Origin: Acidiferrobacter thiooxydans
GTDB taxonomy: Bacteria; Pseudomonadota; Gammaproteobacteria; Acidiferrobacterales; Acidiferrobacteraceae
NCBI RefSeq assembly: GCF_003333315.1
Contig: NZ_PSYR01000001.1
Span: 708,501-772,500, forward strand
DNA: 64,000 nt
Reading direction: 5' to 3'
Shown here piece after piece: positions 1-64,000 of the stretch. Each line of letters opens with the position of its first letter. Position 1 is the first letter of the stretch. Position numbers and translations under genes: made by a program. Under the pieces are notes generated by a model that did no database searches, was not told the origin of the DNA, and saw only the letters and a list, made by a program, of their open reading frames with translations.

Positions 1-1
1 G

Positions 2-1561
2 CAGGGCTTCAAGGACGACAGTCGCGGGCTGCATGTGGCGGCCGAGCGGGCGCAGGTCGAGGCCGCCTGGAAGGCCTTCCGTCATGCCCCTGATACTGCT
101 CGCCTGCGTTCGCTCGATAATGCCCTGCAGGACCTGAGGATCGTGGGTCGCACCGCCATAGCCGCGCGCGAACACCATGCGATCGTTGCCATCAAGGACC
201 TGACGATCTTCGCCTCCCTGGGACTTGGCGCCTCGCTGCTCGTGATCCTGATCCTGTCGGTATGGATGGTGCGGCTCATCTTGCGACCCATGCGCCAGCT
301 GGCTCGTGGTATCCACGATCTGAACCCGTCTGGTACCCACCGCGAGCTCGAGCGCTATGGGCTTTCGGAGTTCGATGATCTGACCCGGGAATTCAACGGG
401 CTTTTGCGGCGCCTGGACAAGCATGAGCGTGGGAATACCGACAGGCTGGTCTACGAGAACGCCAAGATCGACGCCCTCATAAACTCCATAGACGACGGTC
501 TCGTGCTTTTGGATCGGCAGGACAAGATCCTGCATGTAAACTTCATGGCGGGGATGCTGCTGCAGACCGAACCGGGAGAGCTGCTTGGACGCAATATCAA
601 TGACCTGAACATCGCCACGCGCTTTTACATGAATCTGCGCAACGCGCTGGTGTCGCTGCGCCGCGAAGACCAGGACGAGCCGCAGTACAGCCGTAACGAG
701 TTTTCCTTGACCATACGTGGCCGCCTCCACTCCTATATCCTGAAGACCGTCCCGTTCCGCGACAAGGGCCGCAGCATCATCGGGCTCATCGTGGTATTAC
801 AAGACGTTACCGAATTGCGTCATGCCGAGCACCAGAGGACACAGCTTCTGGCAACGCTTTCGCACGAATTGAAAACCCCGCTTACGAGCTTGAGTCTTAG
901 TATCGGAACGCTCTACGAGACGGCGCAGCAGGATGGCTACCCGCATCAGGTCCGTCAGCTGCTCGAAGTCGGCAAGGAGGAGGTGGGTCGGCTGACGATG
1001 CTTGTGGAGGATCTCCTGGACGTGTCGCGCCCCGATGCCATTCGCACGAGCATAGAGCTAAAGCCCCTGGAACTCTGCGAATTCCTGCGGCGCCAGGCGC
1101 ACTCTTTTCGTCTCCAGGCGGATCTCCAGGATGTGGATCTGGTCGTAAAATGTCTGCCGGATGTGGCTGTGAACGCGGATCCAGTGAAGCTTGGGTGGGT
1201 CTTCAACAATCTGCTGTCCAATGCCCTGCGGCATACGCCCCTACACGGGCAGATCGCGGTGTCGGTGTCCACGCCCAACGAGGAGGAGATCCTGGTAGAG
1301 GTTGCCGATACCGGTCGCGGCATACCGCCCGAGGAGTTGCCGCATATCTTCGACTGGTTCACGCAAGGGGCCGCCGATCGCCACGGTTCGGCGGGCATGG
1401 GGCTTGCCATTGTACGGGAAATGGTCGAGGCGCATGGTGGACGCATCACCGTTACCTCGAGAGTGAACGAAGGAACGCAGTTTCGGATCACACTGCCCCG
1501 ACGTATGACCACTGGCGACCTGCCTTTGCAGCCGGTTGTGCCACTTCCCGCGAGACCTTGA
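2..1561 (+). CDS. Sensor histidine kinase (HAMP-PAS-HisKA-HATPase), 5' end outside window
   Basis: Membrane-bound two-component sensor kinase whose N-terminus lies before the window; the frame is open from base 2. In the visible part (about 519 codons) there is a transmembrane stretch around bases 195-290, a HAMP-like linker, a PAS-like segment, a HisKA domain with the phospho-acceptor in LSHELKTPLTSL (about base 870), and a HATPase_c domain with the N box (NNLLSNALRH) and the DTGRGIP and GMGLAIV boxes. All catalytic boxes look intact. It ends 3 bases before the response-regulator gene, so the two form an operon and almost certainly a cognate pair. A sigma54-type kinase/regulator pair (TspS/TspR) is known to control sox genes in Acidithiobacillus caldus; the sox genes 6 kb away make a similar role possible, but nothing here proves it. 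Confidence 0.9.
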   Translation, partial: QGFKDDSRGLHVAAERAQVEAAWKAFRHAPDTARLRSLDNALQDLRIVGRTAIAAREHHAIVAIKDLTIFASLGLGASLLVILILSVWMVRLILRPMRQLARGIHDLNPSGTHRELERYGLSEFDDLTREFNGLLRRLDKHERGNTDRLVYENAKIDALINSIDDGLVLLDRQDKILHVNFMAGMLLQTEPGELLGRNINDLNIATRFYMNLRNALVSLRREDQDEPQYSRNEFSLTIRGRLHSYILKTVPFRDKGRSIIGLIVVLQDVTELRHAEHQRTQLLATLSHELKTPLTSLSLSIGTLYETAQQDGYPHQVRQLLEVGKEEVGRLTMLVEDLLDVSRPDAIRTSIELKPLELCEFLRRQAHSFRLQADLQDVDLVVKCLPDVAVNADPVKLGWVFNNLLSNALRHTPLHGQIAVSVSTPNEEEILVEVADTGRGIPPEELPHIFDWFTQGAADRHGSAGMGLAIVREMVEAHGGRITVTSRVNEGTQFRITLPRRMTTGDLPLQPVVPLPARP

Positions 1562-1564
1562 GTC

Positions 1565-2737
1565 ATGGCCTCCGTCCTTATCGTCGACGATGACCGCAAG
1601 ATCCGTTTGACGCTTGGGATATTTCTCGAGCGGCGTGGGTATCGCGTGCGCGACGTGGCGTCCGTGAAGGCGGCGCTGACGACTCTAAAGGAGTTTCGTG
1701 CCGATATCGTTCTGTCGGACCTGAAGATGGAGGGCGCGGGCGGCATCGAGCTTTTGGCGGCCATAAAGAGCGACTACCCGTCGTTGCCGGTCATCATCAT
1801 GACGGCTTATGCCACTGTCGAGAAGGCCGTGGAGGCCATCAAGCTCGGCGCCGCCGATTTCATCGTAAAGCCGTTCGCGCCGGCCGAGATCGAGCAGTTG
1901 CTGAGCCGTAACATCCACATTCAGGGCCTTGAGGCCGACAACCACAACCTGCGCATGGCCCTGGGTGAGCAGGACCTCATGACGCGCTCGGAGGCCTTGC
2001 GGCGGACCTTGTCCATGGCCGAGCGCTTCGCCCACAGCGAGGCGACGGTGCTCGTATTGGGCGAGAGCGGTACGGGGAAAAGCATGATTGCCCGCCGCAT
2101 CCATGCCGCAAGCGCCCGTAGGCAGGGCCCGTTTGTCGAGGTCAATTGCGCAAGCCTCTCTCCTACGCTTCTCGAAAGCGAGCTCTTCGGGCACTGCAAG
2201 GAGGCATTCACGGGGGCTGTGAAGGACAAGGTCGGGCGACTCGAGTCCGCCGACGGGGGCACATTGTTTTTGGACGAAGTGAGCGAATTGTCGGCCGAGG
2301 GGCAGGCGAAGCTTTTGCGGTTTTTGCAAGACAAGGTATTTGAGCGGGTCGGCGAGCTGAAGACCCGCGCCGTCGACACGCGCATCATCGCCGCGACCAA
2401 TCGCGACCTCCGCCATCTGGTTGCCGGAGAGGGATTCCGGGAGGATCTGTACTACAGGCTCAACGTGGCCGAGGTCTTCATGCCGCCGCTGCGCTCGCGA
2501 CCGGAGGACGTCCCGTTTCTGGCAGAACGTTTCTTGGCGCAGGCGGCGGCCCGCAACGGCCTTTCGTCGATTCCGGCGATGGACGATGAGGTAAAGTCGC
2601 GTATCGCCCGTTACAATTGGCCGGGTAACGTTCGGGAGCTTCAGAACGTTATAGAAAGGTGTGTCATTTTGGCGGGCTCTGGGCGCATAACCATGGAGCA
2701 TCTTCCGGATCGTTTGCTGACGTATTCCGCGCCCTAG
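1565..2737 (+). CDS. Sigma54-interacting response regulator lacking a C-terminal HTH
   Basis: NtrC-family response regulator of 390 residues. Residues 1-120 are a receiver domain with the acidic pocket (VDDD), phospho-acceptor Asp in LSDLKM and Lys in VKPF. Residues about 140-370 are a sigma54 AAA+ domain with Walker A (GESGTGKS), Walker B-like GGTLFLDEV and arginine-finger region. Two oddities are visible. The sigma54-contact loop reads EAFTGA instead of GAFTGA, so its first glycine is glutamate. The protein stops at the end of the AAA+ C-terminal subdomain (NWPGNVRELQNVIERC plus about 28 residues), with no Fis-type helix-turn-helix. Enhancer-binding proteins without HTH exist (for example FlgR of Helicobacter) and act from solution. 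It forms an operon with the upstream kinase. Confidence 0.9.
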   Translation: MASVLIVDDDRKIRLTLGIFLERRGYRVRDVASVKAALTTLKEFRADIVLSDLKMEGAGGIELLAAIKSDYPSLPVIIMTAYATVEKAVEAIKLGAADFIVKPFAPAEIEQLLSRNIHIQGLEADNHNLRMALGEQDLMTRSEALRRTLSMAERFAHSEATVLVLGESGTGKSMIARRIHAASARRQGPFVEVNCASLSPTLLESELFGHCKEAFTGAVKDKVGRLESADGGTLFLDEVSELSAEGQAKLLRFLQDKVFERVGELKTRAVDTRIIAATNRDLRHLVAGEGFREDLYYRLNVAEVFMPPLRSRPEDVPFLAERFLAQAAARNGLSSIPAMDDEVKSRIARYNWPGNVRELQNVIERCVILAGSGRITMEHLPDRLLTYSAP

Positions 2738-2783
2738 CCGTTGCGTGTCTCTCATGGGGCATCCCTGCCCCGAGGTCCGGTTC

Positions 2784-3620
2784 TTGAAGAAACTGTTGCT
2801 GGCAGCGCTGACCGCGAGTGTCCTGCGAGGGACCGTGTGCGCGCACGAACGGGCAGTCTGGAACATCGACGACAATGTGTCGGCGGCCTATCGTCTGACG
2901 GACCTGCTTTATGTGGAGCCGAGTGATACCTGCGCGCTCGCTGTATGCACCAATGCCCCGCCGTCCCGTTATTTCGACCGCGAAAGCGGTTTTATAAACG
3001 GCCTTCATGCGAGCTTAACGGGGCTTTTTCTCGGCGACCGAATGTATGCGCGTCTGGCCTATGATAGGGCGAGTGGGAACGTGCGCTATCAAGGGTATGC
3101 CCAAAACGGGACGGCGATCTCAAACGGCGTGTCGGGCGCCATCATATCTGACTATGGGATTCGTCTGGGCGCGGCGTTTCCCGACGGGGCGGTGATGGCC
3201 GTGCCGTTTATCGAGTACGGACACCACGCCTGGCAGCGATTGATCGGGGTCGGGACGAGGTACGCCTACGAGGAGGACTATCACCACGATTATGTGGCGC
3301 TGGGCGCACTCATCCAGGTGGCGTTCACGCGGCACCTGATAGGTAGCGTGTACGCGGCGGCCGGACAGACCTTGAATCCGGCGATCGCGGTCGCGGCGCT
3401 TGGCTTTTCACAGGGTCTTGGCACGGCCCCACTTGTCAAGGCGGGGGCATCCTTGGACTTGCGGCTGTCGCGCTGGCTCGGGCTGTATGCCGCGGTCCGC
3501 TACACGCGTTTCTCGTATGGGCAGAGTGCGCCACAGGAGTCTGGTAATCTTGTTATCATGGAGCCCCAGAGCGATACAGTGATTGCCGACTATGAGGGCG
3601 GGTTGCGGGTCTTCTTCTAG
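2784..3620 (+). CDS. Putative outer-membrane beta-barrel protein
   Basis: Secreted protein of unknown function. I place the start at TTG 2784 because GAGG lies 8 bases upstream and the product then begins directly with a signal peptide (MKKLLLAALTASVLRG, cleavage near CAHE); GTG 2745 and ATG 2754 are alternatives that put a polar segment in front. The mature part is rich in alternating aromatic/Gly patterns (RLAYDRASGNVRYQGY, LYAAVRYTRFSYG) and ends in phenylalanine (GGLRVFF), as outer-membrane barrels often do. It follows the response-regulator gene by 46 bases and overlaps the next gene, so it may belong to the same transcript. I do not recognise the exact family. Confidence 0.6.
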   Translation: MKKLLLAALTASVLRGTVCAHERAVWNIDDNVSAAYRLTDLLYVEPSDTCALAVCTNAPPSRYFDRESGFINGLHASLTGLFLGDRMYARLAYDRASGNVRYQGYAQNGTAISNGVSGAIISDYGIRLGAAFPDGAVMAVPFIEYGHHAWQRLIGVGTRYAYEEDYHHDYVALGALIQVAFTRHLIGSVYAAAGQTLNPAIAVAALGFSQGLGTAPLVKAGASLDLRLSRWLGLYAAVRYTRFSYGQSAPQESGNLVIMEPQSDTVIADYEGGLRVFF

Positions 3621-4128
3621 GCGCGAGCGGTTGTTCTTTGCCTTGTGGCCCGGCCGGGACGTGCGCGCCCGGCTCGCGGCACAAGCCGCCGAGTCCGCAG
3701 GCAGGCCGGTGGCGGCCGACGGCTACCACATGACGCTCGCATTCGTGGGCGCCGTCGAGGCCGATGTCCGGTGCGTCCTGGAGGCGGGGGCTGCAGGCGT
3801 GTCGGAGGAGGCGTTCGTGTGTGTCTTGGATGAGATGGCCTGGCTTGGGGCAGGTGACATCGCGGCGCTTGCGCCTTCGCACCCGCCGCCGCCGCTGCTC
3901 AGACTTGCGGAGCGCCTGCAGCGGGTGGTGGCCGTGGCTACGGGCCAGGTGCCGGCGCACCGCTACCGCCCGCATGTCACGCTCGCGCGCCTAGGCGCGA
4001 GGGACCCGCGATGGTCCCCGCCGCCAGCCGAGCCGGTGCGGTGGGCGGTGGCCGACTATGTCCTGTGCCGGTCGCGGCGCGAGCCGCCGGGGATATACGA
4101 TGTCCTGGCGCGATGGCCGCTGTCATGA
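3592..4128 (+). CDS. thpR: RNA 2',3'-cyclic phosphodiesterase (2H phosphoesterase)
   Basis: 2H-superfamily enzyme that opens 2',3'-cyclic phosphate ends of RNA (formerly called 2'-5' RNA ligase). Both signature HxTx motifs are present: HMTLAF at residues 46-51 and HVTLAR near residue 127. The N-terminal RLFFALWP strand is typical of the family, and the 178-residue length fits. ATG 3592 is the first ATG and overlaps the upstream gene by 29 bases; a more internal alternative start cannot be excluded because the conserved part begins about residue 13. The stop codon overlaps the next start as ATGA, so the pair is translationally coupled. Confidence 0.85.
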   Translation: MRAGCGSSSRRERLFFALWPGRDVRARLAAQAAESAGRPVAADGYHMTLAFVGAVEADVRCVLEAGAAGVSEEAFVCVLDEMAWLGAGDIAALAPSHPPPPLLRLAERLQRVVAVATGQVPAHRYRPHVTLARLGARDPRWSPPPAEPVRWAVADYVLCRSRREPPGIYDVLARWPLS

Positions 4129-4751
4129 AGGCGTATGACATCTTTCTCACGTTCTTTGTCGTTATCGACCCTATTGGCCTGGTGCCGCTCTTCGGGGCGC
4201 TGACGGCGGGCGCGAGCTACGAATATCGCCAACGGATGGCGGTGAAGGGCGTGCTGATAGCCGCCTTGGTGCTGCTATTTTTTGCCGTGAGCGGTTTTGC
4301 GGTGTTGCGGGTCTTGGGGATAGGGCTCGCGGCCTTCCGGATCGCGGGCGGCATCCTGTTGTTTTTGCTTGCGATCGACATGGTCTTTGCGCGTCACTCC
4401 GGGCTGCGTTCGACGACGCGGCGCGAAACCGAGGAGGCGCGGGGGCGCAATGACATCTCGGTATTTCCGCTCGCCATCCCGCTGCTTGCCGGTCCCGGGG
4501 CGCTCACAAGCCTTCTGCTCATGCTTTCGGCCGCCCATGGCCGCTTTATCGCGATCGGGCTGCTCCTTGGTATACTGGCGCTGGTATTAGCCATCACGCT
4601 TGCGGTACTGTTGTCGGCCGCGCGCATACTGGCCTTGATGGGCGAGACCGGGGCCAATGTGGTGACCCGCTTACTGGGCGTGTTGTTGACGGCCCTTGCG
4701 GTCCAGTATGTTCTGACCGGCATTCGCGTGGGGCTCCTGCACTGCGCTTGA
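4125..4751 (+). CDS. MarC-family integral membrane protein
   Basis: Polytopic inner-membrane protein of 208 residues with about six hydrophobic segments. The start MKAYDIFLTFFVVIDPIGLVPLF carries the FxxxDPIGxxP element of the MarC/UPF0056 family, and the central FPLAIPLLAGPGALT is its second hallmark. The biochemical function of the family is unknown; the original link to multiple antibiotic resistance was withdrawn for E. coli MarC. I chose ATG 4125 because it overlaps the preceding stop (ATGA) and starts right at the conserved N-terminus; ATG 4113 is an alternative adding four residues. Confidence 0.85.
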   Translation: MKAYDIFLTFFVVIDPIGLVPLFGALTAGASYEYRQRMAVKGVLIAALVLLFFAVSGFAVLRVLGIGLAAFRIAGGILLFLLAIDMVFARHSGLRSTTRRETEEARGRNDISVFPLAIPLLAGPGALTSLLLMLSAAHGRFIAIGLLLGILALVLAITLAVLLSAARILALMGETGANVVTRLLGVLLTALAVQYVLTGIRVGLLHCA

Positions 4752-4763
4752 GAGGAGGTCTTG

Positions 4764-5129
4764 GTGGACGTCCGGCCATTCGATGGGAATCGCGAACGCG
4801 AACTGGTGGTGGTCGCCTATGCCCTCTATGTTGTCGGGTTTTTCGGCATGCTGGCGCCGAGCATCCTGGCCCTGGGTCTCAATTATTGGCGGCGCGATCG
4901 CAGCGGAAGCTGTTACGGGAGCCATCACCGCTGGATGATACGGACCTTCTGGTGGGGCCTTCTGTGGGCCGGTGCCGGCCTGTTCGTCTTCTTTGCGCTG
5001 CTCGGCTACACCGTGCTCATCCTTGTGAGCATCTGGTGGGTGTACCGCGTGATCCGCGGGGCCTTGGCGCTCGCGGACGAGGAGGCCATGCCGCCAAGCC
5101 CCCTGCAGATCACAAGTCATTCCGCGTGA
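4764..5129 (+). CDS. Small integral membrane protein (DUF4870-like)
   Basis: Membrane protein of 121 residues with three hydrophobic segments: around VVVAYALYVVGFFGMLAPSI, then WWGLLWAGAGLFVFFALLGY and LILVSIWWVYRVI. The short soluble link GSHHRWMIRTFWWG matches the H(F/H)RWxIRTFW signature of small bacterial membrane proteins of unknown function related to DUF4870. A strong AGGAGG at 4753-4758 sits 5 bases before GTG 4764, which I prefer over TTG 4761. It follows the MarC gene by 12 bases and is probably co-transcribed. No function can be given. Confidence 0.7.
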   Translation: MDVRPFDGNRERELVVVAYALYVVGFFGMLAPSILALGLNYWRRDRSGSCYGSHHRWMIRTFWWGLLWAGAGLFVFFALLGYTVLILVSIWWVYRVIRGALALADEEAMPPSPLQITSHSA

Positions 5130-5137
5130 CACTCTCA

Positions 5138-5153
5138 ACCCGTTAAAACGGGT
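5138..5153. repeat. Perfect inverted repeat, probable right-end hairpin of a decayed IS605-type element
   Basis: ACCCGTT-AA-AACGGGT is a 7-bp perfect stem with a 2-base loop. It lies 8 bases after the preceding stop codon and just beyond the C-terminal end of the tnpB remnant on the minus strand, where the right-end hairpin of an IS200/IS605-family element would be. It could alternatively serve as a weak terminator of the upstream operon, although no T-run follows on either strand. Confidence 0.45.
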
Positions 5154-5159
5154 AAGCTT

Positions 5160-5925
5160 CTTGCCAGGACTCGCGGTTTGTGGACCGTCCCCGGAAGGGA
5201 CCCGCAACAGGTGGGCTCGTTGCGGCGCTGGATTTCGCGATTCAGCCAGACAGCGTCCGCCATTGACCTGCGGAAGGCCTATGTCCAGGCGACTACACCG
5301 CCAAGACCGCAAAGGTCCTGGACGGTGATACGTGATGCGCTTCGGAAACGGCACCACTTGACCAAACGCCCGCGGGTGCCTATTCACCGCGCCGACAATA
5401 CCCCGGTGGCCTTCAAAGCCACGGGCCTGGCACCGCCAGTTCCGCCCTTGGGCTTGTGACGGTGGCCGCATACAGGACACCACCCCTGCGGGTGGCTATG
5501 CCGGCGGGATGTACCACGCTCATCCCCGGTGACGCATGGGCCATGCGACCCACAAGGCATGATACGGTCTTGTTCGGACTTCTGTTGCAGGTCATCGATG
5601 TCCTTGGCCGTACTCCCGCTGGCTCAGGCGCTGGTTGTGGGGACGGCCGCAGCGGTGGCGGCGCACGCCGTCTGGGTTGCCGACAAAAAAAGGGCCTCGA
5701 TGCTGCGTTCCTTACAGAAATCCCCCACCTGGCGGGTGCCCTTGTGGCGTAGGTCGCGCACCTGGCGCTTACATCGCAAGGTCAATTGGGTGCGTGTTGT
5801 ACCGAGTTTTTTCCAGCGCCGAGACCCTTTCTGGTAACGGGAGCGTTGCCTGGCAATCTCTCCAAGTCGCTTGCTGGCTAGCCGTTTCAGGGAGCGGACC
5901 CGGGACGATTTTCTTGCCAGCTTCC
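5160..5925 (-). pseudogene. tnpB: Degenerate IS605-family tnpB (OrfB) remnant
   Basis: Fossil of an RNA-guided nuclease/transposon gene, readable only by hopping between frames on the minus strand. From about 5923 it reads KLARKSSRVRSLKRL, then QKGSRRWKKLGT and RQVRDLRHKGTRQVGDFC. A slip in a run of seven T near 5684 gives VGNPDGVRRHRCGRPHNQ and SQREYG. Another shift gives KDIDDLQQKSEQDRIM and, near 5500, DERGTS; zinc-finger Cys follow at 5479-5468 (CPVCGH). A third shift near 5420 gives RGFEGHRGIVGAVNRHPRAFG. This order of motifs is that of TnpB proteins of the IS1341 type. The N-terminal half is missing, at least three frameshifts are present, and the GHRD motif has become GHRG, losing the expected RuvC Asp. 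No tnpA is seen. Confidence 0.8.
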
Positions 5926-6067
5926 GCGGGAATCCTTACACTCAGTGGGTATTTTGGCGCCCGGCCCTATCGCCTTGTGGGGCGCACGCCGTGTGCCCGC
6001 AACGGATGCGGGGCCTCGCGGAACAATTCGGACAAGAAGAATCGGGGCATCCTCCCTCTAGGCGATC

Positions 6068-8803
6068 GTGAACATTAGCCCATTCGTTCCAGCGATCACG
6101 TGGTCCACATCCCTCGGCACGGGAATGGACACCGTCGATGATCACCATAAGCGGCTCTTCGTCGTATTCGGCGTCTTGGCGGGCTGCGTGGCGCATGGAG
6201 TTTGTGGCAAAGATCTGCGCGGGATCCTAGGCGAGCTCGAAGGTTGTACACGCGGCGCGTTTCTTGAAGAGGCGGAGCTCATGCGGCGCTGGCGCGTCGA
6301 TGCCGACCACCAAACGCTCCATCTCGCTGCCCATCGCGGTTTTATGGCCTTTCTGGAGCGGGCCCGGGCATTGGTTTCGCGCGAGCCCGCGGAGACCGCC
6401 ATGGATACGCTGTTTTTTCTGGCGCAATGGCTTTTGCACCATGTCCTCGAGGTCGATCGGCACATGGTGCGACAGATCTGCGCGGCGCAGGCCGGGCAGG
6501 TGGCGGCAAGCGATGGCCCGGCGCAAGACGTCCGTGATGCGCTCATTATGGCGATCACGCAATTGTCGGACGCGCTCGGCGGGCGGATCTATGACCTCTC
6601 GCGACAACGTCAGCGGCTTACCGATCTCCAGAATCTCTATCGGGCGCTGGTCGTGTCCGCAGATGCCCTGATTCAAGGCAATCGCGAGCACGAGATGTTA
6701 CAGAATCTTTGTGAGCAGTTGGCGCGCACGGTATTTCATGCCGCCTGGATCGGGCGCCCCGGTGTCAACGGCGTCTTCGACGTGCTGGCGATTTCCGGCT
6801 CAGGGGCTGGGCAGGTCGCGGAGGCGCGGCCGCGCCTGACCCAGGAACGAAACGCATCGCTCGTCGTCCAGGCGTGGCGCAGCGGCATGGTCATGGTATG
6901 CAACGATACGCTGGCGGAAAATACCCTCACCCCATGGCATGCAACCTTCGCCAGGAACGGGTGGCGCAGCCTTATCGCCCTTCCGGTGGTACGCGCGGGC
7001 GAGCAGTGGGCGGTTCTGGCGCTGGCCTCGCCCCGCCGCCAGACGTTCGACGAACAGACCGTGGATCTCTGCCATCGCATCGTCTCGTTGCTGACTTACG
7101 GTCTGGACGAACTCGACGTGAAGACGCGCATACAGGATATGCAGATCAAGGAGTCGCGCTCGGCGCGCACTGACGCCCTGACGGGCCTCCCCAATCGCCG
7201 CGCCTTCAATGAGAGAATGGAGCAGGTCTTTGCCGGCAGCGACAGCGGGGGGCGCAGGCTCGCGGTCGTTATGATCGATCTGGACGGCTTCAAACTCATA
7301 AACGACGTCCATGGGCACGAGGCCGGCGACGGCATTCTGAGGATCATCGCCGGGCGGCTGCGTAGCGGTCTACGACAGGCGGATTTCGTGGCGCGCTGGG
7401 GCGGTGACGAGTTCGTCGTGCTCCTGAACGATTGCGGCTGTGGCGACGACGTGGCGGCGGTTTTGGAGAAGCTTGGCGCTATCGTCCGCGAACCTGTGGA
7501 GATCGCCGGGATACCGTCGACCTGTCTGGACCTCAGCGCCGGCGTTTGTATCGAGACATCCGGTCTAGTCACGAATCCCGATATCCTGGTGCGTCATGCC
7601 GACCGCGCCCTCTACGAGAGCAAGGAACGTCGCGGAGACCGGCTGCGGTTCTGGGCCTGCCATGGTGAGCCGCTGCCACGGCGCCTCAATAGGGCGCAGG
7701 CGCGCGTGCACGACGGCGATTTCGCGGTACTCTATCAGCCGATCTTCGATCGTCGTCTGGGTACGGTGGTACGGGTGGAGGCCCTCCCGTACCTGCGTGA
7801 TGAGGCCGGGGGCAAACTCGCGCCCGGTCAGTTTCTCCAGGACTTAAACGACGATGACCTGCGCCAGCTGACACAGGGTGTGCTCCGCCGATGCCTGGGC
7901 GATAGCGCTCGGCTCGCGGCCTCCGGTCTTTCCGTGGCCATGTCCGCGAATGTCGATGCCGCGATCGTCGACGATCGGCTGGTGACATTTCTTCGCGAGG
8001 TCTGGGTCGACCGGTCGCGGGAAGCGACGTGCCTGACCTTGGAGATCCACCGCGGCGGCGATTTTCTGGCTCGTGAAGACACGCACAGCCTGTTGCGCGA
8101 TTTACGTGCCCTGGGCGTGCGGCTCGCCCTCGACGATGTGGGTAGTCTCTATTCGTCCCTGCTGTGCCTGAAGGATCTGCCGATCGACGAGATCAAGCTC
8201 GATCAGGCGTTCGTCCGGACCCTCGAAGAGCGTCCGGAGGGGATCGTGTTCACGGCCGCCATGCGCGATCTGGCGCTGAACCTCGGTGTCGATATGGTGG
8301 CCGAGGGCGTGGAGACCGAGGATATCCGGGATGCGGTCTCCGTGCTGGAGGTGCCGTTTTTGCAAGGTTATGCCTTGGCGAGACCCATGATACTGGAGGA
8401 TCTTGCCATGGTTCTCGGCAAGCCCGGTTGCCCCGAAATCCGGCGGCCGACGAGCCTCCTCGGAGTCTATGCGCGCCACAGGGAATATGATCAATGGGTT
8501 CGCCGGCATATTCGAGGCCGGTGGCTGCTGCCCATGCGGCGCGAGGTCTTGGAGGTCGGTATCTGTCCTATCAGTGGCGATTTGGAGCGTCTGGGCCTCG
8601 CGCCTCGGCACGATTTACGGGTTCGGCATGCGCGCTACCACGAGCGCCTGGGGCAGATCGCGCAAGGTCCTGTCGACAATGGGCATGCGGGGGCTGATGG
8701 GGCCCGCTGGCAGGCCGTCGAGGCCGCGCATCAGGCGTTTCTGGAGGCGCTCCTGGGCGTGTACCGGGACCCGGGGCGAGCGGATTGCCTCGAGGTCGTG
8801 TAG
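6068..8803 (+). CDS. Hemerythrin-GGDEF-EAL cyclic-di-GMP signalling protein
   Basis: Large cytoplasmic signalling protein (911 residues, GTG start, weak ribosome site). Residues 1-135 form a bacteriohemerythrin-like domain: His26/27, Glu68, H85xxxH89 and H125xxxxD130 are present, but the His expected at position 64 (HFxxEE) is Ala. Residues about 190-340 look GAF-like. The diguanylate cyclase domain has DALTGLPNRR and an intact GGDEF near residue 445, with an RxxD inhibitory site (RQAD) five residues upstream. The EAL domain (about 560-780) keeps EAL, the DD pair, the Lys of EIKLDQ, the Glu of VAEGVE and the Gln of LQGY, so hydrolysis is plausible. The last 130 residues are an extra His/Cys-containing helical region I cannot assign. 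It probably couples oxygen or redox state to c-di-GMP. Confidence 0.88.
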   Translation: MNISPFVPAITWSTSLGTGMDTVDDHHKRLFVVFGVLAGCVAHGVCGKDLRGILGELEGCTRGAFLEEAELMRRWRVDADHQTLHLAAHRGFMAFLERARALVSREPAETAMDTLFFLAQWLLHHVLEVDRHMVRQICAAQAGQVAASDGPAQDVRDALIMAITQLSDALGGRIYDLSRQRQRLTDLQNLYRALVVSADALIQGNREHEMLQNLCEQLARTVFHAAWIGRPGVNGVFDVLAISGSGAGQVAEARPRLTQERNASLVVQAWRSGMVMVCNDTLAENTLTPWHATFARNGWRSLIALPVVRAGEQWAVLALASPRRQTFDEQTVDLCHRIVSLLTYGLDELDVKTRIQDMQIKESRSARTDALTGLPNRRAFNERMEQVFAGSDSGGRRLAVVMIDLDGFKLINDVHGHEAGDGILRIIAGRLRSGLRQADFVARWGGDEFVVLLNDCGCGDDVAAVLEKLGAIVREPVEIAGIPSTCLDLSAGVCIETSGLVTNPDILVRHADRALYESKERRGDRLRFWACHGEPLPRRLNRAQARVHDGDFAVLYQPIFDRRLGTVVRVEALPYLRDEAGGKLAPGQFLQDLNDDDLRQLTQGVLRRCLGDSARLAASGLSVAMSANVDAAIVDDRLVTFLREVWVDRSREATCLTLEIHRGGDFLAREDTHSLLRDLRALGVRLALDDVGSLYSSLLCLKDLPIDEIKLDQAFVRTLEERPEGIVFTAAMRDLALNLGVDMVAEGVETEDIRDAVSVLEVPFLQGYALARPMILEDLAMVLGKPGCPEIRRPTSLLGVYARHREYDQWVRRHIRGRWLLPMRREVLEVGICPISGDLERLGLAPRHDLRVRHARYHERLGQIAQGPVDNGHAGADGARWQAVEAAHQAFLEALLGVYRDPGRADCLEVV

Positions 8804-8857
8804 GGCCAAAGAGGCTCGCGGACGGGTCAGGCACCGCCGGGGCGGGACGGACCGGCC

Positions 8858-8885
8858 AAAAAAAAGGACCGCGCTTGGGCGGTCC
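8858..8885 (-). terminator. Intrinsic terminator after soxB
   Basis: On the minus strand a perfect 7-bp stem (GGACCGC / GCGGTCC, 6-base loop) is followed immediately by eight T. It lies 17 bases after the soxB stop and is a textbook Rho-independent terminator for the sox genes. An outer GGCC/GGCC pair would let it fold on the plus strand too, so it may also stop transcripts of the convergent GGDEF-EAL gene. Confidence 0.85.
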
Positions 8886-8901
8886 TGGCCAAGGGGGGCA
8901 C

Positions 8902-10683
8902 TTAGGTACTCGTTAGGGTCTTCTTGGGGGTAGGCCACGGCGCGTAGCCGGGGTTGTTGGCGATGCCTATGAGTCGCGGCGTATAGGGAACGTCGATGCG
9001 CACCGTCTTCTGGTCGCGCAGATATTCGGTGACCACATCCCAGATCTTTTTGCCCGGATGTTTGGGGCGGTAGACATCCGCCCAGCCCGACACCGTGTAG
9101 CGTTTGTTGGCCTGTATGGGCTCGCCGTTCAGGAGCCGCATATCGGAGATCCTGTGCCCGATGTTGCGCATCGGGGCCATGGTGTAGGTAAAGCCGCCCA
9201 CGCGCACCATGTCGCCGCCCTGCTGATAATAGGGATCTTTGTTGAAGAGGTTGTCGGCGATCTGTTCGAGGGTGGTTTTCAGCTGCTTGCCTGTGTAGGT
9301 GTCAAGGGTGGTCGCCGGATAGGTGATCGCCGTCTGGTTCATGACGTCTTCCATCGTAATCGGTTCGCCCGGCAATAGGCTCGTGCCCCAGCGAAAGCCG
9401 GGCGACAATGCGAGCTGCGCGCCCGATACCGCGAGCTGCGCGTCGACGATCAGCTGATCGAAGGTGCCGTTGAAGTTTCCACGGCGAAAGAGCAGGCCTT
9501 CGGTCACGGCGAGCTTCTCGGCCAACTTGTCTTTGTATGGTGCGCGCACCTTCTCGATGTAGGCGGCCATTTCGGGGTCGGCCGGCAATAGGTCCGCAAA
9601 TATTGGCATGAGACGTGACCGGTAGCCCCTCACGCGGCCGCCGCGCACGTCGAGGTCCAGGACGAGCAGGAACTTGGTATTGGAGCCAGAGTTGAAGACG
9701 AGAGTCGTCCCGCCGCTATTGCGCACCGGGACCGGCTCGGCCTCGGCATCATGGGTGTGCCCGCCGAGGATGACGTCGATTCCGTGGACCTGGCGCGCCA
9801 TTTTCAGGTCCACGTCCATGCCGTTGTGCGAAAGGACGGCAACGACATGGGCGCCCTTGGCGCGCACCTCATCCACGGTCTTTTGCATATGCGACTGGTC
9901 GATACCGAACTGCCAGTCCGGGACCATGTACGCGGGATTGGCGATCGGTGTGTACGGGAAGGCCTGGCCGATGACAGCGACTGGCACGCCGTTGACTTCG
10001 CGCATCATGTAGGGAGGGAAGATCAGTGTGCCCCAGGTGGAATCATTGACGTTCTGGGCAAGGAATTCGAAGTGGCCTTTCAGTTCGGTGTTGATGGCCT
10101 GCATGACGCGCTTGGCCCCGTACGTGAACTCCCAGTGGGCGGTCATGGCATCGACGCCGAGGAGTTTTTGCGCCCCGATCATATCGCGCCCCTCGGTCCA
10201 CATCGAAGTCGCCGATCCTTGCCAGGTGTCGCCACCATCCAGGAACAGGTTGCGCCCGGCGCGCTCGCCGCGCACCTTCTTCAGAAGCGTCGCAAGGTGG
10301 GCAAAGCCCCCGATCTTGCCGAAACGTCGCGAGGCCTCGGTGAAATCCAGGTAGGTGAAGGCATTTGCCCGACGCCCCCCGAACGGTATTTTGAAATAGC
10401 GAAGATAATGCTCGCCTACGAGGTGTGGCGGACGTCCCCAGGCGTGACCCACGCCGATATTGATATTGGGTTCACGGAAATCGACGGGCAACAGCTGCGC
10501 GTGGCAGTCGGTCATGTGCAGAAGGCTCACATTGCCATAGACCGGCATGTCATAGAGATGGTTGGCCGCCGCGGTCGTGCTCTCGCCGCGGTGCATGCGA
10601 TCCATGCTGCAGCCGGCCAGTCCAGTACCGGCCGCCCCGGCGACCGCTAACATCTGTAAGAATTCTCGTCGTGACAAGCTCAT
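8902..10683 (-). CDS. soxB: SoxB thiosulfohydrolase
   Basis: Periplasmic hydrolase of the Sox pathway (593 residues) that releases sulfate from S-sulfocysteine on SoxY using a di-manganese site. It starts with a twin-arginine signal (SRREFLQMLAVAG), which fits export of a folded metalloprotein. The metallophosphatase motifs are visible: LLHMTDCHAQLLP near residue 55, the DGGDTWQGS segment, SHNGMD and ILGGHTHD; the 5'-nucleotidase C-terminal domain follows. These match SoxB rather than a generic nucleotidase. It is the last sox gene, separated from soxA by 185 bases that contain a long hairpin, so its expression may be tuned separately from soxXYZA. Confidence 0.97.
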   Translation of the reverse strand: MSLSRREFLQMLAVAGAAGTGLAGCSMDRMHRGESTTAAANHLYDMPVYGNVSLLHMTDCHAQLLPVDFREPNINIGVGHAWGRPPHLVGEHYLRYFKIPFGGRRANAFTYLDFTEASRRFGKIGGFAHLATLLKKVRGERAGRNLFLDGGDTWQGSATSMWTEGRDMIGAQKLLGVDAMTAHWEFTYGAKRVMQAINTELKGHFEFLAQNVNDSTWGTLIFPPYMMREVNGVPVAVIGQAFPYTPIANPAYMVPDWQFGIDQSHMQKTVDEVRAKGAHVVAVLSHNGMDVDLKMARQVHGIDVILGGHTHDAEAEPVPVRNSGGTTLVFNSGSNTKFLLVLDLDVRGGRVRGYRSRLMPIFADLLPADPEMAAYIEKVRAPYKDKLAEKLAVTEGLLFRRGNFNGTFDQLIVDAQLAVSGAQLALSPGFRWGTSLLPGEPITMEDVMNQTAITYPATTLDTYTGKQLKTTLEQIADNLFNKDPYYQQGGDMVRVGGFTYTMAPMRNIGHRISDMRLLNGEPIQANKRYTVSGWADVYRPKHPGKKIWDVVTEYLRDQKTVRIDVPYTPRLIGIANNPGYAPWPTPKKTLTST

Positions 10684-10823
10684 AAGCGTCTACTCCTCGC
10701 GCTTGTTCAAAAGTCGGATGGTGGGCAGCGCCTTGTGGGAGACTACCGCAACGGACCTTACGTCTGAGTGGAGCGACGTGGTCTCCTGGGAGACGCGGCG
10801 GAATGGGATTCTATTCCCGGCAT

Positions 10824-10851
10824 GACAAGGCCGCCCGCGGGCGGCCTTGTC
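10824..10851. other. 28-bp perfect palindrome between soxA and soxB
   Basis: GACAAGGCCGCCC and its exact reverse complement abut with a 2-base centre, giving a 13-bp GC-rich stem about 17 bases after the soxA stop. No T-run follows on the minus strand, so it is not a classical terminator. A hairpin here could stabilise the soxXYZA transcript, partly terminate it, or mark a processing site that gives soxB a different transcript level. A second small repeat (GTCTCC-CA-GGAGAC on the minus strand) lies between it and soxB. Confidence 0.6.
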
Positions 10852-10868
10852 GTAAGGTGCGCTGGCTC

Positions 10869-11705
10869 CTAGGGGCGTTGGCTCGGGGCACTCTCGGGAA
10901 GCCCGGTGTTCATGTACATCTGGTAGAACTCGAGATCCCGGTACTGGACGCTCTCCGGCTTGAAGGGGGCGGCACCGACCTTCTTGTTGCAGCCTTGATA
11001 GCGCTTGGCGAGTGTTCCAAGGGTGCCCCACGCCGATCGGTAGGCGGGAAAGTCGACGCCTTGACCCAAAGCGGCACCTATTATGTTGCCGCGAAGCCGC
11101 TTGCCCGCGTTCCACACATGACAGGTGGCGCACGAGAAGTTAAGCTGACCGCGGCGCGCCCAGAAGAAATGCTCGCCGGCGTAGAAGGCCTTAACGGCGC
11201 CCGGCGAATCGATCTCGACTTCCACCGGTTTGCCGTAGGACAGGTGCTTTACATACGCGTCGATATCGGCCATGGGACCGGTCGTCACGTTTTTATAGGG
11301 CGCCGCGCCATTGCGTACCCGACAGGTGTTGATATCCATGACGAGCGTACGCACCTCCTTGGTGGCCGGATCCCAGTAGGGGTAATGCGTAGCGATGCCG
11401 ACGCCGCCATTCTTAAAGCAGCTCGCGTAGGTATTGCCGTCCTTGAAGGGCGTGTTCCAGAGCCGCTTGCCGCGGTCTAGGGCGAAGGTATAGGACGGGA
11501 ACTCCATGATCTGTTTCCATTGCGCGCGCAGATTCTTGGCAGCCGGCATGGCGTACACGCCGTTTGCGTAATCCTTGAATGGTACGTTCGGGAAACGCTT
11601 GCGGAAGTAGGCCTGGAACTTATGCATGTCTGATTGCGGCGTGGCTTGGGCCACGAGGGGCGCAAGTAACGCCGCAGCTAATACCAGGGTGGCGGATGTC
11701 TTCAT
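10869..11705 (-). CDS. soxA: SoxA, c-type cytochrome subunit of SoxAX
   Basis: Diheme/monoheme cytochrome c subunit of the L-cysteine S-thiosulfotransferase, which couples thiosulfate to the SoxY carrier cysteine in the periplasm. It has a Sec signal peptide (MKTSATLVLAAALLAPLVAQA) and 278 residues. Only one CxxCH motif is visible (CATCH, about residue 195), with a downstream Cys in RYQGCNKK that fits the cysteine-persulfide heme ligand of SoxA. The N-terminal heme site of diheme SoxA is replaced by a non-heme Cys pair (SCFK and NTCR), so this is the monoheme type. It lies 24 bases after soxZ. Confidence 0.95.
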   Translation of the reverse strand: MKTSATLVLAAALLAPLVAQATPQSDMHKFQAYFRKRFPNVPFKDYANGVYAMPAAKNLRAQWKQIMEFPSYTFALDRGKRLWNTPFKDGNTYASCFKNGGVGIATHYPYWDPATKEVRTLVMDINTCRVRNGAAPYKNVTTGPMADIDAYVKHLSYGKPVEVEIDSPGAVKAFYAGEHFFWARRGQLNFSCATCHVWNAGKRLRGNIIGAALGQGVDFPAYRSAWGTLGTLAKRYQGCNKKVGAAPFKPESVQYRDLEFYQMYMNTGLPESAPSQRP

Positions 11706-11729
11706 GGATTCTTCCTCGCGGGGCTTGCC

Positions 11730-12044
11730 CTAACTCACATGGGTCTGCGCGTGCCCGGTCATGCCCTCGTTATCGATCCAGTCGACGGTGACGAGATCGC
11801 CCTTCTTCGCATGGGTGAGCTTCACGGCGATGAGCGGGTCCTTGGAGATGGCGATGCTCATGTCGGTGATGACCGCGGGCTTGTGGTTGACAGCGACAGT
11901 CAGGGTTTTGATGAAATGGGCCGGGATGATCTTGTGGGTGACCTTGCTGCGCACAAGGCCGGTATCCATGGGATGGTTGACCAGCACCAGGACCTCGGTG
12001 ATGCCATGCATGGTGCGCGTCTTCATCTTGGTGGCGATATGCAT
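11730..12044 (-). CDS. soxZ: SoxZ, thiosulfate carrier subunit
   Basis: Partner of SoxY in the SoxYZ carrier complex, 104 residues, immunoglobulin-like fold, no signal peptide of its own (exported with SoxY). Characteristic segments are EVLVLVNHPMDTGLV near residue 18 and the C-terminal GDLVTVDWIDNEG. ATG 12044 is preceded by CGGAGGA at a good distance; a longer reading into soxY is not supported. It follows soxY by 10 bases. Confidence 0.96.
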   Translation of the reverse strand: MHIATKMKTRTMHGITEVLVLVNHPMDTGLVRSKVTHKIIPAHFIKTLTVAVNHKPAVITDMSIAISKDPLIAVKLTHAKKGDLVTVDWIDNEGMTGHAQTHVS

Positions 12045-12054
12045 AAATCCTCCG

Positions 12055-12534
12055 TTAGCCTCCACAGCCGCCGATTGTGACCTTGACCTTGCGGGCCACG
12101 GTATGGACCTTGTCTTTGGTCGCCACATAGGCATGGACCATCGAGGTCTTGCCCATCTTGATACGGACATTGAAAAAGCCCAGGGCCTCGGGGGTCAGGT
12201 GCACGATCGTGACCAGCGGGAAGGGGTTCTTGTCGACTGTCAAGACGAGCTTTTCGGGGTGTGGCACATGGCTTTCGAGGACCATTGGCACCACCGCCCC
12301 GTTTTCGGCCTCGAGCGGCGCATGCAGGTGCAGGCCGCCCTGCACGATCGGCCGGTGGCCAAAAAGCTCATGCAAGAGCACCGGGATCTTCTTTTCATGA
12401 AAGACCGCCTGCGGCCAGACCGGCCAGGTACGGGCCAGGGCCTCGACCGGGCGCAGCAGGCCGGCACCGGCCGCCACCGCCAGGGCCGAACCCGAGAACG
12501 CCTGCTTCAAGAAGGTTCTGCGTGGAAGGTTCAT
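12055..12534 (-). CDS. soxY: SoxY, sulfur-carrier protein with C-terminal GGCGG
   Basis: Central carrier of the Sox cycle, 159 residues. It begins with a Tat signal (PRRTFLKQAFSGSALAVAAG) and ends in the swinging-arm motif GGCGG, whose Cys157 carries the sulfur intermediates. With no soxCD in the window, sulfane sulfur on SoxY cannot be oxidised by the classical route and is probably transferred elsewhere, consistent with the sHdr island close by. It is in the soxXYZA operon. Confidence 0.97.
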   Translation of the reverse strand: MNLPRRTFLKQAFSGSALAVAAGAGLLRPVEALARTWPVWPQAVFHEKKIPVLLHELFGHRPIVQGGLHLHAPLEAENGAVVPMVLESHVPHPEKLVLTVDKNPFPLVTIVHLTPEALGFFNVRIKMGKTSMVHAYVATKDKVHTVARKVKVTIGGCGG

Positions 12535-12559
12535 GCCATCATCCTGTTATTTAAGGGGT

Positions 12560-12958
12560 TTAAAGAGTCCAAAGGAAATCCACGACCTCGCGGATCTGCT
12601 TCTTGGTAAGGATGTGGTCCTTGCCGAAGGGCGGCATAGCCGTGTAGCGATCGTTGATCGTCGGATCGTAGATTTGCTCGAACAACGCCTGCTTGTTCGG
12701 GAAGCGCTGGCGCAGGTCGCGGAGTGCCGGACCGAGGTTGCCGTCCATCGTCGTTCCGGCGATGACATGGCAGGCCATGCAGTTACCCAATGCGCGGTTG
12801 ATGACGATGCATCCGCCCTTTACGGCGGGATTTGTGGGGTGGGCGGCACATTCTTTTGGTGTCGGGGCCCGGCCGGCGGCCATGGCCAGGGGCGCGAGAA
12901 GCAGGCCGACGCCCACGGCAACTCCCCGTACCGCGCGCAACGCGGTCTTAGTGCCCAT
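12560..12958 (-). CDS. soxX: SoxX, c-type cytochrome subunit of SoxAX
   Basis: Small monoheme cytochrome c of 132 residues with a Sec signal (VRGVAVGVGLLLAPLAMA). The heme site is C60MACH64 and Met108 (YTAMPPFG) is the likely distal ligand. Cys37 and Cys50 before the heme are extra and may pair. It is the first gene of the minus-strand soxXYZA run, with a good AGGAGGA 4-10 bases upstream of ATG 12958. Confidence 0.94.
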   Translation of the reverse strand: MGTKTALRAVRGVAVGVGLLLAPLAMAAGRAPTPKECAAHPTNPAVKGGCIVINRALGNCMACHVIAGTTMDGNLGPALRDLRQRFPNKQALFEQIYDPTINDRYTAMPPFGKDHILTKKQIREVVDFLWTL

Positions 12959-13035
12959 GCTTCCTCCTAGTGCTCACACTGTCAGCGGTATTTTTATAGT
13001 CATGGCGAGCGCGCAGGAGCGCGGCCGCCGTTTCA

Positions 13036-13075
13036 AACATAGCGATCGATCCGTGGCGGCGTCAAGGGAATATTC
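13036..13075 (-). promoter_or_regulatory. Candidate sigma70 promoter and operator of the sox operon
   Basis: Upstream of soxX on the minus strand, TTGACG (13065-13060) and TATGTT (13041-13036) are 18 bases apart and form a plausible sigma70 promoter. Directly upstream is the palindrome GAATATTC (13068-13075) within CGAATATTCC, a sequence also found in front of shdrC1. A loose sigma54-like GG-N10-GC can also be found further downstream but is weak evidence in GC-rich DNA. Confidence 0.5.
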
Positions 13076-13102
13076 GGGCGCGGCCGTACGTCGCGGCGTA
13101 GG

Positions 13103-14533
13103 TCACGGGAAGGTCGGCGGGGCCGTCCAGCCCTCCTTGAAGGCCACCGTCAGGGTTTTTAGACGGGCGCGCGCGGCGGGTTGCGTGGCAAATGGCGCTG
13201 CCAAGCGCAGTTCCGCGGCCGCCCCCTGACCGTCACCCTCGAGAAACAGGGATTCGGCCAAGGCCTCGTGGGCGTGCAGGTAATCGTGCCGCCGCCCGTA
13301 GATGTGGGCGAGCGTGCGGTATAGGTCGGGACGATAGGGTGCGCGCTCAATGAGGCGCTTGATGAGTCGATGGGCAGCCGCGATATCGCCGGCATCGAGC
13401 AGTGTGCGGGCCGTGAGCACTCCGATCCAGAGACTATGCGGCCGCAGGGCGCGCGCCTCGCGCAGGACCGCGACCGCGGCGCGGAGATGCCCCGTATCGC
13501 GCCAGAGTTCGGCCAGGGTCATGCGATAGGCGACTACCCGGGGCGAGGCTGCGATGAGGGCCCCGAGCTGGTGCCGGGCCTTCGTGAAGCGACCGAGTCG
13601 CATGTCGGCGAGGGCCTCGCCGTAGCGCCGGGCGCTAGGGTCGTGGCGGCCCCTCAGTTCATGCGCAATCCGCGCAGCGGCCGTGTACGGACTGCCTTCG
13701 CGGGCCATGAGCGCCGCCTGGAAGCGATCGAAGGATGGGCGGTCAGGGATCGGGGGGTTGGGATAGCGCGCGGCGAGATTCTCGGCCTCGGCGATGCGAA
13801 TGTCGGTGGCCGGATGCGTGCGCCACGACTCCGGTACATTGACGCTCATGAATCGGTCGTAGGTCTTGAGGCGCCTAAAGAAGGCCGCCATGGCGTGTGG
13901 ATTGAAGCCCGCACGTGCCATGGTACGCAGTCCGAAATGATCGGCCTCGGATTCATAACCGCGCCGGTGCTTCAGTGTCTCGTTCGCAAGGCCGGCCGAG
14001 CTCAACGACATGGCCGCGGCGCCGCCCTCGAATTGTGATGTGCCCATAAGCAGCGCCCCGGCGAGTACTCCGGCAAGCGCGGCCCATGACAGCTTGTGGG
14101 ACAGGGCGATGAGACGCGGAATGTGGCGCTGGGTGTCGTGCGAGATCTCGTGCGACATTACGGCCGCAAGTTCGTCTTCATTGCGCGCGGCAATGATCGC
14201 CCCGGTATTGATGAAGACATAGCCCCCCGGGACCGAGAAGGCGTTTACCACCGGGTTTTTCAGGATATAAAAGTGGAAATCGATCTGTGGATCGAAGCTT
14301 GCCGCTACCAGTCGTCGACCCAGGGCGCGGACGAACGCCAAGGCGTCCGGATTGTGCACGAAACGATAGGTCTTTAGGGCGTGCACCAGAAAGGCCTTCC
14401 CGAAGGCCGTTTGTTGGGCGCGCGACATGACGAGCGCAGACGGGTGTCCGAGATTCGGGAGGTCGCCCAAATTGCCTACCGCGGGATTCGCGGAAAGCAG
14501 GGCAAGCAGCGCGAAGCCGAGCCGTTTGCCCAC
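13103..14533 (-). CDS. M48-family metalloprotease with TPR region (BepA/YfgC-like)
   Basis: Periplasmic zinc metalloprotease/chaperone, about 476 residues. The HExxH zinc site is in VMSHEISHDTQRH and the third ligand Glu in YESEADHFG. The order (signal peptide, M48 domain, then helical repeats from about residue 280 to the end) is that of BepA, which helps quality control of outer-membrane protein assembly. I place the start at GTG 14533, which gives a signal peptide (GKRLGFALLALLSANPAVG) and lies just after the upstream stop; ATG 14605 would overlap that gene. Its neighbours upstream of the sox genes suggest coincidence rather than a dedicated sulfur role. Confidence 0.85.
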   Translation of the reverse strand: MGKRLGFALLALLSANPAVGNLGDLPNLGHPSALVMSRAQQTAFGKAFLVHALKTYRFVHNPDALAFVRALGRRLVAASFDPQIDFHFYILKNPVVNAFSVPGGYVFINTGAIIAARNEDELAAVMSHEISHDTQRHIPRLIALSHKLSWAALAGVLAGALLMGTSQFEGGAAAMSLSSAGLANETLKHRRGYESEADHFGLRTMARAGFNPHAMAAFFRRLKTYDRFMSVNVPESWRTHPATDIRIAEAENLAARYPNPPIPDRPSFDRFQAALMAREGSPYTAAARIAHELRGRHDPSARRYGEALADMRLGRFTKARHQLGALIAASPRVVAYRMTLAELWRDTGHLRAAVAVLREARALRPHSLWIGVLTARTLLDAGDIAAAHRLIKRLIERAPYRPDLYRTLAHIYGRRHDYLHAHEALAESLFLEGDGQGAAAELRLAAPFATQPAARARLKTLTVAFKEGWTAPPTFP

Positions 14534-14547
14534 GATACGCCGGTCCG

Positions 14548-14853
14548 TTACTTCCCCAGTGCGGGTGAGCTCGAATACCGTTCCATGACGGTGCGATCGG
14601 TCCACGACGACTCCTTTAGGACGGCATCCGGTATCCGGAATTGGAGCTCCTTGCTGACCGCGGTTTCCTTCACAATCTTCAGGATCTGATCGTATCCGAT
14701 CTTGTAGAGGAAACCGCTGTGGTCGGTCTTGCGGGCGATCATGAAATTATCGTAGAGGCGATACACATAGAGGTTGGCAGGGCGCACCTTTCCGTCATAG
14801 TCCCGCCATGTCACGGTGTAGCGGGTATCGGGCTTGAAGTCATCTTTTTTCAA
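14548..14853 (-). CDS. Small conserved-looking cytoplasmic protein, function unknown
   Basis: About 101 residues, hydrophilic, no signal or membrane segment. It opens with a compact beta-rich stretch (RYTVTWRDYDGKVRPANLYV, then YDNFMIARKTDHSGFLYKIGY), followed by a helical part. I choose TTG 14853 because a GGAGA about 10 bases upstream serves it and because the recognisable part begins there; the longer reading from 14913 adds a basic, low-complexity leader. It ends 15 bases before the M48 protease start on the same strand, suggesting an operon. I do not recognise the family. Confidence 0.6.
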   Translation of the reverse strand: MKKDDFKPDTRYTVTWRDYDGKVRPANLYVYRLYDNFMIARKTDHSGFLYKIGYDQILKIVKETAVSKELQFRIPDAVLKESSWTDRTVMERYSSSPALGK

Positions 14854-15505
14854 GGTCTTATGTCTCCGGTTTGGCGTGCGCGGGACTCTAGCATGACCAA
14901 TCAGGCCGGGCAACGACTCGATCCGTCAGGCCATGGCCGGCGCATCCGACGGGGGTGGCGGCCATGAGGAGGAGGGTGTCTGCGCGGACCATTCGTACCT
15001 CACCGACCATCATGCAGGTCGGCATGCCTTAGTATTTTAGTATCGATTCCGTGGTGCACTGCCATCACGCCGTGGGCCGCGACGGATGTCCTTCTCCGGA
15101 ACGGCGCGCGCAGGCGTTTGCGGTACTTCTTTTGTATCCGGCAGTTGCCTGCCGGCTGCAAGGACGCGTCCGCCTGGGGCATGATGCCAGTGCGCGCGGG
15201 CAACGAGGGCCGGGACCGCCAGATCACCAGGATGCCCCTTCCCTCGAGGGCCGGTCGCCCGATCCGGGCCCCGCGAGCGGGCCCCATATCATCATGGGCG
15301 AGCCCCTGAGCCTAAGGCCTGCCCCCTAAAGCCGCGCGCCCCACGCGGCCGGCGCGTGGCCCGAAGACTCGGTGCCGCGACGGACGAAATTTTCGACGCA
15401 AGGTCTCTTGCCTCCACACTTGCAACCCATGCGGAAAGGGTGCATCCTTGGGAGCTACATCAGTATTTCACGACCTAGTTACATATAGAGAGGTTTCGCC
15501 CGATT
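14854..15505. other. Intergenic region without a convincing gene
   Basis: About 650 bases between divergently transcribed genes. Open frames here have no recognisable motifs and poor ribosome sites. It must hold the promoters of both the minus-strand protease operon and the plus-strand rhd-tusA-dsrE2 genes. An A/T-rich island near 15030-15046 (a repeated TTAGTAT) and another before rhd (CCTAGTTACATATAGAGAGG, 15470-15490) stand out from the GC-rich surroundings and are the likeliest promoter positions. A GC-rich imperfect hairpin lies near 15330-15365. Confidence 0.4.
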
Positions 15506-15847
15506 ATGGTCGCATTCCAGGACCTGGATCCCATGGACCTTCAGAAGCTCCTACAGGAGGGCGATGACAATCTCGTCCTCGTCGATGTACGCACCCCGGC
15601 GGAGGTGGCGCGCGGGGCGATCCCGGGGGCGCAATCCATCCCTCTCCATCTCCTTCCCCTGAACGCCGCGTCGCTTGACAAAGCCCAACCGGTGGTCTTT
15701 TATTGCCAATCCGGTGCAAGGTCCGCGCAGGCCTGCCAATATTTGCGGCAGCAGGGGCACGACAAGCTCTACAATTTACGCGGCGGCATCATAGCGTGGG
15801 CGCGAAACGGCCTACCGATCGCCCCTATTGATGAGCGGACCCGATGA
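15506..15847 (+). CDS. rhd: Single-domain rhodanese sulfurtransferase
   Basis: Cytoplasmic rhodanese of 113 residues with the active-site loop C67QSGARS, the LVDVRTPAE start and the GGIIAWARNGLP end typical of single-domain enzymes. In sulfur oxidisers the rhd-tusA-dsrE2 trio moves sulfane sulfur: rhodanese loads TusA from low-molecular-weight persulfides. The gene stands 161 bases before tusA, with a separate regulatory-looking stretch between them. Confidence 0.93.
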   Translation: MVAFQDLDPMDLQKLLQEGDDNLVLVDVRTPAEVARGAIPGAQSIPLHLLPLNAASLDKAQPVVFYCQSGARSAQACQYLRQQGHDKLYNLRGGIIAWARNGLPIAPIDERTR

Positions 15848-15965
15848 GGTCCGGGATGGGCACCGCGGGCCCCTTGCGTCGGGTCGGGGTTTGCGATACG
15901 CAGTGATATTCAAGGCCGCCCATTGGGCCACGGGCCAGGTGAGCTGGATGCCGTGAGGGCAAAGC

Positions 15966-15995
15966 CTTATAAGAGGTCTTAATAAGTGCTTATAC
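15966..15995 (+). promoter_or_regulatory. Repeated CTTATAAG-type boxes upstream of tusA
   Basis: CTTATAAG (15966-15973), CTTAATAAG (15978-15986) and CTTATAC (15989-15995) follow one another at about 11-12 base spacing, close to one helical turn, and end 13 bases before the tusA start. The A/T content contrasts with the surroundings. They could include the -10 element and an operator; which protein binds is unknown. Confidence 0.45.
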
Positions 15996-16008
15996 AACTG
16001 GAGGAAAT

Positions 16009-16242
16009 ATGGCGAACTTCGATAAGGAACTGGATGCCCGCGGATTGAACTGTCCGCTACCGATTCTGCGCACCAAGAAGGCGCTGAATGACCTTACGGG
16101 CGGACAGACTCTAAGGGTCGTGGCCACCGATCCCGGCGCTATCAAGGATTTTCAGGCCTTTGCCAAACAGACCGGCAATGAGCTTGTCGAATCGGGAGAG
16201 GCAAACGGAGAATTTACGTTTGTGCTCCGGAAAAAGGCATAG
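16009..16242 (+). CDS. tusA: TusA sulfur-carrier protein
   Basis: Small cytoplasmic persulfide carrier, 77 residues, with the LDARGLNCPLPIL signature; Cys15 in the CPxP motif is the sulfur-binding residue. In dissimilatory sulfur oxidisers TusA is the central cytoplasmic sulfur donor, passing sulfur to DsrE-type proteins and on to sHdr or rDsr. A strong GGAGGA precedes ATG 16009. dsrE2 follows after 28 bases. Confidence 0.97.
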   Translation: MANFDKELDARGLNCPLPILRTKKALNDLTGGQTLRVVATDPGAIKDFQAFAKQTGNELVESGEANGEFTFVLRKKA

Positions 16243-16270
16243 TTGACCACGGTCAACAGGAGACGCCCCT

Positions 16271-16741
16271 ATGACCACCAAAAAGCTTGCCATCATCGCT
16301 ACGAAGGGCACGTTGGACTGGGGCTACCCGCCCTTCATCCTGGCCTCCACCGCAGCCGCCCTCGGATACGACGTCCAGATCTTCTTTACCTTCTACGGCC
16401 TGCAACTGCTCCGCAAGAGTCTCGATCACCTGAAGGTCACCTCGCTTGGTAACCCCGGGATGCCCATGCCGATGCCCATGCCAGTCATGCTCCAGGCCTT
16501 GCCAGGCATGCAGAGCATGATGACGGCCATGATGAAGCAGAAGATGAAATCGAAGGGGGTTGCGAGCCTCGAGGATCTGCGGAATCTTTGCGCCGAGGCT
16601 GATGTCAAAATGATCGGGTGCCAGATGACCGTGGACCTTTTCGGGTTTAGCCCCAGCGATTTTATTTCGGGGATCGAGATGGGCGGTGCCGCGACCTTCT
16701 TCGAGTTTGCGGGCGAGTCGGATATCTGTCTCTTTATGTAG
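16271..16741 (+). CDS. dsrE2: DsrE2-type sulfur-transfer protein
   Basis: DsrE/DsrF/DrsH-like protein of 156 residues. The fold starts with KKLAIIATKGTLDWGYPPFI and ends with the EMGGAATFFEFA segment. Cys107 and Cys117 (MIGCQMT) are the candidate persulfide residues; the second lies in the motif typical of DsrE2. A low-complexity MPMPMPMP run (residues about 64-71) plus a Met-rich stretch forms the middle loop and may act as a flexible membrane- or partner-contacting element. Genes of this type accompany rhd and tusA in sulfur oxidisers. Confidence 0.9.
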   Translation: MTTKKLAIIATKGTLDWGYPPFILASTAAALGYDVQIFFTFYGLQLLRKSLDHLKVTSLGNPGMPMPMPMPVMLQALPGMQSMMTAMMKQKMKSKGVASLEDLRNLCAEADVKMIGCQMTVDLFGFSPSDFISGIEMGGAATFFEFAGESDICLFM

Positions 16742-16814
16742 GGCTTTGTCTATTGCCCGTACTCTACGGCCTGGGATAGACGCTAGGGGTGGTGTCGGGT
16801 AAACTATAAGTAAG

Positions 16815-16829
16815 TTCGAATATTCCGAA
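16815..16829. promoter_or_regulatory. Candidate operator in the shdrC1 leader
   Basis: TTCGAATATTCCGAA, an imperfect palindrome around GAATATTC, starts 4 bases after a TATAAG (16805-16810) that could be a -10 box, and lies 17 bases before the shdrC1 start. Its core CGAATATTCC recurs upstream of soxX. Position after a -10 would suit a repressor. ArsR-type repressors (sHdrR, SoxR) control such genes in Hyphomicrobium, but no such gene is in this window. Confidence 0.45.
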
Positions 16830-16846
16830 GCGTCGAAGGAGCAATC

Positions 16847-17542
16847 ATGGCGACTTACGCGGAGATGCAAGAGATTTACGACGATATTCGTAACGATTTT
16901 CGTTACGATCACGAGCTGAACGGTTGTCTGAACTGCGGTGTCTGCACCGCGACCTGTCCCGCCGCCCATTTCTACGATTTTAGTCCCCGCGAAATCGTCC
17001 AGCTCCTCTGGACCGAAAACGTCGAACAAATCTACGATGCCATGCAGGAAAAGATCTGGGCGTGTGCGCAGTGCATGACCTGTGCGGCGCGCTGTCCGTT
17101 CAAGAACTCGCCTGGCGGGCTCATCGCTATCATGCGCGAAGTCTCGATCAAGCATGGTATGCAGTCAGCCAAGGATGTGCTTCGGCCTTTCGGTCGGGTA
17201 ATGCTGAAGCTGATCACGACCGGGAACCAGTTGTCGCCGGACATGATACAACCCGACCACTTTCCGGATTGGGGTCCAAATATCCAGAAGGTTGAAGGCG
17301 ATCTCAAGGTGTTGCGTAAGGCCATACCGGTGCGCACGCTCCAGACCACCGAGACTGCTTGGGAGGTATCACTCAAGACCTCGGTGGAGATGTACACGAT
17401 CTGGGAGATGACGGGCGTGATGGACGCCCTGCAGATCGTCGACGAAAACCTCTTTGATGTCATCGAGGACTTCATCGACGAGAAGCGCGAGGACTACAGC
17501 GACTGGCTGGAAGCCCAGGAGGACCAGAAGAAGGACGACTGA
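16847..17542 (+). CDS. shdrC1: sHdrC1, iron-sulfur subunit
   Basis: Electron-transfer subunit of the sulfur-oxidising heterodisulfide-reductase-like complex, 231 residues. Two [4Fe-4S] sites are complete: C27/C30/C33/C37 and C73/C76/C79/C83. The remaining part is helical and acidic at the C-terminus. It opens the shdrC1-B1-A-H-C2-B2 order characteristic of the sHdr pathway, in which sulfane sulfur is oxidised to sulfite in the cytoplasm with help of lipoylated LbpA. AAGGAG precedes ATG 16847. Confidence 0.95.
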   Translation: MATYAEMQEIYDDIRNDFRYDHELNGCLNCGVCTATCPAAHFYDFSPREIVQLLWTENVEQIYDAMQEKIWACAQCMTCAARCPFKNSPGGLIAIMREVSIKHGMQSAKDVLRPFGRVMLKLITTGNQLSPDMIQPDHFPDWGPNIQKVEGDLKVLRKAIPVRTLQTTETAWEVSLKTSVEMYTIWEMTGVMDALQIVDENLFDVIEDFIDEKREDYSDWLEAQEDQKKDD

Positions 17543-17602
17543 GTAGTCGGACTTCGCGTCGGTCCAGAATGTGACGTTTGTAGAGCCGTGAGGAGACATC
17601 TT

Positions 17603-19015
17603 ATGAAACCTACCGAACAGAGCCCCGGCAACCATAACGCCTCGGCTGCCGGCGCTGGCGCCGGCACCATGAAACCCGGATTCCATAATACCGACGGGCA
17701 GGGAATCGCCGGTCACGGGTCGTTTTTCCAACAGACCAATCTCTCGGGGGCTGATGCCGCCAAGGCCACGGAATGGGTGAGAAAACAGATCGACCGGCGC
17801 ACGCTCGATCTCGCCGACCGTATGGACGACATCCGCGACCATATGTGGGAGCTCGAAAAGGACGGCCAGATCATCGTCCACCGCATCACAGACGAGCACG
17901 AACCAAAGATGGTGAAGACCCTCTTTGGTTGGGACAAGAAGATCCCGACAAAGCAGCTCTGGCACCATAAGTCCTGCGGTCAGTGCGGCAATATCCCCGG
18001 TTATCCCACCTCCCTCCTGTGGTTCATGAACAAGTTCGGTTTTGTCCCCGGCAAAGATTACCTGGACGAGACCGATCAGACTTCGTGCACCGCATGGAAC
18101 TACCATGGCTCGGGCATCGGCAACGTCGAGTCGTTGGCCGCCGTGTTCCTGCGCAACTTCCACCAGGCCTATGTGTCCGGTAAACAGCACGGGTTCGAGC
18201 TGGGCCATTTCTTCCCGCTCGTGCATTGCGGAACGTCGTTTGGGAATTACAAGGAGATCCGCAAATATCTGATCGAGTCGTCGGAATTGCGCGAGAAGGT
18301 CACAAAGATCCTTGGCAAGCTTGGGCGGCTCGTCGACGGCAAACTCGTGATTCCCGAGGAGATCGTGCACTACTCCGAGTGGGTGCATGTCATGCGCAAC
18401 CGTATCGCCTCCGAGCTGCAGACGATCGACATGTCCAATATCCGCGTGACCATGCATGTGGCGTGCCATTACTACAAGATGGTACACGAGGACGCCGTTT
18501 ATGATGCCGAGACCCTGAACGGCAACCGCACGGCGATAGGGACCGCGATCGCCGAGGCCCTCGGTGCTCAGGTCATAGACTACTCGACGTGGTATGACTG
18601 CTGTGGCTTTGGGTTCCGCCACATCATCTCGGAACGCGAGTTCACGCGCTCGTTTACCATGGACCGCAAGATCAAGGTCGCGCGTCAGGAAGCCAATGCC
18701 GACGTCATGATCGGTAATGACACCGGGTGCATCACGACCATGGACAAGAACCAGTGGATCGGCAAGGCACATGGCCAGAACTTTCAGGTGCCGATTATGG
18801 CTGATGTCCAGCTCGCGGCGCTGGCCTGCGGCGCGGACCCGTTCAAGATCGTGCAGCTCCAGTGGCACGCCAGCCCCTGCGAGGAGCTTGTCGAAAAGAT
18901 GGGCATCGACTGGAACAAGGCGAAGGGTGATTTCGAGAAATACCTGAAGCAGGTCGAGCAGGGCAACATCGAATATCTCTATAATCCGGAGTTGGCTTTG
19001 GGGGGCAAGGCGTAA
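17603..19015 (+). CDS. shdrB1: sHdrB1, CCG-domain subunit
   Basis: 470-residue subunit related to HdrB. ATG 17603 has GAGGAG upstream; a GTG at 17588 is less likely. The first 60 residues are a Gly/Ala-rich extension. The C-terminal CCG motif is visible as Cys288, Cys333-Cys334 (YDCCGFGF) and Cys376 with GNDTGC. The N-terminal one is degenerate, with C125xxC128, Cys162 (QTSCTAW) and Cys209 instead of a full CCG. These sites bind the unusual cubane cluster(s) where sulfur is processed in the family. It is the second gene of the shdr operon. Confidence 0.94.
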   Translation: MKPTEQSPGNHNASAAGAGAGTMKPGFHNTDGQGIAGHGSFFQQTNLSGADAAKATEWVRKQIDRRTLDLADRMDDIRDHMWELEKDGQIIVHRITDEHEPKMVKTLFGWDKKIPTKQLWHHKSCGQCGNIPGYPTSLLWFMNKFGFVPGKDYLDETDQTSCTAWNYHGSGIGNVESLAAVFLRNFHQAYVSGKQHGFELGHFFPLVHCGTSFGNYKEIRKYLIESSELREKVTKILGKLGRLVDGKLVIPEEIVHYSEWVHVMRNRIASELQTIDMSNIRVTMHVACHYYKMVHEDAVYDAETLNGNRTAIGTAIAEALGAQVIDYSTWYDCCGFGFRHIISEREFTRSFTMDRKIKVARQEANADVMIGNDTGCITTMDKNQWIGKAHGQNFQVPIMADVQLAALACGADPFKIVQLQWHASPCEELVEKMGIDWNKAKGDFEKYLKQVEQGNIEYLYNPELALGGKA

Positions 19016-19018
19016 GTG

Positions 19019-20068
19019 ATGCAGAAAACCGTACTGGTGGTTGGGGCCGGGCCCGCGGGGCTGGCGGCGGCGGCAGGGGTGGCTGGCAGCGGCGCGCAGG
19101 TTGTGCTGGTCGAGAAGGCGGCGAAGCTCGGCGGCACGCCGATATTGTCCGGCTACGCGAAGCTCGTGCCGTCTGGCGAATGGGCGCGCGACGCCATGGG
19201 CCGCATGGTCAAGCGCGTCGAGGACTCGAAGAACGTCACGATCCACAAGGACACGAAGGTGACGAAGCTTACCGGCGAGGCCGGGAACTTCACCGCGACC
19301 TTGTCGAATGGCAAGACGGTCGAGTGCGCGTCGGTCATTCTGGCCACGGGCTTCACTCACTTTGACTCGATCAATAAGCCCGAGTGGGGCTTTGGAACCT
19401 TCGAGGACGTCGTGACCACGACCCAGGTCGAGCAGATGGTGGCGGCTGGCAAGATCGCGTGTCCCTCGGATGGTCGCGTTCCCGAGCGGGTCGCGATCCT
19501 TCTGTGTGTGGGTTCACGGGATCGGCAGATCGGGCGTGAGTGGTGTTCCAAGATCTGCTGCACGGTGTCGACGAACCTTGCGATGGAGATCAAGGAGCTT
19601 TCGCCCACTACGGATGTATTCATCTATTACATGGACATCCGCACCTTCGGTCTTTACGAGGACCGCTTCTACTGGAAGTCGCAGGAGGAGTTCAAGACCA
19701 AATTCGTCAAGGCGCGTATCGCCGAGGTGACGCGTGCCCCCGATGGCCGTCTGCTCGTCAAGGGCGAGGATACGCTGGTCAAGCGCCCGATCGTGATCCC
19801 GATGGATTTGGTCGTGCACGCGGTGGGTATGGACCCGAACGAGGACAACCCGGAGATCGCGCGGGTGTTCGGTGTCGGGCTCGAGAAGCACGGGTTTATC
19901 GACCGCGCCGAGCATTACACGAATACCTGCGGGACCACCCGCCGAGGCATTTATGCGGTGGGTGCGGCATTGGCCCCGGAGACGATCGATGACTCGATCT
20001 CACAAGGCACGGCGGCCGCCATGCGCGCCGTCGCGGACATGAATGCTCTGGTTCAAAAGAGCGCCTGA
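19019..20068 (+). CDS. shdrA: sHdrA, FAD-binding subunit
   Basis: Flavoprotein of about 349 residues, the compact form of HdrA found in sulfur oxidisers. It has an N-terminal Rossmann motif (VVGAGPAGLAAAA) and a cysteine-rich region CVGSRDRQIGREWCSKICC near residues 163-181 that holds the unusual iron-sulfur cluster. ATG 19019 follows a GTG at 19016; either could start translation, three bases after the shdrB1 stop. In this family sHdrA links electron flow between the sHdrC/B pairs. Confidence 0.95.
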   Translation: MQKTVLVVGAGPAGLAAAAGVAGSGAQVVLVEKAAKLGGTPILSGYAKLVPSGEWARDAMGRMVKRVEDSKNVTIHKDTKVTKLTGEAGNFTATLSNGKTVECASVILATGFTHFDSINKPEWGFGTFEDVVTTTQVEQMVAAGKIACPSDGRVPERVAILLCVGSRDRQIGREWCSKICCTVSTNLAMEIKELSPTTDVFIYYMDIRTFGLYEDRFYWKSQEEFKTKFVKARIAEVTRAPDGRLLVKGEDTLVKRPIVIPMDLVVHAVGMDPNEDNPEIARVFGVGLEKHGFIDRAEHYTNTCGTTRRGIYAVGAALAPETIDDSISQGTAAAMRAVADMNALVQKSA

Positions 20069-20906
20069 GGCCACCGGCAACAAGGCCGGCGGCGAGATCG
20101 TCGAACCGACGGCGCTCGCAGTGGAGCTCGATGGGCGTGTGTTTGCCCAGAAGTTCGCGCGGTTTCTGGAGATTCTGGGCGAGGAGGGCGGGATCGATCC
20201 ATTCATCGCGGCGCTCGAGGTCAAGCACCAGTTGTTTGCCACGGTGCTCGGGCGCGAGGCCCTGGACGGTTTCGGACTCGATGCCCTGGAGACCTTGGTC
20301 GAGACGGTGATGCCGGCACGCAAGCGGGTGTGGCCGTCGCTTGAGGCCTATGGGGCCGTGCCGGTACGCGAGGCGGTGCGTAACCTGTTGTATGGCGCGC
20401 AACCGCTCGGGGAACGACTGGCTTTGTTCGCGCAGGGGGTGCCGGTAGTGAGTGATGGCACGCCCAAGGGCGAGCGTAAGGTGCGTCGTGCGCTCACGGA
20501 TCTTGGGGCGGAGATGTTGCATTTCCGGGCACCCGTCCAGTACCCGCTCATGACCCGCTGGGTGTGGGATCAAGCGGTGCATGCCGGCGCGTTGCGGGAG
20601 TTTGTGAAGGGCGGGGATACCCTGGAGAAGGTGCCGCTCGGAAGCGACCCCGGGATCTACGAGGCCGGACGGCGGTGGTTGGCCGAACGCATGGCGGAAA
20701 ATGGCCTGTACCGAAACCCTGAGTTCATCGTCGATGTATTTTTGGCACATGCCTACGCCGACTATATGCGCGCGCTATCGAGCGGCATGGGGCTCTTGAA
20801 CGCGGATTTCGGTGGCAAAGGGGATCCGCTCGAGGTGGTAAAGAAGCTTTTGGGGATAGACGCGGCGCGGCGCACGGACTCGCGCGTGAAGAAGGTGCTG
20901 CATTGA
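20043..20906 (+). CDS. shdrH: sHdrH, sHdr-associated protein of unknown function
   Basis: 287 residues, mostly helical, no cofactor motif or signal peptide. It occupies the invariable position between shdrA and shdrC2 (called hyp or shdrH), overlapping shdrA by 26 bases, so translation is coupled. The single-letter landmarks are EVKHQLFATVLGREAL near residue 60 and DVFLAHAYADYMRAL near 235. Its role is not established; conservation of place suggests an assembly or structural part of the complex. Confidence 0.85.
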   Translation: MLWFKRAPEATGNKAGGEIVEPTALAVELDGRVFAQKFARFLEILGEEGGIDPFIAALEVKHQLFATVLGREALDGFGLDALETLVETVMPARKRVWPSLEAYGAVPVREAVRNLLYGAQPLGERLALFAQGVPVVSDGTPKGERKVRRALTDLGAEMLHFRAPVQYPLMTRWVWDQAVHAGALREFVKGGDTLEKVPLGSDPGIYEAGRRWLAERMAENGLYRNPEFIVDVFLAHAYADYMRALSSGMGLLNADFGGKGDPLEVVKKLLGIDAARRTDSRVKKVLH

Positions 20907-20930
20907 GCGCAACGAGGAGAGAAGGCTGAC

Positions 20931-21680
20931 ATGGCTATTCACGAAAAGACACTCATCGACGCGGACCGGCTCCAGACGAGCGACAACTTGGTGTTGGACG
21001 GCGTCGATGTGTCCGGGCACTGGAACACGATGGTGTTGCCGCGGTATCTGACGGACTATGATACGGATTTCGCGCGCCAGATCCGCACCTTCGCAGGTGG
21101 CGAGAACGTGCATCGCTGCTGGCAGTGCGGGTCGTGCACAAATTCGTGCACGGTGTACGCGCAGAACACGGATTTCAATCCCCGCTACTGGATCTATCTT
21201 ACCAACCTGGGACTGAAGAACGACATCCTGAAGGACAAGGACATCATCTGGACCTGCGTGTCGTGTAACCGGTGTACGAACATATGCCCGAAGGACGTCA
21301 AGCCTGAAGGCGTAATGAAGGCGCTGGCGCATTGGCTCGAAGAGGAGGGGCATACGCCCGAGACCCGGTCCTCGATATTCGATAACGAATTTCTGGGGCA
21401 GGTGTATGAGACCGGCCGCATCGAGGATACGCGCGTTTTGATCAATTTCCTTCGCAAGACCAACCAGTCCCTGACCCCCCCGTGGCTGATCGAGATCGGC
21501 AAGCGCATGAGCAAGTATTTGCCGATTGGCTTTCTGACCCATATGGGGTTGCACCTTGTGTTCAAACCGCGCACGAAGTCGTGGGGTCGGACCGGCGAGG
21601 TCCTGCGCGAGTATGTCCGCGAACAGAAAGAGATCGCGCGCAAGGCGCGCGCCATGCCAAAGGAGGCAGTCCATGTCTAA
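20931..21680 (+). CDS. shdrC2: sHdrC2, iron-sulfur subunit
   Basis: Second HdrC-like subunit, 249 residues. Two [4Fe-4S] sites are complete: C63/C66/C69/C73 and C109/C112/C115/C119. The C-terminal half contains a hydrophobic/amphipathic stretch (KYLPIGFLTHMGLHLVF) and a basic tail. It ends inside the start of shdrB2, so the C2/B2 pair is translationally coupled. Confidence 0.95.
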   Translation: MAIHEKTLIDADRLQTSDNLVLDGVDVSGHWNTMVLPRYLTDYDTDFARQIRTFAGGENVHRCWQCGSCTNSCTVYAQNTDFNPRYWIYLTNLGLKNDILKDKDIIWTCVSCNRCTNICPKDVKPEGVMKALAHWLEEEGHTPETRSSIFDNEFLGQVYETGRIEDTRVLINFLRKTNQSLTPPWLIEIGKRMSKYLPIGFLTHMGLHLVFKPRTKSWGRTGEVLREYVREQKEIARKARAMPKEAVHV

Positions 21681-22584
21681 AGTTGCCTATTATCCCGGCT
21701 GCGCGCTCGAGGGTTCGGGTGGTCCCTACGACAAGTCGACGCGCGTGCTGGTCGACAAGCTCGGCCTCAAGATGGAAAACCTCGAGGATTACAGCTGCTG
21801 CGGCGCGATGGAGGTGAAGAACATTCATCCGATGCTGCAGACCTATATGTCGGCGCGTAATCTCGCCATCGCCAGCGAGCAGATGGGGTACGATACCGTC
21901 ATGGCGCCGTGCAACGGCTGCTACCACAACCTGAAGAAGACCGAGTATGAGCTCGCCACCTCGGAAGAGCACCTAAAGACCGTTCAAGATCTCGCCAAGA
22001 AGGCCGATGATCCGGTGTACAAGGGCGATGTGCGCACTGTCCATCTGCTCGAGTGGCTGATGGAGGAGTTGGGGCCGGAGGGCATCAAGGCCAAGATGTC
22101 GAAGAGCCTGAAGGGGCTCAAGATCGCCAACTACTACGGCTGCATGTATACCCGCCCGCGCCAGATCTTCCCCGAGAAGGATCAGGGGCCGGGCTCGGAG
22201 TCGAGTTACAAGCCCCATTTCATGGACGACCTGCTGGCGGCGGCGGGCGCCGAGAACGTCGACTTTCCCTTGAAGACCGCGTGCTGCGGGGGAGCCCATA
22301 CTCTTTCGGATTCCGACACCTCGACGCAGCTCGTACTGAACATTCTGCAGGCTGCCGAGGAGGCGGGCGCCGAGGTTATCGCTACGGAATGTCCGACCTG
22401 CCACTCGGGGCTCGAGATGCATCAGGTGCGTGCCGAAAAGGAGTTTGGGATCACGACCAACGTGAAGATCGTCTACTTTACGCAGCTCCTGGGGCTTGCC
22501 ATGGGGATGTCGCCGCGTAAGATGGGGATTCACGAGAACATCAGTGACTCTATGGGGTTCTTGAAGGAGAAGGGCGTAGCCTGA
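21673..22584 (+). CDS. shdrB2: sHdrB2, subunit with two CCG domains
   Basis: 303 residues with two intact CCG motifs: Cys10, Cys42-Cys43, Cys80xxCys83 and Cys157, Cys204-Cys205, Cys240xxCys243. These coordinate noncubane [4Fe-4S] clusters in HdrB proteins, the site of disulfide chemistry. ATG 21673 has AGGAGG 6 bases upstream and overlaps the shdrC2 stop by 8 bases. Unlike sHdrB1, both domains look complete. Confidence 0.95.
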   Translation: MSKVAYYPGCALEGSGGPYDKSTRVLVDKLGLKMENLEDYSCCGAMEVKNIHPMLQTYMSARNLAIASEQMGYDTVMAPCNGCYHNLKKTEYELATSEEHLKTVQDLAKKADDPVYKGDVRTVHLLEWLMEELGPEGIKAKMSKSLKGLKIANYYGCMYTRPRQIFPEKDQGPGSESSYKPHFMDDLLAAAGAENVDFPLKTACCGGAHTLSDSDTSTQLVLNILQAAEEAGAEVIATECPTCHSGLEMHQVRAEKEFGITTNVKIVYFTQLLGLAMGMSPRKMGIHENISDSMGFLKEKGVA

Positions 22585-22645
22585 GGTCGCAGGAAGGCTC
22601 GGCTTTCACGTCACTGGCATAGAGCATTCACGGACCGGGGGTCTG

Positions 22646-23092
22646 GTGGAGTATAACGGCTGCGAGTTTCGTCCTGAGCTGTACTACGACCGTGAATTCC
22701 AGATCTGGCTCAGGCGCGAGGAGAACGGCGCGATCACGATCGGCATGACCGATATCTCGCAGACGATCGCCGGCAAGATTCTGCACGCGCGGGTGCGCAG
22801 GCCGGGGACCATGCGGCCGGCCGGCAAGCCGGTGGCGACGATCGAGAGCGGCAAGTGGGCGGGTCCTATTCCCAATGTCTTCGATTGCGTGATCGAAGAG
22901 GGGAACCGCGAGGTGCTCGATGACCCGAACCTTTTGAACGTCGAGCCCTACGAGGCGTGGGTCGCGCGCGTACGGCCGGTGGCGCCCGTGGATGAGGTCT
23001 TGACGGCGCTCGTCACCGGCGAGGAGGCGGCGCGCGGTTACGGCGAGCGCTGCGTTCGCGAGGACATCAAATGCACCCGGGGTGTACGGTAA
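22646..23092 (+). CDS. lbpA1: LbpA1, divergent lipoate-binding GcvH-like protein
   Basis: Lipoyl-carrier protein of 148 residues. The lipoylation site is Lys70 in ESGKWAGP. Compared with the second copy downstream it is divergent: the GP-x-x-TPVTG segment after the Lys is GPIPNVFDC here, and the last 35 residues carry two extra Cys (residues about 137 and 143). The GTG start 22646 has only a GGGG-type ribosome site. It ends TAATG with the DsrE-like gene, so those two products are made together. In the sHdr pathway LbpA carries the sulfur substrate on its lipoate arm. Confidence 0.88.
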   Translation: MEYNGCEFRPELYYDREFQIWLRREENGAITIGMTDISQTIAGKILHARVRRPGTMRPAGKPVATIESGKWAGPIPNVFDCVIEEGNREVLDDPNLLNVEPYEAWVARVRPVAPVDEVLTALVTGEEAARGYGERCVREDIKCTRGVR

Positions 23093-23490
23093 TGGCTGAC
23101 GACCATTTTCTCGACAACGACGAAAAGTCCGTGCTTATCGTCATGACGAGCGGTCCGTCGACACCACACCGCTGCGCCACGCCGTTTTACTTGGGCGCGA
23201 TCCTGGCGTCGATGGACGCTGATGTACGGATATTCTTTACCATGGAGGGTGTAAACCTCCTAAAGAAGGGCGTGGCCGAGAATTTGACGGCCATGGAAGG
23301 CGGTAAGCGCGTCATCGATTTCATACGTGACGCCAAGGCGGCAGGTGTGAAGCTGCATCTGTGTCTGCCGGCCCTGCCGGGCTATAAAATCGACGAGAAA
23401 GCGGATATTATCGCTGAGGTCGACGAGTGTTCCGGCGGCGGAACGCTGGCTGACTTGATATTGTCCTGCGACAAGGTCCTGTTTTTTTAG
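23092..23490 (+). CDS. DsrE3-like sulfur-transfer protein
   Basis: 132-residue DsrE-family protein. Landmarks are VLIVMTSGPSTPHRCATPF, DVRIFFTMEGVNLLKKG and LHLCLPALPGY. Four Cys are present (about residues 28, 97, 119 and 128); Cys97 in the KLHLC strand is at the place of the persulfide Cys in DsrE3 proteins. The start is ATG 23092, overlapping the lbpA1 stop (TAATG). Its place between two lbpA genes argues for direct sulfur transfer to lipoylated LbpA or to sHdr; that step is inference. Confidence 0.82.
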   Translation: MADDHFLDNDEKSVLIVMTSGPSTPHRCATPFYLGAILASMDADVRIFFTMEGVNLLKKGVAENLTAMEGGKRVIDFIRDAKAAGVKLHLCLPALPGYKIDEKADIIAEVDECSGGGTLADLILSCDKVLFF

Positions 23491-23518
23491 CGTTTTCCGG
23501 GATCGGACATACTAGGGA

Positions 23519-23547
23519 TTGAAACCTGCTCCGCATCGGCATTATGT
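23519..23547 (+). promoter_or_regulatory. Candidate sigma70 promoter of lbpA2
   Basis: TTGAAA (23519-23524) and TTATGT (23542-23547) are 17 bases apart, 41 bases before the lbpA2 start. With 97 bases between the DsrE-like gene and lbpA2, an independent promoter for lbpA2 and the lipoate-assembly genes is plausible. Confidence 0.45.
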
Positions 23548-23587
23548 ATGGCGGGGTTATTTCTGACGAAACGGGAGGTTTTTCTGA

Positions 23588-24025
23588 ATGGCTTCAGTGC
23601 GCGGCTGTAATATTCCGGAAGACTTGAGCTACAACGTCGATAACAACGTATGGGCCCGACGCGAAGCCGATGGCACCGTGACCGTTGGCTTGACGGCATA
23701 TGCATGCTCGCTTGCAGGCGAGATCGTGGCCTACACGCCGAAGAAGGCCGGCAAGGACATCGCCAAGGATAAGTCTTGCGCGACCGTCGAGTCGGGCAAG
23801 TGGGTGGGGCCGGTGAAGACCCCGGTCACGGGATCGGTGATAGCGGTCAATGATGCGGTCGCGAGCAAGCCGGGCCTGATCAACAAGGACCCCTACGGCG
23901 AGGGCTGGGTGGTGAAGATGAAACCCAGCGATTGGGACGGAGAGTCGAAGTCGCTGAAGACCGGCGGTGATGCGGTGTCGGCGTTCGAAGCAAAGATGGA
24001 CAGCGAAGGCTTCAAGGGCTGTTAA
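23588..24025 (+). CDS. lbpA2: LbpA2, lipoate-binding GcvH-like protein
   Basis: 145-residue lipoyl carrier with the canonical features: VWARREADGTVTVGLT, Lys71 in VESGKWVGPV, the TPVTGSV turn and DPYGEGWVVKM. This is the form expected to serve the sHdr complex; glycine-cleavage genes are absent around it. A GGGAGG lies upstream. It is followed directly by the dedicated lipoate-assembly genes, which is the usual neighbourhood of LbpA. Confidence 0.94.
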   Translation: MASVRGCNIPEDLSYNVDNNVWARREADGTVTVGLTAYACSLAGEIVAYTPKKAGKDIAKDKSCATVESGKWVGPVKTPVTGSVIAVNDAVASKPGLINKDPYGEGWVVKMKPSDWDGESKSLKTGGDAVSAFEAKMDSEGFKGC

Positions 24026-24074
24026 GGCCGAAGGCGCGAGATGATCGCGCCTTTCGCGTTTTCAAAGGGGCCTT

Positions 24075-25232
24075 ATGAGCGCTTGGTCGGAAATCCTCGA
24101 GGCAGTCGAACCGCTGGAAGATCTGGCGTTCGATGTCGGCCTCGTCGAACGCTTGGCGGCGTCCGAGGGGGCGCTTCCGGGGATCCATTTCTACACGCCG
24201 ACATTCAAGAGCTACGCGAGTAGCGAGATCCGGGACTGCGGGCGTAGTGCCTGGCCTGCGATCTCGATCACGGGCGGCGACTGCAAGCTGAACTGCGACC
24301 ACTGCAAGGCCAAGATCCTGGAGCCCATGATCCCGGCGCGTAGTCCCGAGGAGTTGTGGCGCGCGGTCAACGGGGTCGTCGAGCAGGGCGCAGGGGGCAT
24401 GCTGTTGACGGGCGGCTCGAACCACCGCAACGAGGTCGAATACGACCGCTACTATCCCACCATCCGGCGCATCAAAGACGAGTTCCCGCAGTTTCGCATC
24501 GCCATGCACACCGCGCTCGTGGATGACGCCATCGCCGGGCGCATGGCCGATGCCGGCATCGATGCCGCCATGATGGATGTCATCGGTGCGCAGGATACGA
24601 TTACCCAAGTCTATCATTTGCGGCGCGCGGTCGACGATTTCGAGCGAGCCCTGGAGGCGCTCACGAAGACCTCCATGAAGGTTGTGCCGCACATCGTAGT
24701 CGGGCTGCATTATGGCCAGCTGCTTGGGGAATGGAACGCGCTGGAGATCGTGGCGCGGCACAAGCCCTCGGCGTTGGTATTGGTGGTGGTCATGCCGACT
24801 TACGCCGGCGAACTGCGGCCGTTCGCGACACCCGATCCCCATGAGGTGGGGCAGTTTTTTGGGGATGCGCGCACGGTCTTGCCGGACGTGCCGTTGCTGC
24901 TGGGGTGCGCACGGCCGGCGGGATCCGTAAAAAGCCTAATCGACGCCTACGCCGTCATGGCCGGAGTGGATGGCATGGCGCACCCGAGCGACGGCATGGT
25001 GGAACTCGCCGCGCGTCTCGAGCGGCCGGTGCGTGTCACGCCGGCATGTTGCTCGATCGCGGTAGGCGACGAGGTCATGGCGATGAGTGGATCGGATTCG
25101 GGGCTCGAGATCGATCTTGACGAGATCGTCCGGCATGAGCGTGAACGGCGCGCGGCCCGCAAACGCCAGTCGGTGTTCGGCGAGATCAAGGTGATGGGCG
25201 GCGAAGAACGGTCGGGTTGCTGCGGGACATGA
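24075..25232 (+). CDS. lipS1: LipS1-type radical SAM lipoate synthase subunit
   Basis: 385-residue radical SAM protein with C70xxxC74xxC77 (GGDCKLNCDHCKAK), preceded by an N-terminal helical segment, and ending in a Cys pair (SGCCGT). LipS1 and LipS2 together insert the two sulfurs into octanoyl-LbpA, replacing LipA, in archaea and sHdr organisms. The 1/2 labels here follow gene order and were not checked by alignment. The stop overlaps the next start (ATGA), coupling it to the ligase gene. Confidence 0.85.
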   Translation: MSAWSEILEAVEPLEDLAFDVGLVERLAASEGALPGIHFYTPTFKSYASSEIRDCGRSAWPAISITGGDCKLNCDHCKAKILEPMIPARSPEELWRAVNGVVEQGAGGMLLTGGSNHRNEVEYDRYYPTIRRIKDEFPQFRIAMHTALVDDAIAGRMADAGIDAAMMDVIGAQDTITQVYHLRRAVDDFERALEALTKTSMKVVPHIVVGLHYGQLLGEWNALEIVARHKPSALVLVVVMPTYAGELRPFATPDPHEVGQFFGDARTVLPDVPLLLGCARPAGSVKSLIDAYAVMAGVDGMAHPSDGMVELAARLERPVRVTPACCSIAVGDEVMAMSGSDSGLEIDLDEIVRHERERRAARKRQSVFGEIKVMGGEERSGCCGT

Positions 25233-26317
25233 GCCGCGCCTGGCGCCTCATCGATACCGGCGTGAGGCCGGCGGCCGAGAACATGGCGCTGGATCGCGCA
25301 CTGCTGGAGTCCTGTCAGGCGGGCGCCCCCAACACTTTGCGTTTTTTGCGCTTCGAGCCGTCGGCGCTCATCGGCTTCCATCAGAGCGTCTCCCAGGAAC
25401 TGGATATCGACTACTGTCGGCGGGAAGGTATTGGGATCTCGCGACGCATAACCGGTGGTGGGGCGCTTTACTGCGACCAGGGGCAGATCGGCTGGGAGCT
25501 TTTCGTGGACCGCCGCACATTCGCCACCGGCGATATGCTCGCGATTGCGCGCACGGTGTGCGGTATCGCCGTGGAAGGATTGCGGTCCCTGGGCGTGGAT
25601 GCCGCGTTTCGCCCACGCAATGACATCGAGGTGGCGGGCCGCAAGATCGGCGGGACCGGCGGGGCCTTCGACGGCAATGCCTTGCTCTACCAGGGGACGG
25701 TGCTGATCGATTTTGACGTCGAGCGCATGCTACGGGTGTTGCGCATACCCCAGGAAAAGCTTTCCGACAAGGCCATTGCCTCGGCGCGCGAGCGGATAAC
25801 GACCTTGCGGGCGTGGCTTTCGGATGATACGCCATCGGCAGCAACGGTGCAGGCGGCATTCGCGCGGGCGTTCGCGCAAGGCTTGGGTGTGACCTTCGAG
25901 GCCGGGGACCTGAGCGCTGTCGAGCGCGACCTGTATGGGCGCTACCGGATCGAGATGGCCGGCGACGACTGGATCTTCGAGACCGACAGGCCCAGGATCG
26001 AGGTGGCAACCGCAAGCGCCATGCGCAAGACCGCAGGCGGACTCGTGCGCGTGATGGTAACGGTGGATACGGCGCGCGAGCGCCTAAAGCAGGCCTTCAT
26101 CACGGGGGACTTCTTTATCAACCCGCGGCGCGCGATCGTCGATCTCGAGGCCGCTCTGCGCGACCTGGCGCTGGAGAGGGTCGATGAGACGGTGGACGCA
26201 TTCTTTAAAAACCGCACGGTCGAGATGTTGTTGCTGACGCCTGAGGACCTCAAGGCGGTGTTGCGCGAGGCCTTGAGATCGCTCGAGCCCCAAGGTCATG
26301 AACGCATCGGCGTTTGA
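25229..26317 (+). CDS. sLpl(AB)-type lipoate/octanoate-protein ligase
   Basis: 362-residue ligase that attaches octanoate or lipoate to LbpA. The family motifs are RRITGGGALYCDQG (residues about 71-84), RKIGGTGGAFDGNALLYQGT with the catalytic Lys, and a C-terminal accessory region in the same chain, hence the AB form of 362 rather than about 250 residues. ATG 25229 overlaps lipS1 by 4 bases. Such sLpl proteins occur only with sHdr-LbpA genes. Confidence 0.9.
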   Translation: MSRAWRLIDTGVRPAAENMALDRALLESCQAGAPNTLRFLRFEPSALIGFHQSVSQELDIDYCRREGIGISRRITGGGALYCDQGQIGWELFVDRRTFATGDMLAIARTVCGIAVEGLRSLGVDAAFRPRNDIEVAGRKIGGTGGAFDGNALLYQGTVLIDFDVERMLRVLRIPQEKLSDKAIASARERITTLRAWLSDDTPSAATVQAAFARAFAQGLGVTFEAGDLSAVERDLYGRYRIEMAGDDWIFETDRPRIEVATASAMRKTAGGLVRVMVTVDTARERLKQAFITGDFFINPRRAIVDLEAALRDLALERVDETVDAFFKNRTVEMLLLTPEDLKAVLREALRSLEPQGHERIGV

Positions 26318-27359
26318 TGTTCTGGTCGTAGGACTCGGGCCTGGCGGGGCGTCGGCGGCGGCGGTCGCGGCGCGCGCCGGTCTCTCGGTGTTGGCCATCG
26401 ACAAGCGTCGCACGATCGGCGAGCCCGTGCAGTGCGCGGAGTTTGTGCCGCTCACCATGGGGCGCTACGCCAAGCCGGCGCTCGTGCAAAGGATCGCGGG
26501 CATGCGCAGTGTGCTGCCCTCCGGGGCCTGCGAGCATTCGGATTTTCCGGGGCTCATGGTCGACCGGGCGATGTTCGATCAGGCGCTCGCGACCGAGGCC
26601 TCGAGGGCCGGGGCGATGTTGCGTATCCAGACGGCCCTAAAGGGGCTCGAGCACGGGCAGCGCGCCGCCATCCTGCGGGGTCCCGAGGGCCATGTCGAGC
26701 GCGCCCACTACAAGGTGCTGATCGCAGCCGACGGCCCGCATTCGACGGTGGCGCGCTGCGTGGGGCTCGCGCCATTGAAGACCGTGGAGACGCGCCAATA
26801 CCAGGTGCCGCTGCAGCGTCCTTACGACGACACGGATATCTGGCTTTCCGATGAATTTCCCGGCGGTTATGGCTGGCTGTTTCCGCGGGGTCCGGTGGCC
26901 AATGTCGGGCTCGGGGCGGATCGACGCCTGGCGGGGGACCTGAAGGCGCCGCTCGAGCGGTTGCATGCGACGCTCATGCGCGATGAGGTCGTGGGCGCGG
27001 AGGTCTTGGGGCGTACCGGCGGCAGCATCCCGGTCGGCGGGATACGTGTCCCTTTGGTGCATGACAGTATCCTGTTCGTAGGCGATGCTGCGGGCCTCAC
27101 CCACCCCATTACCGGGGCCGGCATTGCCAGTGCGGTGGTGTCGGGCGAGCGCGCGGGGTTGGCCGCCGCCGAGTTTCTGGCACGCGGTGCGGCATTGGAC
27201 GAATATGCGGCGGACATGCAAGACGAGTTCGCCGAGAGCTTGGCGCGTGCCGTGGCGCGCCGGGAGTGGTTGATGGAGCGCTGGCATACGCCGGCGGCCC
27301 ATTTGGATGAGACCCACAAGCGCGGCTGGATTGCGTTTCGTGAATACTTCGTACGTTAA
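26298..27359 (+). CDS. lipT: LipT, FAD-dependent geranylgeranyl-reductase-like protein
   Basis: 353-residue flavoprotein of the geranylgeranyl reductase group: FAD motif VVGLGPGGASAAAVAARAGL at the N-terminus, second motif LFVGDAAGLTHPITGAGI near residue 258. In sHdr lipoate-assembly loci the protein is called LipT and is thought to supply electrons to the LipS radical SAM pair. It overlaps the ligase gene by 20 bases and is followed 21 bases later by lipS2, so the module is one operon. Confidence 0.88.
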   Translation: MNASAFDVLVVGLGPGGASAAAVAARAGLSVLAIDKRRTIGEPVQCAEFVPLTMGRYAKPALVQRIAGMRSVLPSGACEHSDFPGLMVDRAMFDQALATEASRAGAMLRIQTALKGLEHGQRAAILRGPEGHVERAHYKVLIAADGPHSTVARCVGLAPLKTVETRQYQVPLQRPYDDTDIWLSDEFPGGYGWLFPRGPVANVGLGADRRLAGDLKAPLERLHATLMRDEVVGAEVLGRTGGSIPVGGIRVPLVHDSILFVGDAAGLTHPITGAGIASAVVSGERAGLAAAEFLARGAALDEYAADMQDEFAESLARAVARREWLMERWHTPAAHLDETHKRGWIAFREYFVR

Positions 27360-27380
27360 GTTCTGCTGAGGAGACCCATT

Positions 27381-28511
27381 ATGAGCGCTACCGCCGACTC
27401 CGTGACGCCGATCACCTTTTACCGCCCGAACTATCACATGAAGACCCCGGCCATGCGATCGCCGGAGTATGTCCAGATGTCGACGGCCGCCGCCATTACC
27501 CTCGGTCTCGTTCCTGGCCAGATGCATAGAACCGGTTGCACGCATTGCCTGAATCTCCTCGTGACCTATTCGGAAGGTTGCCGGGCGAATTGCGCCTACT
27601 GTGGGCTTGCGCGTCATCGCGAGGAGGCCCGCGACTATGCCGATCGGAATTTCATCCGCGTGGACTGGCCGGCGGTACGCTATGACGAGGTCATAGAGCG
27701 TATGCGGGCGGGCAGTGATAAGGGGCAATTCCAGCGCATGTGCATCTCCATGATCACGCACCCCGAATCCGATCGTGACACCATGACCTTGCTGAAGCGC
27801 TGGACCGCGGCTGTGCCCCATGTCCCGGTGTCGATCTTGTCCAACCCCACGACCATGGAAAAGGCCGACCTCGTGGCGCTACGCGATGCCGGTGCCGACA
27901 TCTTTACCATCGCCCTCGATGCCGTGACTCCCGAGATTTTTGATCGGACGCGCGGCAAGGCGGTGGACAGCCCGCACAAGTGGGCCAAGTACTGGCAGGC
28001 CCTGGAGTGGGCGGCGGAGGTCTTTGGGCCCGAGAAGTTCGGCGCGCATCTCATCTGCGGCATGGGCGAGACCGAGCAGGAGATACTGGAGGTGGCCCAG
28101 AAGATCACCGACATGGGCGGCCACAATCACATGTTCGCATTTTTCCCAGAGCGCGGTTCGCTCATGGAGGACTGGGCGCCGGTACCCAAGGATCAGTGGC
28201 GGCGCGTGCAGTTGGCGCGTTTCATCATCGATTATGCCGGCGGCCATATCCGCGACATGCGTTTCGATGCCGAAGGCCGGGTGGTGGATTTCGGGATGAC
28301 CGAGGCGGATCTGGCCGACCTCATTGCCTCGGGCAAGCCCTTTCAGACCTCGGGATGTCCTGGTAAGGATGACGAGGAGATATCGGCCTGCAACCGCCCC
28401 TACGGCGACTCCAGTCCGTCCGACATTCGCTCCTTCCCCTTTGCCTTGAATCGTCGCGACGTCGAGATCGTCAAGCGTCAGATGGCGGGCGAGGATATCG
28501 GGACCTTGTAA
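27381..28511 (+). CDS. lipS2: LipS2-type radical SAM lipoate synthase subunit
   Basis: 376-residue radical SAM protein. The SAM-cluster motif is C67xxxC71xxC74 (SEGCRANCAYCGLAR). Further Cys sets that could bind an auxiliary cluster are C53xxC56 (TGCTHC) and a C-terminal pair in SGCPGKDDEE and SACNRPYGDS. A sulfur-donating auxiliary cluster is expected for lipoate synthesis. It has a GAGGAG ribosome site and closes the lipS1-sLpl-lipT-lipS2 operon; a long hairpin follows. Confidence 0.87.
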   Translation: MSATADSVTPITFYRPNYHMKTPAMRSPEYVQMSTAAAITLGLVPGQMHRTGCTHCLNLLVTYSEGCRANCAYCGLARHREEARDYADRNFIRVDWPAVRYDEVIERMRAGSDKGQFQRMCISMITHPESDRDTMTLLKRWTAAVPHVPVSILSNPTTMEKADLVALRDAGADIFTIALDAVTPEIFDRTRGKAVDSPHKWAKYWQALEWAAEVFGPEKFGAHLICGMGETEQEILEVAQKITDMGGHNHMFAFFPERGSLMEDWAPVPKDQWRRVQLARFIIDYAGGHIRDMRFDAEGRVVDFGMTEADLADLIASGKPFQTSGCPGKDDEEISACNRPYGDSSPSDIRSFPFALNRRDVEIVKRQMAGEDIGTL

Positions 28512-28516
28512 GGTGT

Positions 28517-28545
28517 GGGGCCGAAGCGGTAACCGCTTCGGCCCC
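28517..28545. terminator. 14-bp stem hairpin between convergent lipS2 and an outer-membrane gene
   Basis: GGGGCCGAAGCGGT and its reverse complement ACCGCTTCGGCCCC are separated by one base, giving a very stable stem. It starts 6 bases after lipS2 and ends 15 bases from the end of the opposing gene, a typical place for a bidirectional terminator. No T-run is present on either side. Confidence 0.65.
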
Positions 28546-28559
28546 GATAACCCAGCCCC

Positions 28560-29786
28560 TTAAGAGAACCGGCGGCTGATGCTGACGCCAAAGAGCTGGG
28601 CGCGGGTCTTGTAGGTCCCGTTATAGGCGCTGGTGCCGTTGGGATCCGCACCCGTAAGCGGTGTGGTCGAGGCGTAGGTGCGGGTATTGAAGAGCACGTA
28701 CATGTAGCCCGCGCTCAGACTCCAGGCCCCCAGCCTCTGGCTCGCCCCGAAACTGAACTCCTGGCGGTTGGCATCCGGTATGCGCGCCGAGAAGTCGCTA
28801 TTCGTGGCGCCCGTCACGTCATAGGCGTAGCCGGCGCGCAGGCGCACATGACGACTCAAGGCGTAGTGCAGGCCTATGCGGTAGGCATTCGAGGACTGCC
28901 AGTCGTAGGTGCTGGTGAGTAGCGCCGGGCCACCTCCCGCCGCTGGGGCCGGTGTGACGACCATGTTGCTGAAGCGGCTCCAGCCGGTGCGATCGAAATC
29001 CAGCTCGACCCCGAGCTTGGTGTTCAGCGCCTCACTCACGCCGACCGCCAACTGCCAGGGTAGATGCAGGGTGGTGTTGACGGGGATCGAGCGCCCGGGT
29101 CCGTTGAATGTCCCGTCGAGCGGTACATTGACCGCTGACCGGTAATTAATGCCCACGCCCAGTGTGCCCCAGTGGCCCAAGGCCCCCACATGCGCGCCGA
29201 CCTGGTCTCCGGAGCCGCTCACGGTGGCGAGCGGCGTCCCCAGCACCGTGCGATGCGCGTCGTAGTAATCGGCCCCGGCGTCCACGGCGACCGGACCGAA
29301 GCGATACGAGAAGCTCGGCGCGACGTCGAAGAGGCGCAGTTGTGTGTAGGTTGGCGCGAGCGCCGCCGCCGATCCGTGGGCGAGCGTCGGAAAAGTTTGC
29401 GCGGGCCATGCGATCTGTAGCCCATAAGGTTCATTTATACCAAACCCGAAACGTGTGTGTGGCGCGATCTTGTCCGACCAGAACAGGTTGGGCATCGTTT
29501 GCCAGTGCGGGGTGGTCGCGACCACAGTCCCCGTACCGCCTGCGGGCGTCACCTGCGTGTGATCGTAGATCCCCTGAAGACCGAGGTCGTACCCGCCTTT
29601 GTGAAAGGCCATGGCCGCGGGATTATAGGCCAGCGCACCGAGGCTGTTGGTGTTCGCCACCAGGGCATCGGCCTCGCTTAGTCCGGTGATTGAGAGCTCC
29701 GCAATCGCAAAGCCTGATGCGTGGGCGACCCCAAGGCCGGCCGCTGCCATGAGTAGCGCCGTTACCAGGGTTGATCGAGGACGCAT
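28560..29786 (-). CDS. FadL/OmpP1-family outer-membrane transporter (copy 1)
   Basis: 408-residue beta-barrel with a signal peptide (STLVTALLMAAAGLGVAHA) and the FadL-type start SGFAIAELSITGLSEADAL followed by NSLGALAYNPAAMAF. It ends with SISRRFS. FadL-type channels pass hydrophobic molecules through the outer membrane. Being next to the sHdr/lipoate island and divergent from a second FadL-type gene, it may handle hydrophobic sulfur forms; hydrocarbons or fatty acids are the alternative, and no degradation genes for those are nearby. Confidence 0.85.
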   Translation of the reverse strand: MRPRSTLVTALLMAAAGLGVAHASGFAIAELSITGLSEADALVANTNSLGALAYNPAAMAFHKGGYDLGLQGIYDHTQVTPAGGTGTVVATTPHWQTMPNLFWSDKIAPHTRFGFGINEPYGLQIAWPAQTFPTLAHGSAAALAPTYTQLRLFDVAPSFSYRFGPVAVDAGADYYDAHRTVLGTPLATVSGSGDQVGAHVGALGHWGTLGVGINYRSAVNVPLDGTFNGPGRSIPVNTTLHLPWQLAVGVSEALNTKLGVELDFDRTGWSRFSNMVVTPAPAAGGGPALLTSTYDWQSSNAYRIGLHYALSRHVRLRAGYAYDVTGATNSDFSARIPDANRQEFSFGASQRLGAWSLSAGYMYVLFNTRTYASTTPLTGADPNGTSAYNGTYKTRAQLFGVSISRRFS

Positions 29787-30040
29787 ATAAGTGTCTCCTA
29801 ATGTTGTATGGAGTCTTCCAGAAAGTTTGGCTTATGACGACCCCGTTGGCGAGGTCGTGCGAGCCGCTTGACGTTTCCTTCTTGCATATTGACAGGAAGG
29901 TGACGCTTAGGGAATATTGCCCCGTCCGTTTGCGTCCGGAGCTTCACACACAACAATACCTAACGAGAAAAAATACCAGAAGACGCGAACGACGCGGCAC
30001 CCTTGCCGCCCTTCGTGATTCATGTCCATAGGAGGACATC

Positions 30041-31357
30041 ATGGTGAGCACTAAGAAGTGGGCGCTGGCCTCGGCCGTTGCCGCCGCCATAGCCCTACCC
30101 GCTACCGCCCTGGCGACCACCGCCGGCTATTTCCAACTCGGATACAGCACCATTAGTGACGGCATGGCCGGTGCCAGCGCCGCCCTTCCCCAAGACAGCA
30201 TGATCCAGGCCACCAACCCCGCGGGCATCGCTTTTGTGGGTAGCCGCTTGGATCTGGGTGTAGCCGGGTTCTGGCCTTATCGAGGTTACTCAAGCGGCAC
30301 AGCCGGTACTGCGGGTTGCAGTGCGCAGGGTTGCAGTCCAATGCCAAATCCTGGTAGTTACGGGAGTAATGGGGATTTCTTCCTCATCCCGCACATCGGT
30401 TACACCCAGCGCCTGAGCCACGATAACTATGTCGGCCTCGCCATTTATGGCAACGGTGGCATGAGTACGAATTATCATTACCCGGCGGCGACTACCGGGG
30501 CGAATGGCGGCCCGGTGCCCGGCGGCCCGTTTTATGACGGCCAGACGGGTGTCAATCTCCAGCAACTCTTCATCCAGGCAACCTATGCGCGCAAATTTAT
30601 GCGCCACGACTCTCTGGGCCTTAGTCTGATTGTGGCGCGCCAAACATTCAGCGCTGATGGGCTCAGCGGTTTTTCGCGTTACTCGGCTAATCCTGGTTCG
30701 CTGAGTGGTCGGGGTTCTGCTACGTCAGATGGTGTGGGTTTCAAGGTTGGTGGCCAGTTTCGGATCCTGCCAGGCATCGATCTAGGTATCGCCTACTCGC
30801 CGCGCATGACGATGTCCAAGTTTAATGCTTACTCAGGACTATTCGCCGGCGGGGGCCGCTTCGATATCCCAGCGAACGGCGTCGTTGGACTTGCGTTCAA
30901 GCCTACTGCCCATCAGGTACTCGCGTTCGATTTCCAGAGGATCTACTACAATGATGTGCCGGCGATTGCCGATCCGATCAACGGTCTCCTTACCGGTGCC
31001 AAGTTAGGCTCCGCCGGGGGGCCGGGTTTTGGATGGCAAAATATATCGGTTTATAAGCTCGGTTATCAGATCGCCTTGAATCACGCCGTCACCGGGCGCG
31101 TCGGCTTTGCTTACAATACCCAGCCAATCCCGGCCTCGCAGGTGTTATTCAATATACTTGCACCCGGCGTTATCCAGCGCCATGTTACAGCCGGCGTGAC
31201 GGTCCGCACGGCGCGCCATCAGGACGTCTCGGTGGCAGCCATGTATGGTCTCCCACAGTCGGTCTACGGCAATGCGCCCGCAGGCTTCGGTGGGGCGCCG
31301 ATCAAGATCAGCCTGCACGAATACCAGCTCGAGGCAAACTGGGGATGGAAGTTCTAA
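30041..31357 (+). CDS. FadL/OmpP1-family outer-membrane transporter (copy 2)
   Basis: 438-residue outer-membrane protein with a signal peptide (KKWALASAVAAAIALPATALA) and FadL-like start (YFQLGYSTISDGMAGASAAL, then ATNPAGIAFVG); it ends LEANWGWKF with terminal Phe. The loops are Gly/Ser/Pro-rich and contain a Cys pair (GCSAQGC, about residue 95) that could form a disulfide. It is only distantly like copy 1, so this is not a recent duplication. The 254-base divergent spacer is A/T-richer than its surroundings and should hold both promoters. AGGAGG precedes ATG 30041. Confidence 0.85.
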   Translation: MVSTKKWALASAVAAAIALPATALATTAGYFQLGYSTISDGMAGASAALPQDSMIQATNPAGIAFVGSRLDLGVAGFWPYRGYSSGTAGTAGCSAQGCSPMPNPGSYGSNGDFFLIPHIGYTQRLSHDNYVGLAIYGNGGMSTNYHYPAATTGANGGPVPGGPFYDGQTGVNLQQLFIQATYARKFMRHDSLGLSLIVARQTFSADGLSGFSRYSANPGSLSGRGSATSDGVGFKVGGQFRILPGIDLGIAYSPRMTMSKFNAYSGLFAGGGRFDIPANGVVGLAFKPTAHQVLAFDFQRIYYNDVPAIADPINGLLTGAKLGSAGGPGFGWQNISVYKLGYQIALNHAVTGRVGFAYNTQPIPASQVLFNILAPGVIQRHVTAGVTVRTARHQDVSVAAMYGLPQSVYGNAPAGFGGAPIKISLHEYQLEANWGWKF

Positions 31358-31393
31358 CACCAAGAGCGCTTGTCATTCACATCATGTGAATAT

Positions 31394-31417
31394 GGGGGGG
31401 CCTTGCGCCCCCTTTTT
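31394..31417 (+). terminator. Intrinsic terminator after the second FadL-type gene
   Basis: A run of seven G, a short loop and five C are followed by five T (31413-31417). A second inverted repeat (ATTCACAT-C-ATGTGAAT, 31375-31391) lies just before it. Together they should end the transcript 40-60 bases after the outer-membrane gene. Confidence 0.7.
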
Positions 31418-31448
31418 CTCTTAAGAGCTCGGAGAACAGGGGTGATTC

Positions 31449-32360
31449 ATGGAGAAAAGACAGTGGCTGGGATGTTGCTTGGCGGCGGGGCTTGCGGTCA
31501 GTACCGCGGCGGTCGCGCATAATATACGCTATAAACCTTTCATTCTCGGCCATCAGGCCGCGGGCTCGGAGACCATGACGCAGGTCGTGGCGGCCACGCG
31601 TAAGGCCCTGACGACGAATGGCTTTCATATCGTCGGCCAGTATGTGCCGTTTCGGCGCACGACGATCATGTGCGCCACCTACCCGGAGATGTTGAAGGCT
31701 GCGGCGCATGCCAAGAACGGCGGCTTTGGCGCCGTCGAACGGATATCGATCACGAAGGTGCATGGCAAGTGGCAGGTGTCGTATGTGAATCCGGATTATC
31801 TGGCGGTCGCCTACGGCCTGCGTCCCTTGCCCAAGACCGATATGGCGTTAAAGACAGCGCTTGGGGCCAAGACCCCATTCGGGTCGCGGCGTGGGCTCAC
31901 GCGCGATGAGTTGAAGCCCGGCAATTATCATTACGCGCTTTTCATGCCGTATTTCAACAACGTCGACCATGTGCGCCGGTTTCCGAACCACGCGGCAGCG
32001 GTGAACACGATCCGCGCGAACCTCATGAAACATGTGGCGACGTCGTCGTTCGTTTACGAAGTGAATGTCCCGGGGACGCCTAAGCCGACCACGGTCTTTG
32101 GTTTTGGTATCAAGAGTGGCAAGGGTGGCGATCACCATATCCTGCATATCATCGATGTCCATCGCTACCGCGGCTATGCCTATCTCCCTTATGAGATGAT
32201 GGTCGTTGGGCGGCGGGTCATCGCCCTGCGTCCCCGCTACCGTATTGCCGTCAATTTCCCCGATACGTCCATGATGGGCTCGCACGGCTTCATGAATATC
32301 ATGAGTGCCCCGGGTGCGATCCGCAAGGTGATGAAAGAGGTCGCGGGCCGCAAAGGCTGA
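31449..32360 (+). CDS. Secreted protein, weakly DUF302-like, function unknown
   Basis: 303 residues with a signal peptide (LGCCLAAGLAVSTAAVAH). The next 110 residues (VVAATRKALTTNGFHIVGQY, then RTTIMCATYPEMLKAA and KWQVSYVNPDYLAVAYGL) resemble the layout of DUF302-type domains; the second half (HVATSSFVYEVNVPGTP, GGDHHILHIIDVHRYRGYA) is a second alpha/beta unit. One Cys remains in the mature part. It lies downstream of the FadL-type gene in the same direction, past a terminator, and is flanked by its own terminator. Periplasmic location is inferred from the signal. Confidence 0.6.
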   Translation: MEKRQWLGCCLAAGLAVSTAAVAHNIRYKPFILGHQAAGSETMTQVVAATRKALTTNGFHIVGQYVPFRRTTIMCATYPEMLKAAAHAKNGGFGAVERISITKVHGKWQVSYVNPDYLAVAYGLRPLPKTDMALKTALGAKTPFGSRRGLTRDELKPGNYHYALFMPYFNNVDHVRRFPNHAAAVNTIRANLMKHVATSSFVYEVNVPGTPKPTTVFGFGIKSGKGGDHHILHIIDVHRYRGYAYLPYEMMVVGRRVIALRPRYRIAVNFPDTSMMGSHGFMNIMSAPGAIRKVMKEVAGRKG

Positions 32361-32381
32361 GGCCTTCCCGCGATGCATGAG

Positions 32382-32412
32382 GGCGGCAGGTGGTGTGCCT
32401 GCCGCCTTTCTT
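32382..32412 (+). terminator. Intrinsic terminator
   Basis: GGCGGCAGG, a 7-base loop and CCTGCCGCC form a perfect 9-bp stem followed by TTTCTT. It lies 21 bases after the secreted-protein gene and separates it from the next small genes. Confidence 0.8.
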
Positions 32413-32457
32413 GTGTTGGCGCCCCGACATACAATAAGGGCTTTGGCGGGGGTGCGC

Positions 32458-32859
32458 ATGAAGTCGATCAAGGTTACCGACGTAGGCCAGATCAAAAACG
32501 AGCTCAACAAGTACCGCCAGGGCAAGAAGCTCGAAATCCGCCAGTTCAATCAGGCCGCGCGTCTTGCGTGGCTTGGCAAGGTCACCCTGATGCCCCTCGA
32601 TCCCGAGGACCCGGAGACCCGGTCGTACCTTCTCTATATCGATTACCCGGATGGCTTGAGCGCGCGTATCGTCAATGTCGACGAGGATCTGGTCGGCCGT
32701 ATCTTCATCCTTGATGGCGAGCAGGCGATGTTCATAGCCGAGATCGTCGAGCAGGGGGTGCGCGAGCGTGCCGCACTCTATGAGGATCTGAACCGCCGCG
32801 ATTTCTATTTCGGGAAGTTCTATACGCCCGGGACGGACGAGGACGAGGCGGGCGGCTAG
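32458..32859 (+). CDS. Small cytoplasmic protein, function unknown
   Basis: 133 residues, acidic, no signal or membrane segment. It begins MKSIKVTDVGQIKNELNKYR, a helical segment, followed by a beta-rich part (RSYLLYIDYPDGLSARIVNV, RIFILDGEQAMFIAEI). ATG 32458 is chosen because the upstream extension overlaps the terminator region. It is followed after 3 bases by another small gene, so the two are probably co-translated. I do not recognise the family. Confidence 0.6.
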   Translation: MKSIKVTDVGQIKNELNKYRQGKKLEIRQFNQAARLAWLGKVTLMPLDPEDPETRSYLLYIDYPDGLSARIVNVDEDLVGRIFILDGEQAMFIAEIVEQGVRERAALYEDLNRRDFYFGKFYTPGTDEDEAGG

Positions 32860-32862
32860 CCG

Positions 32863-33246
32863 ATGGCGACCCCCACGATCGCCGCGCGCCTCAGGCGCCG
32901 GTTCCTGCTCATGACCACCGATGTCGCCGTGCGTGAGCGGCTGCAGGCCCAGGTCCCCACCGACTGGGAGATGGTGGCGATCACCTCGCTGGATGAGGCC
33001 GGCGATTGGAATGAGATCCTGCTCTACCGCTTCCTGCTGCTCGATCTCGACGAGGTCGAGGCCTTTGATCCGATCGACGTGATCCGGACCTTGCGGATGG
33101 AATATCTCTTGCAGATCGCCGTATTGTGCTTCGGCGGGGACACCGACATCCAAGACGAGATGCGGATGTCACGAGCCGATCGCTTTTACGCGCGCGAGGA
33201 GATCGTGACCGTTTTACCGCAATTCCTCGCCCAGTACGCCTGGTAG
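32863..33246 (+). CDS. Degenerate receiver-like protein, function unknown
   Basis: 127 residues with an alternating alpha/beta pattern resembling a response-regulator receiver: RRRFLLMTTDVAVRERLQ as strand/helix 1, FLLLDLDEVEAFDPIDVIRTLR in the phospho-acceptor area and LLQIAVLCFGGD after it. The Asp in LLLDLDE could stand for the acceptor, but the conserved Lys near the end is not evident. Resemblance is by eye only. It forms a pair with the preceding gene. Confidence 0.5.
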   Translation: MATPTIAARLRRRFLLMTTDVAVRERLQAQVPTDWEMVAITSLDEAGDWNEILLYRFLLLDLDEVEAFDPIDVIRTLRMEYLLQIAVLCFGGDTDIQDEMRMSRADRFYAREEIVTVLPQFLAQYAW

Positions 33247-33247
33247 C

Positions 33248-33574
33248 TCAGCCGATCCAGGCGTGTTCTATGACGTCGAGGCGCAGGTCTTGCCGGAAGG
33301 ACTCGCCGCCCTTTTCGACGATCAGCGTGGCCACCCGGCTACCGGCGGTGTCGAAGGCGACCTCGCAGGTAAAGGTGTTGGGTAGCGTGATTTGCTGATC
33401 GCAGCGTGCCTGGCTCTCCCCGTCGACTATGACCTGCGCGTGGGCGCGCCCCTCGCCTTCGAGCAGCGCCTGAATGCGGAACGGCTTTTTGGGAACGCGA
33501 CGATAGACCTGGGGGTCGCGATTGGCGTTGTAGATGAGGTTGTTTAGACGCACGAGCTTCACGAGCTGTTTCAT
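33248..33574 (-). CDS. Small protein, function unknown
   Basis: 108 residues, no signal peptide or membrane segment. The basic N-terminus (KQLVKLVRLNNLIYNANRD) is followed by a beta-rich domain with two Cys (QARCDQQITLPNTFTCEVAF). It is convergent with the preceding gene with one base between stops, and divergent from the next. I do not recognise it. Confidence 0.5.
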   Translation of the reverse strand: MKQLVKLVRLNNLIYNANRDPQVYRRVPKKPFRIQALLEGEGRAHAQVIVDGESQARCDQQITLPNTFTCEVAFDTAGSRVATLIVEKGGESFRQDLRLDVIEHAWIG

Positions 33575-33660
33575 GGGCCTCCCGGACGCCGCCCGTCATG
33601 GGGGCGGTGTGATAAGATGGGCGGATTCTACGGAATGTGCGACGGGAGGTCTAGCGCGGC

Positions 33661-34074
33661 ATGACAGTCTCGGGACTTGAGGCCACGATGCGCGAGGTGG
33701 ATGGTGAGATCGGCGTCCTGGAGGGGGCCCTGCGCGAGGGGCGCCTGGAGCTTGCGCCGGCCGTGGAGCGTGCGCTCTGTCTCGTCAATCGCTTGATGCT
33801 GGTGTTTGCGCAGACCGCCGATCACCCGGTGTCGGGTCTGGATGAGCAGGCCGATCCCCTCGAGGTCTTCAAGGCCTTCGTCAAGGGTGACCCCTCGCTC
33901 AATGCGGTGCGCGACAACCTGCGCGAGCTCGTGTATTACCGCAACTGCCTGGCCGGCGGGCGCGAGGATGCGCTGCCGCCCCGCCCGCTGGCGATGACCG
34001 TGCGAACCCTTCGGCACATTTATCTCTATATGCGCACACGCGCCATCAAGGAATACGGGCTCAAAGAGGCATGA
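33661..34074 (+). CDS. Small helical protein, function unknown
   Basis: 137 residues, predicted all-helical (EVDGEIGVLEGALREGRLEL, LAPAVERALCLVNRLMLVFA, LREVYY-type segment LRELVYYRNCLAGG). No cofactor motif. Its stop overlaps the start of the HDAC-family gene (ATGA), so the two are translationally coupled and may work together. I do not recognise the family. Confidence 0.6.
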   Translation: MTVSGLEATMREVDGEIGVLEGALREGRLELAPAVERALCLVNRLMLVFAQTADHPVSGLDEQADPLEVFKAFVKGDPSLNAVRDNLRELVYYRNCLAGGREDALPPRPLAMTVRTLRHIYLYMRTRAIKEYGLKEA

Positions 34075-35246
34075 TCGGGACGGAGACGGGGACCAGGCGC
34101 CGCGCGGTATTTGTGGGTGGCTCCCATTACCGTCGCCCGAGTTACGGTCATAACCATCCACTCGCCATCCCGCGCGTATCCCTGACCTACGATGTGATCA
34201 CGGCCTATGGGGCGCTTACGCCCTCCGAGTTCGTGCGTTCACGCCCGGCGAGCGCGGGCGAGTTGACCCGCTTTCATACCCGCGATTATGTGAATGCCTT
34301 GAAGCGCGCCGAGGCCTTTGGACGGGTGCGCCCCGAGGATCGCGCCCGCCACGAATTGGGGACCATCGAAAACCCTTACTTTCCAGGCATGTTTTACACC
34401 CCGGCCCTTGCCACCGGTGGCAGCCTGCAGGCCGCCGAGGCGGTGCTTGCGGGATGCCACGCCTTCAGCCCGGCCGGGGGCATGCATCACGCGGTTCCGG
34501 ACGCGGCGCGCGGCTTTTGTTATTTCAATGATGTCGTGCTTGCGATCTTAAGGCTGCGCGCCGAGGGCCTGCGGGTCTTGTATCTGGATATCGACGCCCA
34601 TCACGGCGACGGGGTCGAGCAGGCCTTCTGGGATGACGCCTCGGTCATGACGGTCTCGCTGCACATGGATACCGCCTACGCCTATCCCTTCAAGGGCGGG
34701 AATCTCCAGGACCAGGGAGGACCCAAGGCCTTGGGTCTCACCCTCAATATCCCGCTGCCCCGCGAGACCCATGACCGGGAATACCGCAAGGTCTTCGCCG
34801 GCATATGGCAGCCGGTCGTGGAGCGCTTCCGGCCGGACGCCATCGTCTTGCAGACCGGAACCGATGCGCTGTTCGGGGATCCCTTGGGCCGGTTCCAGCT
34901 ATCGACCGCCGGTTTTCTGGACATCGTCGCGCAGGTCGTGGCCGCCGGATTGCCGGTACTCGCCACGGGGGGCGGGGGTTATCACCCCTTGCTGCTGGCG
35001 CGGGCCTGGACCGGGGTGTGGGGGCTGCTGTCGGGGCGTGCGCTCCCGGAGGCGCTCCCGGAGGCGGCCCGTCACGCGCTGCGCGCCGTGGGCTGGGATG
35101 AGGACGAAGACGAGCCGTATTACGAGGATCTGTTTCGCAACCGCCTGGAATACGGCGAGGAGCGGCCGGTACGCCCGGTGATTCACGAACTCATCGCCGC
35201 GCTTTCCGTTCACCCGGCCCTGAAGAGGCGTCTATGGGCCTCCTAG
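34071..35246 (+). CDS. Histone deacetylase-family (AcuC/APAH-like) hydrolase
   Basis: 391-residue metal-dependent deacetylase-fold enzyme. Typical features are the HH pair in GGMHHAVPDAARGFCYFND, zinc ligands Asp and His in YLDIDAHHGDGVEQAF and the third Asp in TGTDALFGDPLGRF, and the late GGGGY turn. Bacterial members remove acetyl groups from small amines, polyamines or acetyl-lysine; the substrate here cannot be told. It overlaps the aldo/keto reductase gene by 13 bases, forming a three-gene operon with the small helical protein. Confidence 0.9.
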   Translation: MIGTETGTRRRAVFVGGSHYRRPSYGHNHPLAIPRVSLTYDVITAYGALTPSEFVRSRPASAGELTRFHTRDYVNALKRAEAFGRVRPEDRARHELGTIENPYFPGMFYTPALATGGSLQAAEAVLAGCHAFSPAGGMHHAVPDAARGFCYFNDVVLAILRLRAEGLRVLYLDIDAHHGDGVEQAFWDDASVMTVSLHMDTAYAYPFKGGNLQDQGGPKALGLTLNIPLPRETHDREYRKVFAGIWQPVVERFRPDAIVLQTGTDALFGDPLGRFQLSTAGFLDIVAQVVAAGLPVLATGGGGYHPLLLARAWTGVWGLLSGRALPEALPEAARHALRAVGWDEDEDEPYYEDLFRNRLEYGEERPVRPVIHELIAALSVHPALKRRLWAS

Positions 35247-36391
35247 ATCGGCGCGCGGCGCGCCTCATTCCCGGGATCGCAACCGCCGAGGCGACGCGCG
35301 CCTATAGCCTTGCCCATGATCTCGATCCTGGGCACTACAGCGATTTTCAGGGGCGCGTGAAGCTGAGCGCCATTGGTCTCGGGACCTTTCCGGGGGTCGC
35401 CGACGATGTCACTGATCAGGCGATCGCCGATATCGTTCACAAGGGGCTCGTGAGCGGCCTGAATGTCATCGATACCGCCGCCCATTATCGTTACGGTCGG
35501 TCGCTCGCGGCCATCGCCGCCGGTCTGCGCCGGGCCTGGGACGATGGCGTGAAGCGCGAGGCCTTGTGGCTTATGTCCAAGGGGGGGTTCGTGACCTTTC
35601 CCGGAGAAACACCGGCCGATCCCAAGGCCTATATAGAGGCTGAGATCATCGCCAAGGGGCTTGGTCGGCGCGAGGACTGCGCCGGGGCGCACGTCTTGAG
35701 TCCCGATCATATCCGTGCCCAGATCGAACAAAGTCGCGTGGCCCTGGGGGTCGAGACCCTGGATGCGTTTCTCGTGGATCAGCCGGAGGTACATATCCCG
35801 GTATCGGGCAAGGCGGCCTTGATCGATAAGCTCGCCATGGTGTTTGTGGCGCTTGAGGAGGCGGTGCGTGACGGTGCCATCGCCCATTACGGGGTGTCGA
35901 GCTTTCAGGCCTTTCGCGTGGCCACCGATGATACCTTGTTCCTGTCGCTGGCCTCGCTCATGGCGCTCGCCGGGAAGGCGGCAAAGACCGTGACGGGGTC
36001 GGAGCGCGACCATCACTTCGCGGTGATCGAATTGCCATTCAACGCCGTCATGCTGGAGGGTTTCTCGCGCTTCAACCAGATCACCGGCGAGGGGGGTGAG
36101 GCCTCGACCCTGCAAGCGGCCTTGGCGCTCAATCTCTATACCGTGGCAAGCCATGGGTTATTGAAAGGGCATCTCGCCCGGCAATCGGTCGACATCCTCG
36201 TACAGGCCATGCCCGGTCTCGCCAATGACGCCCGGCGCGCCCTGCAATTCAATCGCTCGACGCCGGGGCTGGGCACGACCCTCGTAGGCCTTAGCACCCC
36301 GGCCCACCTCGAGGATGTGTTGGCAGTCGCGCGTACGCCGCTCTTGAGCCATGCCGCCTATATGGCGCTCTACCATCGCGCCGAGAATTGA
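35234..36391 (+). CDS. Aldo/keto reductase-like protein
   Basis: 385 residues with a TIM-barrel aldo/keto reductase layout: GLGTFPGVADDVTD, then NVIDTAAHYRYGRSL carrying the catalytic Asp and Tyr (D-x4-Y spacing), and VETLDAFLVDQPEVHIPV and AIAHYGVSSFQAFRV later. The family's third catalytic element appears as LMSKGGF. It is longer than average owing to an N-terminal 40-residue extension and an insertion around residue 250. The gene overlaps the HDAC-family gene. The substrate is unknown. Confidence 0.8.
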   Translation: MGLLDRRAARLIPGIATAEATRAYSLAHDLDPGHYSDFQGRVKLSAIGLGTFPGVADDVTDQAIADIVHKGLVSGLNVIDTAAHYRYGRSLAAIAAGLRRAWDDGVKREALWLMSKGGFVTFPGETPADPKAYIEAEIIAKGLGRREDCAGAHVLSPDHIRAQIEQSRVALGVETLDAFLVDQPEVHIPVSGKAALIDKLAMVFVALEEAVRDGAIAHYGVSSFQAFRVATDDTLFLSLASLMALAGKAAKTVTGSERDHHFAVIELPFNAVMLEGFSRFNQITGEGGEASTLQAALALNLYTVASHGLLKGHLARQSVDILVQAMPGLANDARRALQFNRSTPGLGTTLVGLSTPAHLEDVLAVARTPLLSHAAYMALYHRAEN

Positions 36392-36640
36392 CGCCTCGCC
36401 TAGCCGGAAGCGCCGCAGGGCTCTGCCTCACCGCGTGGCGGTTCAGGGGAGTGTGGCGGCACGCACGCTCTACGAGGCCATGCGCCAGCGCACGGTGTCT
36501 CGCGATCCGCGTCGCGGGTGCGTTCTGGATGGCGCCGCGGTTACGTTCCGGCGCCAGATGACGATCCGGTTTTGGGGCAGGCTGATCGCAACCGCCTCAT
36601 GCGCTTGCATTTCCTGTACCCCTGCTACAATGAGGGCTAT

Positions 36641-37747
36641 ATGGAAAGCCCGATTGCCGCCACGCCGAGCGAGCCGCTCGAGTGGTTGAGCCAGGTCTTG
36701 GTCGAGGCCACCCGGTATGGGGCCTCGGATGTGCATCTGCGTGCCCGCAATCACCCCATATTGCGCGTCGACGGCGCGTTGCGCGCGCTCGATGACCGGC
36801 CGCGGTTGACCGTGGAGCGTGTCGCGGAGATCGGTGAGGCCATGATGGACGCCCGCCAACGGGCCGTCTTCGCGCATGAACATCAGGTCGATCTGTCCCG
36901 TGGATTCAAGGGGATAGGGCGAGTGCGCGCCAACATATTCCGGCAACGCGGTACCGTCGCCCTGGTGTTGCGTGTCATCCACAGCGTGGTGCCGCCGCTT
37001 ACGAGCCTTGGCTTGCCGGAGATGGTCGCGAAGTTGACGCAGGTGGAGCGCGGGCTGGTACTGGTCACCGGGGCCAGCGGTTCCGGCAAGACCACGACGC
37101 TGGCGGCGCTCGTCAACGAGGTCAATCTGACCCAGACCAAGCATGTCCTGACGATCGAAGACCCGATTGAGTTCCTGTTCGCCGAACAGAAATCGCTCAT
37201 CACCCAGCGCGAGATCGGGGTCGATGCCCCGACCTTCCACGAGGCCATGCGCGCCGCGTTACGCGAGGATCCGGACGTGATTCTGCTCGGGGAGATGCGC
37301 GACATCGAGACCATAGAGACCGCCCTCCAGGCCGCGGAGACCGGGCATTTCGTGCTCGCCACGGCCCATGCCCCAGCGGCCGCCGAGGCCGTCAATCGCC
37401 TCATCACGGCGTTTCCCGCCGAGGCCCAGGCCGGGGTGCGCGTGAAGGTCGCCCAGAACCTGCGGGCCGTGGTAAGTCAGCGCCTGCTACCACGGGCTGA
37501 TGGGCAGGGGCGGGCGGTGGCCTGCGAGGTCTTGACGATCTCGGCGTTGGCGCGGGAACTGATCGCCGATCCATCGCGCATCAAGGATCTGCCGGAGGTC
37601 CTGAAGCGCGGGAGCGTGCAGGACGGCATGCTGGCTTTTGATGCCTGTCTGCTCGCGCTCGTCAAGGCCAAGCGCATCGCGCCGGCCATCGCGCTTCAGT
37701 ATGCCTCGAGTGCGAACGATCTACGCCTCAAGATCGAGGGGTTTTGA
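36641..37747 (+). CDS. PilT/PilU-family type IV pilus retraction ATPase
   Basis: 368-residue secretion ATPase. Walker A is GASGSGKTTT, the Asp box LTIEDPIEFLF, Walker B DVILLGEMRD and the His box ATAHAPAAAEAVNRLI. The N-terminal domain has the ASDVHLRARNHPILRVDG strand of PilT proteins. ATG 36641 is chosen since it starts just ahead of that domain; a weak GAGGG lies upstream. It stands apart from any pil cluster in the window. PilT or PilU cannot be told apart by eye. Confidence 0.85.
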   Translation: MESPIAATPSEPLEWLSQVLVEATRYGASDVHLRARNHPILRVDGALRALDDRPRLTVERVAEIGEAMMDARQRAVFAHEHQVDLSRGFKGIGRVRANIFRQRGTVALVLRVIHSVVPPLTSLGLPEMVAKLTQVERGLVLVTGASGSGKTTTLAALVNEVNLTQTKHVLTIEDPIEFLFAEQKSLITQREIGVDAPTFHEAMRAALREDPDVILLGEMRDIETIETALQAAETGHFVLATAHAPAAAEAVNRLITAFPAEAQAGVRVKVAQNLRAVVSQRLLPRADGQGRAVACEVLTISALARELIADPSRIKDLPEVLKRGSVQDGMLAFDACLLALVKAKRIAPAIALQYASSANDLRLKIEGF

Positions 37748-38285
37748 CGGACTTGCGGCCCTTGATGTGGGCACGCAGGGCCGCCTCTTGTTCCTGGAAG
37801 GACCTGCGCGCACCCGGACTCGTGGCCGCGGGTATCGGTTTGGTCGAATGGCCGGCGCGTTCCTGCTCCTTGACGGCCATGTAGTCGTGTATGTCCGCGT
37901 CCTGATCGGTGTAGCGGCCGCGAAAGTCCGGCGGGGGCGCAGCCCCCTTGCCAAGCGACAGGGCTAGACGCAAGGCCTTGTTATAGGCGGTCAGGCGCCG
38001 TTCGAGGGTCGCGAGGTCGGCGAGCGCCACCGCCAGATCCAGGGCACCGAGCCCGGCTGCGATCGGCCACGGCCAGAGGATCGCGGCGATCGCGATCATG
38101 AGACTCGCCGCCAGATAGCCGAGCGCACGCCGCCGTTCATGGAGATAAAACGCATGGAGGCCGAGCGCAAAGCCGGCCCACAGGCTGAAGGCTACGCCGG
38201 GCTTGCGCAGGCGTTTGACGAGTTCGAGATTGAGCGACTGGAGCCCAGCCCCCGAGAAATCCCATTGTTTCCAGGCGTTCGGCAT
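37728..38285 (-). CDS. TM2-like small membrane protein
   Basis: 185 residues with hydrophobic segments around KPGVAFSLWAGFALGLHAFYL and LAASLMIAIAAILWPWPIAAGLG, then a long hydrophilic basic tail. The GLHAFYLHERRRALGYL segment resembles a TM2 domain. ATG 38285 lacks a ribosome site; a TACAAT (-10-like, 38297-38292) would place the transcript start about at the ATG, so a leaderless message is possible. It overlaps the 3' end of the pilT-like gene by 20 bases and is divergent from the LysR gene. Confidence 0.6.
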   Translation of the reverse strand: MPNAWKQWDFSGAGLQSLNLELVKRLRKPGVAFSLWAGFALGLHAFYLHERRRALGYLAASLMIAIAAILWPWPIAAGLGALDLAVALADLATLERRLTAYNKALRLALSLGKGAAPPPDFRGRYTDQDADIHDYMAVKEQERAGHSTKPIPAATSPGARRSFQEQEAALRAHIKGRKSVKTPRS

Positions 38286-38342
38286 TAAATCATTGTATAC
38301 TACAAAGCCCGATGGGCGCGCGATCGAGGGGTGAAAAGAGAC

Positions 38343-39275
38343 ATGGCTGACCGGCGACTCCAGGTATTCCATACCGTGGCGAGGCTTTTGAGTTTCACCA
38401 AGGCCGCGGAGACTTTACATATGACGCAACCGGCCGTCACCTTTCAGGTGCGGCAGCTCGAGGAGTTCTTCAATACCCGCCTGTTCGATCGCACCCACAA
38501 TCGTATCAATTTGACGGCCGCCGGCGAACGGGTCTTTGAGTATGCCGACCGGATCATAGGCCTCTACAATGAGATGAACATCCGCGTCCGGGACATTACC
38601 GGGGATGTCTCGGGTGTGCTCATTATCGGTGCCAGCACCACCATTGCCGAGTATGTGTTGCCGGCCCTTCTGGGCGAGTTTCAGGGGCGTCACCCGGATG
38701 TGCGTATCCGTCTCAGTGTGTCCAATTCCCTGGGCATCGTGCATATGGTGGAGAGCAATACCGTCGATATCGGCATCGTCGAGTCGCCGGTCGCGAACAA
38801 GAACCTCGCGGTGGAGGTCTGTTGGCAAGACCAGCTGGTCTTCATTTGTCGGCCGGACCACCCCTTGGCGCAACTCGACAAGGTCCCGGTGCGCGAACTC
38901 CTGGATCTCCCGTTCCTGGCGCGCGAGGAAGGCTCGGGAACCCGCGAGGTAATCAGCGACTATCTGGCGCACAACGCGCTGCAATGGCACGACCTCAATC
39001 TCAGCATGGAGTTTGGCAGCCCCGAATCGGTCAAGAGTTCGGTGGAGGCCGGCCTGGGCGTATCCATCGTCTCCAAGGCGACGGTGGCAAAGGAGTTGCG
39101 ACTCGGCACCCTGGTCGCCCTGCCCCTCGATCCGCCCATCGATCGCCCATTCTCCTTCGTCTATCAACGCCAGAAGTTCCGCTTGCGGGCGGTGGAGGAG
39201 TTCATGCGTTTTGCGCATGCGCATTGTGAGCGGCAAGGCGGCGTCGAGCCGGTGGCCAAGGCGCAGGCCTCATGA
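38343..39275 (+). CDS. LysR-family transcriptional regulator
   Basis: 310 residues. The N-terminal HTH is clear (FTKAAETLHMTQPAVTFQVR, then LTAAGERVFEYA), followed by a substrate-binding domain (GVLIIGASTTIAEYVLPALL to GLGVSIVSKATV). It looks closest to the CysL/selenium-associated branch, but that is an impression. The start is ATG 38343 (GTG 38331 possible). It is coupled by ATGA to the amidotransferase-like gene, so it may sense or control the same process. Confidence 0.9.
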   Translation: MADRRLQVFHTVARLLSFTKAAETLHMTQPAVTFQVRQLEEFFNTRLFDRTHNRINLTAAGERVFEYADRIIGLYNEMNIRVRDITGDVSGVLIIGASTTIAEYVLPALLGEFQGRHPDVRIRLSVSNSLGIVHMVESNTVDIGIVESPVANKNLAVEVCWQDQLVFICRPDHPLAQLDKVPVRELLDLPFLAREEGSGTREVISDYLAHNALQWHDLNLSMEFGSPESVKSSVEAGLGVSIVSKATVAKELRLGTLVALPLDPPIDRPFSFVYQRQKFRLRAVEEFMRFAHAHCERQGGVEPVAKAQAS

Positions 39276-40012
39276 AGCAATTCGCGGTCGTTCAGCACAC
39301 CTATTCCGAATTCCTGGGGCTGATCGAAAATCAACTCGAGAAGCGCGACATCGGCTTTGCCTATTTTCGGCCGTTCGTGGGACAGGACCTGCCGGGCAGT
39401 GCCGGGCAGTTCGATGCCCTGTTTGTGCTTGGAGGTCAGGCCCCGCCCGGCGATCATGACCAAAACCCCTGGCATGATGATGAGTTGCGGCTGATCGGGA
39501 TATTTCGCGATGCGCGCCGGCCCATGGTGGGGCTCGGCTACGGGGCCCTGGTGCTCGCCGAGTATGAGGGCGCGCTCCTGAGTCCGGAGCCGTTTCACAA
39601 TGCCTACTGGACGATAGCCCACAAGACCCCGGCCGGGGAGGCGGACGCCTTGGCCCAGGCGGTGGACGGCCGGCCGGTGCTGGTGATGGCCAATGGGGCC
39701 GCGACCCTACCTGCGGGTATGGAGCCCATCGTGGTCGACGATAACGGCCGCTGGATCGCGATCCGCCCCGACCCCCTGGCCTATGGCCTGTTGTTTCGTC
39801 CGGAATTAAAGCCTGGGATGATCGAGGATATGATCATGGAGGCCAAGCGCAAGACGCCGCCCGACATCGGCGAGTTGTTGGCCGAGGCGCGCCGGCATTG
39901 GGGGGATACGCAGCGCACGACAGACCAGGTGATCGTGGCGCTCGTAAAGGAGCTGGATTTGATGAGGGAGCGGCGCAAGATGCCGGTCTTCCGATTGAAT
40001 ATCGGTGAGTAG
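39272..40012 (+). CDS. Class I glutamine amidotransferase-like protein lacking the nucleophile Cys
   Basis: 246 residues with the layout of a GATase1 domain (FAVVQHTYSEFLGLIENQLE, then DALFVLGGQAPPGDHDQNPW and RRPMVGLGYGALVLAEYEGA). In active enzymes the elbow motif is GxCxG; here it is GLGYGALV, so Tyr replaces the catalytic Cys. The protein is therefore probably a non-catalytic binding or regulatory relative. It starts within the LysR stop (ATGA) and is followed after 2 bases by a small gene; the three form an operon. Confidence 0.7.
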   Translation: MKQFAVVQHTYSEFLGLIENQLEKRDIGFAYFRPFVGQDLPGSAGQFDALFVLGGQAPPGDHDQNPWHDDELRLIGIFRDARRPMVGLGYGALVLAEYEGALLSPEPFHNAYWTIAHKTPAGEADALAQAVDGRPVLVMANGAATLPAGMEPIVVDDNGRWIAIRPDPLAYGLLFRPELKPGMIEDMIMEAKRKTPPDIGELLAEARRHWGDTQRTTDQVIVALVKELDLMRERRKMPVFRLNIGE

Positions 40013-40014
40013 CC

Positions 40015-40365
40015 GTGGATCGCTTCGAGAAACGTCTGCTGGCGGTGGTGCGCGATCTTCCGGACGAGGGCCAGGAGCAGGTCCTGGCGTTCGCCGAATT
40101 TCTGCACGTGCGGCTCGGCGGCGCAAGGCCTGCGGCGCCCTCCGAGCCCCTGCCGATCCCGCGGCCCGAGGAGGAGAGCGTGGTGCGCGCCATCAAGCGA
40201 CTGGCGGCGAGCTATCCCATGCTGGATCGCGGAAAGATGCTAAACGAGACCTCCACCCTGATGGCTCAAAATGTCATCGGGGGGCGGCCGAATGCGGAGG
40301 TAATCGACGACCTGGAGATACTCTTTAGGACGCATTTCGAGGCCTACCAGGCGTCCAAGACTTAA
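40015..40365 (+). CDS. Small protein, DUF2281-like start, function unknown
   Basis: 116 residues, GTG start. The segment LAVVRDLPDEGQEQVLAFAEFLHVRL resembles the DUF2281/antitoxin-like segment (LPxxxQxEVLDFxEFL), and the rest is helical. It sits directly behind the amidotransferase-like gene and before trpF with a short spacer. There is no toxin-like partner next to it, so an antitoxin role is not supported. Confidence 0.55.
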   Translation: MDRFEKRLLAVVRDLPDEGQEQVLAFAEFLHVRLGGARPAAPSEPLPIPRPEEESVVRAIKRLAASYPMLDRGKMLNETSTLMAQNVIGGRPNAEVIDDLEILFRTHFEAYQASKT

Positions 40366-40401
40366 GCCCGGGGCCGCGCCTCTGGTACACTCCATCGCCC
40401 T

Positions 40402-41022
40402 ATGCCGACACGTGTGAAGATTTGCGGGATCACCAGGCCCTTGGACGCCGCGGCCGCGGCCGCGGCCGGCGCCGATGCCATCGGTCTTGTGTTTTATGGG
40501 CCGAGTCCGCGCCACGTCACTCTCGATGCCGCACGGGCGATCGTGGCCGCGCTGCCCCCGTTCGTGACGTGCGTCGGGCTGTTCGTCGATGCCGCGCCCG
40601 AGGAGATCGAGGCGGTGTTGCGGGATGTGGCGCTGGATGTCTTGCAGTTTCATGGCCGGGAGACCCCGGAAGAGTGTCAGCGTTATGGCCGGCCGTACCT
40701 TAAGGCGATCGCCATGACGGAGGGGGTGGATGTGCGCGCGGCCGAGGCGCGTTATGCATCCGCCCAGGGCCTACTGCTGGATACCCATCAAAAAGGGCGC
40801 CCCGGCGGGACCGGACAGGTCTTCGATTGGGGGCGGATCCCAGGTGATCTCGGCAAGCCCGTGATTCTGGCGGGCGGCCTGTCCCCGGCGAATGTGGCGG
40901 CGGCCATCGATCAGGTCCGGCCCTACGCAGTCGATGTCAGCGGCGGTGTCGAAAGCGCGCCGGGGATCAAAGACGAGCGGCGCATGCGCGAATTCTGCCG
41001 CTACGCAAAAGGAGAAGTATGA
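40402..41022 (+). CDS. trpF: Phosphoribosylanthranilate isomerase
   Basis: TIM-barrel enzyme of tryptophan synthesis, 206 residues. [12 protein letters not shown] carries the catalytic Cys (residue 8), the general-acid Asp lies in VDVSGGVES near residue 183, and the phosphate-binding [11 protein letters not shown] is present. It starts a cluster trpF-trpB-trpA-accD-folC with overlapping genes; the stop overlaps the trpB start (ATGA). Confidence 0.97.
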
Positions 41023-42227
41023 GTTACGAACAGCCGGATGAGCGCGGGCACTTCGGGCCTTACGGGGGCCGTTTCGTGGCCGAGACCTTGATGGGCCCGC
41101 TCGCCGATCTCGAGCGCGCGTACCGTGCGGCGCGTGTCGACCCGGCCTTCCAGGCGGAGCTTGCCGCCGATTTCCGGGATTACGTGGGACGGCCGTCGCC
41201 ACTCTACCTCGCGGAGCGCTTGACCGCGCACGCACGCGGCGCGCGTATCTATCTTAAGCGCGAGGACCTGAATCATACCGGCGCTCATAAGGTGAACAAT
41301 ACGATAGGCCAGGCCTTGCTGGCGCGGCGCATGGGTAAGAAGCGCCTGATCGCCGAGACCGGGGCCGGCCAACATGGGGTGGCGACCGCCACCGTGGCCG
41401 CCCGCCTGGGGCTCTCGTGCGTCATCTACATGGGTGCCGAGGACATCGCACGTCAGGCCCCCAACGTCCGACGCATGCGTCTTTTGGGGGCGGAGGTGGT
41501 GAGCGTGACGCTCGGCTCACAGACCCTGAAGGATGCCATGAACGAGGCCATGCGCGACTGGGCGACGACGGTCGACGAGACCTTTTATGTGATCGGGACG
41601 GTGAGCGGGCCCCATCCCTATCCGGCCATGGTGCGCGACTTCCAGGCGGTGATCGGGCAGGAGGCCCGCCGCCAGTTCCTGGAGCGCGAGGGGCGGCTGC
41701 CGCACGCGCTGGTGGCATGCGTGGGCGGCGGCTCCAACGCCATCGGGCTTTTCCATGCGTTCCTGGATGATGCCGAGGTCGCCCTTTATGGCGTCGAGGC
41801 GGCGGGCAAGGGGCTGGCCTCGGGCCGGCACGCGGCGCCGCTGACGGCCGATAGCGGGCGCGGGGTACTGCATGGGGCGCGCAGCTATCTCATGTTCGAT
41901 GAGGATGGGCAGATTCGCGACACACACTCGATCTCCGCGGGCCTCGACTATCCGGGCGTGGGGCCGGAACATGCGTGGCTGAAGGATAGCGGGCGGGCGC
42001 GGTACGTGGCGGTCGATGATGACGCGGCGCTGACCGCGTTTCATACGCTCACGCGCCTCGAGGGCATCCTGCCGGCGCTGGAGTCGAGTCATGCACTCGC
42101 CTATGCGCAGACCCTGGCGGCGGGTCTCGGGCCGGAGGCGGCGCTGATCGTCAATCTGTCGGGTCGCGGGGACAAGGATGTGGAGACCGTGGCGGCCTAC
42201 GAGGGGGCAAAGACGTGTCGCGCATAA
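41019..42227 (+). CDS. trpB: Tryptophan synthase beta chain
   Basis: 402-residue PLP enzyme joining indole and serine. The PLP Lys is in [15 protein letters not shown] near residue 91; the PLP phosphate loop [10 protein letters not shown] and the ESSHALAYA segment are present. It overlaps trpF (4 bases) and trpA (13 bases), the usual arrangement for making the alpha2beta2 complex. Confidence 0.98.
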
Positions 42228-43030
42228 AGGACACGTTCGCGGCGCTTGCCGGCACGCGCGCGGCCCTGATCCCGTTTATCACCGGTGGCGACCCTACGCT
42301 GTCGGCGACCGTGCCGCTCATGCATGCCCTGGTGCGCGCAGGCGCCGATGTGATCGAGGTCGGCATGCCGTTTTCCGACCCCATGGCCGATGGTCCGGCG
42401 ATTCAGATGGCCCATCAAAGGGCGCTCGCCGCCGGCGCTACCACCCGCGCCATCATCGAGCTGGTGGCGGCGTTCCGGCGCGACGATGCGCGCACGCCGG
42501 TGATCCTCATGGGTTATGTGAATCCGGTGGAGACCATGGGTTACGGTGTCTTTGCACGGGCTTGCCAGGCGGCCGGTGTCGATGGCGTGTTGCTTGTCGA
42601 TATGCCCCCTGAGGAGGCCGGAGATTGGCGCGCCGAGGCCTTGCGCGCCGGCCTCGATACGATTTTTCTGCTGTCGCCGACGACGTCGGTGGAGCGTCTT
42701 GCCGTGATCGGCGCGGCATCCACGGGCTTCCTCTACTATGTAGCCTTGAAGGGGGTCACCGGGGCGAGTCACCTGAATGTCGCGGAAGTCGCCGCGCGGC
42801 TTGCCGTCGTGCGCAAGAGCGCGGCCCTTCCGGTGGGCGTGGGCTTCGGGATTCGTGATGCGCGCTCGGCGGCTTTGGTGGGGCGCTTCGCCGACGCTGT
42901 CATCGTCGGCAGCGCGATCGTGGAAAAGATGGCCGCCTCGGCATCCACGGAGGCAGCGATCGCCGATACCGAGGCCTTCGTGCGCGATCTGCGCGCGGCC
43001 CTCGTGCGCCGCGAGGGTCTGTCGTCATGA
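42215..43030 (+). CDS. trpA: Tryptophan synthase alpha chain
   Basis: 271-residue TIM-barrel subunit that releases indole from indole-glycerol phosphate. Catalytic Glu lies in [17 protein letters not shown] and catalytic Asp in [16 protein letters not shown] start 42215 inside the trpB end. Stop overlaps the accD start (ATGA). Confidence 0.97.
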
Positions 43031-43920
43031 GCTGGTTCGACAAGCTTCTGCCCCCGAAGATCAAGAGCCGGGGGGTGGCGAAGAAGGCCGTACCCGAGGG
43101 CTTATGGAGCAAATGCCCAGCGTGCGCCAACGTCTTGTATCACGCCGAGATCGAAAAGAACGTGGGCGTGTGCCCGCGTTGCGACCACCATATGCGCATA
43201 TCGGCGCGCAAGAGGCTCGCCGCCTTCCTCGATGCCGGGGATCATCCGGAGATCGGTGCCGATCTTGCGCCCACGGATTTCCTCAAGTTCAAGGACAGCA
43301 AGCGTTACAAGGACCGTCTCGCCGATGCCGTGAAGACCACCGGGGAGTCGGATGCGCTGGTCGTGATGCAAGGGCGCCTGCAGGGGTTGCCGCTGGTGGC
43401 TGCGGCCTTCGAGTTTGCGTTCATGGGTGGCTCCATGGGCTCGGTGGTCGGCGAGCGCTTCGTGCGCGGCGTGGATACCTGCCTTGCCGAGCGCTGGCCC
43501 TTCGTCTGTTTCGCGGCCAGCGGCGGCGCGCGTATGCAGGAGGGGCTGACCTCGCTCATGCAGATGGCCAAGACCAGCGCGGCGCTGGCGCGCATGGCCG
43601 ATCAGGGGCTGCCCTTTATCTCGGTGCTCACCGACCCGACGATGGGAGGGGTATCGGCAAGCTTCGCCATGCTCGGGGATGTGATCATAGGCGAGCCCAA
43701 GGCCCTGATCGGCTTCGCGGGTCCGCGCGTGATCGAACAGACCGTGCGCGAGACCCTGCCGGAGGGCTTTCAGCGATCGGAGTTCCTGCTCGACCACGGC
43801 GCGATCGACATGATCGTGCATCGCCACAAGCTGCGCGAGACGATCGCCAGACTGTTGTCGATCATGACCAATAGGCCGCTTGTCGCCCATACCACCAACG
43901 CGTTGCACAAAGACATCTGA
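43027..43920 (+). CDS. accD: Acetyl-CoA carboxylase carboxyltransferase subunit beta
   Basis: 297-residue subunit for malonyl-CoA formation. The N-terminal zinc finger has four Cys (CPAC and CPRC, residues about 36-58), followed by the crotonase-fold domain with [15 protein letters not shown] and GGARMQEG. Position between trpA and folC is common in proteobacteria. Confidence 0.97.
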
Positions 43921-45200
43921 ATCACGAAACCCTTCAAGAATGGCTGGTCTACATAGATCGCCTCCACTCCCATGCTATCGATCTCGGATTGCAGCGGGTG
44001 CGCGCGGTCTATGAGGGCATGACGCCCCTGTCATGCCCGGTCATCACCGTCGGCGGGACCAACGGGAAGGGTTCGACATCCGCCATCCTGGAATCCTTTT
44101 ATCGGGCGGCGGGCTATCGCACCGGCGCCTATTTCTCGCCGCACCTCATACGCTACAACGAGCGGGTGCGCGTCAATGCCGAGGAGGTCACCGACGAGGC
44201 CTTGTGTCAGGCGTTTGCCGCAGTCGAGGAGGCGCGCGACGCGACGCCCCTGACCTACTTCGAGTTTGGCACACTGGCCGCACTGTGGCTGTTTGCGCAA
44301 ACCGGTGTCGAGGTGGCGATTCTGGAGGTGGGGCTCGGCGGCCGCCTCGATGCCGTCAACATCGTCGATGCCGATGTGGCGGTGGTGGTCTCGGTGGGCA
44401 CCGATCACAAGGACTGGCTGGGGCCGGACCGCGAGACGATAGGGCGCGAGAAGGCTGGTATCTTTCGTGCCGGGCGCCCGGCCATCATCGGCTTCGACGT
44501 GTCGGAGTCGGTGGCGCGCGAGGCGCACCGCATGAATGCGCGTGCCGTGATCGCGCGCCGGGATTTTCACTATGAAGAATCGCCATGGGCGTGGCGTTTC
44601 CTGAGTGCCGCGCGCGCCTGGGATCTTCCCTATCCGGCCCTGCGCGGGCGCTATCAGTTGGCCAATGCCTCGTGTGCGCTGGCCGCGGCCGAGGCCCTGC
44701 CGGGGCTTACGCTGACCGCCCAGGATGTGCGCGCGGGGCTGCAGGCCGTGCGTCTGGCCGGGCGCTTTCAGACCCTGCCGGGACCCGGACCGCGCGTCGT
44801 CCTCGATGTGGCCCATAATGCCGAGGCGGCGCATACGCTCGCGCTTACCCTAAACGAGCAGCGCGTGGCGGGGCGTACGCTGGCGGTTGTGGGTATGTTC
44901 AAGGACAAACCGATAATCGAGGTCTTTGAGGCCCTCCGAGGGTCATTCGACGGCTGGTTCCTGGCATCCTTGGACGATCCGCGAGGGGCCGATGCGGTGT
45001 TCCTGGAAGCGGCCCTGCGGACGGCAGGCGTGACCCCCGACGGGCTCTATGACGACCCGGTGGAGGCCTACACGGCAGCCCTGGGGTGCGCCCGAGATGA
45101 CGACCGGGTGGTCGTTTTTGGGTCGTTCAAGACGGTCGGTGCTATACTCGCCCTCATGCAGGACCGGAGAGGAGGCGGTGGGGGAGGACGGGTCGTTTGA
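43917..45200 (+). CDS. folC: Folylpolyglutamate/dihydrofolate synthase with probable non-canonical start
   Basis: Mur-ligase-type enzyme adding glutamate to folates. The ATP loop is [21 protein letters not shown] and [13 protein letters not shown] follow. The first in-frame ATG/GTG/TTG is TTG 43989 (MQRVRAV), but the frame is open upstream and encodes the conserved N-terminus [21 protein letters not shown], which matches the expected EWLxYxxxLHxxxIDLGL. The best candidate start for it is CTG 43917, which overlaps the accD stop as CTGA, analogous to the ATGA couplings nearby. I annotate that start with caution; no clear ribosome site precedes it. Confidence 0.85.
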
Positions 45201-45747
45201 TGCCAAGCGCAGAATCGTGGGCGCCGCGATTCTCGTGACCGTGGCGGTCGTGGTCCTGCCGATACTGTTACAGCGGCCGCCATCGGCGATCCATGGCCGC
45301 GAGATCTTGACCGTGCGTCGCGCCGCGCACGGTGTGCGCGCGGTCATGGCGGACGTTCCGGCGGTGGTGCCCCGGCCCGCGCCGCTCGCGCCTTCGGTGG
45401 TGCCGGCACCGGTGGCCAGCGCTCAAATGCCGCGACCGGCGCCGTCGCATCCGACATCGGTTTTGCCGGCACCTTCAACGCGACAGCCGCCGACGCCCGT
45501 CGTCCCGCAATGGTATGTGCAGGTCGGCGCCTATGTGAATGCCTCTGATGGTGTCCTGTTTGCACAGCGGCTGAAGGGGCAGGGTTTCCCGGCACACGTC
45601 AAATTGACGCGGCTTGCGAACAGCCGCGGGGTGATCGTAGTCCTTGGTCCCTATGGCAAGAGGCGGGCGCAGAGCGCGCAGCAGGCCGTCAAAGAGCGCG
45701 ACGGTATTCAAGGGTTCATGATTCAGGAGGCGGTGACAGTGCGATGA
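45178..45747 (+). CDS. dedD: SPOR-domain protein (DedD-like)
   Basis: 189-residue inner-membrane protein. One transmembrane helix (IVGAAILVTVAVVVLPILL), a Pro/Ala-rich periplasmic linker of about 80 residues, and a C-terminal SPOR domain (WYVQVGAYVNASDGVLFAQRL to VVLGPYGKRRAQ) that binds denuded peptidoglycan at division sites. GTG 45178 has AGGAGG upstream and overlaps folC by 23 bases. The place between folC and cvpA is the usual one for dedD. Confidence 0.88.
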   Translation: MGEDGSFDAKRRIVGAAILVTVAVVVLPILLQRPPSAIHGREILTVRRAAHGVRAVMADVPAVVPRPAPLAPSVVPAPVASAQMPRPAPSHPTSVLPAPSTRQPPTPVVPQWYVQVGAYVNASDGVLFAQRLKGQGFPAHVKLTRLANSRGVIVVLGPYGKRRAQSAQQAVKERDGIQGFMIQEAVTVR

Positions 45748-46235
45748 ATTGGGTGGACATCATTATCGTTCTGATCGTGGGCCTCTTTGTGCTGGTAGGT
45801 GTGTTACGCGGTTTCATCAGCGAGGTGTTGTCGTTTCTCACATGGGTTGTAAGCTTTCTCGTGGCATGGCTGTTCTCCGGGGATTTCACGGGCTGGTTCG
45901 CGGGTCACCTGAAGGATGCGAACCTACGGACCGTGGTGGTGTTCTTTCTGTTGTTTTTCGCGACCTTCGTGGTCCTGGCGATCGTATCCCACTTCATTCG
46001 CGCCGCCTGGCTCAAGATCAGCTCGCAGGCCGCCGACCGGCTTTTGGGGGGCGCCATTGGTTTTCTGAAGGGGGCGTTGGTCGTGGTCCTCATGGTGTTG
46101 CTCGCCGGCCTCACGCCGTTCCCCAATTATCCCAGCTGGCATGACTCGTTGTTCGTGGGGTACTTTCAGCACGTGGCCCTTTACGTGGCCCATTGGTTGC
46201 CCGCAGACGTTGCTCGCAACCTCCGCTATGGCTAA
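45744..46235 (+). CDS. cvpA: CvpA-family membrane protein
   Basis: 163 residues with four hydrophobic segments; WVDIIIVLIVGLFVLVGVLRG at the start and FVVLAIVSHFIRAAWLKIS are family features. CvpA is needed for colicin V production in E. coli; its role elsewhere is uncertain, possibly in envelope stress. It overlaps dedD and precedes purF by 39 bases, as usual. Confidence 0.93.
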   Translation: MNWVDIIIVLIVGLFVLVGVLRGFISEVLSFLTWVVSFLVAWLFSGDFTGWFAGHLKDANLRTVVVFFLLFFATFVVLAIVSHFIRAAWLKISSQAADRLLGGAIGFLKGALVVVLMVLLAGLTPFPNYPSWHDSLFVGYFQHVALYVAHWLPADVARNLRYG

Positions 46236-46274
46236 ACTAGGCAGCTTTTCGGCGTTCCCCAAAGGGTCGCGATC

Positions 46275-47786
46275 ATGTGCGGGATAGTCGGTATACTGGC
46301 AAAGGGTCCTGTCAATCAGGCCCTCTATGACGGCCTCATCGTGCTTCAGCACCGGGGTCAGGACGCGGCCGGCATCATTACAAGCGACGGCAAGCGGGTC
46401 TACCTGCGCAAGGACAATGGCTTGGTGCGCGACGTCTTCCAGGCCTCCCACATGATGGCGCTGCGAGGGGACATGGGTATCGGGCATGTCCGTTATCCGA
46501 CCGCCGGCTGTGCGTCGTCGGCCGAGGCCCAGCCCTTCTATGTCAACTCGCCGTTCGGTCTTGCCATAGCGCACAACGGCAATCTCACCAATGCCGCGGA
46601 GTTGCGTGACGAGCTGTTCCGTGAGGATCAGCGCCACATCAATACCGAATCGGATTCCGAGGTGTTGCTGAACGTATTCGCCCATGAGATGCAGAAGGTG
46701 GGTGGCGTGACCTTGACACCCGAGCACGTCTTCCGGGCCATCGCCGCTGTCCACAGACGGGTGCGCGGTGCCTATGCGGCAATCATCATGATCTCGGGTT
46801 TCGGGATCGTCGCGTTCCGCGACCCCTGTGGGATCAGGCCGCTCGTCTACGGTCGACGCGACACGGATGAGGGGCCCGAGCACATGTTCGCCTCGGAAAG
46901 CGTGGCACTGGATGTCCTGGGTTACGGTCTCGTGCGCGATGTCCAGGCTGGGGAGGCCCTGTTCGTGGACATGGCCGGTCACCTGTCCATGCGCCAGTGC
47001 GCCGACAATCCCCGCCACGCGCCATGCATATTCGAGCACGTGTACATGGCGCGCCCGGATTCGATCATGGACGGGATCAGCGTCTACAAAGCGCGCCTGC
47101 GCATGGGCGAGCGGCTGGCGCGCAAGCTCTTGCGCGAGTGGCCGGATCACGACATCGATGTCATCATCCCGATTCCCGATACGAGCCGCGCCGCTGCCTT
47201 GGAGATGGCCAAGGAACTCGATGTGAAATATCGCGAGGGTTTCATCAAGAACCGCTATATCGGGCGGACCTTCATCATGCCAGGCCAAGCGCAGCGGCAT
47301 CGGTCGGTGCGCCAGAAACTGAATGCCATAGACCTCGAGTTCCGTGGCAAGAACGTCATGCTGGTCGACGACTCCATCGTGCGCGGCACGACTTCGATGC
47401 AGATCATTCAGATGGCCCGCGAGGCGGGCGCGAACAAGGTCTACTTCGCCTCTGCGGCGCCTCCCGTTCGCTACCCCAACGTCTATGGCATCGATATGCC
47501 CTCGGCCCGGGAACTCATCGCCACCGGCCGGACCACGGAGGAGGTGGCGGTCGCCATAGGCGCAGACCGGGTGATCTATCAGGACTTGGAGGACCTCATC
47601 GAGGCGGCGCGCGAAGGCAATCCGCGCATCACGCGCTTTGATACCTCATGTTTCGATGGGGTGTATGTGACGGGCGATGTCGATAAGAGTTATCTGGAGC
47701 ACGTGGAACATGTGCGGGGGGATGCGGCGAAGTGCGCAAGCCCCATGAATGATCTCGTATCGACGGAACTCCACACGTACTACTAG
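46275..47786 (+). CDS. purF: Amidophosphoribosyltransferase
   Basis: 503-residue first enzyme of purine synthesis. The N-terminal nucleophile is Cys2 (MCGIVGI, no propeptide), the glutaminase part has [11 protein letters not shown], and the PRPP loop is [14 protein letters not shown] near residue 365. Full length; the position after cvpA is classical. Confidence 0.98.
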
Positions 47787-47813
47787 TGGAAAATCGGCAA
47801 GGGGGGGTGGCTA

Positions 47814-49019
47814 ATGGATGACCACTTGAAGGGTCGGATGGAGACTCTCGCGATTCATACCGGTCATCACCGGACCCATGAAGGCGAGCATAGTGAGCCC
47901 TTGTTTCTGACGTCGAGCTACGTCTTCGACGACGCCGAACAGGCCGCCGACCGTTTCGCTGGGCGCGCCGAGGGCAATATCTATTCGCGCACCGGCAACC
48001 CCACGGTGCGCATCTTCGAGGAGCGACTGGCGGTCCTGGAGGGCGGCGAGCGGGCGTTGGCGACGGCCTCCGGGATGGCGGCAATCCTGTCGGTGTGCAT
48101 GGCGCTCCTGAAGGCCGGAGACCACGTCGTGGTCTCGCAAAGCGTATTCGGACCGTCTGTTGCGCTGTTCCAGATGTTCGCGCGTTTCGGGGTGAGTACG
48201 AGCTTTGTGGCGCTCGACGACGTCCCCGCCTGGGAGCGTGCCTGCACCGACCGTACACGCCTTCTGTTCTTGGAGACGCCTTCCAACCCCTTGTGCGTGT
48301 TGGGCGACCTCGTGGCCCTGGCCGCTATCGCCCACCGCCATGGCGCCAAACTGGTGGTCGATAACACATTCTGCACGCCGGCCCTGCAAAGACCGTTGGC
48401 GCTGGGCGCGGATCTGGTCGTGCATTCGGCGACCAAGTACATCGATGGCCAGGGGCGTGCCCTGGGCGGGGCGATCGTGGGCGAGGAGCGCGTCGTGACA
48501 GGCGAGATCTTCCCGTTCGTGCGTACCGCGGGCCCGGTCATGAGCCCGTTCAATGCCTGGATTTTCCTGAAGGGCCTGGAGACCCTGTCGCTGCGCATGA
48601 AGGCACACAGCGAGACGGCGCTCGCGCTGGCAGAGTGGCTTGCGACGCAGCCGCTTGTCGAGCGCGTGTACTATCCCTATCTCGCAAGCCACCCGCAATA
48701 CGATCTAGCGCGCGCCCAACAGTCGGCGGGCGGGGGCGTGGTGTCGTTCACCTTGAAGGACGCCGACGCCCGTCGGGCATTCGCGTTTGTGGACGGTTGT
48801 CGGTTATTGTCGCGCACCGCGAACCTCGGCGATACCAAGACCACAGTCACGCATCCAGCTACCACCACACACGGCCGGCTGACTCCCGAGGCGCGGCGCG
48901 CGGGCGGTGTGGAAGACGGTCTGATCCGGCTTTCCATAGGCCTCGAGGACCGTGACGATCTGATGGCCGACCTGGAGACGGGCCTGCGGGCGGCCGCGGT
49001 CGTGGAGGGGGTACGGTGA
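47814..49019 (+). CDS. metZ: O-succinylhomoserine sulfhydrylase
   Basis: 401-residue PLP enzyme of the Cys/Met metabolism family. The PLP Lys is in HSATKYIDGQGR; SNPTxR-like RTGNPTVRIFEERL and LFLETPSNP are present. Position after purF identifies it as MetZ, which makes homocysteine directly from sulfide. It overlaps the lipoprotein gene as GTGA. Confidence 0.93.
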   Translation: MDDHLKGRMETLAIHTGHHRTHEGEHSEPLFLTSSYVFDDAEQAADRFAGRAEGNIYSRTGNPTVRIFEERLAVLEGGERALATASGMAAILSVCMALLKAGDHVVVSQSVFGPSVALFQMFARFGVSTSFVALDDVPAWERACTDRTRLLFLETPSNPLCVLGDLVALAAIAHRHGAKLVVDNTFCTPALQRPLALGADLVVHSATKYIDGQGRALGGAIVGEERVVTGEIFPFVRTAGPVMSPFNAWIFLKGLETLSLRMKAHSETALALAEWLATQPLVERVYYPYLASHPQYDLARAQQSAGGGVVSFTLKDADARRAFAFVDGCRLLSRTANLGDTKTTVTHPATTTHGRLTPEARRAGGVEDGLIRLSIGLEDRDDLMADLETGLRAAAVVEGVR

Positions 49020-49732
49020 GGGTCCGCCAGGCTCTTACGCGACTGACGCTCGCCGGGTTTGCCCTGGCGCTCGTATCCTGCGGACGTAGCGGACCGCACG
49101 CCACGATCCTCACTATGAGGGAGCGGGAACTTGGCGGACCGCCGTTTCCGACGCGGATCATCGTCAATCGCCACTATCTGCGCATCGATCCCGATACCGG
49201 GACCGGCAATTACATCCTGTTTGATCGCAAGCGGCACGTCATCTATAGCGTCGATCACAGTGATCGCACCATCCTCGTCATCCGCAGCCATATCATCACC
49301 CTCCCAAAGCCCGCCAAGCTGCAGGAAACGGTCCAGAGGGGGCACGTCAAGGGGCGTTTCAAGGGTCACAAGCTGCGGAGTTACCGGCTCTACACGAATG
49401 GTCATCAATGCTATTACATAGTGGCCGCCAAGGGCCTCCTGCCGGGCGTGGTATCGGCCCTCAAGGCCTATTCGGATACCCTGGCCGGGGAGCAGGCGCT
49501 GACGGCGGCGAACACGCCGGCGGGACTTGAGACCGCCTGCGATCTTGCCGATAACGTGTTCGATCCGGATCGCGAATACGCCTACGGGTTCCCGGTGCGT
49601 ATACTGGACTACCAGGAGAACGAGAAGGTCCTGATCGGTTACAAGAAGGACGTCCCGGTCAAGCGAAGCCTATTTACCCTGCCTGCGCATTACGTCCGCT
49701 ACAGCCCGGGAGAAGTCCGCAACGGCGACTAG
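49016..49732 (+). CDS. Putative lipoprotein, function unknown
   Basis: 238 residues with a lipoprotein-type signal (LTLAGFALALVSC, Cys about residue 22). The mature part is basic and beta-rich (RIIVNRHYLRIDPDTGTGNY, FDRKRHVIYSVDHSDRTILV). A Cys pair is around residues 125 and 171. It starts within the metZ stop and its 3' end overlaps the convergent lpxH by 63 bases. No family recognised. Confidence 0.7.
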   Translation: MRVRQALTRLTLAGFALALVSCGRSGPHATILTMRERELGGPPFPTRIIVNRHYLRIDPDTGTGNYILFDRKRHVIYSVDHSDRTILVIRSHIITLPKPAKLQETVQRGHVKGRFKGHKLRSYRLYTNGHQCYYIVAAKGLLPGVVSALKAYSDTLAGEQALTAANTPAGLETACDLADNVFDPDREYAYGFPVRILDYQENEKVLIGYKKDVPVKRSLFTLPAHYVRYSPGEVRNGD

Positions 49733-50440
49733 GGCATGGCCCGCGGGCCCCACGACCAGCACGCTCGACCCCTCGTACCAATCCCCCACCACGATACGCA
49801 CCCCCGGTCCGGCGGCGGTCGGTACGGGGTACTCCCCGGGCCTATGGGTATGACCATGGATCAGGCGGCGCAGGTCGTGACGGTCGAGCAGCGCGCCCGC
49901 CGCCGCGGTATTGACGTCGAGCAACGCGGCATCCTTGGCGGGGGTCGCCCGGCCGCTCTCCTGGCGCAGGGCGCGGGCCATGGCGACGCGTTCGGCGAGC
50001 GGCCGGGAGAGCACCTGCTGTTGCCAGCGCAAGTCACGGAATTGCTGGCGCAAGGCCTGGTATTCGCGATCGTCTGTACACAGCGCATCGCCATGACTGA
50101 TCAAGGTCCGGGTCCCGAACAGGGTGAGCTCGTGCGGATCGTCAAGCAGGCGGCAACCGCTGAGCGCGGCGAATCGCTCTCCGAGCAGGAAGTCGCGGTT
50201 GCCATGCAGGATGCTGATCGCAAGGCCCGCGCCCGTGGCTGCGCGCAGGCTCGCCACCACCGGCGCGAACTCGGCCTCGTCGGCGCCGTCGTCACCGACC
50301 CAATACTCGAACAGATCGCCGAGGATATACAGATGATCGAGCCGGTCGTGCGCGCGCGCGAGAAAGTCCCGGAACAGCGCGATCGCCTGCGGCCGCTGCG
50401 CCGTCAGATGCAGATCGGCAATGAACGCCTGGGGCTTCAC
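49670..50440 (-). CDS. lpxH: UDP-2,3-diacylglucosamine hydrolase
   Basis: 256-residue calcineurin-like hydrolase of lipid A synthesis. Metal-binding motifs are FIADLHL, GDLFEYWVGDD, LHGNRDFL, ISHGDALCTDD and IHGHTHRPG, all in order. GTG start at 50440. It is 4 bases downstream of ppiB, with which it forms an operon. Presence fits a Gram-negative outer membrane. Confidence 0.95.
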   Translation of the reverse strand: MKPQAFIADLHLTAQRPQAIALFRDFLARAHDRLDHLYILGDLFEYWVGDDGADEAEFAPVVASLRAATGAGLAISILHGNRDFLLGERFAALSGCRLLDDPHELTLFGTRTLISHGDALCTDDREYQALRQQFRDLRWQQQVLSRPLAERVAMARALRQESGRATPAKDAALLDVNTAAAGALLDRHDLRRLIHGHTHRPGEYPVPTAAGPGVRIVVGDWYEGSSVLVVGPAGHALVAVADFSRAVADVMRRQGK

Positions 50441-50444
50441 GCGT

Positions 50445-50936
50445 CTAGTCTAGGCGCACGCCGGTGATGATGATGTCGTTCACCGGCACGTCCTGGTGCC
50501 CATTACGACTGGTGGTGGCGGTGCCCTTGATGGTGTCGACCACATCCATACCCTCGGTCACCCGCCCGAATACGCAGTACCCCCAGCCGGTTGGGGTGGG
50601 GGCGGTGAAGTTCAGGAAGTCGTTGTCGGCGACGTTGATGAAAAACTGGCTCGTGGCTGAGTGCGGATCGCTGGTGCGCGCCATGGCAATCGTGCCGCGC
50701 GCATTGCGCAGCCCGTTGTCGGCCTCATTGTCGATGGGCGGGCGGGTCGCCTTCTGGCGCATATTGGGCTCGAAACCACCGCCCTGGATCATGAAGCCAT
50801 CTATGACCCGATGGAAGATCGTGTTCGTGAAAAATCCCTCGCGCGCGTAGGCCAGGAAGTTGGCGACGGTCTTGGGTGCCTTGTCGGCATCGAGATCGAG
50901 CACGATCACGCCGTGGTTGGTTTCGAGGTGCACCAT
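50445..50936 (-). CDS. ppiB: Peptidyl-prolyl cis-trans isomerase, cyclophilin type
   Basis: 163-residue cytoplasmic cyclophilin (no signal peptide). Active-site segments [35 protein letters not shown] and [12 protein letters not shown] are complete. It is divergent from gltX, with 76 bases between the starts for both promoters. Confidence 0.95.
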
Positions 50937-51012
50937 GGGGATATCCTCTGTGAAGTTTGGCGCATTGTCGCCGACTTGGCGGGTCAGGGCAATGACGCGC
51001 TATCATGAGAGC

Positions 51013-52398
51013 ATGAATGCGCCTACAACCCGTTTCGCCCCGAGCCCCAGTGGGCTCCTGCATCTCGGCAATGCGCGCACCGCGCTCTTTAGTCTTCTTG
51101 CCGCCCTGCCCGACGGGCGATTCCTGCTGCGTATCGAAGACAGCGACCGCGCACGCGCGAGCCCTGTGTTCGAGCGCGCCCTGCGCGTCGATCTCGAGTG
51201 GCTGGGGTTCGGCGCCTATATCGACGAGGCCGCCGTTTGGCGCCAATCGGAGCGTGGCGCGGTCTACGACGATTTCCTTCAGAAGCTCGCGCACGATAAC
51301 CTCGTCTATCCGTGTTTTTGCACAGAGTCGGAGCTGGCCGCGGAACGCGCGAGCCTGCGCGCGCGGGGGCTGCCGCCGCGCTACGGCGGCCGATGCGCGG
51401 CGCTTGATCCAGCCGATGCGTGTTCCCGGGTCGCCGCGGGAGAGGCGGCGGTGTGGCGCTTCCGGGTCCCGCCGGGGCAGGAGGTGGCGTTCTGCGATGC
51501 CGTGCGCGGCCCGCAGCGCGTGGCCACCGACCTCCTGGGCGACTTCGTCGTGCGTCGTGCCCAGGGCGAGGCCATGTTTTTCTTTGCCAACGCCCTGGAT
51601 GATGCCCTGTCCGGTGTCACCTTGGTGCTGCGCGGCGAAGACCACCTGGCCAATACCCCGCGCCAGATCCTGATATTGCGCGCCCTCGGCCTGCCAGTCC
51701 CCGAGTACGGCCATCTGCCGCTGGTAGTGAGCGCGGGTGGGGTGCCGTTGTCCAAGCGCGATGGGGCCGGCAGTCTTGCGGCCTTGCGCGAGGAAGGCTT
51801 CCTGCCGCTTGCGGTCATCAATTACCTGGCGCGCCTGGGCGCGGTGGTCGGGTCGGAGCGGCTGCTGCCCCTGATAGAGCTCGCTCAGGCCTTCGATTGC
51901 CGGCGAATCGGGCACGCCCCGGCGCGCTACGACCGGGAGCAGTTGCTCCATTGGCAACGGCTGGCGATGGCCGCGACCCCGGTGGCCGAATGGCTGCCGT
52001 GGGTCGAGGAGGATGTCCCGGAGGCCGAGCGGCTGCGGTTCGTGGAGGCCGTGTGCCCCAATGCCCTCTTCCCAGAGGATTTCCGTCGCTGGGCTGGGAT
52101 CGTGTATGGTGAGCGCCGGACCCTGGACGAGGACGCGCGCGCGGCGATCGCGGCGGCGGGCGCGGAATTCTTTCGCGCGGCGGTCGGGCACCTGGATGCG
52201 GGCGGTGCGGCCGGCGATCTGCCGGCGGTCCTGAAGGCCGCGGGCCATAGCGGCCGGCGACTCTTTCATGGCCTGCGCGCCGCCCTGACCGGCCGGCTCG
52301 CGGGCCCGGAACTCAAGGATATACTGGCCCTGATGCCGCGCACGCTGGTGGCGCGGCGTCTTCGCGAATGTGGAAGCACCGATGCTCAAGATCTATAA
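51013..52398 (+). CDS. gltX: Glutamyl-tRNA synthetase
   Basis: 461-residue class I synthetase. The HIGH motif is HLGN in [15 protein letters not shown]; the zinc-binding group is CFC ... YGGRC; the KMSKS motif reads PLSKRDG, so its first Lys is Pro. This variant may be a second-type GluRS (discriminating for tRNA pairing) rather than the standard enzyme; another copy outside the window cannot be excluded. ATG 51013 starts just before the conserved RFAPSPSG. It overlaps cysS by 17 bases. Confidence 0.92.
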
Positions 52399-53752
52399 CA
52401 CTCTAACGCGCGCCAAGGATCCATTCGTGCCCTTGGAGCCTGGCCATGTACGGATTTATGTGTGCGGGGTCACGGTCTACGACCGCTGCCATCTCGGCCA
52501 TGGGCGCGTATTCGTCGTATTCGATACGGTGGTGCGTTATTTGCGCCACCTCGGCTATCGCGTGACCTACGTGCGCAATATCACGGATATCGACGATAAG
52601 ATCATCAATCGCGCAAAGGAAAACGGTGAGGATATTGCAGGGCTGACCGAGCGCACCATCGCCGCCATGACCGAGGACACTACGGCGCTTCTGGTGGCGC
52701 CCCCCGATCACGAGCCACGCGCCACCCGCCATATCGATCACATGACGGCCATGATCGAGCGGTTGATGGCCAAGGATTATGCCTATCAGGGCCCTAATGG
52801 CGATGTGTATTTTCATGTGCGCCGCTTCCCCCGCTATGGACGCCTTTCGGGACGCACGCTCGACGATCTGAAGGTGGGCGCGCGGGTCGAGGCGGATGAG
52901 GCCAAGGATGATCCTCTGGATTTCGTGCTCTGGAAGTCGGCGCGGGCGCACGAGCCTGCGTGGCCTTCGCCGTTTGGGCCCGGCCGGCCGGGATGGCACA
53001 TCGAGTGCTCGGCGATGGCCGCGCACTGCCTGGGTGACCATTTCGACATCCATGGCGGGGGGCTCGACCTGACCTTTCCGCATCACGAAAACGAGATTGC
53101 CCAGAGCGAGGCGGCCAATGATGTGACGTTCGCCGATACCTGGATGCACGTTGGCTTCGTGCGTACGAATGGCGAGAAGATGGCCAAGTCTCTGGGGAAT
53201 TTTCGCACGCTGCACGATCTTTTGGCGGTGTTCGACGGCGAGGTGCTCCGCTATTTCCTGCTCGCCAGTCACTATCGCAGCCCGCTGAACTACGACGACG
53301 AGTCGATCGGGCAATGCCGCGAGGCCCTGACGCGCCTCTATCAGGCGTTGAAGGATGCCCCGGACGGGGAGCCCGAGAGCGACTCCGACTATGCGCGGAG
53401 GTTTCGTGCGGCCATGGACGATGATTTCAATACCCCGGGGGCGCTCGCCGTACTGTTCGAGATGGGGCATGCCATCCAGCGGGCGCGCGAACAGGGCGAT
53501 GCCGCGGCGGTGGGGCGACTGGCGGCCACGCTACGGTTATTGGCCGGGACGCTCGGTCTGCTGACGCGACCGCCGGCGGCATTCCTGCAGGGGACCGGGG
53601 ACCACGAGGATATCGAGGCGTTGGTGGCCCTGCGCGATCAGGCACGGCGCGAGCGGCAGTGGGCGCGATCCGATGCCTTGCGCGACGAGCTCAGGGCGCG
53701 TGGTATCGTGCTCGAGGATACGCCGACGGGCACGGTCTGGCGCCGGGTCTAG
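52382..53752 (+). CDS. cysS: Cysteinyl-tRNA synthetase
   Basis: 456-residue class I synthetase. Zinc/HIGH region [17 protein letters not shown] with Cys28, the HIECSAMA zinc ligand, [10 protein letters not shown] and KMSKS-type [10 protein letters not shown] are intact. ATG 52382 is inside the end of gltX; pairing with gltX is common in proteobacteria. Confidence 0.97.
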
Positions 53753-54157
53753 GGCGTGGGGGGTTAGGACCGCGCCCAGCCATTCCCAGGCACGACTTCC
53801 CCCAAGTCGCAGCGCCATGACGTGAGTTTCTGCCGCGCCCGAACGCCGCGATCTCCCGGGGTTTGCTGCCATCAAGCCGCAATTTTCAAGTATGGTGCTC
53901 ATGGGGTTTGCTACCACAGTCCGCGTTCCCCGATGAGGTGGCCAGCCGAGTTGTCGAAACCCCTTACGAATCCACTGGATAGGCTGCATTTCCGACACCA
54001 ATGGCCGAATGTCGGTTGGGCCGCCACCGGGTGCTCCGGGGCTCTATCTCTTCACGTTGAGAATGGCCGACGGTAACCCCAAGGCCTTGACCGGTGGCGC
54101 TCCTTATCCGAGAATCAGGAGTTCGAAAAAGGTCATAAGTCGCGGGGTGACATCGTT
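53753..54157 (+). other. Upstream region of ilvB
   Basis: 405 bases with no convincing gene. It contains two copies of GGGGTTTGCTxCCA (53857-53870 and 53903-53916, one mismatch) 45 bases apart and several short pyrimidine runs. It should hold the ilvBNC promoter and perhaps a leader. No run of Leu/Val/Ile codons in a well-served small frame was found, so a classical peptide attenuator is not supported. Confidence 0.4.
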
Positions 54158-55873
54158 TTGGAGCTCACGGGAGCGGAGATTTTCGTTCGCTGCCTTCACG
54201 ATGAAGGCGTCGAGTACCTTTTCGGCTATCCGGGTGGGGCGGTTTTGCACATCTACGATGCCCTCTACAAGCAGGAAGAGGTGAAGCACATCCTCGTGCG
54301 CCACGAGCAGGGTGCGGCGCATGCCGCCGATGGCTATGCGCGCTCGACCGGCAAGCCCGGTGTGGTGCTCGTGACCTCCGGTCCGGGCGTCACCAACGCC
54401 CTGACCGGGATCGCTACCGCTTATATGGACTCCATCCCGCTCGTGGTGTTCACGGGTCAGGTCATGACGCATCTGATCGGCGACGATGCCTTTCAGGAGG
54501 TCGATGCGATCGGCATCACTCGGCCCTGCGTCAAGCACAACTTCATGGTCAAGGACGTCCGCGACCTCGCGCTTATCATGCGCAAGGCCTTTCATGTGGC
54601 CACGACCGGCCGTCCCGGCCCGGTGGTCGTGGATATCCCCAAGGACATCACCGCCCACAAGACCTCTTATGTCTTCCCAAAGGACCCTACACTGCGGTCG
54701 TACAAGCCCGTGCGTGAGGGTGATCCGGCGGCCATACGCAAGGCCGCCGATCTGTTGATGCAGGCCAAGCGCCCCATGATCTATGCCGGCGGCGGGGTGG
54801 TACTCGGCAATGCCGCCCGCGAACTGACCGAGCTCGTGCGCTGGCTCGGTGCCCCATGCACGAACACCCTTATGGGGCTCGGCGCATTCCCGGCCACTGA
54901 TCCGTTGTTTGTGGGCATGCTCGGCATGCACGGGACCTACGAAGCCAACATGGGCATGCATGAGTGCGATGTGCTGCTCGCGGTCGGGGCGCGTTTCGAT
55001 GATCGGGTGACGGGTGATCTGGACAAGTTCTGCCCTAATGCGCGCATCATCCATATCGACGTCGACCCGGCCTCCATTCAGAAAAACGTCCCGGTCGAGA
55101 TCGCCATCATAAGCGAGGCGGGACTTGCGATGCGCGACCTGCTTGCTGCCCTGAAGGCGACCGGCAGCCGTTTGGACAAGGCAGCGCTTGGTGCCTGGTG
55201 GCGCAAGATCGAGGAGTGGCGCGCGCGCCAATGTCTCCAATACGATCGCGCCAATACCGAGGTCATAAAGCCCCAATTCGTGCTGGAGACCCTCTACCGA
55301 CTCACGCAGGGCGACGCCTTCATCACCTCCGATGTGGGCCAGCACCAAATGTGGGCGGCGCAGTTCTATAAGTTCGACAAGCCGCGGCGGTGGATCAATT
55401 CCGGAGGGCTCGGCACCATGGGCTTCGGACTGCCGGCGGCGATCGGTGTGCAGTTCGCGCATCCCGACGCCACGGTCGCCTGCGTCACCGGCGAGGCCAG
55501 CATACAGATGTGCATACAGGAGTTGTCGACCTGCAAGCAGTACGATTTGCCGCTAAAGATCGTCAATCTGAACAACCGCTACATGGGCATGGTCCGTCAG
55601 TGGCAGGAATTCTTCTATCAGAGCCGCTATTCGCACTCCTATCTGGAGGCCTTGCCGGACTTCGTGAAGCTTGCCGAGAGCTACGGGCACGCAGGCCTGC
55701 GCATCGACAAGCCCCACGACGTGGAGGCTGCCTTGAAGGAGGCGCTCGGCCAGCATGACCGGCTGGTGTTCCTCGATTTCATCACCGACCAGACGGAGAA
55801 CGTCTACCCCATGATCGCGGCCGGAGCCGGTCACCACGAGATGCATCTGGCGACAGATCGCGAACTCGCGTGA
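54158..55873 (+). CDS. ilvB: Acetolactate synthase large subunit
   Basis: 571-residue ThDP enzyme, first shared step of branched-chain amino acid synthesis. The cofactor Glu is in VRHEQGAAHAADGYARSTG, the ThDP/Mg region is CVTGEASIQMCIQELSTCKQ with NLNNRYMGMV. The motif is GEAS rather than the common GDGS, which is known in some ALS/AHAS enzymes. TTG start 54158 with GGGGTGA upstream. Immediately followed by ilvN (TGATG). Confidence 0.95.
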   Translation: MELTGAEIFVRCLHDEGVEYLFGYPGGAVLHIYDALYKQEEVKHILVRHEQGAAHAADGYARSTGKPGVVLVTSGPGVTNALTGIATAYMDSIPLVVFTGQVMTHLIGDDAFQEVDAIGITRPCVKHNFMVKDVRDLALIMRKAFHVATTGRPGPVVVDIPKDITAHKTSYVFPKDPTLRSYKPVREGDPAAIRKAADLLMQAKRPMIYAGGGVVLGNAARELTELVRWLGAPCTNTLMGLGAFPATDPLFVGMLGMHGTYEANMGMHECDVLLAVGARFDDRVTGDLDKFCPNARIIHIDVDPASIQKNVPVEIAIISEAGLAMRDLLAALKATGSRLDKAALGAWWRKIEEWRARQCLQYDRANTEVIKPQFVLETLYRLTQGDAFITSDVGQHQMWAAQFYKFDKPRRWINSGGLGTMGFGLPAAIGVQFAHPDATVACVTGEASIQMCIQELSTCKQYDLPLKIVNLNNRYMGMVRQWQEFFYQSRYSHSYLEALPDFVKLAESYGHAGLRIDKPHDVEAALKEALGQHDRLVFLDFITDQTENVYPMIAAGAGHHEMHLATDRELA

Positions 55874-56373
55874 TGCGCCACATCATTTCCATACTTCTGG
55901 AGAACGAGGCGGGCGCCTTGTCGCGTGTTGCCGGACTGTTCTCGGCGCGTGGCTACAATATCGCCTCGCTCACGGTGGCGCCGACCGAGGATCCGAGCCT
56001 GTCGCGCATGACGCTTGTCACGAGCGGATCCGAGGGCGTGGTGGATCAGATCCGCAAGCAGCTGAACAAGCTCGTGGACGTGGTGAAGCTCGTCGATTTG
56101 ACAGATAATGAGCGCATTGAGCGCGAGATGCTGCTTATCAAGGTGCGTGCCGAGGGCGGCGAGCGTGATGAGATCAAACGTCTGTCGGATATCTTCCGGG
56201 GGCGTATAATAGATGTAACGGATCGCGCCTATACCATCGAACTGACCGGTGACGGCAGCAAGCTGGACGCCTTTATCTCGATTCTGCAGCCACGGCGGAT
56301 TCTGGAGGTGGTGCGCTCTGGGGTCATCGGTATCGCCCGCGGTAACGGCGCCTGCATTCCCGACGCACCCTGA
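55873..56373 (+). CDS. ilvN: Acetolactate synthase small (regulatory) subunit
   Basis: 166-residue ACT-domain protein (MRHIISILLENEAGALSRVAGLFSARGYNI), which gives valine feedback sensitivity and stability to IlvB. Length is the IlvH/IlvN full-size type. ATG 55873 overlaps the ilvB stop; the GTG two codons before is possible. ilvC follows after 45 bases. Confidence 0.95.
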   Translation: MRHIISILLENEAGALSRVAGLFSARGYNIASLTVAPTEDPSLSRMTLVTSGSEGVVDQIRKQLNKLVDVVKLVDLTDNERIEREMLLIKVRAEGGERDEIKRLSDIFRGRIIDVTDRAYTIELTGDGSKLDAFISILQPRRILEVVRSGVIGIARGNGACIPDAP

Positions 56374-56388
56374 CTTTCAACCTGATAA

Positions 56389-58124
<1,736 letters not shown>

Positions 58125-58132
58125 GGGGCGCG

Positions 58133-58894
58133 ATGATGGAAGACAAGCGCAAGGGTATCTATATCCTGCCGAATCTCTTTACGACGGCGGCGCTCTTCGC
58201 CGGCTTTTATGCCATCGTGCAGGCCATGAAGGGCGAGTTCTGGCACGCGGCCGTGGCGGTGTTCATCGCCATGGTCATGGACGGGCTGGACGGGCGGGTG
58301 GCGCGCTGGACGCACACCGAGAGCGATTTCGGGGCACAGTATGACAGCCTGTCGGACATGGTGTCGTTCGGGCTTGCCCCGGCGCTGGTTGTCTATGAAT
58401 GGGGGCTCTCGGGGCTCGGCAAGCTCGGCTGGCTGGCGGCCTTTATCTACTCGGCGGCTGCCGCCTTGCGTCTGGCGCGCTTCAATATTCAGACCAGCAC
58501 GGACCGGCGACTGTCGTTCCATGGTTTACCGAGTCCAGCGGCGGCGGCGGTCGTTACCGGTCTGGTGTGGGTCCTGCAAGGTTATGGTGCGCCGCCGCTG
58601 TGGCTACGCGCCACGGCCTTGGCCGTTACCGTCTTGATCGGTGCGGCGATGGTCAGCAATATCCGCTACCATAGCTTCAAGCACATCGACTTAAAGGGGC
58701 GGGTGCCCTTTATCGCGGTGTTGGCCATCGTCCTGATCTTCGTGCTGATCTCGCTCGATCCCGCGCGCGTGCTGTTTGCCCTGTTTTTCTGTTATGCCCT
58801 GTCGGGGCCGATCGATTCGCTGGTACGCCGCTATCGTCGCTCGCTGCATAGGCGCCGATTGGGTGACAGCCACGAGGGATCGCCGCGGGTCTGA
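58133..58894 (+). CDS. pssA: CDP-diacylglycerol-serine O-phosphatidyltransferase
   Basis: 253-residue CDP-alcohol phosphatidyltransferase with about seven hydrophobic segments. The signature DG-x2-AR-x8-G-x3-D-x3-D is seen as DGLDGRVARW...FGAQYDSLSDMVSFG. It supplies phosphatidylserine to the neighbouring Psd. Start ATG 58133 (or 58136) with GAGGGGCG upstream. Confidence 0.95.
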   Translation: MMEDKRKGIYILPNLFTTAALFAGFYAIVQAMKGEFWHAAVAVFIAMVMDGLDGRVARWTHTESDFGAQYDSLSDMVSFGLAPALVVYEWGLSGLGKLGWLAAFIYSAAAALRLARFNIQTSTDRRLSFHGLPSPAAAAVVTGLVWVLQGYGAPPLWLRATALAVTVLIGAAMVSNIRYHSFKHIDLKGRVPFIAVLAIVLIFVLISLDPARVLFALFFCYALSGPIDSLVRRYRRSLHRRRLGDSHEGSPRV

Positions 58895-58950
58895 CGGTCG
58901 CGTATCGTGCGACCCGCGCGCGTCGCCCTTCGGCCGGGGATGGGCGGGCG

Positions 58951-59352
58951 TCAGGGCAGGAAGGATGCGGGCTCGTCGATCAGGCCGGCCGCGGGCGTTC
59001 CCTGATGAAAGTGGATCTGCCAGCGCCCATATTGGCATCGCCACACCGAGCTGCGCCAGGTGGCCGCCCTGTCGCCTTCCTCCTCTTCGGCATCGACCAG
59101 CAGATAGACGATCAGGGCGACCTCCGGGGACAGAAAGCGTACCTGGAAATCGCGGATCGTGGTCTCTCGGCGCCGTTTGCCGGTCAGTCGTCTCAGGGTT
59201 TCAGTGCGATCATAGAGCCGCCCGGAACAGCCGATCTCATAGAAGTCATCGGCAAGCAGCATGGCGGGACTTGGTTCGTCCGGGTTCTGGCTGCAGTTCA
59301 AGAGCCGCTCCTCGAGGATGCGCAGGAGGTGGGGGGAATCGCGGTTGGTCAT
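58951..59352 (-). CDS. NTF2-like (DUF4440) protein
   Basis: 133 residues with the cone-shaped NTF2-like pattern: PSPAMLLADDFYEIGCSGRLYDR, then TIRDFQVRFLSPEVALIVYLL and a final WRCQYGRWQIHFHQGTP. DUF4440 proteins of this kind bind small molecules or act as simple enzymes; no specific function can be given. Convergent with pssA. Confidence 0.75.
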   Translation of the reverse strand: MTNRDSPHLLRILEERLLNCSQNPDEPSPAMLLADDFYEIGCSGRLYDRTETLRRLTGKRRRETTIRDFQVRFLSPEVALIVYLLVDAEEEEGDRAATWRSSVWRCQYGRWQIHFHQGTPAAGLIDEPASFLP

Positions 59353-59845
59353 CGCTGTCGCCCTCTAGGTGCGGCCATGAGAAGGGACTTCCAGAGGCAA
59401 CGATAGGGGTGCTGGAGGGGGCCGTCAAGGGGCTGCCTGAATCGTATCCGCAATGAGACCCTGGCGCGGGCATGGGCGCCGGGTTTTCCGGGAATCGCTA
59501 ACGACGCCTTCGGCCGTGGGCGGGCGTTGTCGTAGGCGCCCATGACGGCGCGCGCCCCGAGAGGTGTGGCCCGGGCCCCTGTTTGAAGGCGCACCCCCAT
59601 CTTTGCCATACTGGGCCCGTCCGGCCTTGGGCCCGGTGGTGGTCAGGCCGCGGACAATCAGGCCCGTCGGGCGGTCTTTGAGGCCATGGTATGGACGGAC
59701 ATCGTACAGCGGCCGGCAGGCCGCTTTTCATGACCCCCTGCAGGCCCATCGCGGGATGGCGAGATCGCGTATGCCCATTGGGCGGGGGTGGCCGTCGCCC
59801 CGACAGCGGGGGTGCGCGCCTTGCGCGCAAGCGGCCGTGCCGCCC
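59353..59845. other. Intergenic region upstream of the MFS gene
   Basis: About 490 bases without a supportable gene, GC-rich and with many short inverted repeats. AGCGGCC-GGCA-GGCCGCT (59708-59725) followed by TTT on the plus strand looks like a terminator, although no plus-strand gene ends nearby; it could be an attenuator in the leader of the MFS gene. Confidence 0.35.
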
Positions 59846-61396
59846 ATGAAAGACCCCGGACGACCGGCGGCGAGTTTCTGGGCAGTCGCTTTGGTGGTCG
59901 CGGTGGCGGCATTCATGGAGGTGCTGGACCTCACGATCGTCAACGTATCCTTGCTGCACATCATGGGCAGCATGGCGATCTCTCAGAACCGGGCCATCTG
60001 GGTGCTTACGGCCTACACCATGACCAATGCCATCATTCTGCCTCTGAGCGGCTGGTTGGCCACCACGCTGGGACGCAAGCGCTACTTCATGGGCTGTATC
60101 GCCGCATTCTCGCTGACCTCGCTGTTATGCGGCCTTAGTCCCAATTTTCCCGCGCTCGTGCTGTTCCGGGCCTTGCAAGGCATTGCCGGCGGGGGACTGC
60201 AACCCAATGCCCAGGCCATCCTCACCGATGCCGCGCCCGCCGCCAAGCGCGGTATGGCGTTTGCGATCTATGGTATGGCCGTGGTGTTTGCGCCGGCCAT
60301 CGGCCCCACGGTTGGCGGTTGGATCACGGACCATATAGGCTGGCGCTGGATCTTTCTTATCAATGTCCCGGTCGGGTTGCTGATCCTGCCTCTGGTGCAG
60401 GCATTGGTCCACGACCCGGAGTCTTTTGTGCAGGCGCGTCGCGTGCGGCAGGCGTCCGCGCCGCACGTGGATTTCATGGGCTTTGCGCTCATCACCCTGG
60501 GTCTTGGCCTCATGCAGGTGGTGCTCGACCGTGGTCAGCAGGATGGCTGGTTCAGCTCCCTGCCCATCGTGACTATGACCATCACCGTGATCCTGGCGCT
60601 TGTGGTCTTTGTGGTTCGCGAGTGGCGCCAGGCGGACCCGATCGTGGATCTGCGACTGCTTCGTGATCGGGGCTTCGCCGCCGCCAATGTCCTCATGTTC
60701 ATGCTCGGTGCGCTGCTCCTCGGTAGTACCGCCTTGCTGCCGCTTTTCATGCAGTCGCTGTTGGGCTACACGGCCATGGATGCCGGCCTTGTGCTGTCCC
60801 CGGGAGGGCTTGCCATCATGGCCCTTATGCCTGTGGTGGGACAGCTCGTGTCGCGCTTCGATGGCCGCGTCCTGATCGCAGGCGGGCTCTGCGTCAGCGG
60901 TTTCGCGACCCTGCTCATGACGCATTTCGACACCCATACGGGCTTTACGACGCTCGTTTGGACACGTGCGCTCCAGGCCGCGGGCCTCGCCTTTTTGTTC
61001 ATCCCCATCAATACGCTTGCATTCGCGTCCCTGCCGGGATCCAAGTCGAGCAACGCCTCGGCCATCATCAATATGTCGCGTAACATCGGCGGCAGCGTCG
61101 GTATGTCGATTGCCGCCACGATCCTCGCGCGCCGTGCCCAGTATCACCAAAACCAGCTCGTGGCGCGCATCACGCCTTATAACCCCGACCTGCATAGCTA
61201 TCTTGCGGCGGTCCAGACCGCCATCGGCCACACCGTGCCCATGGCCGGGTTCGCGCATCTCTATGCAACGGTATTACGCCAGTCCGAGATGCTTGCCTAC
61301 ATCGATGACTTCGAGCTCATGGGGATCTTGTTCTTCGCCTGCTTGCCGCTCGTGTTGCTCTTTCGTCGCGTGAAACCCTCGCCCCATGGCAGATGA
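59846..61396 (+). CDS. DHA2-family MFS exporter (EmrB/QacA type)
   Basis: 516-residue drug/proton antiporter with 14 predicted transmembrane segments. Landmarks are FMEVLDLTIVNVSLLHIMGSM (TM1, D and the family motif LDxTIVNVALP-like), GWLATTLGRKRYFMG (motif A) and GWRWIFLINVPVGLL (motif C region). EmrB-type pumps normally pair with an EmrA adaptor, which is missing here. ATG 59846 is the last start upstream of TM1. Confidence 0.9.
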   Translation: MKDPGRPAASFWAVALVVAVAAFMEVLDLTIVNVSLLHIMGSMAISQNRAIWVLTAYTMTNAIILPLSGWLATTLGRKRYFMGCIAAFSLTSLLCGLSPNFPALVLFRALQGIAGGGLQPNAQAILTDAAPAAKRGMAFAIYGMAVVFAPAIGPTVGGWITDHIGWRWIFLINVPVGLLILPLVQALVHDPESFVQARRVRQASAPHVDFMGFALITLGLGLMQVVLDRGQQDGWFSSLPIVTMTITVILALVVFVVREWRQADPIVDLRLLRDRGFAAANVLMFMLGALLLGSTALLPLFMQSLLGYTAMDAGLVLSPGGLAIMALMPVVGQLVSRFDGRVLIAGGLCVSGFATLLMTHFDTHTGFTTLVWTRALQAAGLAFLFIPINTLAFASLPGSKSSNASAIINMSRNIGGSVGMSIAATILARRAQYHQNQLVARITPYNPDLHSYLAAVQTAIGHTVPMAGFAHLYATVLRQSEMLAYIDDFELMGILFFACLPLVLLFRRVKPSPHGR

Positions 61397-61528
61397 GATC
61401 GGCCGTCGACGATGGAGGGGCGCGGGCGCGACGGGATGCGTGCGGGCGCGAAGGTGCGCCTCACAGGCCCAGGTTCTCGATAGACTTTGCGAGGGTTTTT
61501 GGCTAGAGTCCCGGCGATCACAGGAGAA

Positions 61529-61552
61529 ATGGCGCCATTGGGCGCCTTCTAG
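61529..61552 (+). other. Possible 7-codon leader ORF upstream of leuA
   Basis: AGGAG followed by ATG at 61529 opens a 7-codon frame (MAPLGAF) that ends at TAG 61550-61552, 27 bases before leuA. Its DNA folds into a GGCGCC-ATTG-GGCGCC hairpin. Only one Leu codon is present, so a Leu attenuator is not proven. Confidence 0.3.
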
Positions 61553-61579
61553 CGCCGATTCGGGGGTGGCGTAAACGCG

Positions 61580-63124
<1,545 letters not shown>

Positions 63125-63320
63125 CCTGGGCTCTTTGGTCGCGCGGGCATGATGGGCCCGGCAAGGACCGGAGGCGGCTTTAGGAACAAGGTGTGTGTGC
63201 TGCGTCGAGACCGGTGAGACCGTGGTGGATTTTGTTCAGGCGACCCCCTGAGTAAGGGGCGCGAGCGCCTCTGCCGATACGCGCTATTCGTGGGCCCCGG
63301 CCGGGCGGGGCCGGTGCGGT

Positions 63321-64000
63321 TTAGGGCCTTACGGCAAGCACGATCTTGCCGCGATGGTCGCCGCTTTCCATGAGGGCGTGGGCGCGCGCGGCCTCGGCCA
63401 GCGGAAACCGCGCGCCGATGTGCGGAAGCAGCCGGCCATGATCGAGTTCGGGCCAGATGCGGGTGGCGAGGGCGTTGCGTATGGCGCGCTTTTCGCCGAC
63501 CGTGCGCGGGCGCATTGTAGAGCCGGTGAGCCGCAGGCGCTTGGTCAGGATCGGGGTGAGGTTGATCTCGCCCCGGCTGCCGCCGGACAGTGCGATAAAA
63601 ACGAGCCGGCCGTCACGCCTCAGAATGTCGAGATGACGTTCCAGATAGGGGGCGCCCACGACATCGAGGATCACATCTATGCCCTGGTGGTTGGTGGTCG
63701 CCATCACGGCCTCTGCGAAATCGGTCGTGCGGTAATTGATGACGTGATGGGCGCCGGATGCGCGACAGAAGGCGGCCTTGTCGTCGTTGCCGACCGTCGC
63801 CCAGCATGTCGCGCCGAGAAAGCGGGCGAGGTGGATGGCGGTGAGTCCGATACCGCTCGTGCCGCCATGCACGAGCAGGCGCTCACCCTCTTTCAGTGCG
63901 CCCATGTCGGCGGCGTTGGCCCACACCGTAAACCAGTTCTCGGGGAGGCCGGCGGCGGATGCCAGATCCATGTGGGCGGGGATGCGTAAGGCCTGATCGG
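63321..64000 (-). CDS. Zinc-independent quinone oxidoreductase-like protein, N-terminus outside window
   Basis: MDR-family NADPH:quinone oxidoreductase, entering from the window end (the frame stays open to the last bases, reading DQALRIPAHMDLASAAGLPENW). The nucleotide-binding motif is VHGGTSGIGLTAIHLARFLG; later GIDVILDVVGAPYLERHLD and GKIVLAV. No zinc-ligand pattern is visible in the retained part. At least 226 codons are present; the catalytic N-terminal part is missing. Confidence 0.9.
   Translation of the reverse strand, partial: DQALRIPAHMDLASAAGLPENWFTVWANAADMGALKEGERLLVHGGTSGIGLTAIHLARFLGATCWATVGNDDKAAFCRASGAHHVINYRTTDFAEAVMATTNHQGIDVILDVVGAPYLERHLDILRRDGRLVFIALSGGSRGEINLTPILTKRLRLTGSTMRPRTVGEKRAIRNALATRIWPELDHGRLLPHIGARFPLAEAARAHALMESGDHRGKIVLAVRP

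Follow-up and report, generated by a model that had tools for sequence, protein, structure and literature searches.

A FadL-type channel and a secreted protein with a predicted DUF302-like fold beside the sHdr genes of Acidiferrobacter thiooxydans: a putative envelope unit for zero-valent sulfur

Introduction

FadL-type outer membrane channels of known substrate act in uptake, and the closest known relatives of the proteins considered here are the monoaromatic channels TodX, TbuX and CymD and the FadL protein of E. coli. For the passage of zero-valent sulfur across the outer membrane, other proteins have been put forward: OprD-type porins in Sulfurovum and Sulfurimonas, on the basis of expression on S0 (excerpts of PMC10045233), and, in Acidithiobacillus ferrooxidans, Omp40, a proposed sulfur transporter with a mass of 40 kDa that is described as part of an oligomer of 120 kDa (excerpts of PMC10531304). 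The former share with our candidate, PorB, the proposed job and belong to a different porin family; Omp40 resembles PorB in its proposed role. Further inward, a YedE1E2 pair is reported to serve zero-valent sulfur import across the inner membrane (excerpts of PMC10812762), and genes for DUF302 proteins, taken as periplasmic, are reported from within the sox clusters of sulfur lithotrophs (excerpts of PMC5037610). In the open-licence literature, a FadL protein for sulfur is not proposed in the excerpts available of PMC10487802, PMC10092268, PMC4287430, PMC5371395 and PMC7677001, and FadL is not mentioned in PMC10427800, PMC11582611, PMC10332631 and PMC6335251.

Results

The window, by which we mean the whole stretch of 64,000 nucleotides analysed (contig NZ_PSYR01000001.1, positions 708,501 to 772,500), carries a gene for a DsrE2 sulfur carrier (16271..16741, + strand; NF047629, 289 bits against a cut-off of 210) ahead of the sHdr genes. 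These run on the + strand from 17588 to 28511 in the order sHdr B1, A, Hyp, C2, B2, LbpA, DsrE, LbpA, LipS1, LplA, LipT-type and LipS2; the sHdr subunit names are presumed from gene order and established knowledge, and the names LipS1 and LipS2 follow the top-scoring NCBIfam models, whose cut-offs are not reached (201.7 against 230 and 199.9 against 270 bits, respectively). The sHdr and lip genes are context and lie outside the module under study, which comprises three ORFs, each preceded by a plausible ribosome-binding site at the coordinates given: porA (28560..29786, - strand, 408 aa), encoding a FadL/Toluene_X-type channel that has no cysteine and an NPA motif aligned at N55-P56-A57; porB (30041..31357, + strand, 438 aa), encoding a second FadL-type channel; and sec (31449..32360, + strand, 303 aa), whose product has a signal-peptide-like start.

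The first-pass annotation had correctly described two FadL-type channels sharing one spacer, here 254 bp between the divergent porA and porB, and a secreted protein next to them; it had called the channels unrelated, whereas they are very distant relatives with 22% identity. It had also placed them directly behind lipS2, which is right in distance (48 bp) and wrong as to a common operon, since lipS2 and porA are convergent and a strong hairpin between their ends (28516..28546; fold z -5.3), likely a two-way terminator, sets the porins outside the sHdr-lip operon. Another hairpin, terminator-like with a T run by sequence and fold (31394..31414, + strand), separates porB from sec. The order lipS2-porA-porB-sec is retained in the organism's own family, with one exception seen. 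Within the porA-porB spacer, an alignment of 12 genomes revealed a conserved 35-bp block (29885..29919) that holds TTGACA and AATATT, 18 bases apart, and may be a promoter or operator core; it matches once in the window, where 0 matches were expected, and its exact pattern recurs in 34 of 231 loci. As a common regulon motif the block was rejected, there being no second copy at up to 3 mismatches within the window.

PorA belongs to the FadL/Toluene_X family (PF03349, 131.8 bits against a cut-off of 29.7), of which it is the sole match at E <= 0.001 in its own genome. It shares its Pfam family with E. coli FadL but scores far below the FadL equivalog cut-off (NF007988, 30.5 against 585 bits), and no fatty-acid operon was seen near it; fatty-acid degradation genes, absent from the vicinity according to the earlier annotation, were indeed not seen in the stretch read around the porins. 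Elsewhere in the genome there is a FadB-sized frame of 746 aa with a 3-hydroxyacyl-CoA dehydrogenase domain, an unspecific family that was matched in 14 of 14 control genomes. porA adjoins porB in its own family and in some others.

For PorB, the single sequence scored 24.3 bits against PF03349, below the cut-off of 29.7, and we base its assignment to the FadL/Toluene_X superfamily on the family profile together with the predicted fold. The profile matched TodX, TbuX and CymD at E values of 2.4e-32 to 1.7e-28, the TodX match (2.4e-32) spanning profile positions 33-424 and hence the whole barrel, and matched E. coli FadL at about 1e-10, which makes channels for small uncharged hydrophobes its nearest relatives by profile and was counted in favour of a sulfur substrate. 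The structure model adopts a FadL fold (pLDDT 87.6), with Foldseek E values of 1.2e-26 to 4.9e-20 against solved FadL-type structures, among them 1.0e-25 and 3.6e-23 for TodX; on the fold criterion TodX has no lead over FadL entries, which was counted against the sulfur reading of porB and sec. The window PorB gave no match to NF007988 at 0.01, and 17 of the 41 family members matched it, the best at 2e-11. Like the monoaromatic channels, PorB combines a FadL-type barrel with an N-terminal hatch and the NPA motif of FadL proteins (N59, P60 and A61, invariant in 41 aligned rows). NPA mutants appear among the solved entries that the fold search returned. PorB differs from these channels in its low identity (about 15-18% in structural alignments), in that many genomes place its gene near those for DsrE2, sHdr or Dsr and sec, and in movable loop cysteine pairs. 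Such cysteines are mostly paired in the predicted outer loops L1, L2, L3 and L5 (C93/C98 in the window), the loop changing between members. A role as S8-opening thiols was considered and rejected: the pairs shift loops, some close relatives lack them, and their presence does not follow a sulfur context (38/70 against 5/13 rows), which counted against the sulfur reading; they are more likely disulfide staples.

The sec product could be assigned to no family of Pfam (threshold 0.5) or NCBIfam, and the DUF302 Pfam model matched none of 31 members at 0.1. Its structure model (pLDDT 90.2) suggests a DUF302-like fold for the N-terminal half: VIA-align superposed residues 28-141 on the DUF302 proteins 1q9u (110 residues) and 1j3m (108 residues) with a Z of 11.2 and rmsd of 2.2-2.3. 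The DUF302 entries ranked at the top, a kinase-associated domain came next but one with a Z of 9.0, and the Foldseek E values against DUF302 were weak (5e-3 to 1e-2). The second half lies outside the best fold matches, and the protein, at 303 aa, is longer than both the 1q9u/1j3m chains (127-128 aa) and the sox-cluster DUF302 protein, of 191 aa in the excerpts of PMC5037610, with which it shares a sulfur-oxidation setting.

Co-occurrence was assessed in a class panel of 88 class-level genomes, one per family, for which the presence lists, like the family table of the sec loci described below, were compiled by hand from search outputs. With porB scored as present at a best E <= 1e-20 (weaker matches in G082, G109, G112 and G137 counting as absent, as did dsrA fragments below cut-off in G089 and G135), dsrA or sHdr was found in 17 of 21 porB carriers against 13 of 67 other families (p 5e-7) and in 16 of 18 sec carriers against 14 of 70 (p 1e-7); when soxB was counted too, the latter comparison became 18 of 18 against 18 of 70. 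These data support a tie of porB and sec to dissimilatory sulfur oxidation. The tie reaches the Dsr route as much as sHdr: porB was not exclusive to sHdr genomes in this panel, 16 of its 21 carriers having dsrA and only 2 (G075 and G144) sHdr Hyp. porA was rejected as a sulfur channel on its own, its strong relatives being few and showing no link to dsrA or sHdr (3/5 against 27/83, p 0.33).

That organisms which do not oxidize sulfur have the same kind of porin had been named beforehand as the observation that would speak against a sulfur role, and such carriers exist in the wider porB family. Neither dsrA nor sHdr was found in four class-panel carriers (G061, G081, G092 and G122) or, among the 26 strong carriers in the phylum panel, in seven (G230, G285, G400, G173, G266, G324 and G326); in this panel dsrA was measured in the 29 porB-hit genomes only and G400, whose porB has a stop codon, was still scored as a carrier. 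Relatives of about 40% identity occur without visible sulfur genes, which we counted against the sulfur reading. soxB was not enriched among the porB carriers of the phylum panel (6/26 against 35/272, p 0.15), a further point against it.

Comparison of neighbourhoods revealed a recurrent pairing. Outside the organism's own family, a FadL gene neighbours sec on the same strand at 23 of 39 loci, in 14 of 21 families; 15 of these neighbours are of the porB type and 8 come from another FadL group, as delimited by a quick tree and by a third FadL profile; of the seven barrels used to build it, five (G104, G112, G120, G123 and G144) are among the eight so labelled. The remaining 16 loci, without a FadL neighbour, were counted against the sulfur reading. 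The count leaves L222 unjudged (G054, sec at a contig end) and does not include G039, where sec adjoins porB by coordinates, or a second sec copy without FadL in G015, which belongs to the own family. In 5 of 9 other families, the distance from a FadL gene to the sHdr genes is about 12 kb at most, so that the placement of FadL beside sHdr proved to be recurrent. Our chance figures are overstated, since they rest on assumed counts of FadL genes in each genome and on independence of the loci; BepA-like and LysR genes and the genes following them look like inherited chromosome order, which means that the loci are not independent.

On another reading, porB and sec maintain the envelope, through barrel or lipid homeostasis, in the manner of PorV- or BamG-like FadL relatives, and sulfur oxidizers merely keep them near envelope genes such as that of a BepA-like protease. 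A BepA-like gene cluster occurs in 16 of 66 compared loci, a count that reflects the choice of loci for porA, porB, sec or sHdr matches; the PorV model is matched by 36 and BamG by 10 of 41 porB members (E <= 0.001), and a FadL protein of A. thiooxidans goes up under acid stress, read as a lipid change in the excerpts of PMC10487802. We nevertheless regard upkeep as very improbable, given that the window PorB reaches only 22.4 bits of the PorV cut-off of 90, that the sole BepA-like member scanned reaches 375 of 570, and that the distribution follows dsr/sHdr.

The neighbours of porB include rhodanese-TusA-DsrE2 (rhd-tusA-dsrE2), LbpA-like and LipS1-LplA-LipT-LipS2 genes, SQR-like frames, BigR-like regulators and YeeE/YedE-type genes; the ten porB neighbours scanned in G266, G326, G324, G092 and G122 belonged to no sulfur family, which was counted against the sulfur reading. 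Among genomes without dsrA and sHdr, BigR-like genes lie within about 3.5 kb of porB in G285, G400 and G081, and a YeeE/YedE-type small gene pair stands beside it in G285 and G081. This fits reactive-sulfur handling, and a yeeE-yedE-pdo2 operon for detoxification is under BigR control in A. baumannii (excerpts of PMC7315123); RND/HlyD-type genes, moreover, follow porB in L082, L087, L193 and L194. porB and sec might accordingly work outward or in storage, in the export or deposition of zero-valent sulfur or in the relief of polysulfane or sulfide stress, rather than in feeding on solid sulfur. We judge this decidedly unlikely in view of the uptake direction of FadL-type channels with known substrates and of the YedE1E2 pair, which was reported to stimulate import, not export (excerpts of PMC10812762).

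Other relatives point away from sulfur: one of 41.5% identity on an Ideonella plasmid adjoins hydrogenase-type genes and was counted against the sulfur reading, and a weaker one of 28% identity, on a plasmid of Pseudomonas putida, is located within an aromatic gene set. The latter agrees with the view that PorB and PorA take up hydrophobic organic compounds (fatty acids, aromatics, terpenes or signals) and that sulfur genes are near by inherited order only, as do a fold and profile of the FadL/TodX kind, that of characterised organic-hydrophobe channels, and the 3-hydroxyacyl-CoA dehydrogenase domains, of an unspecific family, in 141 of 145 genomes, the present one included. Three observations make this view unlikely in our estimation: (i) in the class panel used above, generic FadL shows an inverse relation to dsrA or sHdr (4/27 against 26/61); (ii) one sec family pairs with two FadL groups; and (iii) sulfur-specific neighbours recur across differing contexts.

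Discussion

The sulfur reading of porB and sec builds on their co-occurrence with sulfur oxidation genes, the pairing of sec with FadL genes, the closeness of FadL genes to sHdr, the sulfur-related neighbours and the TodX-side profile; the reported YedE1E2 import and the DUF302 genes reported in sox clusters also speak for it. From these comparisons we infer a putative cell-envelope unit that would handle zero-valent sulfur for dissimilatory sulfur oxidation, a proposal to which we give even chances of being right or wrong. Hydrophobic sulfur, as S8 rings or polysulfanes, would enter the PorB barrel from outside and exit either laterally to the outer membrane or to the periplasm; sec may receive, bind or open it at or under the outer membrane, and the sulfane sulfur would pass through the cytoplasmic relay DsrE2-TusA-rhodanese to the sHdr or Dsr enzymes. 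PorA would stand beside PorB as a second, divergently transcribed FadL-type channel.

Import of S8 through porB and sec is a plausible candidate function as judged from sequence comparison, and the interpretation of the first-pass annotation is in this sense partly supported. Counted against it is the Dsr-type oxidizer A. vinosum, for which S8 rings are described as likely unusable and polymeric sulfur as preferred (excerpts of PMC11267869). The wider claim, that sHdr- and Dsr-type oxidizers among the Pseudomonadota widely use PorB and sec as an outer membrane entry system for zero-valent sulfur in solid form, sec being a new protein that handles S8 or polysulfanes in the periplasm, is tentative and in our view rather doubtful.

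To conclude, we have described a secreted family without a Pfam or NCBIfam model that accompanies sulfur oxidizers in the tested panel, and a recurrent FadL-sec unit, with sulfur-relay neighbours, that provides named genes for deletion, expression and assay. One channel, PorB, together with sec offers testable candidates for the entry route of solid sulfur; if the proposal is true, a FadL barrel would serve as a channel for inorganic sulfur.

PorA, PorB and the secreted protein

In the 3.25-Mb genome of A. thiooxydans, the sHdr and lipoate genes (17588-28511, plus strand) are followed by porA (28560-29786, minus strand), porB (30041-31357, plus strand) and sec (31449-32360, plus strand), the last encoding a protein with a signal-peptide-like start. 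PorA clearly belongs to the Toluene_X/FadL type (Pfam, 131.8 bits). PorB as a single sequence scores 24.3 bits, below the Pfam cut-off; its FadL-type assignment was settled by a profile of 41 relatives, which matches TodX (2.4e-32), TbuX (2.8e-32), CymD (4e-31) and E. coli FadL (about 1e-10). Named relatives recovered with PorB include MAGs of an Acidiferrobacter sp. and of an Acidiferrobacteraceae member. In its AlphaFold model (pLDDT 87.6), PorB forms a hatch-bearing FadL barrel, of 14 strands once two broken ones are merged; fold comparison on its own ranks FadL and TodX entries equally. Both proteins surely belong to the FadL superfamily; where the first-pass annotation saw two unrelated FadL-type channels, the type stands, and the two share 22% identity, which makes them very distantly related. 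At E <= 1e-5, each query matches the own genome only once.

Searches of Pfam and NCBIfam returned no family for the sec product. In its structural model (pLDDT 90.2), structural alignment of residues 28-141 places DUF302 structures at the top of the list (Z 11.2); by Foldseek alone the match is weak (E 5e-3 or worse).

Between close relatives, PorB varies more than its neighbours (76% identity in relative G002, against 91% for PorA and 92% for Sec), and a loop cysteine pair shifts between loops among relatives, so that the surface loops appear to be under fast change. Cysteine chemistry as a general feature of PorB was not supported by the cysteine map of relatives.

Gene order and a conserved spacer block

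Of 18 loci, 16 (L062-L074 and L077-L079) belong to the Acidiferrobacteraceae, as judged by contigs and matches, and these retain the order lipS2-porA-porB-sec plus downstream genes wherever the DNA reaches, with a 1.3-kb gap ahead of porA in L072 and a second porB in L069. The remaining two, from other Gammaproteobacteria (L075 and L076), hold a divergent pair without lipS2 or sec, their porA being just 22-25% alike, and in a third genus of the family (G015) porA and sec adjoin lipS2 while porB is located elsewhere. Synteny within the family is weak evidence, because surrounding other genes are also conserved.

Downstream of sec (32377-36391) lie small uncharacterised genes, d1-d4, with a histone-deacetylase-like gene (34071-35246, named by sequence reading; no NCBIfam match at 1e-10) and an aldo-keto-reductase-like gene. 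Parts of this set stand downstream of sHdr-FadL in G082 and G144, the deacetylase-like gene recurs near sHdr or LipS1 in G046, G199, G389, G082 and G144, and d1/d2-like frames, judged by eye, follow sec in two loci of family f5 where FadL is absent (L218 and L220).

A strong hairpin (fold z -5.3) marks the meeting of the convergent lipS2 and porA ends, and 254 bp separate the divergent porA and porB. When the spacers of 12 family genomes are aligned, a single block stands out as nearly intact (29885-29919), containing TTGACA and AATATT with 18 bases between, with one or two letter differences in G002, G004 and G005. Its pattern has one match in the window against 0 expected and an exact counterpart in 34 of 231 loci, which supports a putative common promoter or operator. 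The count of promoter-like sites as such is unremarkable (4 versus 1.8 expected).

Pairing with sec and co-occurrence with sulfur oxidation

Outside the family, a same-strand FadL gene lies within 715 bp of sec in 23 of 39 judged loci (16 lack one), or 14 of 21 counted by family. In 15 of the 23 the porB profile gives the best match to the partner, and in 8 (G104, G112, G120, G123, G050, G024, G144 and one of the copies in G090) a second profile does; those barrels of the second profile that the tree includes cluster with StyE. That two kinds of barrel adjoin one kind of secreted protein argues for a putative working pair. The window's PorB falls in a 30-row tree group (SH-aLRT just 81), and each of the 14 members of this group from outside the family comes from a genome with dsrA above the cut-off.

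Among the 88 one-per-family genomes forming the class-level part of the 145 relatives, dsrA (over cut-off) or the sHdr marker Hyp was found in 17 of 21 porB carriers (E <= 1e-20) versus 13 of 67 non-carriers (p 5e-7), and in 16 of 18 sec carriers versus 14 of 70 (p 1e-7). The two exceptions, G089 and G123, both carry soxB, and G089 has a dsrA fragment as well; with soxB counted, every sec carrier has a sulfur-oxidation marker (18/18 versus 18/70). Generic FadL proteins, recovered as weak porA matches, run at 4/27 versus 26/61 for dsrA/Hyp, and strong porA matches showed no significant link in this panel (3/5 versus 27/83). In the co-occurrence check that the first-pass annotation proposed for both porins, a link is seen for porB, to the Dsr route as much as to sHdr, and not for porA by itself. 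The opposing observation it named, porins in organisms without sulfur oxidation, occurs for the wider porB family: of 26 genomes beyond the own with porB at >= 149 bits in the 299-genome phylum panel, where dsrA was scored only among porB-hit genomes, 19 have dsrA or Hyp and 7 neither. In this panel, porB is present in 3 of the 4 genomes with Hyp versus 23 of 294 others (p 0.002), and soxB is not enriched among porB carriers (6/26 versus 35/272, p 0.15).

The own genome also carries dsrA (557 bits, G000:C1:1221458-1222621) and soxB besides sHdr, predicting several sulfur routes in one organism.

Genomic neighbourhoods

Hyp occurs in 25 of the 145 relatives and 5 of the 299 phylum genomes, own genome included in each. 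A FadL-type gene was found within about 12 kb of sHdr genes in five of nine other Hyp families (G046; G075, with two FadL and sec; G082; G144, with sec; G389), for which the chance of at least 5/9 is 1e-5 to 1e-3, assuming 3 to 8 FadL genes per genome. In the stretches fetched from f5 genomes (G021, G026, G034 and G040) and from G108, G145 and G147/G199, several of which run out at contig ends, the porA and porB profiles found no FadL near sHdr.

Across 66 chosen loci, DsrE2-like genes accompany porB/sec in 13 (among those scanned, nine exceed the NCBIfam cut-off), and 11 of the 13 have a TusA-like CPxP frame close by; the window's own DsrE2 lies at 16271-16741 (plus strand). Further neighbours are sHdr itself (L088, L105, L108, L111 and L117), a gene cluster shared by 8 loci and represented in L087 by a rhodanese, a LysR gene resembling YeiE, and two more clusters, one BepA-like in 16 loci and one cytochrome-c-like in 10. 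LbpA-like genes with LipS1-LplA-LipT-LipS2 adjoin porB-sec in L189, L192 and L194, whose genomes have dsrA and no detected sHdr Hyp; some genes of the LbpA-like cluster may be ordinary GcvH. The window's LysR regulator (38331-39275) scores 239 bits as selenium-metabolism LysR (cut-off 250) and 188 as YeiE (cut-off 480), and outside the family nine loci have relatives of 64-79% identity close to porB or sec.

Three porB carriers without dsrA and Hyp have a BigR-like ArsR gene, adjoining porB in G285 and G400 and 3.3 kb off in G081; it also occurs in the Dsr genomes G100 and G243, all scores being below the BigR equivalog cut-off. A YeeE/YedE-type pair lies near porB in G285 (family scan) and G081 (assigned by cluster), and an SQR-type-III-like frame, below cut-off, in G081 and G385. 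The ten scanned neighbours of porB in G266, G326, G324, G092 and G122 included no sulfur family. Against a sulfur role speak the chromosome order that seems inherited within the class and the wider porB relatives in other contexts, on an Ideonella plasmid beside hydrogenase-type genes (41.5%) and on a Paracoccus plasmid among mixed genes (33.4%).

A candidate route for sulfur entry

TodX-type channels pass small uncharged hydrophobes, and S8 is hydrophobic and nearly insoluble. An organic substrate is possible, since the own genome has a FadB-sized frame. For sulfur, we infer a route in which PorB would act as the outer-membrane channel and pass sulfur on to Sec, from which it would enter a DsrE2-TusA relay, on three grounds: (i) the hydrophobic nature of S8 beside the passage of hydrophobes by TodX-type channels; (ii) the nearness of porB to a YeeE/YedE-type pair in G285 and G081, a YedE1E2 pair being reported to bring zero-valent sulfur in over the inner membrane (PMC10812762); and (iii) the DUF302 genes that sox clusters hold (PMC5037610). 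Against S8 itself counts the reported preference of A. vinosum for polymeric sulfur over S8 (PMC11267869). PMC10045233 and PMC11267869 call the entry step unknown, with OprD-type porins (PMC10045233) and Omp40 (PMC10531304) named as candidates; among the open-licence papers searched, we found no proposal of FadL proteins for sulfur entry. Sulfur as the substrate is a supported guess, and porA, porB and sec form a real, recurrent and testable candidate module.
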